From Acidobacteriaceae bacterium (GTDB lineage: Bacteria; Acidobacteriota; Terriglobia; Terriglobales; Acidobacteriaceae): a stretch of DNA of 33,642 nucleotides. Positions 1 to 33,642 of the stretch are shown piece by piece. The position numbers and the translations under genes are program-made. The first letter of the stretch is position 1. The number at the start of each line of letters is the position of its first letter. Below the pieces are notes generated by a model. It was not told where the DNA came from. It saw only the letters and a program-made list of their open reading frames with translations, and did no database searches. Where the stretch lies: NCBI GenBank assembly GCA_003134435.1, contig PLBE01000126.1:114987-148628 (forward strand). The letters run 5' to 3'.

Positions 1-21
1 TCGCCTATCGGTGCTCGCCTA

Positions 22-1371
22 TTAGTGTTCCCCTTTGTAAATCGCGCGATGAATAATCGATTTCTTGTGCGCCGGCGGCGCCGCTGCGATCTGATAGCTA
101 TCTTGCAACAGCGTTTTTGCCCGAGTCGCTTGCGCGTCCGAGTGGCAATGAATCGTGCACAACGGCTCACCCGCAGCAACTTTGCCGCCAATTTTTTTAT
201 GAACCACAATCCCCACCGCGGGATCCACCGAATCCTCCTTCCGTTCCCGCCCTCCACCCAGTATCACGCAAGCCGTGCCCACCTGCTCACACAGAATGCC
301 CGTCACATATCCCGCTTGCGGGCTGGGCACATCGACCGTATGGCCCGTGCTCGGCAACCGGGCCGGATCGTCAATCACCCTGATGTCCCCCCCTTGTAAT
401 TCGACCATCTGTCGGAAGCGCTCGAACGCTTTGCCCGAGGCGATGATTTCCTCCGCGCGCTGCTTCCCCTGCGATACTGTTTTCGACGCGCCTCCGAGAA
501 AAAACATCCAAGCCGCGAGGTCAAGGCAAAGCTCCCGCAAATCCTCGGGCCCGCTGCCGTGCAACACCTCGATACACTCCTGCACTTCCAGCGCGTTGCC
601 CACCATGTGACCGAGCGGCTGGTTCATATCGGTAATGAGCGCCACCATCTGTTTGCCCATGCGCTCGCCCGTTTCCACCATCAGTTCCGCGAGAAAGACG
701 GCGTCTTCCTCCTTCTTCATAAATGCCCCGGAACCGGTCTTCACATCCAGCACCAGCGCGTCCGTGCCTTCCGCCAGTTTCTTGCTCATGATGGAAGCGC
801 AGATGAGATATGGACTCTCCACCGTTCCGGTCACGTCGCGCAGAGCATACAGCCTACGGTCAGCCGGAGCGATTTTCTCCGTCTGGCCAATCATGCAGCA
901 TCCGCAGACGCTAAGAACGCGCTCGAATTCCGGCACCGGCAGACCCACCCGAAATCCTGGAATGGATTCGAGTTTGTCGAGCGTTCCTCCCGTATGTCCG
1001 AGTCCCCGCCCGCTGATCATCGGAACAAACAGTCCCCCGGCCGCGACCAGCGGTGCCAGCACTAGCGAAGTCTTGTCCCCCACCCCGCCCGTCGAATGCT
1101 TGTCCACTTTCCTTGCCGGCAGAAGGCTAAGATCGAGAACTTCGCCGGAATTCAGCATGGCATGCGTGAGCGCCGCCGTTTCCTCCCTCGTCATTCCGCG
1201 CAGCACCACGGCCATCAGCCACGCGGCCATCTGGTAATCGGGAATGCTCCCATCGGTACAACCAGCGACGAGGTATCCGATTTCAGCGGCGGTTAACGCA
1301 AGGCCATCGCGCTTCTTGCGGATCAGGTCGATGACGCGGAATTGCACTGGCGGAACCCCTGGCTGGCTCAC
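22..1371 (-). CDS. deoA: Pyrimidine-nucleoside / thymidine phosphorylase
   Basis: Cleaves thymidine, deoxyuridine or uridine with phosphate to give the free base and (deoxy)ribose-1-phosphate in the cytosol. The 449-residue product has the normal family length (433-440). The phosphate-binding signature KHSTGGVGDK lies at residues 91-100, followed by SGRGLGHTGGTLDKLE at 120-135. The C-terminal domain from about residue 345 is the usual pyrimidine-phosphorylase C-terminal domain. The start is GTG at 1371 and overlaps the cdd stop by four bases (GTGA), so translation is probably coupled to cdd. A GGAGG lies about 12 bases upstream. The pair is a standard route from cytidine or deoxycytidine to uracil and sugar phosphate, which feeds deoC at 16567 when the sugar is deoxyribose. 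Sequence alone does not tell a thymidine-specific DeoA from a broader Pdp. Family call is very secure. Confidence 0.96.
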   Translation of the reverse strand: MSQPGVPPVQFRVIDLIRKKRDGLALTAAEIGYLVAGCTDGSIPDYQMAAWLMAVVLRGMTREETAALTHAMLNSGEVLDLSLLPARKVDKHSTGGVGDKTSLVLAPLVAAGGLFVPMISGRGLGHTGGTLDKLESIPGFRVGLPVPEFERVLSVCGCCMIGQTEKIAPADRRLYALRDVTGTVESPYLICASIMSKKLAEGTDALVLDVKTGSGAFMKKEEDAVFLAELMVETGERMGKQMVALITDMNQPLGHMVGNALEVQECIEVLHGSGPEDLRELCLDLAAWMFFLGGASKTVSQGKQRAEEIIASGKAFERFRQMVELQGGDIRVIDDPARLPSTGHTVDVPSPQAGYVTGILCEQVGTACVILGGGRERKEDSVDPAVGIVVHKKIGGKVAAGEPLCTIHCHSDAQATRAKTLLQDSYQIAAAPPAHKKSIIHRAIYKGEH

Positions 1372-1778
1372 TTGAGTCGGAAGCCCTCCGGCAAGAGATC
1401 GGTGATCAAGCTTTGCTTCGGACCCTTTTCGCCCTGGTAGAAAATGACCGCTTCCGGCCCAAATTCATAGATCACCTGCCGACACGCTCCGCAGGGCGAG
1501 CACGGTACCCCGTGATCGTTGGTCACGGCGACGGCCCGGATTTCCACTTTCGGCCCGAGCTTGGCCACTGCGGAAAAGATCGCCGTTCGCTCCGCGCAGT
1601 TGGTCATGCCGTAAGAAGAGTTCTCCACGTTGCATCCCACGAACACTTGCCCCTCCGACGTGAGTATGGCCGCCCCTACGCGGAAGTTGGAGAAGGGCGC
1701 ATAGGCGTTCTTCATCACTTGACGAGCCGAGCGCAGCAGGCGTTCGCGCATCGCGACTGGCACTTTTTTCTCTTGCAT
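1368..1778 (-). CDS. cdd: Cytidine deaminase
   Basis: Zinc hydrolase that turns cytidine and deoxycytidine into uridine and deoxyuridine, supplying the phosphorylase encoded directly downstream. It is a 136-residue tetrameric-type CDA. The NCAERTA motif (residues 60-66) gives one zinc Cys and the catalytic Glu, and PCSPCGACRQV (residues 92-102) gives the other two Cys ligands. The usual FSNFRVGAA stretch sits near the N-terminus. I use ATG at 1778. An in-frame TTG two codons upstream (1784) with a GAAG five bases before it is an alternative. The last four bases are shared with the deoA GTG start, so the two form one transcription unit. Confidence 0.96.
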   Translation of the reverse strand: MQEKKVPVAMRERLLRSARQVMKNAYAPFSNFRVGAAILTSEGQVFVGCNVENSSYGMTNCAERTAIFSAVAKLGPKVEIRAVAVTNDHGVPCSPCGACRQVIYEFGPEAVIFYQGEKGPKQSLITDLLPEGFRLK

Positions 1779-1894
1779 AACCAAACCGGCTTCGAGGGAT
1801 TAAGTGGGCAATTGTAACCCTTTGCATGGCTCCAACAGCACTGATTTTCACGAGGAGCAGATCCTTCCGCCGGAAACGCGTTCGCCGGCGACTC

Positions 1895-2923
1895 TCAGTA
1901 CATGATGGTTTTCGTCAAATGGTGCGGCCACCAGGTCGTGTGATAGTGGGTCCAAAGGCGCGCATCAATCTGCGGTATCACGATTTGCCGGTCAGCCGGC
2001 CGCAGCTGATTAATTTCCTCAGCCAGCAATGCGCTGGCATAGATGCAATGCGCCCGGATCTCCACCTCCCATGCGCTGTCATGCGGAATCATCTGGTGGG
2101 AGTTGATCGCGTTCTCCAGCGCGGCGGAATAGCCCGTGATTCCCAGCAACCGGAGCGCCACCGGAACAATGTAGTCGGCAAAGGCGGACATCGCCTCCAA
2201 ATCGTCCAGCCGAAACTGCCCGCCTTTCCCCAGACTGGTGTACAGGAACCAAATGGCTAACTGCGGCAGCTTGTAGAACTTAATCGTGTGGCCTTCGTAG
2301 GGGCTCACATCCCGGAAGCGCGGGAATTCCTGAACCAGCCGATCGACCAACCCGTTACCGTTTCCATTGTTGTTCTCATACAGCTTCGGCGAGCATGATC
2401 GAACAAAATTGTGAAAACGCCCCTTATACTTCTGCGCCAGCACCGCCCCCACCTGGTTGAAGATCTGTGTCTTTTCCTCGAGCATCGGTAGTTCGATATT
2501 GCCGCTGAATAAAGTTTCCATTTCCGCGCGCGTCACTTTCGCAAGAAACGCGCCGTCAAGCATGGGGACGCCTCGGTCGATGGCGCGCTTCATGCACGCG
2601 AACAGGGCGTCGGAATCGGACCAGTTGCGCCCGCCGTAGTCCGCTTGAAACTTTATCTGGCTGAAAAAGTCGGTGAAGGCAGTGTCGATGCAGGCGGCCG
2701 TGAGAATAAAGTCGATGGCGTGATCGACGTCTCCCCCGCCGATCCCGAAAGGCAGAGCATAGTCGGGCATGGGCAGTTCTTCGTAAGCCATCCAACCTGC
2801 GACCTCGACGATTCTGTCGACGTGAGTTTGCACGTCGCGGGAGCGCTCGATCACCGGTTGAATGCTCTCCAGCACCGGACTGCCCGTCACCTTCGGCCAA
2901 CGCATATTGCGATCAGTTCGCAT
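1895..2923 (-). CDS. Queuosine-nucleotide N-glycosylase (QNG1/DUF2419) family protein, divergent
   Basis: A 342-residue protein that aligns by eye along its whole length with the queuosine salvage family (human C9orf64/QNG1), which releases queuine from queuosine 5'-monophosphate. Shared blocks: SRDV at 28-31; a helix ending in TAAC (68-79); a region around AIDRGVPMLDG (114-124); LPMLEEKTQIFNQVG (145-159); QEFPRFRDVSPYEG (198-211); FADYIVP (248-254), which holds the Asp I expect to be catalytic; EVEIRA (286-291); and a C-terminal HHLTKTIMY. Several positions are unlike the family: the NFSFW-type block is IDTAFTDF, KRAQ is KLPQ (218-221), and ADYRxPQ is ADYIVPV. An Asn/Gly run (ENNNGNGNG) is at 183-191. 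ATG at 2923 is used; ATG at 2905 is also possible. Placed with cdd-deoA and nucleoside hydrolases, a nucleoside or nucleotide glycosidase role fits. Family secure, substrate not. Confidence 0.85.
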   Translation of the reverse strand: MRTDRNMRWPKVTGSPVLESIQPVIERSRDVQTHVDRIVEVAGWMAYEELPMPDYALPFGIGGGDVDHAIDFILTAACIDTAFTDFFSQIKFQADYGGRNWSDSDALFACMKRAIDRGVPMLDGAFLAKVTRAEMETLFSGNIELPMLEEKTQIFNQVGAVLAQKYKGRFHNFVRSCSPKLYENNNGNGNGLVDRLVQEFPRFRDVSPYEGHTIKFYKLPQLAIWFLYTSLGKGGQFRLDDLEAMSAFADYIVPVALRLLGITGYSAALENAINSHQMIPHDSAWEVEIRAHCIYASALLAEEINQLRPADRQIVIPQIDARLWTHYHTTWWPHHLTKTIMY

Positions 2924-2938
2924 AGTTCTCGGTCTTTC

Positions 2939-3184
2939 TCATGTCTTACCGGATCGGAACGGGACCCGGAAGAGGAATTCATCCCCCGCCGAAAGCGTTC
3001 GTGACTCAACCGAGCCGTACCTCCCATCCCGCTCGAACCTCCCCGTGATGCCGCCGCTACCATCGCTCATCGACACCGGCCTGGTCACTGATTGACAGTT
3101 CGTGCGGACGCTTTCCAGCGCCAATGTCAACCCTAGCGAAGGTAACAGAATCCGAAGCAATTTCGATTTCGATGAGCGGATCAT
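2939..3184 (-). CDS. Possible small exported protein, unknown
   Basis: A low-confidence 81-codon frame in the otherwise empty 353-base stretch between the QNG1-like gene and the FG-GAP fusion gene. Its N-terminus is signal-like: KSK followed by a hydrophobic stretch LLRILLPSLGLTLALE. It ends 15 bases before the QNG1-like ATG on the same strand. A perfect TATAAT lies on the minus strand at 3204-3199, just upstream of its ATG, but I see no -35 match and no Shine-Dalgarno. The product resembles nothing I know. It may simply be leader sequence for the QNG1-like gene. Confidence 0.3.
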   Translation of the reverse strand: MIRSSKSKLLRILLPSLGLTLALESVRTNCQSVTRPVSMSDGSGGITGRFERDGRYGSVESRTLSAGDEFLFRVPFRSGKT

Positions 3185-3263
3185 TCCAGTGCCGCATCAT
3201 TATAGCGGTCAATCTTGACGGCCCTGAGTGCGAGTGGTAATTTCAGGCCACACGTGCGTGTCC

Positions 3264-3270
3264 GGGAGAA
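3264..3270 (+). promoter_or_regulatory. Ribosome binding site supporting a CTG start
   Basis: GGGAGAA at 3264-3270 sits about eight bases before an in-frame CTG at 3277. That start restores a complete twin-arginine signal peptide to the FG-GAP fusion protein. The next conventional start, GTG at 3373, has no good Shine-Dalgarno and would cut the signal in half. Confidence 0.5.
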
Positions 3271-3276
3271 ATCGCG

Positions 3277-6200
3277 CTGAGCCGGCCAGATAAGATCCAG
3301 AATTCCACACCGCCCAGCCCCGTCGATCTACGGCGACGCGACTTCCTAATTCGCTGCTGCCAGGGCGCCTCGGTGGCGCTCCTTCCCTCCACACTCCTTT
3401 CCCCCAATTTGCGCGGTACGCCCCGTCAGTCTCGCCCCAGTCTCGACTCCCCGAATACCTCCTCGTCCAACGTTGAATTCCACCTGCATCCGCACTACCG
3501 AACGCCCCGCCCACTGGACGCCGTACTGCTTCAGACTGATGCCGGCCGCGACGATTTCGTGACCGAGAAATACGCTGACGAGGTCGCCGCCATTCTCGCC
3601 CAGTGGAGCGCTGGCCTCTTCCGCTCGCCGCAGGATCTAAGCCCGATCGAGAAAGTCCTGGCGCCGACTTTCTTGGCAGCTTCACCCACTCCCGCTGAAT
3701 CGAGCGTGATGCGCTCGGAACCGCCCATCGAGGTCCGGCGCAACGAATTTACCGCGCCTACACTTGGCCGTGATGCGTTTCTACGGGAGATGCGGTCTGA
3801 CCTGAGTATCTTTTCTAGAGTTCTTACCGCTGACTTACAGGTGACGGCCATTCACATGGACAACAGCAAGGCCGCTTCCCTGCCAGTGCCACCCACATCT
3901 CCCGGAACGTTACTGACTATCGTCCGATATGAATTGGTAGCCACCGGCCGCAACTTTCACCGCGAACAGCGCGTCGGTTACTGGCATCTGACCTGGGAAC
4001 GCACTGCGGGCGAACTACGCATTCAGAAATGGCAAACGCTCGATGAAACCCGGAGCCGCTCTGCCCTCCCCTGCTATGCCGATCGAACTGCCGTAGCCTT
4101 CGGTGCCAATCCGTCTTATTCGCAACAACTCCTCTCCGGAACCGATTACTGGCGCACCGTGCTCGACGGCGCTTGCGGCATCGATATCTACGGTCACAAC
4201 GGCGTCTCCGTCGGCGACATCGATGACGATGGATATGACGACCTTTATGTATGTCAACCCGGCGGGCTCCCAAATCGTCTTTACCGTAATCGAGGCGATG
4301 GCACCTTCGAAGACATCACCGAATCCTCCGGCGTAGGCGTCATCGAAAACACTGCCTGTGCACTGATCGTCGACATCGACAACGACGGGCGCCAGGACTT
4401 GATCGTAGTGCGGGCCTCGGGACCAATGCTGTTTCTAAACCAGGGCGGTGGCAAGTTCCGCCAGAAGGCGGACGCGTTTCAGTTCGCCAACCCGCCCCAG
4501 GGAACCTTTACCGGCGCTGCCGTGGCGGATTACGATCGCGACGGCTGGCTCGATATCTACTTCTGCTTATACGCCTACTATCAGGGAACCGACCAGTATA
4601 AGTACCCTTCTCCCTATTATGACGCTGAGAACGGACCACCTAACTTCATGATGCGTAACAATCGCGACGGAACTTTTCGCGATGTGACTGCCGAAACTGG
4701 ACTTACTAAGAACAATACACGCTACAGCTTTTGTTGCGGCTGGAGCGACTTCAACCATGATGGCTGGCCCGATCTTTATGTCGTCAACGACTTCGGACGC
4801 AAAAATCTTTACCGCAACAACGGCGACGGAACTTTTACCGACATCGCCGCCCTCGCGGGCGTCGACGATATCGGCGCGGGCATGAGTGTCTGCTGTTTTG
4901 ACTATGACAATAACGGCGCCGAGGATCTCTACGTGGCAAATATGTGGACGGCCGCCGGCGAACGTATCACGATGCAGGACGTGTTTAAGCCAAACGCCCC
5001 GGAAAAAACGCGCTCTCTCTATCACCAGCACGCCATGGGCAATTCGCTGTTTCGACAGCGGCCCCAAAAGGACGGCACCGCCATCGCCTTTGAGGATTCA
5101 ACCCTCGCCGCCGGCGTCGGGATCGGACGCTGGGCGTGGTCGAGCGACACCTGGGATTTTGACCATGACGGCTTTCTCGACCTCTACATCGCAAATGGCA
5201 TGGTGAGCGGCCCTTCCCGCCAAGACTTGAACAGCTTCTTCTGGCGGCAGGTAGTCGCCTATTCCCCCGACGAACCCAAACCATCGCGCGACTATGAACA
5301 GGGTTGGAGCGCCATCAACGAGCTCATCCGAGCCGATGGCACGTGGAGCGGCTACGAACGAAATGTCTTCTACGCCAATAACCGCGACGGAACTTTCTCG
5401 GATGTATCCGGCGTGGTCGGCCTGGATTTCCTGGAGGACGGACGGGCCTTCGCGCTCTCCGACTTCGATCATGATGGCCGTTTGGAAGTCTTCTTGAAGA
5501 ATCGCAATGGCCCTCAGCTGCGGCTTCTTCACAACGTCATGGAGAATCTTCCGCCGTCCCTCGCGTTTCGTTTGCGCGGCACGAAGAGTAATCGTGACGC
5601 CATTGGCGCCGTCATCACCGTTGAAACTGAACTGGGCCGCCAGACTCGCTCGCTGCAAGCTGGATCGGGATTCCTTTCGCAGCACACTAAGGACGTGTAT
5701 TTCGGACTAGGAGCAGCAAAAGGCCCGGTGCGAGCCTCGATTCGCTGGCCCAGCGGACTGGTTCAGCAGTTCGACGATCTCCCCGTCAATCATCGCCTCT
5801 GGATCGAAGAAGGCTCCCAGCCAACGCGAATCGAAGCCTTCAAACCGCCGGGCCGAGGCCAATTTGCTGACGATACGCCAGTCGACGACCAGTCCCGTAC
5901 ACCGGAAGCGCTGCCCGCCACGGCCGAGACTTGGTTGCTCGCTCCAGTCGAGGCGCCCGATTTTTCCCTTCCCGATTTGGCCGATTCCATGCACAGGCTT
6001 TCCTCGCTGCGCGGGAAGCCGGTGCTGCTTAATTTCTGGGCCGCCGGAGCCGAGCCTTGCCAACGGGATTGGGCTACCTTTAACCAGAGCCACGCGGCTT
6101 GGACAGCACAGGGTCTTCAAGTCGTGGCCGTGAATCTTGATCAAACCGCCGCTGCCCATCGCCTCCGTGCCTTGGTGCGGGATCGGCGTCTTTTGTTTCC

Positions 6201-7215
6201 CATCCTGCGCGGCTCTGACGACGTGGCCGCCATCTACAACATTCTCTTTGCTCAACTCTTTGACCGCCATCGCGATCTCACCCTTCCAACCTCGTTCCTC
6301 ATCGACGCCGCCGGAAACATCGTCAAGGTCTATCAGGGCCCGCTCGACCCCAACCACGTTGCGTACGATTTCCGCCACATCCCTCAAAACGCCGCGGAAC
6401 GAATCGCCCGAGCGCTTCCCTTTCCCGGCGTGACCGACACCGTCGAATTTGGACGCAACTACCTTTCCTACGGTGGCGTCTTTTTTCAGCGCGGCTATTT
6501 GGATCAGGCCGAGGCTTGCTTCCGGATCGCATGGCGCGACGATCCGTCGAGCGCCGAAGCCCTCTATGGCATTGGTAGCGTGTATCTCGAACAACAGAAA
6601 ACGGCGGAAGCCCGCGAAAGTTTTCTACAGGCTCTTAAACTCCGCGCCAGTTATCCCGGAACCTCGGCCAATTGCTGGAACAACCTCGGCTTACTCGCCG
6701 CCCGCGCCGGGCGCACCGCCGGAGCGATCGGATACTTTCAAGAGGCAATCAAACTCAGCCCCGATCATCTCATCGCGCTCGATAACCTCGGCAGTGCCTA
6801 CCGTCAGCAGAAAAGCTGGCTGGAGGCGCGCCAAACTTATGAACGGGCCCTGCAAGTCAGCTCCAACGATGCCGAGGCGAACTACGGTCTGGGGATGGTC
6901 CTGGCCCAAAATGACGACACCGCGCGCGCCTTTGATTCCCTGCAAAAAGCTCTGCAACTGCGTCCGGTTTATCCCGAAGCGCTCAACAACCTGGGCATTC
7001 TTTATCTCCGTACCCAGCGGCGCGATGAGGCGGTGGCCACCTTTGAGAAGTGCATCCGCGTGGCGCCTGCGTTTGATCAAGCTTATTTGAACCTGGCGCG
7101 CGTCTACGCCATCGAGGGTGCTGCCGGGAAAGCTCGCGCACTTTTGCTCAAACTGCTTGAGCAACATCCGGGCCACGAGCAGGCGCAAACAATGCTCGAA
7201 CAGTTAGGACCATGA
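3277..7215 (+). CDS. Tat-exported FG-GAP/VCBS - ASPIC/UnbV - redoxin - TPR fusion protein (CRTAC1-like)
   Basis: A 1312-residue multidomain protein. Starting at CTG 3277, residues 19-24 read RRRDFL followed by a hydrophobic stretch, a Tat signal. Calcium-binding-type FG-GAP/VCBS repeats (GDIDDDGYDDLYV and similar, with NNRDGTF linkers) fill about 300-760. An ASPIC/UnbV domain follows (about 767-845), then a thioredoxin-fold redoxin/TlpA-like domain (about 892-1028), and at least five TPRs (about 1071-1311). The redoxin motif reads WAAGAEPC near residue 921, so the first Cys of the usual CxxC is Ala and only the second remains; dithiol exchange is unlikely. Family knowledge suggests an extracytoplasmic beta-propeller scaffold. 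Its substrate is unknown. The frame is open back to a stop at 3238-3240; GTG 3373 is the alternative start but loses the Tat motif. It is convergent with the nucleoside hydrolase gene downstream. Confidence 0.9.
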   Translation: MSRPDKIQNSTPPSPVDLRRRDFLIRCCQGASVALLPSTLLSPNLRGTPRQSRPSLDSPNTSSSNVEFHLHPHYRTPRPLDAVLLQTDAGRDDFVTEKYADEVAAILAQWSAGLFRSPQDLSPIEKVLAPTFLAASPTPAESSVMRSEPPIEVRRNEFTAPTLGRDAFLREMRSDLSIFSRVLTADLQVTAIHMDNSKAASLPVPPTSPGTLLTIVRYELVATGRNFHREQRVGYWHLTWERTAGELRIQKWQTLDETRSRSALPCYADRTAVAFGANPSYSQQLLSGTDYWRTVLDGACGIDIYGHNGVSVGDIDDDGYDDLYVCQPGGLPNRLYRNRGDGTFEDITESSGVGVIENTACALIVDIDNDGRQDLIVVRASGPMLFLNQGGGKFRQKADAFQFANPPQGTFTGAAVADYDRDGWLDIYFCLYAYYQGTDQYKYPSPYYDAENGPPNFMMRNNRDGTFRDVTAETGLTKNNTRYSFCCGWSDFNHDGWPDLYVVNDFGRKNLYRNNGDGTFTDIAALAGVDDIGAGMSVCCFDYDNNGAEDLYVANMWTAAGERITMQDVFKPNAPEKTRSLYHQHAMGNSLFRQRPQKDGTAIAFEDSTLAAGVGIGRWAWSSDTWDFDHDGFLDLYIANGMVSGPSRQDLNSFFWRQVVAYSPDEPKPSRDYEQGWSAINELIRADGTWSGYERNVFYANNRDGTFSDVSGVVGLDFLEDGRAFALSDFDHDGRLEVFLKNRNGPQLRLLHNVMENLPPSLAFRLRGTKSNRDAIGAVITVETELGRQTRSLQAGSGFLSQHTKDVYFGLGAAKGPVRASIRWPSGLVQQFDDLPVNHRLWIEEGSQPTRIEAFKPPGRGQFADDTPVDDQSRTPEALPATAETWLLAPVEAPDFSLPDLADSMHRLSSLRGKPVLLNFWAAGAEPCQRDWATFNQSHAAWTAQGLQVVAVNLDQTAAAHRLRALVRDRRLLFPILRGSDDVAAIYNILFAQLFDRHRDLTLPTSFLIDAAGNIVKVYQGPLDPNHVAYDFRHIPQNAAERIARALPFPGVTDTVEFGRNYLSYGGVFFQRGYLDQAEACFRIAWRDDPSSAEALYGIGSVYLEQQKTAEARESFLQALKLRASYPGTSANCWNNLGLLAARAGRTAGAIGYFQEAIKLSPDHLIALDNLGSAYRQQKSWLEARQTYERALQVSSNDAEANYGLGMVLAQNDDTARAFDSLQKALQLRPVYPEALNNLGILYLRTQRRDEAVATFEKCIRVAPAFDQAYLNLARVYAIEGAAGKARALLLKLLEQHPGHEQAQTMLEQLGP

Positions 7216-7248
7216 AACCACCCTGCCGCGATCGCTCACAACCGTTAC

Positions 7249-8340
7249 TTATTTCCCCGGACGCGGCGTCGGAGCCCTCAACAGGTCCACAAACATCCTG
7301 TAAAACTTGTCCGTATCCAGGTCGACCTGTACTTCCACTGCCTGTAAATCACTCTTGGGTTTATCCAGATCGGTCCAGCTAAGTGTGTCTCCATAGCCCG
7401 CGCCGCGATCCAGATTCACGTCGAGATAGAGGTTTTCTTTCTTTGTGATCACACTTGGGTCAAGCCATGCCGCCGAAGTCAATTCATCCCATAGATAGTT
7501 ATAGGTGCCGAAGAGGTGCGCATATTTACTGATATATTGCGCGGATGGCGAGTTGCCCCCTCGGATCCTATCGATCAGTTCATTGCTCATTCTTGTCTTC
7601 AATGAAATATCCACCGGAGTGCAGACGATCTTCCTCCACCGCGCCCGCAACACAATGTGCGCCGCTTCCGGATCGAACCACAGGTTGAATTCGTGGCGTG
7701 GCGTGTTGGCAAACTCCGGGTCCGCCGTCTGCGGATTCAAACTCGCGCCCATAAACACCAACTCTTTTGCCAGCCCCGCAAAATCTGGATCGATGGAGAT
7801 CGCCAGCGCCAGATTCGTCATCGGCCCGCCTTCATAGATCGTGATTTCGTGCGGATATTTCCGCACCATACGCACCAGAAAATGGGCCGCATCTTCGTCC
7901 GCAGCCTTGGCGGTCGGCATCCCCTCTGGCATCGCTCCCAATTCGCGCGGCGCGTGATACAGCTTCGGAGTCCACGCCCCCAGCCACGCCACCGAGCCGT
8001 AGCGCAGTTCCCACTGCTCCGTCTCTTCCTTGGTTCGAAGCAGAGGATTCTCGGCTCCCCGCAACACCGGAATGTCGGTTCGTCCGATCAGTTCAAGCAT
8101 GCGCAAAGTGTGCGCCACTTCCTCCGTCAACCACCCATCCCCCGTCACCACCGTGATGCCCAACACTTCCGTCTGGGGAGACTGGATCAGCAGCAGGATC
8201 GCTTGCTGGTCCGTGCCCGCTGGACCGGCCGCATCCTGATCGATGATGATCTTGCGCCTTTCCTGACCTCGCGTCACCAGACAGCTCGCCACAACGAGAG
8301 TTGTGAGCGCGACAAAACTTCCAATTCGGCCCAGCCTCAT
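7249..8340 (-). CDS. Exported nucleoside hydrolase, divergent active-site loop (probable lipoprotein)
   Basis: Inosine/uridine-preferring nucleoside hydrolase fold, 363 residues. The N-terminus is a signal peptide whose VAS-C (Cys20) fits a lipobox, so the enzyme is probably tethered in the periplasm. The usual calcium-binding DTDPGxDD is replaced by IIIDQDAAGPAGTDQQ (31-46), which keeps Asp34, Asp36 and Asp44 but has a three-residue longer loop and Gln in place of the last Asp. Later parts keep the family pattern: EGGPMTNLALA, NLWFDPEAAHIVL, and a VQVDLDTDKFYRMFVDLL tail. ATG at 8340 has GAGG seven bases upstream. The altered loop may mean a different sugar or base specificity, or a different metal site. 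Family call good; substrate unknown. Confidence 0.9.
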   Translation of the reverse strand: MRLGRIGSFVALTTLVVASCLVTRGQERRKIIIDQDAAGPAGTDQQAILLLIQSPQTEVLGITVVTGDGWLTEEVAHTLRMLELIGRTDIPVLRGAENPLLRTKEETEQWELRYGSVAWLGAWTPKLYHAPRELGAMPEGMPTAKAADEDAAHFLVRMVRKYPHEITIYEGGPMTNLALAISIDPDFAGLAKELVFMGASLNPQTADPEFANTPRHEFNLWFDPEAAHIVLRARWRKIVCTPVDISLKTRMSNELIDRIRGGNSPSAQYISKYAHLFGTYNYLWDELTSAAWLDPSVITKKENLYLDVNLDRGAGYGDTLSWTDLDKPKSDLQAVEVQVDLDTDKFYRMFVDLLRAPTPRPGK

Positions 8341-8565
8341 TCCTACACCTCGAAATTCCAGAACTTACCGCCAACAATTGCAGCGCAGGTTAACCCGGAA
8401 TAGAATGCCATCATAATCTGATGAGCAATGTCACAACCACTGTAGCGATTCACGTAAACATCAACAGAAGTGTCACCAACGATCCGGAGCACGATTAACG
8501 ATAACGGCTGGTTCTATCTCGCTATTAGACGTGCCGATTTCTCCCGTTTTTAGGAGCCGATTCGC

Positions 8566-10116
8566 TTGACCACCGGCCACTCCCGGCAATCTCCAACCTG
8601 TCTGATCGCCTGCGTCTTCGCCGCCGCCCTCCTCGCGCCCGGCCACGCACAATCGACTGATCCCCCCGGCAATGCACTGCTGCATGGATATGTCCGCGAC
8701 ACCACCGGCCGCCCGGTTGCAAATGCCGACTTGTTCCTCGCACGCGCAACCTCGCCAAAGCCCTGCGTCGCTTGGGACCAGAACACCCAGGCCGATGTGG
8801 AAGGCCACTACCGCTTTGCTGCGCTTCACGCCGGGACGTACTGCCTGCGCGCACAAATGATCGGATTCGACGAGGCCACCGTCGCCCGCCTAGACCTCGC
8901 CCCGAACGAGACCACAAAGATCGACCTCGTTCTTGCCCCTGCTAGCGCCTCTTTTGTGACCACCCCGTCCGCCGCCAAACCCGCTCCGCCGTCACCCGCA
9001 TTTTTCGACGAACCTCAGTTCACCGTGGCCGGAGTCACCCAAGGCACAAATTCAGGCGGCCACGGTTCCGATACCGTGCTCCGCACCACCGAAGCGCTCG
9101 CCCAGGCGACGGTCAGGTTGAGCAATCCACCTGATCCCTCATCGCAGTCGCCCACCACCGCGACTGAAACTTCTTTGCGGCAGGCACTCGCGGCCCATCC
9201 CGACGATCCCGCACTCCATCATCAACTCGGCGATGTCGAGGCCAAACTCAACCATCCCCTGGACGCGGTCCGCGAGTATCAACGCGCCGCCGAACTTGAT
9301 CCCAGCGAACCCAATCTCTTCGATTGGGGAACCGAGCTCCTGACTCACCGCGCCCTGGAGCCGGCGACCGAAGTCTTTACCCAAGGCCACCGCCTGTTTC
9401 CAAAGTCGCTTCGGATGCTGGTGGCGCTCGGCGTCGCCTGGTACGCCCGCGGCTCTTATGATGAGGCGGCCCAGTGCCTGGGAAACGCCTCCGACCTCGC
9501 TCCTGAAAATCCTACTCCGTATCTCTTCATGGGAAGAATGCAGTCGGTGGAAACCACTCCCTCCCAGGGAACCGTAGAAAGGCTGGCCCGATTCGCGCGC
9601 CTCCAGCCGGAGAACGCCCTGGCAAACTACTACTACGCCGTGGCGCTGTGGAAGCAGCAGCGGCAAGACCCGGCTTCGCCTGACCCACAAGCCGGCCCCG
9701 ACCGCTCACCCCGCGCGGAACCCCTGTTGCTGCAAGCCGTGCGCCTTGATCCCCAGTTTGCCGCCGCCCATCTGCAACTGGGAATTCTCTATGCCGAGCG
9801 CGAAGACTTTCCCCGCGCCATCACCGAGTATCAGAAGGCAATCGCAGGCCGTCCCGAACCAGCCGATCTCGCTGCCGCCAGCCCCACTACCGTCGCTCCC
9901 ACCGCCGTCGCTTCCGAACAAGCCAGCCCCCAATTCGATGAACTGCTGGAAGAAGCGCACTATCGCCTGGCCCACGCCTACCTGCGTACCGGCGACAAAG
10001 CCAAAGCCAAAGAACAACTTCAGCTTCATGACCAGTATTCCAGGAAAACAAAGGAGGATAGCGAACGCCAGCGCCGCCAGATTCAGGAGTTTGTGATTTC
10101 GCTGCGAAAACAATAA
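8566..10116 (+). CDS. Secreted carboxypeptidase-regulatory-like plus TPR protein
   Basis: A 516-residue exported protein. The signal peptide ends near GHA (residue 28). A carboxypeptidase regulatory-like beta-sandwich follows (about 38-125: LLHGYVRDTTGRPVANADL, then EGHYRFAALHAGTYCLRA), a Pro/Thr-rich linker to about 205, then TPRs to the C-terminus, interrupted by an Ala/Pro/Thr-rich insert near 425-455. The start is TTG at 8566, supported by AGGAG at 8552-8556. It is transcribed toward the TonB receptor gene. Proteins of this type are common in Acidobacteriota beside Oar-like receptors, and the same N-terminal fold occurs in that receptor. It is probably a periplasmic or outer-membrane scaffold; its partner is not known. 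Confidence 0.85.
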   Translation: MTTGHSRQSPTCLIACVFAAALLAPGHAQSTDPPGNALLHGYVRDTTGRPVANADLFLARATSPKPCVAWDQNTQADVEGHYRFAALHAGTYCLRAQMIGFDEATVARLDLAPNETTKIDLVLAPASASFVTTPSAAKPAPPSPAFFDEPQFTVAGVTQGTNSGGHGSDTVLRTTEALAQATVRLSNPPDPSSQSPTTATETSLRQALAAHPDDPALHHQLGDVEAKLNHPLDAVREYQRAAELDPSEPNLFDWGTELLTHRALEPATEVFTQGHRLFPKSLRMLVALGVAWYARGSYDEAAQCLGNASDLAPENPTPYLFMGRMQSVETTPSQGTVERLARFARLQPENALANYYYAVALWKQQRQDPASPDPQAGPDRSPRAEPLLLQAVRLDPQFAAAHLQLGILYAEREDFPRAITEYQKAIAGRPEPADLAAASPTTVAPTAVASEQASPQFDELLEEAHYRLAHAYLRTGDKAKAKEQLQLHDQYSRKTKEDSERQRRQIQEFVISLRKQ

Positions 10117-10241
10117 TCCCGCGTCATGAACGCTTTGAAGGCGCGCGGCTTTTCCACTTGCCGAGAAACTAGCGCGGTTTCTCCACTGGCCCCCCCGCCG
10201 TCAAAGCCTTTGACTTACCCGCCATTGGCCACGCCCCACGC

Positions 10242-13200
10242 CTAGAACGTCAGCTTGAGCGCGAACTGCACCAGTCGGGGATTGTTCACCGTCGAATTAA
10301 CCGAGCCAAATCCAGGGGCGCTGATGTCATTCACCGGCAACCCAAACTGCGCGTGATTGAAGAGGTTGAAGAACTCCGCCCGGAAATTCAGGCCCATCCC
10401 CTCCCGAGGCAGGCCGAAGCGCTTGATGATGGAGAAATCGGTGTTGACGAAATCCGGACCCACCACCGGCACACGACTCGCATTCCCCAGTTCGCCCGCC
10501 GCCGCCGGTTGAAAGCAGGATGCGTTAATCCATTGCTGCTGGCTGTGGTTGGCCGCGTATGGATTGCAACCGGCAACCTGGTCAGGCCGGTTATAGTTGT
10601 TCCCGTTTCCGCCGTTATTGAACGCAACTCCGGACTGGTTAAAGCTATCGATCAGCGGGTCGGGAAACCCTGAAGAGATATGTTCGATGAGCGTTACCTG
10701 CCAATTCCCCAGCGCCGCATTGGTCGCGCCGTTCCAGTCACCCCCGAACTTCTTTCCTCGGCCGAACGGCAAGTCGTAAATGACACTGGCCGTGAGGTTA
10801 TTGTTAAGGTTGATCTGCGACAGCGCCCAATCCAGTTTCTGCCAGTTCGGAAGGGGGAAGTAAGGCGCACTCTGCAAGGAACCTAGACCGTCAGTAAGGC
10901 CATTATCGTAGGTGCGCGAATAGGTGTAACTCAGTAGAGTGTAAAGGCCGTACTTCGGCGTCTTAGTCTCGGCTTTGATCTGCAGCGAGTTGTAGGTCGT
11001 GTCACCAAGATCGCCAAACTCTAAAACGGCGTTAAAGTTCGGTACCGTGACAGCTGGTATGTACTGGGAGCCATCCGGGTTGCACCCGATAGTGTAGCCG
11101 GGTGTCCCGCAAGCCGGTCCCACCGTGTTGATGTCATTTCCGAAGATCAGAATGTGATGGCCGCGCGCGCCCGCATACCCAGCCGTCAGCACCACGTTCC
11201 CAGGCAACTGCCGTTCCACGTTCACGTTGAACTGCTGGACACTGCCCAGCTTAAAGTTCGTCGGTTGTGTAAACAGCGTTCCGGTGAATGAAGAAAGCGG
11301 GGGCGGCGTCGGATAGCTGATAAACGCGTTGGAATCGCTGATGCCCGTAGGCGTCTCCGTCGCAGCGCAGGCCGAGGTCGCAAACGCACACCCGGCTGGG
11401 CCAAAAAGATCAGACTCGGCGAAGAAAGGTGGATTCTCCCACAGGCCCTGAGCACCTTGGCTCCAGGCGGAATCGTGGAAGATGCCATAGCCCGCTCGCA
11501 CTACAGTCTTGTCACTGCCCGGCACTTTCCAGACCAGACCGATTCGTGGCTCAAAGGCCTTCCAACTCATCTGTATGCCCGCCGCCGAATTCACTCCATT
11601 TTGATTGGCGACAAGAAGCTGACCCGTAGTGGCGTTGTAGTTTGCCATGCGCCCATGCTCTTCCGAGATGGGAGTCGTCATATCCCACGCCAGGCCCAGA
11701 TTCAAGGTCAGGTCCTTCGTGATTCTCCAGTCATCCTGCGCGAACGGCCGGTAGATCTTCCAGCGGCGGCCCGTGACCGGACCATTAAAGGTCTGATCGT
11801 GTTCGGACAGACCCAATATGCCCAACAGCACATCCGCTTCGGGATTGCCACCTATACTTGCGCTATTCCCGCTGCCATACGGGCAACCGGGACTGCTGCT
11901 GGTGGCCGTGCTGCTACAGTTAAAGCCACTGAAGTTGCCCGCCACACCGGGGATCCAGAATCCATCCTGGAAGGCCTCGGTGCCTACATTCATCTGGTTG
12001 GCCCGCAAGCCTAGCCCCACCCTGAACTCGTGTTTGCCCCGAATCAACTCGAGAGTATCGTTGAACGAGAAGATGTTTGTTCCACCTTGGAACGGAGAGT
12101 AACCGCGATCGCCAATCGACCAGTACCCGCCGAACAGTAGCACGCTGACCAGTCCGCAGCTATACGCCCCGGCCTCGCAAGTGTCGCTGCCGTTGGGGCA
12201 CCCCAGGTTCGCGCCCGGAATTCCAACCCCGCCGATCGTAGCCGAGGCGCAAGTCCCTGTACCCTGCGAACTGATGTAATCGAAAATCCGGTTGTACCCA
12301 AATGTGGCTTGATTGACCGTCGTCGAAGAAAACTGGTGAGTCTCGCCGATGGCGATTTGGCGCCCGTGATTGATAATTCTCTGGTTGCTCCCGAATGCGC
12401 TCGCTTCCGTAAGAAATCCCGGCCCCGCGCCCCCGGGCACGTACGAGCCCGCTTGATCGTAGCTGAACCGGCCAAACACGCTATCGACACTCGATATATT
12501 GTGGTCCAGTTTAACGTCAAACTTGGTCTCGTCCAGCGTGCGCACCGGCTCGTTCACGAAGTTGTAGGAGCAACTCGTACACCCGAAGTTGGCGTTCGGC
12601 ACGGGGTAGAGATTGATCAGCGCTTGCCCCACCGGGCTGGCCACTCCAGTCGCACCAGTCGGGATCTTGGCGCAATTCGTTCCCTGAGCCTGACTTCCGT
12701 CCGCGTTTGCCGGCAACGGATTCCCCGACCCGTCGCACTGGAAGTAGGCGTTTGGAAAGACGTTGGGGTTTGCCGACAACGCGATATTGCTCGGAGTCAC
12801 CACATTTGGATTCACGATGCCGGGAACCGTGTAGGTATTATTCCCGATCGTTACAGAGCCAGAAACCGGGTTGCCAAACGCGTCGTCGCTGAAATCGCCA
12901 TTACGCATCGCGACCGAAGGAACCAGTCCCGTAAATGGAATGCCGTGGCGCTGGTACTTCTGCTCGGCATCAAGAAAAAAGAAAGTCTTGTCCTTTTGGA
13001 TCGGCCCGCCAATCGAGCCCCCAAACTGATTCAAATTGAACTTCTCCGCCTTGCTTGCAAAAAAGCTCTTGGCATCCAGATCCGTGTTGCGCAGAAACTC
13101 GAACAACGACCCGTGGTAGCCATTGGAGCCTGATTTCGTCGTGACCAGCACGGTGGGGCCCGCGCGCGTCCCGTATTCCGCCGTGTAGTTATACGTCAAC

Positions 13201-13889
13201 ACCTTGAATTCCTCGATGTCATCAATCGAAGAAAAAATCCCGATTCCCCCGGCCGTCAACTCGTTGTTGTCGACTCCGTCCAGAAGCCAATCGGTGCTGT
13301 TCGGTCGCGATCCGCCGACGGACAAAGAGAACGAGCCGCGCGCGGCCACTTCGCTGTCAGCGCCGCCGACAAAAAAACTGCCCGGATTCGTCTCCTGCGT
13401 GGCGCCCGGCGTCAGGCTTGCCAGTTGAACAAAATCCCGTCCGTTCAACGGCAGTTGCGCCACTTCCTGCGCCGTGATCACCTGGCCGAGCGATGGGTTC
13501 GTGGTTTCAATGACTACTTCACTGGCGTTCACTTCAACCGTCGAAGTCACCGCCGCCGGGTTGAGCGTGAAATCGATCTCGAGCGCTTCGTTGACTTGCA
13601 GCCGAACATTCTTCTGCTCGGCGGTCTGGAAACCCTGCGAGGCTACTCGGATCGTGTAGAACGCCACCGGCAGCAGCGGCACCAGATAGTGCCCCGAGTC
13701 GTCAGTCTTCGCTTCGCGCGTCAGACCCGTGCCCTGCGAGCTCACTGTCACCGTCGCCCCGGCGATCACTGACCCGGTCTTATCCGCAACCGTCCCCGAA
13801 AGACTGCCGTTTGCCTGGCCATACAGAAGTTGACAGAACGCAAACCCGAAACTCAGTACCGCCACCAGCAGCGCTTTTCTCTTCAGCAT
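10242..13889 (-). CDS. TonB-dependent outer-membrane receptor, Oar-like, with carboxypeptidase-regulatory N-terminus
   Basis: A 1215-residue outer-membrane transporter. A signal peptide ends near GQA (residue 26). A carboxypeptidase regulatory-like domain (about 27-112) begins GSLSGTVADKTGSVIAGATV, a plug domain follows (QLPLNGRDFVQLASLTPGA, then WLLDGVDNNEL), and the rest is a large beta barrel ending in FALKLTF with the C-terminal Phe typical of Bam-dependent proteins. ATG at 13889 has AAGGTG about seven bases upstream, and a strong sigma70-type promoter lies 118 bases further up. It stands alone between nucleoside hydrolase genes, so it may bring nucleosides or larger ligands into the periplasm, but the many receptors of this type in Acidobacteriota have mostly unknown ligands. 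Family call is very secure. Confidence 0.95.
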   Translation of the reverse strand: MLKRKALLVAVLSFGFAFCQLLYGQANGSLSGTVADKTGSVIAGATVTVSSQGTGLTREAKTDDSGHYLVPLLPVAFYTIRVASQGFQTAEQKNVRLQVNEALEIDFTLNPAAVTSTVEVNASEVVIETTNPSLGQVITAQEVAQLPLNGRDFVQLASLTPGATQETNPGSFFVGGADSEVAARGSFSLSVGGSRPNSTDWLLDGVDNNELTAGGIGIFSSIDDIEEFKVLTYNYTAEYGTRAGPTVLVTTKSGSNGYHGSLFEFLRNTDLDAKSFFASKAEKFNLNQFGGSIGGPIQKDKTFFFLDAEQKYQRHGIPFTGLVPSVAMRNGDFSDDAFGNPVSGSVTIGNNTYTVPGIVNPNVVTPSNIALSANPNVFPNAYFQCDGSGNPLPANADGSQAQGTNCAKIPTGATGVASPVGQALINLYPVPNANFGCTSCSYNFVNEPVRTLDETKFDVKLDHNISSVDSVFGRFSYDQAGSYVPGGAGPGFLTEASAFGSNQRIINHGRQIAIGETHQFSSTTVNQATFGYNRIFDYISSQGTGTCASATIGGVGIPGANLGCPNGSDTCEAGAYSCGLVSVLLFGGYWSIGDRGYSPFQGGTNIFSFNDTLELIRGKHEFRVGLGLRANQMNVGTEAFQDGFWIPGVAGNFSGFNCSSTATSSSPGCPYGSGNSASIGGNPEADVLLGILGLSEHDQTFNGPVTGRRWKIYRPFAQDDWRITKDLTLNLGLAWDMTTPISEEHGRMANYNATTGQLLVANQNGVNSAAGIQMSWKAFEPRIGLVWKVPGSDKTVVRAGYGIFHDSAWSQGAQGLWENPPFFAESDLFGPAGCAFATSACAATETPTGISDSNAFISYPTPPPLSSFTGTLFTQPTNFKLGSVQQFNVNVERQLPGNVVLTAGYAGARGHHILIFGNDINTVGPACGTPGYTIGCNPDGSQYIPAVTVPNFNAVLEFGDLGDTTYNSLQIKAETKTPKYGLYTLLSYTYSRTYDNGLTDGLGSLQSAPYFPLPNWQKLDWALSQINLNNNLTASVIYDLPFGRGKKFGGDWNGATNAALGNWQVTLIEHISSGFPDPLIDSFNQSGVAFNNGGNGNNYNRPDQVAGCNPYAANHSQQQWINASCFQPAAAGELGNASRVPVVGPDFVNTDFSIIKRFGLPREGMGLNFRAEFFNLFNHAQFGLPVNDISAPGFGSVNSTVNNPRLVQFALKLTF

Positions 13890-14006
13890 CGGTTTTCACC
13901 TTTGACGGCCGCTCGTCTCCCTTTGTTCCAACGAAAGCGAGCGGTGATTGGGACCGACATCCTCGCGGCTCAAACGTGGAGCGTCCCTTTTTTAATGCGA
14001 TGCGCC

Positions 14007-14035
14007 ATATAAATAGATTAGAAATGCAAAGTCAA
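14007..14035 (-). promoter_or_regulatory. Sigma70-type promoter of the TonB receptor gene
   Basis: On the minus strand, TTGACT (14035-14030) and TTATAT (14012-14007) are separated by exactly 17 bases. The region is AT-rich compared with its surroundings. Transcription would start near 14000, giving a leader of about 110 bases before the ATG at 13889. The rest of the 296-base gap 13890-14185 shows nothing further. Confidence 0.7.
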
Positions 14036-14185
14036 GAGTTTTGTTCCCCATGGCGCCGTTTCTCACGGAAACTCCGCGAATTCAGTTTTTCATAACGTCT
14101 ATGCTTTCTCGGATCCTCACAAACCTGCGGAAAAACCAGCGCGGTGGCTGGGCTCTGCCGCCGCTCTGAAATCAAACCCCGTCCC

Positions 14186-15181
14186 TCAGCCAATCGCTCG
14201 AGCCACCAGCGCGATTCCCAGACAATAAAATACGAACATCAATCCCAGATACATCCGCGCCTTTCCCGGAGCGCCCGCAAATTCCTTCCAGGCTAGAACT
14301 CCCCACAACGCCGCCACCATAGGCGCCGATTGTCCAATCGCGTACGAAATCGCCACCCCCGTAAAACTAGCTGCCACCAGGTTGAACACCATCCCCGTGC
14401 CCCAGATGAATCCGCCCAACAACCCCAGCGCATGGGCAGACGCGGGTGCGCTGAAAAAGCCGCTGAACTTCACCGGCTCGCCCACCAGCGGATGCTTCAT
14501 GAAATAGACGTTCCATACCAGACAAGAGAGCAGCGCCCCAAACGTCAGAAATATCGCCGCCGCATACGGACCGAGACTGCCCTGCATCACGCCGTTCACC
14601 TCGTGCGGCATCGCCCGCGTCATAAACGGAGCCCACAACCCCATCAGGACGCCCGACACTATGCAGACCGTGATGCTCTTCTTCGAGGTCGAGCGACTCG
14701 CGGCGGCCAGCGCGCTATAAGCTCTGCCGTCCAGAATCACGGCAACGACCGCGCATAGCACGCCCGCAGCCAGCAGTGCGGCGTTGCCTTGCGGATGCTG
14801 CACGTAGCTCGTGATAACGCCCACCACCAGTGCGATTCCAATCGAAACCGGAAAGGCGATCGCCAGCCCCGCCATATCGATGGCCGCCACCAGCAACAAA
14901 TTCGCCAGATTGAAAATCGCCCCTCCCACCATGGCAAGAATGATGTCGCTGCTGTTGGCCGCGTGCAGGTTGCTGGGCAGGTCGGAACCGTCGTGGCTGG
15001 TGATGCCCATGGTGTGTCCCAGGATCAGCGCGATCAGAAAAATACCAATCGCATAGTCCCAATAGAACAACTCGAAACGATAGTTCTTAACGCCCTTGTA
15101 AGTATTGGCCCATGAGCCCCAGCAGATGGCGCTCGCGATCATCATGAAGAGTGCAATACCCAGAGTATGGGGTGTGTACAT
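14186..15181 (-). CDS. DMT-superfamily permease, GRP sugar / ureide-permease-like
   Basis: A 331-residue integral membrane protein with about ten hydrophobic helices and no signal peptide. The N-terminal block SAICWGSWANTYKG, then RFELFYWDYAIG, resembles the bacterial branch of the glucose/ribose porter and ureide permease group of the drug/metabolite superfamily. Plant members carry allantoin and uracil; bacterial GRP members carry sugars. ATG at 15181 is preceded by GAAGGAG six bases upstream. It lies 53 bases after the exported nucleoside hydrolase gene on the same strand, so the two are probably one operon. Inference: it imports the ribose or free base released outside the cytoplasm. Membrane family good, substrate inferred. 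Confidence 0.8.
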   Translation of the reverse strand: MYTPHTLGIALFMMIASAICWGSWANTYKGVKNYRFELFYWDYAIGIFLIALILGHTMGITSHDGSDLPSNLHAANSSDIILAMVGGAIFNLANLLLVAAIDMAGLAIAFPVSIGIALVVGVITSYVQHPQGNAALLAAGVLCAVVAVILDGRAYSALAAASRSTSKKSITVCIVSGVLMGLWAPFMTRAMPHEVNGVMQGSLGPYAAAIFLTFGALLSCLVWNVYFMKHPLVGEPVKFSGFFSAPASAHALGLLGGFIWGTGMVFNLVAASFTGVAISYAIGQSAPMVAALWGVLAWKEFAGAPGKARMYLGLMFVFYCLGIALVARAIG

Positions 15182-15234
15182 TCATTGCTCCTTCGTTGCT
15201 CCTGCCAGCTTCCCGACCTCGGAACCAGTCAGTT

Positions 15235-16323
15235 CTACTTGCTGCGAATTCTCGAGACGAACAGTTGCAGAAAACGGTCCGCGTCCACTTCGACGCAAAC
15301 CTTCGCGTTGGGCTCGACCTTGTCCACTCCCTCAATCACGTAGCGGTCGCCATGCAGCACGTTGCGTTCGACCGCGCCATGGCGATTGGCGACCGTTTCG
15401 CCGCGCGTGAACTCGCCTCGGGTCTCGACATCGACGTGCATAGCCGGAGCCTTCACCAGCGTTGCGTCAATCGCCACGCCCACCGCCAACGGATCATACA
15501 TGGGTGTGCCGTCGAAACCGAATTGCGCCGATAAATCAATCAGGTAGTGCGCCACTGCATAGATAAAATCATTCACCGGACCGTGCGTCTGGCCCAGTCG
15601 TTCGAGGTACTTTGCCGAAAGCAACGTCTTATCGCCAACATCCAGTCCGACCATGGTCAGCGGCCATCCCGCCCGAAATACGATCTGCGCCGCTTCCGGA
15701 TCGTTGTAGATGTTCGCTTCCGCCGACGCGTTCACGTTGCCGCCGCTGATCGAACCGCCCATCAGGATCACTTCCTTCACCAGCCCCACGATCGACGGAT
15801 CCTTCTCCACCGCCAGCGCGATGTTGGTCAGCGGACCGACCGGAACCAGCGTAATCTCATGCGGCGCGGCGTGCACCATTTCGATGATCAAATCAGGCCC
15901 GTAGCGCCCGTCAACCTTGCACTTGCTCGGTGGCAATTCCACGTTGGCCAATCCGTTCTTCCCGTGCCAGAACTCCGCCGTAATCAACTTCTGAATCAGG
16001 GGATGCTGTGCTCCACCCGCGACCGGAATGTCGCAACGGTCTGCCAGTGACACCATGCGCAGCGCGTTTTCCAGTCCCTGCTGGGCCGTCACGTTGCCCG
16101 GCACCACTGTAACCGCGCGAACGTCCAGTTCCGGCGAGTTCAGCGCCAGCATCAGCGCCATGGCGTCGTCGGAACCCGGATCGGTATCAAGAATAATTTT
16201 CTTGCCCGCCCCGAACGCCGGCATCGTCACCGCCATTAGGCAAATTACGCAGAGGAACCACCAACCAGACACGGAAATCGCAGACTTTTGACGGCTTCGA
16301 AAACTCTCACTCGGATGGCGCAA
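15235..16323 (-). CDS. Exported nucleoside hydrolase, canonical active site
   Basis: Hydrolyses the N-glycosidic bond of ribonucleosides to base plus ribose. The 362-residue product has an N-terminal signal peptide (an Arg/Lys-rich start, hydrophobic core about 19-35, cleavage near FGA at 37-39), so it acts in the periplasm or outside. The calcium/catalytic motif DTDPGSDD is intact at 46-53, as are VGPLTNIALA, the substrate-binding block NIYNDPEAA, and MYDPLAV with the late Asp. The start is TTG at 16323, chosen because GGAGG lies six bases upstream and it gives a complete signal peptide. A TTGACA promoter lies further up. It is first in an operon with the DMT permease and divergent from deoC. 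Exported members are less usual than cytosolic RihA/B/C. Confidence 0.93.
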   Translation of the reverse strand: MRHPSESFRSRQKSAISVSGWWFLCVICLMAVTMPAFGAGKKIILDTDPGSDDAMALMLALNSPELDVRAVTVVPGNVTAQQGLENALRMVSLADRCDIPVAGGAQHPLIQKLITAEFWHGKNGLANVELPPSKCKVDGRYGPDLIIEMVHAAPHEITLVPVGPLTNIALAVEKDPSIVGLVKEVILMGGSISGGNVNASAEANIYNDPEAAQIVFRAGWPLTMVGLDVGDKTLLSAKYLERLGQTHGPVNDFIYAVAHYLIDLSAQFGFDGTPMYDPLAVGVAIDATLVKAPAMHVDVETRGEFTRGETVANRHGAVERNVLHGDRYVIEGVDKVEPNAKVCVEVDADRFLQLFVSRIRSK

Positions 16324-16329
16324 AATCTA

Positions 16330-16334
16330 CCTCC
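16330..16334 (-). promoter_or_regulatory. Ribosome binding site deciding the TTG start at 16323
   Basis: GGAGG on the minus strand, six bases before TTG at 16323. The only nearby alternative, an internal GTG, would leave a signal peptide without its basic N-region. Confidence 0.7.
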
Positions 16335-16368
16335 AGATGCCGGCTTGCAGACTTTAGGAATCGCGCCG

Positions 16369-16397
16369 AGCCTAGCCGCGCCACGTCCCACTGTCAA
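16369..16397 (-). promoter_or_regulatory. Sigma70-type promoter of the nucleoside hydrolase-permease operon
   Basis: A perfect TTGACA (16397-16392, minus strand), a 17-base spacer, and TAGGCT (16374-16369) as a weaker -10. Transcription would start near 16362, about 38 bases before the TTG start. In the same 243-base divergent gap a plus-strand TACAAT lies near 16449 and could serve deoC, but without a clear -35. Confidence 0.6.
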
Positions 16398-16566
16398 GCC
16401 AAAACCCGCGTCTCGAAACCAGGATGCATCTTCCTTCGCATCTGCCGTACAATCGAACCGCGAAGCACAGGCCGCGCACGATTCGATCTCGTTCGCTCCC
16501 GCGAAATGCACTAGGATGAAGCGGAGCCCGCCCGTCTCGCCAGCAGCCTATCCCGCGGAGTTCCCG

Positions 16567-17601
16567 ATGCCGGTCGAACACGATCCGTCGCGCCACCTGA
16601 ACCGTCCACACGCGCACGCAGGCATCCCGATCCCTTCCCTCTCCGGCCAGCCTTTGCTGCCCAATACCGGCATCCCTTTAAATCTCGATTGGGTCCGCGA
16701 GGCGCGCGTCAACACCAGCGCCGTCGAGCGCCGCGCTCAATCCCAGGTCGCCCGCCGCTCCGTCAAGAAAGAATGGCAGGCGGCCTGGCTTCTGCGAGCC
16801 ATCACTTGCATGGACCTGACCACCCTTTCCGGCGACGACACCGACGAGCGCGTACGCCGCTTGTGCGCCAAGGGCCGGCATCCCATTCAGCCCGAAATCG
16901 AAAAGAAATTGGGCATCGAAGACTTGCAAATCAAGGTCGCCGCCATCTGCGTCTACCACACTTTTGTGGAAACCGCGCTGCACGCGCTCCAAGGCAGCGG
17001 AGTGCACGTCGCCGCCGTATCCACCGGTTTTCCCGCAGGTCTGTCGCCGCTGGCCGAGCGCGTCAACGAAATTCGCCGCTCGGTCGAGGCCGGCGCCCAC
17101 GAGATTGACGTCGTCATTACCAGGGCGTACGTTTTCGGAGGCCGCTGGCAAGCACTCTACGACGAAATCTCCGCCTTCAGGCAAGCCTGCGGACCGGCGC
17201 ACATGAAAGTCATCCTCGGCACCGGCGACCTGCTCACCCTCCGCAACGTCGCCCGCGCCAGCCTCGTCGCCATGATGGCCGGCGCCGATTTCATCAAAAC
17301 GTCCACCGGGAAAGAGCCCACCAACGCAACTCTGCCGGTGGGCTTGGTGATGACGCGCTGCATTCGCGAGTACGCGCAGCAGACGGGGATGGCGGTGGGA
17401 TTTAAGCCGGCAGGCGGAATCCGTACAGCGAAGCAGTCGATTGATTGGCTGGCGATGATCAAAGAAGAACTGGGCGAGTCGTGGTTGCGGAAGGAGATGT
17501 TCCGCTTCGGAGCCAGCGGCTTGCTGGGAGACATCGAGCGGCAACTGGAGCATCATGCCACCGGACGGTATTCGGCCGAGTATCGGCATCCGTTGGCGTG
17601 A
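16567..17601 (+). CDS. deoC: Deoxyribose-phosphate aldolase, eukaryote-like long form
   Basis: Class I aldolase that splits 2-deoxyribose-5-phosphate into glyceraldehyde-3-phosphate and acetaldehyde, the last sugar step of deoxynucleoside breakdown. The 344-residue product resembles the long (human DERA-type) form: AITCMDLTTLSGDDT at 78-92, EIDVVI at 179-184, the Schiff-base Lys244 in DFIKTSTGKEPT, and VGFKPAGGIR at 277-286 with the second catalytic Lys280. ATG at 16567 is chosen for GGAG six bases upstream; the frame is open to 16288, but that region is low-complexity and runs into the divergent gene's leader. The downstream aldehyde dehydrogenase can oxidise the acetaldehyde. Function very secure, start fairly sure. 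Confidence 0.94.
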   Translation: MPVEHDPSRHLNRPHAHAGIPIPSLSGQPLLPNTGIPLNLDWVREARVNTSAVERRAQSQVARRSVKKEWQAAWLLRAITCMDLTTLSGDDTDERVRRLCAKGRHPIQPEIEKKLGIEDLQIKVAAICVYHTFVETALHALQGSGVHVAAVSTGFPAGLSPLAERVNEIRRSVEAGAHEIDVVITRAYVFGGRWQALYDEISAFRQACGPAHMKVILGTGDLLTLRNVARASLVAMMAGADFIKTSTGKEPTNATLPVGLVMTRCIREYAQQTGMAVGFKPAGGIRTAKQSIDWLAMIKEELGESWLRKEMFRFGASGLLGDIERQLEHHATGRYSAEYRHPLA

Positions 17602-17615
17602 TTGCGAGAAGTCTG

Positions 17616-18170
17616 ATGCAAAACGAGGAGCAAACCAAACTCCGACTGCTTGTTCGCCGAAACAAAGGGCGCATGGAGTGTCCGTCCTATGCTACCGAGC
17701 TCTCGCACTTGCTGAAAGCCGAGATCCACCCGAGTGACATTCTTGCCCTTGAGGAGACCGACAGTTTTCTATCAATTCACCATGCCCAAGCAGGGAGAAG
17801 CGCCAAGGAAAAAGGTTTTGCGTTTAAGAAAACCTGGAGATACAAGCCCTTGGCCACGTGGACTAACCTATGCAGGGAACTTGGAGAGAAGCTGTGCGAG
17901 GTGCCAGCGGTTTTATTCGTAGGCCCCTACGAATTCTGCGGCGGGGTCAAAGTGAAAGCCGGCAGAGCACTCAACGCGGCCCCCTCGCTCTTGGAGTTTG
18001 ACAGAGACACCGTTACGTTGCAGTCCTTCTCTATGGAATCGGGACTCTTTCTGGATCTCTTCGAAGAAAATTCGGAGTGGTTCGTCGAGCTGGCTGTGTG
18101 GGGTGCTTGGAAGGTGCTGGCAGAAGAGCTAGGACCGTTTCCTGAAGGGAACCATAATGAGCATTGCTGA
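17616..18170 (+). CDS. Hypothetical protein between deoC and aldehyde dehydrogenase
   Basis: A 184-residue soluble protein I do not recognise. It has no signal peptide or membrane segment. Visible features are an N-terminal basic stretch (LRLLVRRNKGR), KKTWRYKPLATWTNL in the middle, FVGPYEFCGGVKVK, and an acidic, aromatic C-terminal part (LFLDLFEENSEWFVELAVWGAW). ATG at 17616 is used, with a weak GAGAAG before it. GTG at 17598 would overlap the deoC stop as GTGA. The end overlaps the aldehyde dehydrogenase start by 14 bases, so it is co-translated with the deo genes. Its DNA looks less GC-rich and less C-ending than both neighbours, which could mean later insertion into the operon. Confidence 0.7.
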   Translation: MQNEEQTKLRLLVRRNKGRMECPSYATELSHLLKAEIHPSDILALEETDSFLSIHHAQAGRSAKEKGFAFKKTWRYKPLATWTNLCRELGEKLCEVPAVLFVGPYEFCGGVKVKAGRALNAAPSLLEFDRDTVTLQSFSMESGLFLDLFEENSEWFVELAVWGAWKVLAEELGPFPEGNHNEHC

Positions 18171-20697
18171 AAAGTTTGTGAGCATGGAATACGGGCCGGC
18201 TCCGGAAGATTCGAAAGAAGCGTCGGCGTGGCTGGAGCGCCATGGCTACCGCTTCCAACATTTCATTGGTGGTGGATGGATCGCACCTGCGGCGGGAGAG
18301 TATTTCGATACGGTCGATCCTTCGAACGGCGAGAGACTCGCGTCAGTTGCGCAGGGGTCGGCGGCGGACGTTGATGCGGCGGTCAAAGCTGCGCGGGGCG
18401 CGGTTTCTGGATGGCGAGCCCTAACTCCACATGCCCGCGCCCGCTACCTCTATGCCATCGCCCGCCTGGTCCAGAAGCATTCCAGGCTGCTCGCTGTCCT
18501 CGAAACCATGGACAATGGCAAGCCCATCCGCGAGAGTCGCGACATCGATATTCCGCTGGTCGCCCGGCATTTCTATCACCACGCCGGCTGGGCGCAACTC
18601 CTCGACCGGGAGTTCCCCGAGTACCTTCCCTGCGGCGTCGTCGGCCAGATCATCCCCTGGAATTTCCCGCTGCTGATGCTGGCCTGGAAAATTGCGCCCG
18701 CCCTGGCGACGGCAAACACGGTCGTGCTAAAGCCCGCGGAATTCACGCCCCTGACCGCGCTCGTTTTCGCCGAAATCTGCCAGGAAGCCGGTTTGCCCGC
18801 CGGTGTAGTCAACATCGTCACCGGCGACGGCTCAACCGGAGAGGCAATCGTCAAGCATGCCGACGTCGACAAGATCGCATTCACCGGCTCTACCGAAGTC
18901 GGACGCTCCATCCGCGCCGCCACCGCGACCACCCACAAGCGCCTTTCCCTTGAACTCGGCGGCAAGTCCCCCTTCATCGTCTTCGAAGACGCCGACCTCG
19001 ACAGCGCCGTCGAAGGCCTGGTCGATGGCATCTGGTTCAATCAGGGGCAAGTCTGTTGCGCGGGCTCGCGCCTGCTCATGCAGGAGAGCGTTGCCGAAAC
19101 TCTGCTCGCCAAAATTCAGGACCGCATGAGCACCCTGCGCATCGGCGCCCCGCTCGACAAAGCCATCGACATTGGCGCCGTCGTTGCCCAAGTGCAACTC
19201 GACCGCATCCGCAAACTGGTCGACCAGGGCGTCGCCGACGGCGCCACTTGCTGGCAGCCCCAGGTCACCTTGCCGTCACGCGGATTCTTTTATCCGCCCA
19301 CTCTCTTGAGCAACGTGCATCCGACCTCCATCGTGGCGCAGCAGGAAATCTTCGGCCCCGTCCTCGCCGCCATGACTTTCCGCACGCCGGCGGAAGCGGT
19401 GGAACTCGCCAACAATACGGTGTATGGCCTGGCGGCCTGCGTCTGGAGCGAGAGCATCAACGTTGCCTTGCATGTTGCGGCGCAACTTAAAGCGGGAGTC
19501 GTCTGGGTCAACTGCACCAACCTGTTCGACGCCTCCTGCGGCTTCGGCGGCTACCGCGAAAGCGGCTACGGTCGCGAAGGCGGACGCGAAGGGCTGCTCG
19601 AATACATGGAACCGGCCTGGTTCAAAGAAACACCATTCCAGACCGGGAAGGGCGCGAGTTCACTCGTGCCACAACCGGCACAAGAAAAAGATGCGGCTTC
19701 ACAGGCTGCTGAACAAAGCCGGTTCGTATCAGGATATCGCTTTAGCGATATCGCAAGTCACTCTGGAATCAATGCCCCTTTAGGGGCTGAGGGGCACACG
19801 GCGACTTCTTCATCAGCCTCTTCAGCCGCTGGGGGAGATAGATCAGACAGCGCTCCCGCCATCGACCGTACCGTCAAGCTCTATATCGGAGGCAAGCAGG
19901 CCCGCCCCGACTCAGGTTACAGCACGGAAGTCCGCGCCACCGACGGACGCCTCCTCGGCGAAGCCCCCCTCGGCAATCGCAAAGACATTCGGAACGCGGT
20001 CGAAGCCGCGCGCAAAGCCACTGCATGGGGAAAGGCCACGGCGCACAATCGCGCTCAGGTTCTCTATTACTGCGCCGAGAATCTTTCCCAGAGGCGCGAT
20101 GAAATCGCCCAGCGCCTCGCCGCCGTGGTCGGCGATAAACAAGCTGCTGCGGAACTGGACCTCGGCATCGAACGCATCTTCTCCTACGCCGCCTGGGCCG
20201 ATAAGTTTGACGGCGCGGTTCACAATCCCCCGTTCCGCAATGTCACCCTCGCCATGCACGAAGCCATCGGAACGCTCGGCATCCTCTGTCCGCGGCAGGC
20301 GCCACTCCTTGGATTTCTTTCCCTGGTGATGCCCGCGCTCGCGCTTGGCAACACCGTGATCGCGATTCCTTCAGAAGCCTATCCGCTGATCACCGGCGAC
20401 CTTTATCAGCTTTTTGACACCAGCGACCTGCCTGCGGGAGCGCTCAATATCGTGACCGGATACGCCTCCCAACTACTCAAGCCACTCGCGGAACACGACG
20501 ACCTCGACGCCATCTGGTGCTTTGGAGATGAAGCCAGCGCCGCCGCGGCCAAGGCCATGTCAGTCGGCAATCTCAAACAGGTTTGGACCAACGAAGGCCG
20601 CGCCATCGACTGGTTCAATCGGAACGTGGCAGAGGGCCGCTGGTTCCTGGAGCACGCTACACAGATAAAGAACATCTGGGTTCCGTACGGCGAATAA
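18157..20697 (+). CDS. ALDH16-type double-domain aldehyde dehydrogenase
   Basis: An 846-residue protein with two aldehyde-dehydrogenase domains. The first (about 30-490) is complete: PWNFPLLM (167-174), GSTEVG (244-249), catalytic Glu266 in LELGGK and catalytic Cys300 in GQVCCAG. The second (about 572-846) keeps the fold outline but has no GQxC and no ELGGK, so it should be inactive. That layout matches the ALDH16 family. A low-complexity linker (about 491-571) joins them and contains palindromic repeat DNA. NAD-dependent oxidation of an aldehyde is the expected activity; next to deoC the substrate is probably acetaldehyde. ATG at 18157 lies inside the end of the preceding gene. Family call good, substrate inferred from context. 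Confidence 0.92.
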   Translation: MSIAEKFVSMEYGPAPEDSKEASAWLERHGYRFQHFIGGGWIAPAAGEYFDTVDPSNGERLASVAQGSAADVDAAVKAARGAVSGWRALTPHARARYLYAIARLVQKHSRLLAVLETMDNGKPIRESRDIDIPLVARHFYHHAGWAQLLDREFPEYLPCGVVGQIIPWNFPLLMLAWKIAPALATANTVVLKPAEFTPLTALVFAEICQEAGLPAGVVNIVTGDGSTGEAIVKHADVDKIAFTGSTEVGRSIRAATATTHKRLSLELGGKSPFIVFEDADLDSAVEGLVDGIWFNQGQVCCAGSRLLMQESVAETLLAKIQDRMSTLRIGAPLDKAIDIGAVVAQVQLDRIRKLVDQGVADGATCWQPQVTLPSRGFFYPPTLLSNVHPTSIVAQQEIFGPVLAAMTFRTPAEAVELANNTVYGLAACVWSESINVALHVAAQLKAGVVWVNCTNLFDASCGFGGYRESGYGREGGREGLLEYMEPAWFKETPFQTGKGASSLVPQPAQEKDAASQAAEQSRFVSGYRFSDIASHSGINAPLGAEGHTATSSSASSAAGGDRSDSAPAIDRTVKLYIGGKQARPDSGYSTEVRATDGRLLGEAPLGNRKDIRNAVEAARKATAWGKATAHNRAQVLYYCAENLSQRRDEIAQRLAAVVGDKQAAAELDLGIERIFSYAAWADKFDGAVHNPPFRNVTLAMHEAIGTLGILCPRQAPLLGFLSLVMPALALGNTVIAIPSEAYPLITGDLYQLFDTSDLPAGALNIVTGYASQLLKPLAEHDDLDAIWCFGDEASAAAAKAMSVGNLKQVWTNEGRAIDWFNRNVAEGRWFLEHATQIKNIWVPYGE
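19733..19787. repeat. In-frame palindromic repeat in the ALDH16 linker
   Basis: Two hairpins stand close together inside the gene: GATATCGC-TTTA-GCGATATC (19733-19752, perfect 8-base arms) and GCCCC-TTTA-GGGGC (19774-19787, perfect 5-base arms). Both share the loop TTTA. They encode linker residues around GYRFSDIASHSGINAPLGAEG. This looks like an inserted dispersed palindromic element that stayed in frame. Confidence 0.6.
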
Positions 20698-20711
20698 AAT
20701 CATTGAATCAC

Positions 20712-20807
20712 TTGGTCATTCAGTCGCTGAATCATTGTGGATCTAGGTTCCTGGCTGGTTTTGATGAAGGATTCAACGTCTGGATGATTCGATGATTCAA
20801 TGACCAA
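20712..20807. repeat. Interrupted inverted repeat after the ALDH16 gene
   Basis: TTGGTCATT (20712-20720) pairs with AATGACCAA (20799-20807), and TGAATCAT (20728-20735) pairs with ATGATTCA (20792-20799). A seven-base bulge interrupts one arm. It fills most of the 118-base gap between the ALDH16 gene and the TrpF-like gene and is much more AT-rich than its surroundings. It could be a small non-autonomous repeat or an mRNA stem; no T-run marks it as a terminator. Confidence 0.55.
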
Positions 20808-20815
20808 ATAGACGC

Positions 20816-21508
20816 ATGAAACCATCCCCCACGCCCCGAGTGAAAATCTGCTGCATCGCCAGTGTCGACGAAGCCGCTCTAGCCGTCGACTGTGGAGCGT
20901 CCGCTCTCGGCCTGGTTTCTCACATGCCCAGCGGACCAGGCATCATCCGTGATGAGCAAATCGCGGAAATCGCCGCCACCGTTCCGCCCGCCATCGGAAC
21001 CTTCCTGCTGACCTCACGGCAACAAGTCGCCGACATCATCGCGCAACAGCGCTTCTGCCGCACCAATACGATTCAGATCTGCGATCGCCTCCTCCACGGC
21101 ACTCATCGCGATCTGAAAGTGGCTTTGCCCGGAATTTCCATCGTCCAGGTCATCCACGTGACCGGACCCGAGTCGATCGACGAAGCCGTGCGCGTGGCCC
21201 CCCATGTAGATGCCATCCTGCTCGACTCCGGCAACCAGAAACTTGCCATCAAACAATTAGGCGGCACCGGACGAACTCACGATTGGACGGTCAGTCGCGC
21301 CATCCGCGAACGCATCGCCGTCCCCCTGTTTCTCGCCGGAGGCCTCACTCCTGAAAACGTCGCCCACGCCATCGCTGACGTGGCGCCCTTCGGCCTCGAC
21401 GTATGTTCTGGAGTCCGCACTGCCGGCCGCCTTGACTCCACCAAACTCCAGCGTTTCTTTGCTGCCGTGCGCCATGCCCCCGCGCAATCCCCAAGGAGTG
21501 TTGTCTAA
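20816..21508 (+). CDS. Phosphoribosylanthranilate isomerase (TrpF)-like protein, probable paralogue
   Basis: A 230-residue beta/alpha barrel of TrpF type. The general-base Cys is kept in VKICCIAS (the usual KICG reads KICC), as are the Asp in ILLDSGN, GGTGRTHDW, LAGGLTPENV and LDVCSGVRTAG. The first substrate loop, normally FxxxSPRyv, reads HMPSGPGII, and I recall proteins with this loop forming a clade apart from true TrpF. No other tryptophan gene is near; upstream are deoC and ALDH16. An isomerase acting on a ribosyl or deoxyribosyl phosphate is therefore as plausible as tryptophan synthesis. ATG at 20816 has no clear Shine-Dalgarno. Fold secure, role uncertain. Confidence 0.8.
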   Translation: MKPSPTPRVKICCIASVDEAALAVDCGASALGLVSHMPSGPGIIRDEQIAEIAATVPPAIGTFLLTSRQQVADIIAQQRFCRTNTIQICDRLLHGTHRDLKVALPGISIVQVIHVTGPESIDEAVRVAPHVDAILLDSGNQKLAIKQLGGTGRTHDWTVSRAIRERIAVPLFLAGGLTPENVAHAIADVAPFGLDVCSGVRTAGRLDSTKLQRFFAAVRHAPAQSPRSVV

Positions 21509-21535
21509 TGTACGATGAAACGTGCAGGGTTCGCG

Positions 21536-21564
21536 TTGACTTTTGCGAGCCCTACAGGCAAACT
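21536..21564 (+). promoter_or_regulatory. Possible promoter of the anti-sigma module
   Basis: TTGACT at 21536-21541, a 17-base spacer and CAAACT at 21559-21564 (weak -10). It would start transcription about 90 bases before the RsbW-like ATG at 21660. Confidence 0.3.
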
Positions 21565-21659
21565 CTCAATTCGCCCGTTCCACGCATTTGGGCAGGCCCG
21601 ATCAGCCCGGCGTCAACGTCGCAAACGAGGCGAGGATTGACTCAGGAATCGTTCAATCT

Positions 21660-22106
21660 ATGTCCGCAGACCGCGTCTCGTATACACTCGATTCGACGCT
21701 GGAGACGGTAAACAACGCCGAAGAGACGGCTGGCCGCATGGCGGCCGAAGCCGGCTTCGACGAAGAGGAGATCATGAAGATCTCCATGGCGGTCCGCGAA
21801 GCCGCCGTAAACGCAGTGTTGCATGGCAATGCCTACGACCCGAGCAAAAAGGTTACGCTCGCGTTTGAACGTACCGCCCACGACCTGGTCATCGTCATTC
21901 GCGATCAGGGCAACGGCCTCGACGCCAGCAAGATTCCGGATCCTTTGGCGCCGGATAACCTCATGAAGACCTCGGGACGAGGCATTTTCCTGATACGCTC
22001 GTTCATGGATGTGGTGGAAATCCACCCCTCCCAAACGGGCACCGAACTTAGAATGATCAAGCACGTCCACGGCAACCCCGCGGATTCCAAGGAGGCTCCC
22101 CAGTGA
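21660..22106 (+). CDS. Anti-sigma factor serine kinase, RsbW/HATPase type
   Basis: A 148-residue GHKL-ATPase-fold protein of the RsbW/SpoIIAB group, which binds a sigma factor (or other partner) and phosphorylates its antagonist. Visible boxes are the N box [13 protein letters not shown]1 DQGNGLD and G2 [17 protein letters not shown] at 21660 gives the normal family length; the frame is open further upstream to 21543 but without family similarity. It overlaps the STAS antagonist gene by four bases. No sigma factor gene is in the window, so the target is elsewhere or is not a sigma factor. Confidence 0.9.
22089..22095 (+). promoter_or_regulatory. Ribosome binding site deciding a GTG start
   Basis: AAGGAGG lies seven bases before GTG at 22103 and 13 bases before the next ATG (22109), which favours the GTG overlapping the stop of the kinase gene. 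Confidence 0.65.
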
Positions 22107-22450
22107 GCATGAAGTCCAGTACTCGTCAGGTGGATGGCGTCACAATTGTCGACCTCAGCGGCCGAATCACCCTCGGCGAAGGCAGCGTTGTTCTGCGCGA
22201 TACCGTGCGCGACTTGCTTTCCAAGGGACAGAAGAAGATCCTGTTGAACCTCGGCGACGTGAACTATATCGACAGCTCCGGTATCGGCGAGTTGGTCAGC
22301 GCCTTCACCACCGCAAAAAACCAGGGCGGCGAACTCAAACTGCTCAACCTCACAAAGAAGGTCCACGACCTGCTTCAGATCACCAAACTCTACACCGTCT
22401 TCGACGTCAAGGAAGATGAAGCGGCAGCCGTGAAATCCTTCACTAAATAA
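22103..22450 (+). CDS. Anti-sigma factor antagonist, STAS domain (RsbV/SpoIIAA type)
   Basis: A 115-residue single STAS domain. The phosphorylation site is in [11 protein letters not shown] (54-64), with Ser58 or Ser59 the likely target of the kinase encoded just upstream. When unphosphorylated, such proteins bind the kinase and free its target. The start is GTG (GTGA overlap with the previous stop), backed by a perfect AAGGAGG. Kinase and antagonist form a tight two-gene module ending at a hairpin near 22534. Confidence 0.92.
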
Positions 22451-22533
22451 AACGCTACGCCTTGGCTTCGTACCTGCATTGCACTGTGCGCGCACACGCT
22501 TGCATTGCGGTGTGAGAGGCCGGGCATCGTCTG

Positions 22534-22556
22534 GCGACGGGGTTGTGCCCCGTCGC
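22534..22556 (+). terminator. Terminator-like hairpin after the RsbW/RsbV module
   Basis: GCGACGGGG (22534-22542), loop TTGTG, CCCCGTCGC (22548-22556): nine perfect pairs, followed by a T-rich but interrupted stretch. It lies 84 bases after the STAS gene. It could also be a dispersed palindrome. Confidence 0.5.
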
Positions 22557-22669
22557 TTGCTTCCCTTTTCGGGACGCCCCCGTCACTATTTTCGCCCGCC
22601 TGACTCCCGAGACACCGCTCCACCCCCTAGAATCAAACTCAGGCCTCACTTCTCCGCGGCCAAGTCAAC

Positions 22670-23203
22670 ATGCGTCTTACCCTCACTCTCCTGTTGCCCG
22701 CCCTTGCCATCACTCTCGCAACCCATCGACTCTCTTTCGCCAGTCATCCTTCTCCGCATAACTGCGTCGCTTTCACCGAAGCCGGCCAGCACGTAGGCAC
22801 GGCCCAATGCGTCCGCGGAACCGTCCTGCACGTCGATGATGGCCGCAACGGCGCCAAACTCCTCAACTTCTGCGCACCCACAAAAAACCAGACCTGTCCC
22901 TTCACCGTGATCGTTTTCCCGCACGATCTCAAAAAAATGGGCGACATTCGCGAGCTCGAAGGCCGGCAGATCGAAATCAAGGGAACAATCCAGGACCACG
23001 ACGGACGCGCCCAGATCATCTTGCGCCGTTCCCAACAGCTCGGCGAAAGCGCCTTCCGTTTATTTCCTCCCGTGCCCGCCGACTACGACGTCGAGCGCCA
23101 GGGCAACAACCGTTCCGGGAGATACAGTCTCCCCAAGGCCAAAAAGAGCACCACCAAACAAGGCGAACCGGTTCCGATCGAGGATCCCGGAGAACCACAA
23201 TAA
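22670..23203 (+). CDS. Small secreted OB-fold-like protein
   Basis: A 177-residue exported protein. The signal peptide covers about 1-25 (LSFASH near its end). The core (about 40-125) reads VGTAQCVRGTVLHV, then LLNFC, then FTVIVFPHDL, then LEGRQIEIKGTIQDHDGR, a beta pattern resembling nucleic-acid-binding OB-folds of the tRNA_anti/YdeI type. Four Cys after the signal (residues 32, 47, 68, 76) could form two disulfides. The last 40 residues are Lys/Pro/Glu-rich and probably disordered. ATG at 22670 lacks a strong Shine-Dalgarno. Fold is a guess from pattern; function unknown. Confidence 0.75.
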   Translation: MRLTLTLLLPALAITLATHRLSFASHPSPHNCVAFTEAGQHVGTAQCVRGTVLHVDDGRNGAKLLNFCAPTKNQTCPFTVIVFPHDLKKMGDIRELEGRQIEIKGTIQDHDGRAQIILRRSQQLGESAFRLFPPVPADYDVERQGNNRSGRYSLPKAKKSTTKQGEPVPIEDPGEPQ

Positions 23204-23260
23204 CTCCCGCCTCCATTGTTTTCGCGGCTCGACGATTTCGGCTAAGTCCCGCAACCGGCG

Positions 23261-24529
23261 TCACACCATCCCCTTGCGCAATTCTTCCAGCGGATACTTC
23301 GTCCCCCGCCACACGATGCCGTCGTTCCACAGGGCGTGTGCCATGGAGCGCAGCAATATGTAGATAAACAGACTGGTCCCAACCGGATGCAGAAAAAAAT
23401 AGTAGGGCGGCACCACCGACCTCATCGAAATTCCGTAATAAAGCAAAAACAGCGAAACCAACGCAATAACGTAAGGAATACGCGCCCATCCCTGCGCCAG
23501 CCAAACGCCCAGAAATGGCCCCAGATTCAGAAAAGCCAGCCCCACCACTGTGATCAACGTTCGCGGCCATTGAAAAGAAAGGACCGCAAAAAAATTCTTG
23601 GTGAGATTATCGACGATGCCAAACGCGCCTTTCGCCCAGTGCAGGGAAATCAGATCCTCCCCGGAAACATTGCGCTGCCTGAACCCCGCATTCTTTACCA
23701 CCTTGCCCAACTTCATGTCGTCGATCACTTCCATGCGCAAGGCCCGATACGTGCCCACCGCCTCATAGACTGACCGCCGGACCATATTGAAAGCGCCCAC
23801 CCCCATGTGGTCCCGCGCCTTGGGATCGGCAACCTTCCACGGCCGGTGTCCAAAAACAAAAAGCACCTGGAAGAAAGCGATCATCATTCTCTCGCCCCAA
23901 CTCTTCATCACCATGCGCGGGAAAAGTACCACGTGGTCGGCGCGTTCAGCCTCCGCATAACCAACCGCGCGACGCAGCGAATCAGGCTTGAACAGAACAT
24001 CGGCGTCGGTGAACAGCAACCACTCCCCCGTCGCCTGCCGCCCCGCCGTCCACATGGCATGGGTTTTTCCCAACCACCCCGACGGCAATTCTGCAATGTG
24101 GATCACCTTCAGGCGTGTAGTGCGGACACTCTTGTCCGCTTCTGTTTGCAGTTCAGATGCTGCCCACACACCGGCCAGGGTGCCCGCGCCACACCAACTA
24201 TTCGAGGCGGCAACCTCGTCCATGATCTGCCCGGTGCGGTCCGTCGAGCGGTCGTTGACGGCAATAACCTCGTAATTCGAATAGTCAAGGACGAGCAACC
24301 CCGTCAGCGTCTCGCGAATATGCTCCTCTTCGTTGCGAGCGGGAACGATAATGGCGACTCCAGGCTCGCCGCCCTCGGCCGCTGCCCTGCGATCCCACTC
24401 GGATCGTGAAATATCCGCGACGCTCGGCATTCCGATTGCCGCTTCCACAATCCGCGAAAGCCACGCCAGCGCCAGAACCCCACCCGCAATCCAATTCCAT
24501 GCCGCCCAGTGCAAGATGTGCCAATGCAT
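23261..24529 (-). CDS. Membrane glycosyltransferase family 2 (HpnB/CrtQ-like)
   Basis: A 422-residue GT-A enzyme with an N-terminal hydrophobic helix (about 12-33) and several helices at the C-terminus (about 320-400). Motifs are AIIVPARNEEEHI (59-71), VNDRSTDRTG (91-100), the metal-binding FTDADV (173-178), and EVIDDMKLG (267-275) for the late acidic pair. The arrangement resembles hopene-associated HpnB and carotenoid GT2 enzymes. Residues about 112-139 are an insertion encoded by palindromic repeat DNA between the nucleotide-binding half and the LPSGWLGKTHAMW block. It starts five bases after the MFS gene stop, so the two are co-transcribed. Donor and acceptor are unknown; hpnJ lies 6 kb away on the other strand. 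Confidence 0.88.
   Translation of the reverse strand: MHWHILHWAAWNWIAGGVLALAWLSRIVEAAIGMPSVADISRSEWDRRAAAEGGEPGVAIIVPARNEEEHIRETLTGLLVLDYSNYEVIAVNDRSTDRTGQIMDEVAASNSWCGAGTLAGVWAASELQTEADKSVRTTRLKVIHIAELPSGWLGKTHAMWTAGRQATGEWLLFTDADVLFKPDSLRRAVGYAEAERADHVVLFPRMVMKSWGERMMIAFFQVLFVFGHRPWKVADPKARDHMGVGAFNMVRRSVYEAVGTYRALRMEVIDDMKLGKVVKNAGFRQRNVSGEDLISLHWAKGAFGIVDNLTKNFFAVLSFQWPRTLITVVGLAFLNLGPFLGVWLAQGWARIPYVIALVSLFLLYYGISMRSVVPPYYFFLHPVGTSLFIYILLRSMAHALWNDGIVWRGTKYPLEELRKGMV
24122..24139. repeat. In-frame palindrome inside the glycosyltransferase gene
   Basis: GCGGACA-CTCT-TGTCCGC, perfect 7-base arms, in a stretch (about 24110-24200) encoding the extra residues CGAGTLAGVW...ADKSVRTTR that sit where GT2 relatives have no such segment. 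It looks like an inserted dispersed repeat kept in frame. Confidence 0.55.
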
Positions 24530-24534
24530 TCTGC

Positions 24535-25788
24535 TTAGGAAGATGCTCCCGCCGGTCCAGGCGATTCCAAGGTCGACTCACTCGCCCGCAACTGCGGCGC
24601 GAATCGCATCCCGTAAAACAGGATCGCCGCCGAGATCGCCATCGCAATCACCGGCAATACAAACGCCGCTTGCAAGGAGCGCCGGTCCGCCACCCAGCCC
24701 ATCATCGTCGGCGAAGGCACGTCGCCCAGAATGTGAATGATAAAAATATTCACCGCAATCGCCGTGGCGCGAATATGGGCCCCGACTGAATTCATCACCG
24801 CCGCATTCAGCGGTGAAGTGTTTAACAGTAAAAAGAATGCGGCTAATGCAATCGCCGGAACCATCGCTCGTCCCTTCACAAACAACGCCACAATCATCAC
24901 CGGAACGCCCAGCGCCATGCTCGCCGCCGACACCAGATAGTAAGAACCCTTCATTCGTGGCAGCAGATAATCGCCTAACCAACCGCCGGCCAGCGCCGCC
25001 ACAATCCCGTCCACCACGATGATGATGCCAAAAAGAAAATTAGCCCGGACCAGCGAGTAGTGGCGCTCGCTGAAAAGAAACTGCGGCATCCACACCTGAA
25101 TGCCGCCCAGCGAGAACGTCATCGCCGCCATGCCCAGTGTTGCCGTCAAAAACGCCGGATTGCGCGCCAGCCCAAAAACCGTCGCCCGCTCCGCAGTTTC
25201 CGCGAGCGAATCAAACTGCCCCCGCCTTGGCTCCTTCAAAAACATCACCGCAATCGCCAGCAGGAATCCCGGCGCCGCCGCAATGTAAAACGGAAAGCGC
25301 CATCCATAATGCGGTGCCAGATTTCCCCCCAGCAGATACCCCGCCGCCGATCCCACAGGAATCGCCAGGTAAAACACGCCAAGAATACGTCCGCGCTTTT
25401 CCTCCGCAAATAGGTCGGCCACAAAGGTTGGCGCAATCGTGACGAACGTCGCTTCGCCAACACCCACCAGCGTATGCCGGATCAGCAACTCCGTGTAGGT
25501 GTGCGTCACCGCCGTGAGCAGCGTGAGGCCGCTCCAGAAGATCGCCCCAAAAACAATGATCAGCTTGCGCGAATAACGATCCGCCAGCGGCCCCACAAAC
25601 GGCGCCGCAATCATATAGAACCCAAGAAACGCGCTGGTGAGATATCCAAGCTGAACGTTACTCAGATGGAATTCATCCTGCACCAAAGGCTGCACCGCGA
25701 ACAGCACATTGCGATCCGCATAATTCAGCAGATTGAGCGCCGTCAGCACGAGCAGCGCGGTGCGGGCCTGAAGCTGTTGCGGGTTCAC
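24535..25788 (-). CDS. MFS transporter, spinster-like
   Basis: A 417-residue major-facilitator protein with twelve expected helices. TM1 carries LNLLNYADRNVLFAVQPL, and the TM2-3 loop has the MFS signature GPLADRYSRK. TM4-5 carries GEATFVTIAPTFVADLF, a pattern seen in spinster-type (sphingolipid/organic acid) carriers. I start at GTG 25788, because the frame upstream (to 25902) overlaps queF and gives a basic, non-membrane stretch. No clear Shine-Dalgarno precedes this GTG. It lies between queF and the glycosyltransferase on the same strand and is probably in one transcript. Substrate unknown. Confidence 0.87.
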   Translation of the reverse strand: MNPQQLQARTALLVLTALNLLNYADRNVLFAVQPLVQDEFHLSNVQLGYLTSAFLGFYMIAAPFVGPLADRYSRKLIIVFGAIFWSGLTLLTAVTHTYTELLIRHTLVGVGEATFVTIAPTFVADLFAEEKRGRILGVFYLAIPVGSAAGYLLGGNLAPHYGWRFPFYIAAAPGFLLAIAVMFLKEPRRGQFDSLAETAERATVFGLARNPAFLTATLGMAAMTFSLGGIQVWMPQFLFSERHYSLVRANFLFGIIIVVDGIVAALAGGWLGDYLLPRMKGSYYLVSAASMALGVPVMIVALFVKGRAMVPAIALAAFFLLLNTSPLNAAVMNSVGAHIRATAIAVNIFIIHILGDVPSPTMMGWVADRRSLQAAFVLPVIAMAISAAILFYGMRFAPQLRASESTLESPGPAGASS

Positions 25789-25825
25789 AGGTCGTAGGAA
25801 TATAGCATGGCCCGAAAGGCTGCCA

Positions 25826-26263
25826 TTACTTCTGACTCTTCTTCCCGCGCGGCCACTTCGCAACCACCACCGTCGAAATCCCGCCCCGTGGACGAAACTC
25901 ACCTTTCACTTCCGCCCACAACGGTTTCGCCCAGCGCACAACATCCTCCAGCACCTGATTCACCACGTTTTCCTGGAAGATTCCGAGGTTGCGATACGAC
26001 TGCAGATATTCCTTGAGCGATTTCAACTCCAGACACGAACGATCGGGCTCGTAGCGAATCACCAGATGGCCGAAATCCGGCAAGCCCGTCTTCGGACACA
26101 CCGACGTGAATTCGGGATCGTCGACCACAATTTCGTATCCCGGAAACTGGTTCGGCCAGGTTTCAATCTCCGGAAAATCGTGGTCAAGTCCAGCGCAGGC
26201 GTGATCCGCCGTGTAACCAGCAGGCCCGGGGCGAAGCGACAAAGAACGGGGAGACTTTCGCAT
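25826..26263 (-). CDS. queF: NADPH-dependent preQ0 reductase (7-cyano-7-deazaguanine reductase)
   Basis: Reduces the nitrile preQ0 to preQ1 with NADPH in queuosine (tRNA modification) synthesis. It is the short, unimodular type. The active-site block FTSVCPKTGLPDFG (52-65) holds Cys56, which forms the thioimide, and Asp63. The QueF motif ELKSLKEYLQSYRN (79-92) follows, then FQENVVN and the late FRPRGGIS. ATG at 26263 gives 145 residues; GTG at 26302 (158) is possible. A TACAAT just upstream of the ATG would suit a leaderless message, but no -35 is visible. It is first in a minus-strand run with the MFS and glycosyltransferase genes. Function very secure. Confidence 0.96.
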   Translation of the reverse strand: MRKSPRSLSLRPGPAGYTADHACAGLDHDFPEIETWPNQFPGYEIVVDDPEFTSVCPKTGLPDFGHLVIRYEPDRSCLELKSLKEYLQSYRNLGIFQENVVNQVLEDVVRWAKPLWAEVKGEFRPRGGISTVVVAKWPRGKKSQK

Positions 26264-26410
26264 CCGCCTATTGTACCCAGTGCCAATTGATAATCGCTGC
26301 ACTCGACGCCATCAACCCTCCCGCGCATCTAAACAGCTAAGACCGGGACTACCGTTTGCCCGCTCCCGCGGCGCGGGATGATATACATTTAAGCTTGCGC
26401 TTTTCTCTGC

Positions 26411-27655
26411 ATGCCATTGAATGGAAATAGTCCGAGACCTCAGCCGCGGCGCTGGTGGCTGACCGCGCTCGCGATTCTGGCGGCCGTCATCGTCCTCGCC
26501 GCTTTTGTCTTCCATCGCGATGATGCGGTCCCGATTCGAACCGCCGTGGTCGAGTCTGAATCCATCCGCAGCCTGGTTTCCACCAACGGGAAAATCGAGC
26601 CCGTCAATAATTTCGAGGCCCATGCCCCGGTCTCCACGAACGTGCGCCGCGTCCTGGTCAAAGAAGGCCAATCCGTCAAGCGTGGCCAATTGCTGGTAGT
26701 TCTCGATGATGCCGACGCGCGCGCCCAAGCCGCCCGTGCCGAGACCCAGTTGAAAACTGCGCAAGCCGACCGCAGCGCCGCCGACCAAGGCGGTAATCAG
26801 GAAGAATTGCTGAGCCTCAAAGCCCAACTGGTCAAAGCCACCACTGATCGCGATTCCGCCCAGCGCAATCTGGACGCGCTCCAGAAGCTCGAATCCCAGG
26901 GCGCTGCCTCGGCCGGAGAAGTCAGAGACGCGGAAAACGCTCTCGCCCGCGCCGATGCGGAGCTCAGTTTTCTAGCGAAAAAGAAAACGGATCGATATTC
27001 CAATGCCGACCGCGCCCGCGTCGTCGCGCAGCGCCAGGAAGCCCAGGCAGCCTACGATGCCGCTCAGGATGTTCTCGCAAAATCCAATATCCGCGCTCCC
27101 TTTGACGGCATCGTCTATTCCCTGCCCGCCCGTCAAGGTGGCTTCGTTGCCGCCGGAGACCTCCTCCTGCAAATGGCCGATCTGCGAGAAGTGCTGGTCC
27201 GCGCTTTCGTCGATGAACCCGATCTCGGCAGATTGTCGCCTGGAAACCCAATCGAAATTACCTGGGACGCTGTCCCCGGACGCATCTGGCACGCCACCGT
27301 CACCTCTGTCCCTTCCACTGTCAAATTGCGCGGTTCGCGCAACGTCGGCGAGACCACCAGCATCGTAGATAATAAGGATTTGAAACTCTTGCCCAACATC
27401 AATGTCGGTATCGCCATCGTGACCGCCGAGCACGGCAACGCGCTCGTAGTGCCGCGGGAAGCGGTTCGCATGGATGACTCCAAACCCTATGTCCTGCAGG
27501 TTGCCGGCCACGAACTCAAGCGGCAGGCAGTCGACACTTCCCTTTCCAATCTCACTCAGGTTGAAATCACTCGCGGCTTGGCTGCCAAGGATATGGTGGC
27601 CATCAATTCTCTCAATGGCAAGCCCATCGGCGATCACACCCGGGTTAAGTTCTAG
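26411..27655 (+). CDS. Membrane-fusion (HlyD/MacA-type) periplasmic adaptor
   Basis: A 414-residue adaptor. An N-terminal anchor helix (about 15-34) is followed by a first lipoyl half (VRRVLVKEGQSVKRGQLL), a long Ala/Gln/Lys-rich coiled coil (about 100-215), a second lipoyl half (NIRAPFDGIVYSLPA), and a beta-barrel domain (ITWDAVPGRIWHATVTSV). It is MacA/HlyD-like. Such adaptors link an inner-membrane pump to TolC. Here the next genes are a TPR protein and a TolC-type channel, and no ABC or RND pump follows, so the pump is missing, elsewhere, or replaced. ATG at 26411; an extended -10-like stretch lies near 26380. Its TAG stop is immediately followed by the next ATG. Confidence 0.92.
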   Translation: MPLNGNSPRPQPRRWWLTALAILAAVIVLAAFVFHRDDAVPIRTAVVESESIRSLVSTNGKIEPVNNFEAHAPVSTNVRRVLVKEGQSVKRGQLLVVLDDADARAQAARAETQLKTAQADRSAADQGGNQEELLSLKAQLVKATTDRDSAQRNLDALQKLESQGAASAGEVRDAENALARADAELSFLAKKKTDRYSNADRARVVAQRQEAQAAYDAAQDVLAKSNIRAPFDGIVYSLPARQGGFVAAGDLLLQMADLREVLVRAFVDEPDLGRLSPGNPIEITWDAVPGRIWHATVTSVPSTVKLRGSRNVGETTSIVDNKDLKLLPNINVGIAIVTAEHGNALVVPREAVRMDDSKPYVLQVAGHELKRQAVDTSLSNLTQVEITRGLAAKDMVAINSLNGKPIGDHTRVKF

Positions 27656-28645
27656 ATGATCACCCGCCCTTCCAATGTTTTGCTTGTGATCGTCATCTTG
27701 CTGGCGACCATGTTCGTCGCAACCTTCTCCGCATCCGCCAGCGTGGCCGTCTCCGCCCAGGACAAACTGGCCGCCGGACAGATCGACGAAGTCATTGCCG
27801 AACTAAACGGCCGTCTGGCTGACGCTCCGTCCGACGCTGAATCCTCCAACCTGCTTTGCCGCGCTTACTTCGCCCTCGAAGATTGGAATCGCGCCGAGCC
27901 TTCCTGTCGAAAAGCAGCCGCCCTCGATCCCGACAATGGCCGTTTTCATCTCTGGCTGGGACGGGTCTATGGCGAGAAAGCGGATCGCGCAAATTTCATG
28001 GAGGCTGCCAGCCTGGCCGGAAAAGTTCGCGCCGAATTTGAGCGCGCCGTCCAGTTAAACCCGAAAGACCTGGACGCCCGCCTCGATCTTGCGGAGTTCT
28101 ACATCGATGCGCCCGCCCTCGTCGGCGGCGGCGAACGGAAAGCCCGTGATCAGGCGCAGTCCCTTGCCACCATCAATCCTGCTCGCGAGCACTTCATTTA
28201 CGCCCGCATCGCCGAGAAAAAAAAGGATGCCGCCTCCGCGGAACGCGAGTATCGCCAATTTATCGACCTTAGTCACGGAGACGCCGAAGCTTGGCTGAAC
28301 CTCGCTCTTTTCTTCCGCCGCCAGAAACGCTTCGACGAAATGGAGCAAGCCATCGTCAAGCTCGGCCGCGCCCCTCAGCCCGAGCCCGACGTTCTGTGGG
28401 AAGCTTCCGACATCCTCGATCGCGCCGGTCGCAACTATCCTCTGGCCACCCAACTGCTCAATCGCTATCTGACCTCCGGTCCCGTAGAAAAAGCTCCGGC
28501 ATTCAAAGCTCACTACCTGCTCGGGACGTTGCTCGAAAAGCAAGGCGATAAAGTCGGAGCGGCATTGGAGTATCGCGCTTCCCTGTCGTTGGTCCGAAAC
28601 TTCGGCCCGGCCCAGCAAGCGCTCAACCGCGTTGCTCACCAGTAA
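27656..28645 (+). CDS. Exported TPR protein
   Basis: A 329-residue protein with a signal peptide or anchor (hydrophobic 8-29) and TPRs from about 35 to the end (e.g. NLLCRAYFALEDWNRAEPS, AHYLLGTLLEKQGDKVGAAL). The ATG directly abuts the adaptor gene's stop, so they are co-translated. A periplasmic scaffold role beside the adaptor and TolC channel is the natural guess; no enzyme motif is visible. A stretch near residues 140-160 (FYIDAPALVGGGERKARDQA) resembles TPR proteins with a loop insert. Function unknown beyond this. Confidence 0.88.
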   Translation: MITRPSNVLLVIVILLATMFVATFSASASVAVSAQDKLAAGQIDEVIAELNGRLADAPSDAESSNLLCRAYFALEDWNRAEPSCRKAAALDPDNGRFHLWLGRVYGEKADRANFMEAASLAGKVRAEFERAVQLNPKDLDARLDLAEFYIDAPALVGGGERKARDQAQSLATINPAREHFIYARIAEKKKDAASAEREYRQFIDLSHGDAEAWLNLALFFRRQKRFDEMEQAIVKLGRAPQPEPDVLWEASDILDRAGRNYPLATQLLNRYLTSGPVEKAPAFKAHYLLGTLLEKQGDKVGAALEYRASLSLVRNFGPAQQALNRVAHQ

Positions 28646-28790
28646 AGCGATGCCTGAATCGCCGGTTAACCCAGAGCCCGCGGAAAGTCTAGGAATAGCG
28701 TGCTTGCCCGTCGTCAAGTCGCCGTCCTGCATCACGATCTTGGATCCCGCCAACATCCTCGAGCCAGCCGGTACGAGCAAAGTTACTGCC

Positions 28791-28855
28791 CGCCGCGTTC
28801 GCGGCGCACTACAATTTGTGCGTGAACATATGCGCGAACCCAGATATGCGTGAAC
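28791..28855 (+). promoter_or_regulatory. Putative operator region upstream of the TolC-type gene
   Basis: A perfect palindrome CGCCGCG-TT-CGCGGCG (28791-28806) precedes a TACAAT (28810-28815). Three direct copies of TGCG(T/C)GAAC follow at 28819, 28831 and 28847. The -35 is unclear (TTACTG at 28783 is too far). The repeats would overlap the start of transcription, which is what a repressor site would do. Confidence 0.4.
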
Positions 28856-28892
28856 TCAGGGGAGCGGCCAGATACCCGAGAAAGGTGACGAG

Positions 28893-30236
28893 ATGAAAAT
28901 CCGATGGCCTCGCCTGCGCTCCAGCAGGCTGCTCGCCTTATTCACCGCCCTGCTGATCGTCGCACCGCGAGCCCAAGCCGAGCCGCTGCCTCTCGAGCGC
29001 GCCATCCGCCTGGCGCTCGCCCACAGCACCACCTCCGCCATTGCCGGCGCCGACGTGCAACGCGCCTTTGCTTCCTACCGCGAACTCCGCAATAACTACG
29101 TCCCCCAGATTGTCATCGGTTCCGGCCTCGGATGGTCCTACGGATTCCCGCTCAGCATCGAAGGCTCGGCGCCGGCGATCGCCAACGCCGTGGCCCAGAG
29201 CTCGGTCTTTAACCTGGCGCAGCGCCAGTTCGTAAATGCCTCTAAAACAGAATGGCATGCTTCCCAGTTTCAGGACAAAGACCAGCGCAATGCCATCATT
29301 CAAGATGTCGCCCTCACCTACGCCGAACTCGCAAAGTGGGAAGCGCGCCTTCAACGCCTGCACCAGGACGACGCCCAGGCGCAGCAGATGGAGCACGCTG
29401 TAGCCGCCCGCTTGCAGGAAGGTGTCGACAGCACAGTCGATCTCGACAAGGCCAAGCTGACGGCAGCGCGCGTCCGCCTGCATCGTGCCGAAGCCCGTGG
29501 CAATGCCGATGTCCTCCGCCGCCATCTCTCAACCCTTACCGGTTTGCCTGTCGCCTCCATCGAACTCGCTCCCGAAACCATTCCCGCCCTGCCGCCCGTC
29601 GCCGCCCAGGAAGATCTTTCCGAAAAAGCACTCGCCACCAGCCCCGTCATCAAACTGGCCGAACAGCATTCGCTTGCCGAATCGATGCGCGCCCTCGGTG
29701 AGCACCGCGCGTTATACCCAACCCTCGATTTCTCCGCTCAGTATGCACGACTCTCCAGCATCAATAACTACAATCTCTACTACCGCAGGTTTCAGCCGGA
29801 TAACGCCACCATCGGCTTTGGCCTCCGCATCCCGTTGTTCAACGCCGCCCAGCGCGCCCGCGCCGATGCCGCCCAAGCCGAAGCCCTCAAGGCGAAAAAA
29901 CAAGCCGAGGCAGCTCGCAATCAAGTCGCTGAGGAAACTCTCAAACTGCAACGCGCCGCCGAACAACTCGAAGCCGCCCGCGAGGTCGCGCAACTGGAAT
30001 ATCAACTCGCCCAGTCCGGCTTGGAAGCCGCCCAAACCAAGATCGACGCCAAAACTGGCACCCTTCACGAACTCGCCGACGCCCGCGTCCAGGCCGCCGA
30101 ACGCTACCTGCTCTTTCAGGATGCCGATTTCGAATACCAGCGCGTCCGCCTAACCCTGCTCCGCGCCACCGGAGAACTGGAACAATGGGCGCTCCCCGGC
30201 ACTCCTCCCGACCACTCCTCGATTCCCACTCCTTAA
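28893..30236 (+). CDS. TolC-family outer-membrane efflux channel
   Basis: A 447-residue outer-membrane factor. The signal peptide ends near AQA (residue 29). Two repeats of the alpha-barrel region are visible, the first around IIQDVALTYAELAKWEARL and the second around AEALKAKKQAEAARNQVAEE, separated by beta-barrel stretches (FGLRIPLFNAAQRAR). Mature length is typical. ATG at 28893 has AAAGGTGA upstream. It lies 247 bases after the TPR gene behind its own likely control region, so it may be regulated separately from the adaptor. Confidence 0.9.
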   Translation: MKIRWPRLRSSRLLALFTALLIVAPRAQAEPLPLERAIRLALAHSTTSAIAGADVQRAFASYRELRNNYVPQIVIGSGLGWSYGFPLSIEGSAPAIANAVAQSSVFNLAQRQFVNASKTEWHASQFQDKDQRNAIIQDVALTYAELAKWEARLQRLHQDDAQAQQMEHAVAARLQEGVDSTVDLDKAKLTAARVRLHRAEARGNADVLRRHLSTLTGLPVASIELAPETIPALPPVAAQEDLSEKALATSPVIKLAEQHSLAESMRALGEHRALYPTLDFSAQYARLSSINNYNLYYRRFQPDNATIGFGLRIPLFNAAQRARADAAQAEALKAKKQAEAARNQVAEETLKLQRAAEQLEAAREVAQLEYQLAQSGLEAAQTKIDAKTGTLHELADARVQAAERYLLFQDADFEYQRVRLTLLRATGELEQWALPGTPPDHSSIPTP

Positions 30237-30402
30237 TGCGCAGAAACGACGTTCGGCCAGCTTGTTTTGCGTTTTGCCCCCCTCTAAGGCACACTCTCAG
30301 AAAGGGTTCCGCCGCTTTCGACGGTCTTGGGCACGTATCTGGATGGTAGCGTCGGCCGGGGTTTCGACGCATCCAATAATGTTAAGATAGAGACTCACCC
30401 AT

Positions 30403-31875
30403 ATGCCATTAAAAACACTGTTTCTGAACCCGCCTTCGTTTGAGAATTTCGATGGAGGCGCTGGCTCGCGCTGGCCCGCTACCCGCGAGATCGAATCGTA
30501 CTGGTATCCCGTCTGGCTCGCGTATCCAACCGGAATGCTCGAAGGCGCCCGCTTGCTCGACGCCCCTCCTCACCACATCACCGCCGAAGAGACCATCCGC
30601 ACCTGCAAAGACTACGAACTCCTCGTGCTCTTTACCAGCACTCCCGGATTTCCCGGCGACGTTCGCATTGCCGAAGCCATCAAAGACAGCAATCCCCACA
30701 TTAAAATCGCTTTCGTCGGCCCCCACGTCAGCGTGCTCCCCGAGAAATCCTTGACCGACGCAAAAGTGATCGACATCGCCTGCCGCAAGGAATTCGACTA
30801 CTCCATCGTCGAATACGCCCAGGGCAAGCCCATCGAAGACATTCTGGGCATTTCCTATCGTAAGAATGGCCAGATTCTGCATAATCCCGACCGGCCAACC
30901 ATTCAGAATCTCGATGAACTGCCGCATGTGACCGAGGTTTACCGCCGCGACTTGGACGTCCGCCGCTACAACGTTCCCTTCCTGCTCCATCCCTTCGTGT
31001 CTTTATATACGTCGCGCGGATGCCCCGCCCAGTGCACCTTCTGCCTCTGGCCCCAGACCCTGAGCGGTCACCCCTGGCGCAAGCGCTCCAGCGATGACGT
31101 CGCCCGTGAAATGGCCAAAGCCAAAGATTACTGGCCCTACGTAAAAGAGTTTTTCTTCGACGACGACACTTTCAACTTGCAGAAAGCCCGCACCGTCGAA
31201 CTCTGCGCCAAGCTCAAACCCCTGGGCCTGACCTGGTCCTGCACCTCGCGCGTCACCACTGACTTCGAAACCCTCAAGGCTATGAAAGAAGCCGGCTGCC
31301 GCTTGCTCATCGTCGGCTATGAATCCGGCGATCAACAGATTCTCAAAAATATCAAGAAGGGCGCCACCGTCGAGCGCGCCCGCCAGTTCACCAAGGATTG
31401 CCACAAACTAGGACTCGTCGTCCACGGCGATTTCATCCTCGGCTTGCCCGGAGAGTCTCGCGAAACCATCAAGAACACCATCAACTTCGCCAAGGAACTC
31501 GACGTGGAGACGATTCAGGTTTCCGTCGCTCACGCCTACCCCGGAACCGAACTACACGAATTCGCCATGAAGAATGGCTTCATCACGGCCGACAGCAAAA
31601 TGGTCGACGATGGCGGTCACCAGATGGTCCAGATCGAGTATCCCGGCCTGCCCGCCGCCGAAGTTCTGGAGGCCGTTCACCACTTCTACGACGCCTATTA
31701 CTTCCGTCCCAAAGCTGCGTACCGCATTCTAAGAAAAGCTGTGTTCGACAACTCCGAACGCAAGCGCCTGTACAAGGAGGCGCGCACTTTCCTTAAACTA
31801 CGCGCCCAGCGCCATAAGTGGGTGAAGGACAACCGTAAAGAAGAGACTCCTTCTCCCGCCCCGGCCAAGGCCTGA
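30403..31875 (+). CDS. hpnJ: Hopanoid radical-SAM protein (B12-binding-type) HpnJ
   Basis: A 490-residue radical-SAM enzyme with an N-terminal cobalamin-binding-type domain (about 1-155: FLNPPSFENFDGGAGSRW, LFTSTPGFPGDVRIAEA) and a SAM domain with the cluster motif CPAQCTFC (Cys207, Cys211, Cys214). Downstream blocks FFFDDDTFN, LLIVGYESGDQQILKNIKKG and GDFILGLPGESRETI match HpnJ closely as I remember it. The family is known to make the cyclitol-ether head group of composite hopanoids. The ATG at 30403 lacks a strong Shine-Dalgarno. No other hopanoid gene (hpnG, hpnH, hpnI, hpnK, shc) is in the window; the two half-size transporters follow directly. Confidence 0.92.
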   Translation: MPLKTLFLNPPSFENFDGGAGSRWPATREIESYWYPVWLAYPTGMLEGARLLDAPPHHITAEETIRTCKDYELLVLFTSTPGFPGDVRIAEAIKDSNPHIKIAFVGPHVSVLPEKSLTDAKVIDIACRKEFDYSIVEYAQGKPIEDILGISYRKNGQILHNPDRPTIQNLDELPHVTEVYRRDLDVRRYNVPFLLHPFVSLYTSRGCPAQCTFCLWPQTLSGHPWRKRSSDDVAREMAKAKDYWPYVKEFFFDDDTFNLQKARTVELCAKLKPLGLTWSCTSRVTTDFETLKAMKEAGCRLLIVGYESGDQQILKNIKKGATVERARQFTKDCHKLGLVVHGDFILGLPGESRETIKNTINFAKELDVETIQVSVAHAYPGTELHEFAMKNGFITADSKMVDDGGHQMVQIEYPGLPAAEVLEAVHHFYDAYYFRPKAAYRILRKAVFDNSERKRLYKEARTFLKLRAQRHKWVKDNRKEETPSPAPAKA

Positions 31876-31887
31876 GGGTTACAAACT

Positions 31888-31913
31888 GTCATCCTGAGCG
31901 CGGCGAAGGACCT
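31888..31913. repeat. Dispersed repeat-like sequence after hpnJ
   Basis: A stretch beginning GTCATCCTGAGCG and ending GCGAAGGACCT matches, from memory, an intergenic repeat common in Acidobacteriota. It lies in the 84-base gap between hpnJ and the first half-size transporter. Confidence 0.4.
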
Positions 31914-31959
31914 ATGCATTTGAGTTTGCGATACTCCTGCTCCACTTGTTGACCACTCC

Positions 31960-32391
31960 GTGACCTTTCGAAAATACCTCGTCCTCGCCGGAATCACCAT
32001 CTTCAGCACCGCCGGCGATTCCCTGCTGGCTCGCGGCATGAAAGAAGTCGGCAATGTCTCCCTCCACAACCTCTCCGGACTGCTGCTCGCCGTCGTCCAT
32101 CCCTGGGTCACCGCGGGCATCCTCTTCCTGCTCGCATTCTTCGCCTGTTACATGTCCGCGCTTTCCTGGGCCGACCTCACCTACGTGCTTCCCGCCACCT
32201 CCCTCGCCTATGTCCTCGTCGCTCTCATTGGCCACTTCCGTCTGCATGAAGTTATCTCGCCCACTCGCTGGCTGGGCATCGCGCTCATTGCCGCTGGCGT
32301 AGGTTTCGTCGCTGCCGGACCCTCCGTAACACCCAGTCGCCATCCGCCAGACGCCCGGCACGACCCCGTTTCCCGGGAGGCGCAGTCATGA
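31960..32391 (+). CDS. Half-size DMT/EamA transporter, SMR-like (first of a pair)
   Basis: A 143-residue four-helix membrane protein (helices about 6-25, 45-68, 74-92, 104-122) with a short hydrophilic tail. TM1 carries the family pattern TAGDSLLARGMKEVG. The start is GTG at 31960. Its stop overlaps the next ATG by four bases (ATGA), and the two proteins are homologous to each other, which suggests a heterodimer as in ArnE/ArnF or SMR pairs. In context a flippase or exporter for a lipid head group is possible; no substrate can be read from the sequence. Confidence 0.82.
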   Translation: MTFRKYLVLAGITIFSTAGDSLLARGMKEVGNVSLHNLSGLLLAVVHPWVTAGILFLLAFFACYMSALSWADLTYVLPATSLAYVLVALIGHFRLHEVISPTRWLGIALIAAGVGFVAAGPSVTPSRHPPDARHDPVSREAQS

Positions 32392-32768
32392 CTGAAATCT
32401 ACGCCTGGGCCGCCATCGGATTCATCATCCTCGCCTCGACCACCGGAGACGTATTGCTCTCCTACTCCATGAAACGAGTTGGCGACGTGGGTGAACTCTG
32501 GAAGCAACGCGGACTGCTGGCCGTCATCGGCCGCGTCCTCTCCACCCCAACCTTCGCCCTCGGCTTGATGGCGATGGCCGTCGCGTTCTACAGCCTGCTC
32601 TTCGGTCTTTCCTGGGGCAATCTCAGCCTGGTCGTGCCTGCTTCGGCCTCGCTCACTTTCGTCGCCAATGCTGTCGCAGCCCGCATCTTCCTGCACGAAC
32701 GCGTAGGCCGCCGCCGTTGGATTGCCGCCCTGCTGGTAGCGGGCGGCGTCGTGCTCATGGCCGTCTGA
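32388..32768 (+). CDS. Half-size DMT/EamA transporter, SMR-like (second of a pair)
   Basis: A 126-residue four-helix protein, homologous to its neighbour: TM1 TTGDVLLSYSMKRVGDVG lines up with TAGDSLLARGMKEVGNVS, and TM3 LSLVVPASASLTFVANA with LTYVLPATSLAYVLVA. There is no tail, unlike the first subunit. ATG at 32388 overlaps the previous stop. The two probably form one antiparallel transporter. It is convergent with the PilZ gene, 29 bases away. Confidence 0.83.
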   Translation: MTEIYAWAAIGFIILASTTGDVLLSYSMKRVGDVGELWKQRGLLAVIGRVLSTPTFALGLMAMAVAFYSLLFGLSWGNLSLVVPASASLTFVANAVAARIFLHERVGRRRWIAALLVAGGVVLMAV

Positions 32769-32797
32769 ATCTTCCCGCCTCAACTGAAGCGAAACCG

Positions 32798-33442
32798 CTA
32801 GCCGAATAATTCGACCGCAACTAACACCGGTTCTGCTTCCTCCACCCGATCCTGCCCGGCAGACGCCGACGTCTCCTCTGCCGAATGCACTTCTTCCAAA
32901 TGCTCTTCCCGCTGCAAGATCGTTCCCATCAACCCCAACCGCTCGCTCAACTTCATCGCCCGCAGTCGTCCATCCTCCAATTGCCTCCGCACCGACTCCG
33001 CATCCAATTCGCGCCGGGCCAATTTGAGCTTCTTCATTACCGCTCGCAATCTCGTCAACTGCTCGACCAGTTCCGCCAGCATGTCCTTCCCGCCCGCGCT
33101 GATCTGCACGAATTCGATGCCTGCCGCCGAACTTCCTCGAATCGCCTTTACCTCGCCCACTGCCCGGAACGCAGCCGCGTTGACCCGCACAAGAATTTCA
33201 GCGCGTACCCCAAAATGAATCGGCACCGCCGTATCCACGCAGCACCCTCCCAGACTCAGGTCGAGAATCTTCCCCGGAAGAAAAATACCGTCGGATGGCA
33301 GACGGCTGATCTTGGCGTCGCCGCCGCAGGTGAATCGCGCGCTGCGACGTCGCTCGTCCTCTCCCCGCTCTTTCACTGCCCCAACATACAAGGGCCCATC
33401 AGGTATCCTCCGATTACGGCCGTCGCCGCTTCTGCCAGGCAT
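32798..33442 (-). CDS. PilZ-domain (c-di-GMP binding) protein
   Basis: A 214-residue cytosolic protein. The PilZ domain (about 29-125) has the RRSAR form of RxxxR at 33-37 and DLSLGG (62-67) for the second binding motif, so binding of cyclic di-GMP is likely. A charged helical C-terminal region (about 125-200, AELVEQLTRLRAVMKKLKLA, later LQREEHLEEVHSAEE) looks coiled-coil. ATG at 33440-33442. Output partner unknown. The remaining 200 bases to the window end hold no gene I can support. Confidence 0.85.
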   Translation of the reverse strand: MPGRSGDGRNRRIPDGPLYVGAVKERGEDERRRSARFTCGGDAKISRLPSDGIFLPGKILDLSLGGCCVDTAVPIHFGVRAEILVRVNAAAFRAVGEVKAIRGSSAAGIEFVQISAGGKDMLAELVEQLTRLRAVMKKLKLARRELDAESVRRQLEDGRLRAMKLSERLGLMGTILQREEHLEEVHSAEETSASAGQDRVEEAEPVLVAVELFG

Positions 33443-33642
33443 AGTTATAAGATCGTATCGCGACCGGGAACTCTTTAGGATGGCATCAAGGTAACGCTGA
33501 ATTGGAACTCAAGTAACTGAAATTCCCGAAGACCCCAATTTCGACCGTTTGTGGTGGTTCCACAGCTAGGCACGCATAGCTCGCCGGTTTCCCCCGTGCC
33601 CCTCTGTGCACCCCTTTGCGTTTGGGTGGCGCAGCGGTTCAC

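Follow-up and report, generated by a model that had tools for sequence, protein, structure and literature searches.

Described systems and gene content of the window

The rus locus of Bacteroides is reportedly first described in Glowacki 2020. In the passages devoted to it, rus comprises a ribokinase, a TonB receptor, SusD, DUF4969, a nucleoside hydrolase (NH) and a DMT permease, and RusT is proposed as an importer of free ribose (PMC12596196, PMC10434189). Nuh of Pseudomonas aeruginosa is described as a periplasmic NH, freeing ribose and base outside the cytoplasm (PMC5437708). The Acidobacteriota ureide permease A0A2V9U0M9, encoded beside qng1, is described as importing preQ0 and preQ1 in Escherichia coli; preQ1 use at 5 nM is reported for the authors' transporter clones (PMC11130926). 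RK9NH, a 2'-O-methyluridine hydrolase, is reported with a DeoC-type aldolase on one soil DNA fragment; the words signal and periplasm are absent from the main text of that paper (PMC6278475).

The window is the whole stretch of DNA analysed: 33,642 nt of Acidobacteriaceae bacterium (GTDB: Acidobacteriota; Terriglobia; Terriglobales; Acidobacteriaceae), assembly GCA_003134435.1, contig PLBE01000126.1, positions 114,987-148,628, forward strand. Its features are as follows.

22-1371, minus strand: deoA/pyrimidine-nucleoside phosphorylase (PF00591, PF02885, PF07831)
1368-1784, minus strand: cdd, cytidine deaminase (PF00383, 81.0 bits)
1895-2923, minus strand: Qng1-type queuosine salvage protein (PF10343, 178.9 bits)
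3373-7215, plus strand: FG-GAP / UnbV_ASPIC / AhpC-TSA / TPR protein, cluster-conserved (profile matches)
7249-8340, minus strand: NH1, divergent exported-type nucleoside hydrolase, possible lipoprotein (PF01156, 196.7 bits, cut-off 34.2)
8566-10116, plus strand: CarboxypepD_reg and TPR protein with signal-like start, cluster-conserved (profile matches)
10242-13889, minus strand: TonB-type outer-membrane receptor (CarboxypepD_reg, weak Plug, OMP_b-brl_4)
14186-15181, minus strand: 10-helix DMT-fold permease, Ureide_permease/Sugar_transport (PF07168, 68.2 bits, cut-off 27; PF06800, 33.9 bits)
15235-16323, minus strand: NH2, canonical exported-type nucleoside hydrolase adjoining the permease (PF01156, 310.8 bits, cut-off 34.2)
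16288-17601 (ORF; start probably 16564 by alignment), plus strand: deoC, deoxyribose-phosphate aldolase (TIGR00126, 154.7, cut-off 117.3)
18157-20697, plus strand: ALDH16-type aldehyde dehydrogenase (PF00171, 649.7 bits; 6mvr match)
20816-21508, plus strand: TrpF/PRAI paralogue (PF00697, 84.8 bits)
25826-26302: QueF-like gene

The queuosine salvage gene at 1895-2923 and the large cluster-conserved genes at 3373-7215 and 8566-10116 are additional to those named by the sequence-only reading. The genes that it had named are borne out: two hydrolases with export-type starts, both passing PF01156, an OMP_b-brl_4 receptor between them, a permease starting 53 bp after the NH2 stop on the shared strand, and, by family profile matches, deoC, ALDH16, the TrpF paralogue and cdd-deoA nearby. 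deoC is divergent from NH2. The aldehyde dehydrogenase contains two PF00171 stretches and matches PDB 6mvr (E 1.2e-287), which we take to be an ALDH16. The TrpF-like gene is a paralogue, a further PRAI gene being located on another contig (C179). Scans gave no promoter (1.1 expected) and five terminators (3.7 expected).

The window resembles rus of B. thetaiotaomicron (BT2803-2809) in combining TonB receptor, NH and DMT permease; the ribokinase is described as part of rus and is unlinked here (PMC12596196, PMC10434189). The receptor is of OMP_b-brl_4 type, no SusD match was obtained among the 24 window ORFs scanned, deoC-ALDH16-TrpF, Qng1, FG-GAP and TPR proteins are added, and relatives carry hydrolase arrays of several subfamilies. 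In a survey of Bacteroidales, 23 of 198 genomes matched the permease profile, and 20 regions from them gave no locus identifiable as rus. Nuh is described as one enzyme (PMC5437708); the window joins hydrolases to a permease and a receptor, and one of its hydrolases belongs to a derived clade. RK9NH is similar in the pairing of NH with deoxyribose-phosphate aldolase; the relevant passages note neither permease nor receptor (PMC6278475), both of which are present in the window. Cleavage outside the cytoplasm had been put forward as a departure from the ordinary scheme. The export-type signals of both hydrolases agree with such cleavage; its novelty was overstated, because Nuh and rus were already known, and the cluster is thus a relative of a known scavenging scheme. 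New are the hydrolase arrays and the derived, apparently exported clade that includes NH1. Among the titles and abstract openings of the papers listed, no description of an exported bacterial hydrolase array was found.

The preferred reading, with a probability of roughly 0.6, is an extracytoplasmic nucleoside-scavenging cluster of Acidobacteriota working like rus. Nucleosides or small nucleic-acid fragments would cross the outer membrane via the TonB-type receptor. The exported hydrolases would split nucleosides into base and ribose in the periplasm or at the cell surface, as their family and, for NH2, the catalytic residues suggest. The permease, co-directional with NH2, would carry ribose across the inner membrane, as expected from the ribokinase linkage of its family. 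The unlinked ribokinase would form ribose-5-phosphate. In a deoxyribose branch, DeoC and ALDH16 would yield glyceraldehyde-3-phosphate and acetate, acetaldehyde from DeoC being the presumed ALDH16 substrate. Bases would be used or imported by other carriers.

Nucleoside hydrolases NH1 and NH2

Signals of NH1 and NH2 were assessed by eye and by hydropathy. Columns are numbered by what we take to be the catalytic site numbering of the family. NH2 starts at TTG, with GGAGGT five bases upstream, and has a Sec-type N-terminus (RQK...WWFLCVICLMAVTMPAFGA). The Asp cluster DxDPGxDD (DTDPGSDD in NH2), Asn/Glu/Asn and Asp242 are present. The column pattern in the multiple alignment is DDDD N T N E N Y D; only Tyr at the His241 column deviates among the catalytic columns compared. 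The best match among solved structures is E. coli YbeK/RihA.

NH1 begins with MRLGRIGSFVALTTLVVASCLVTRGQ, in which VASC is a possible lipobox. The predicted model (pLDDT 81) has the NH fold, and all 50 structure matches listed are nucleoside or riboside hydrolases (Z 28.8 to 34.3). The full canonical active site is lacking. The motif at the active-site loop is DQDAAGPAGTDQQ; the multiple alignment gives Asp14 to Thr, Asn39 to Asp, Asn160 to Ala, His241 to Trp and a 3-residue insert, with Asp8, Asp10, Asp15, Thr126, Glu166, Asn168 and Asp242 retained. A phmmer alignment of the loop, with Asp15 as the lost residue, was set aside because the multiple alignment does without an additional gap. The Asn39 and His241 columns presumably correspond to Asp40 and Trp260 of the trypanosomal IAG nucleoside hydrolase. 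The pocket of that enzyme is described as containing Asp40 and Trp260, also Asp14 and Asn173 (PMC4660014). NH1 is like it in having Asp and Trp at these columns, and unlike it in no longer having the residues of columns Asp14 and Asn160; structural alignment gives 18-20% identity.

Judged from alignment and tree, NH1 is a member of a derived, predicted exported clade with an altered active site (SH-aLRT 99 in the hydrolase tree). From the hydrolase tree, rows L112, L113, L117 and L141 were left out, and one NH2-type row (G011) was mislabelled Tat. At E<=1e-80 the NH1 profile finds a match in 25 of 61 relatives; at 1e-40 it does so in 28 of the 396 genomes from the phylum. Derived groups D and F have lost Asp15 as well; groups B and C retain columns that are presumably calcium-binding. 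The idea of a dead relic was rejected on the matches across relatives and phylum and on the columns kept in B and C. Because the active site is altered, neither the substrate of NH1 nor even its being active can be taken for granted. The clade probably acts on some other kind of nucleoside, perhaps on purine nucleosides. A more speculative, rather doubtful extension is that duplicated exported hydrolases partition the nucleoside pool among Sec-type NH2, a Tat form and the NH1 clade, at a surface or periplasmic locus. The NH1 clade, minus Asp14/Asn160 and plus purine-type Trp/Asp contacts, would then take substrates unlike those of ordinary NHs, e.g. 2'-deoxy- or modified nucleosides, the sugar feeding DeoC-ALDH16.

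The 50 hydrolases assessed in cluster loci (set without the G058 hydrolase and the G010 NH2-type gene, owing to greedy ORF calling) are mostly of exported type. A Sec- or Tat-like start is present in 47 of 48, the starts of the other two being cut or lengthened by the ORF calling. A hydrophobicity threshold is passed by 40/50 against 0/53 proteins of seven cytosolic families from the same loci; the hydropathy test, devised in-house, failed to flag 14/14 FG-GAP proteins as well. At least one array gene (G001, 37957-38922) has a start that is not export-like; the shortest hydrolase of the G015 array lies outside the export assessment.

Permease and its cargo

The permease model (pLDDT 91) has the DMT fold, with Foldseek matches to LicB, CST and nucleotide-sugar transporters. 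Searches against sequences of solved structures gave only retroviral capsid chains (best E 0.058 and up), which are meaningless. Named permease loci across phyla number 80. Ribokinase is found within 3 kb in 8/8 loci at 52-60% identity, in 35/44 below 52% and in 4/28 at 60% or above; anywhere in the stretch around these close permeases it is found in 10/28. From this family-wide linkage ribose is the likeliest cargo. The genome's own ribokinase (contig C5), absent among the window ORFs scanned, is 85% identical to cluster ribokinases and scores 341.9 with TIGR02152 (equivalog cut-off 299.65). It is among the seven of eight kinases tested that pass; the eighth scores 298.5. Eight of the 16 cluster loci include a linked ribokinase; in one relative (G034) permease, ribokinase, NH and receptor are consecutive on one strand. 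In four Bacteroidota loci ribokinase, NH, ADP-ribosylglycohydrolase and permease stand together; Pfam confirms a Bacteroidota member of the permease family.

The main rival retains periplasmic cleavage but has the permease import the released base (purine, uracil, deazapurine), like plant ureide permeases and the preQ0/preQ1 permease, with ribose entering elsewhere. It is a somewhat unlikely reading, and evidence points both ways. The best Pfam match is Ureide_permease, the PF06800 and RhaT/GlcU matches being weaker, and the close-clade neighbour is NH, not ribokinase. A PF07168 permease of this phylum, A0A2V9U0M9 beside qng1, is described as complementing uptake of preQ0 and of preQ1 (PMC11130926), so a base is a possible cargo here too. 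Its likeness to the window permease is at the level of Pfam family and phylum; its gene adjoins qng1, whereas the window permease adjoins NH2, 11 kb from qng1 (PMC11130926). The arrangement NH-permease-qng1, all on a single strand, occurs in a 74%-identical relative (G032) and likewise weighs against ribose. Base import is opposed by the ribokinase linkage, which extends to the sister subclade (SH-aLRT 95; L111, L112, L113, L117 and four duplicate rows left out of the permease tree) and to loci with both NH and ribokinase, and by separate NCS1 and NCS2 base carriers within the clusters of some relatives. Of the ribose or base cargo first suggested, the ribose half is favoured by ribokinase linkage and the base half backed by the published assay (PMC11130926). 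Import of ribose is considered likely. CNT nucleoside transporters are encoded in 6/16 cluster loci and 7/80 named loci, so whole-nucleoside import may occur in those relatives.

Conservation of the cluster in relatives

The conserved co-occurrence expected in relatives was found for the hydrolase-permease pair and for the wider cluster. Of 22 full-length permease matches at 68% identity or more, a set that contains the window permease, 20 have a hydrolase within about 500 bp. At 60% identity or above, NH is found within 3 kb in 21 of 28 loci. These two counts are not independent for L111, L112, L113 and L117, which are the same contigs as G006, G020, G003 and G033. No NH within 3 kb was found in seven (L111, L119, L123, L129, L130, L131, L132), three of them with short flanks; a search with NH2 in four such loci gave no trace. 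Three loci labelled 'without NH' in the permease tree carry one, 27 bp from the permease in L141 and by Pfam in L157 and L187. In one relative, eight hydrolase genes are packed into 26 kb.

It is improbable that individually useful salvage genes were merely gathered in one region, with NH2-permease the only functional unit and NH1, receptor and large TPR proteins serving other processes. Divergent strands, several transcription units, the altered active sites of derived NHs and a very large receptor family in the genome are in its favour. Against it stands the repeated joint occurrence of receptor, FG-GAP, TPR, NH1-type, NH2-type, deoC and ALDH16 genes (11 to 13 of 16 loci). As these loci were chosen by permease or NH, independent evidence comes from the remaining genes alone. 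The FG-GAP family is present in 12/16 loci (61-78% identity in 8 relatives, 29% in G010), the TPR family in 13/16 (42-58% in 12 relatives) and the TrpF/PRAI family in 8/16. A scan of the genome for the receptor family yields 54 match rows, fragments included, so a receptor gene by itself says little and was rejected as support for scavenging; only cluster conservation counts, and orthologues at 52-56% identity stand in the clusters of 11 relatives. The receptor is presumed to be the entry route of nucleosides or fragments.

A queuosine-salvage module, in which exported hydrolases free queuine or deazapurines, the permease imports them and Qng1 helps, is the least probable reading: the window holds Qng1 and QueF-like genes, but QueC and TGT are present in the genome, so preQ0 is presumably self-made, qng1 occurs in only 3/80 named permease loci and 4/16 cluster loci, and deoC, ALDH16, ribokinase and up to eight hydrolases suit bulk catabolism better than a trace cofactor.

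The scavenging cluster preferred here touches several questions. For the permease family (ribose, uracil/allantoin, preQ0/preQ1), neighbourhood and published assay suggest different cargo. The hydrolase arrays offer a ready-made set of natural variants around a single active site, and the clade without Asp14 raises the question whether the family reaction has changed. Acidobacteriota are abundant soil bacteria; to our knowledge, little is known of their use of nucleic-acid debris. If the reading is true, a locus cleaving nucleosides outside the inner membrane would make such use testable gene by gene.

Gene layout and recurrence in relatives

The sequence-only reading had proposed a candidate extracytoplasmic nucleoside-scavenging system at 7249–21508, with cleavage outside the cytoplasm and a permease importing ribose or base. 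The genes that it named are present and correctly placed by Pfam search.

14186–15181, minus strand: permease, DMT-type (Ureide_permease PF07168/Sugar_transport PF06800), 53 bp behind NH2 and co-directional with it
15235–16323, minus strand: NH2, canonical PF01156 hydrolase, strong ribosome-binding site ahead of a TTG start
Start at about 16564, divergent from NH2: deoC
After deoC: ALDH16-type gene, relative of 6mvr
Next after the ALDH16-type gene: TrpF paralogue
Left part of the window (Pfam): receptor, TPR protein, NH1 (7249–8340, minus strand; divergent PF01156 nucleoside hydrolase), very large FG-GAP/UnbV/AhpC-TSA/TPR protein, Qng1 gene, cdd and deoA

Another PRAI gene, besides the TrpF paralogue, is carried on contig C179. 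The product of 3373–7215 (1280 aa) combines FG-GAP/UnbV_ASPIC, an AhpC/TSA-like domain and TPRs, and is retained in relatives' hydrolase clusters. The ORF at 17445–18170, between deoC and the ALDH16-type gene, is without Pfam match and absent from the gene families common to relatives' clusters; greedy ORF calling had, however, kept this ORF from being compared. A B12-binding/radical SAM protein (30403–31875) lies downstream of an efflux-like HlyD-TPR-OEP run (26411–30236).

The conservation sample comprised 61 genomes (own and 60 relatives), 39 with the permease and 40 with PF01156. Conservation of the neighbourhood in relatives, by which the reading was to be checked, is borne out: a hydrolase lies within about 500 bp of the permease for 20 of 22 full-length permease matches of at least 68% identity (window counted), in the same direction in 18 of these 20 pairs. 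The exceptions are genome G006, with deoC adjoining the permease and no tblastn trace of NH2, and a second copy in G004, at a contig edge.

Sixteen loci, window included, were chosen by permease or hydrolase, and recurrence was counted for genes outside that choice. The counts are lower bounds, as loci are cut and some genes are hidden by ORF calling: TPR protein 13, receptor 12, ALDH 12, FG-GAP protein 12, deoC 11, ribokinase 8, TrpF paralogue 8, CNT 6, deoA 5, Qng1 4 and cdd 3; NH2-type hydrolases occur in at least 13/16 loci and NH1-type in at least 12/16. Cluster receptors of 11 relatives are 52–56% identical to the window receptor; receptor matches elsewhere reach 25–37% identity to cluster receptors. 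Hydrolases form arrays of eight in 25.7 kb (G015) and of six in 13.7 kb (G003), 18.0 kb (G008) and 24.5 kb (G020). Not every array member need be exported.

Export signals and the derived hydrolases

Export was judged by hydropathy for 50 cluster-locus hydrolases, 48 assessable and two not. A strongly hydrophobic stretch precedes the first strand in 43 of the 48, and another four have a twin-arginine motif instead. The G001 hydrolase at 37957–38922 is cytosolic-looking, its domain beginning directly at the start. By a further measure, which uses the alignment core, 40/50 hydrolases exceed the threshold, against 0/53 proteins of seven cytosolic families from the same loci (DeoC 11, TrpF 8, ribokinase 9, deoA 5, ALDH 13, Qng1 4, cdd 3). 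Receptors (12/12) and TPR proteins (11/13) also exceed it. The FG-GAP protein does so in 0/14 cases; either it is not exported, or this measure can miss signals.

Catalytic residues were compared in an alignment of 84 hydrolases and RihA, with site numbers (Asp14, Asn39, Asn160, His241 etc.) taken here as presumptive. NH2-type and Tat-type rows retain the compared columns, except that NH2-type rows have Tyr where His241 would align; the first loop is readable in all but three rows, which ORF calling had shortened. In NH1 and its kin the first loop is longer by three inserted residues, Asp14 and Asn160 are lost, and Asp stands in for Asn39 and Trp for His241. Groups D and F additionally lack Asp15, and D also Asp8. 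NH1 and the derived groups form a single clade (SH-aLRT 99, with a program warning of long branches), whose sister is three rows with the insert but a complete Asp set. The NH fold is retained in the AlphaFold model of NH1. Asp14 presumably contacts ribose hydroxyls, and its loss suggests an altered sugar end in the NH1 clade. Since the pocket of trypanosomal IAG hydrolases is lined by Asp40 and Trp260 (PMC4660014), purine preference is a fair guess for the clade. A second NH1-type copy, G029:C27:306685-307743, lies outside the cluster contig of that genome; its matched region is interrupted by one in-frame TGA.

Cargo of the permease

The permease model has a DMT fold of 10 helices. Profile scores are 68.2 bits for plant-type ureide permease and 33.9 bits for sugar transporter; the RhaT/GlcU match, 36.9 bits, is far under the cut-off of 319.6. 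A profile of 20 permeases was run over named genomes; it gave 586 confirmed loci, of which the best 80 were taken. Closest to the window permease among these is one from a Terriglobales metagenome assembly (83% identity), followed by Acidobacteriota.

Genes within 3 kb of the permease, by identity class, among the best 80 of 586 loci
Identity: ribokinase; hydrolase
At least 60%: 4/28; 21/28
52–60%: 8/8; 2/8
Below: 35/44; 6/44

Seven of eight kinases examined pass the ribokinase equivalog, the eighth falling short by about 1 bit. The permease tree places the window in a 39-row clade (SH-aLRT 98) with two parts, one linked to ribokinase (95) and the other to hydrolase (94). In the clusters of certain relatives there are base transporters of the NCS1 (PF02133) or NCS2 (PF00860) type, amidohydrolases or molybdenum-hydroxylase subunits, and in that of G029 a luciferase-like oxygenase. 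Ribokinase linkage, with the NCS1/NCS2 and base-related genes of these clusters, favours ribose as the predicted cargo, with bases taking other routes, but it is in the clade of the window itself that linkage to ribokinase is weakest. With CNT transporters (PF07662) in 6/16 cluster loci, those relatives may also take up whole nucleosides.

An NCS1 permease shares a stretch with the permease or a CNT-deoA block in five fetched loci: L074:12200-16280 (G029), L118, L126, L132 and L133. In L074 the gene of the luciferase-like oxygenase and then that of an amidohydrolase come next, perhaps forming an arm for base degradation; the neighbours of the NCS1 gene in L118, L126, L133 and partly L132 resemble these in size. 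Permease paralogues with receptor and ribokinase (L083, L086, L090, L093 and others), some with an FGE-sulfatase-domain protein (F26), probably constitute a separate sugar locus.

The rival cargo is preQ0/preQ1. An Acidobacteriota ureide permease adjoining qng1 imported both in E. coli, whereas queuosine was not taken up and queuine required a very high concentration (PMC11130926); its likeness to the window permease lies in ureide permease family and phylum. In G032, NH, permease and qng1 lie on one strand, the permease 74% identical to that of the window. A qng1 gene was observed in only 3 of the best 80 of 586 permease loci. As QueC, TGT and a QueF-like gene (25826–26302 in the window) are present, the window genome does not obviously need such salvage. 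A Qng1-type queuosine salvage gene (1895–2923) stands beside cdd-deoA.

Precedents and overall reading

Periplasmic nucleoside hydrolysis is already known from Pseudomonas Nuh (PMC5437708). The rus locus of Bacteroides thetaiotaomicron, for ribose/nucleoside scavenging, has a ribokinase, a TonB receptor, SusD, a DUF4969 protein and a nucleoside hydrolase together with a DMT permease, the proposed importer of free ribose (PMC12596196, PMC10434189). The window cluster would work much as rus does; SusD and a linked ribokinase, which belong to rus, were not found among the 24 window ORFs scanned, and the window is therefore not classed as rus. Four Bacteroidota loci (L157, L177, L184, L187) carry ribokinase, NH, ADP-ribosylglycohydrolase and permease, all in one direction, which suggests ADP-ribose as an additional ribose source.

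The gene set and signals first read from the window are real and conserved. The extracytoplasmic scavenging scheme, in which we infer every step of the flow, is most likely right in outline. It is not new in principle; new, as far as the literature search shows, is the Acidobacteriota form with its hydrolase arrays and derived clade.
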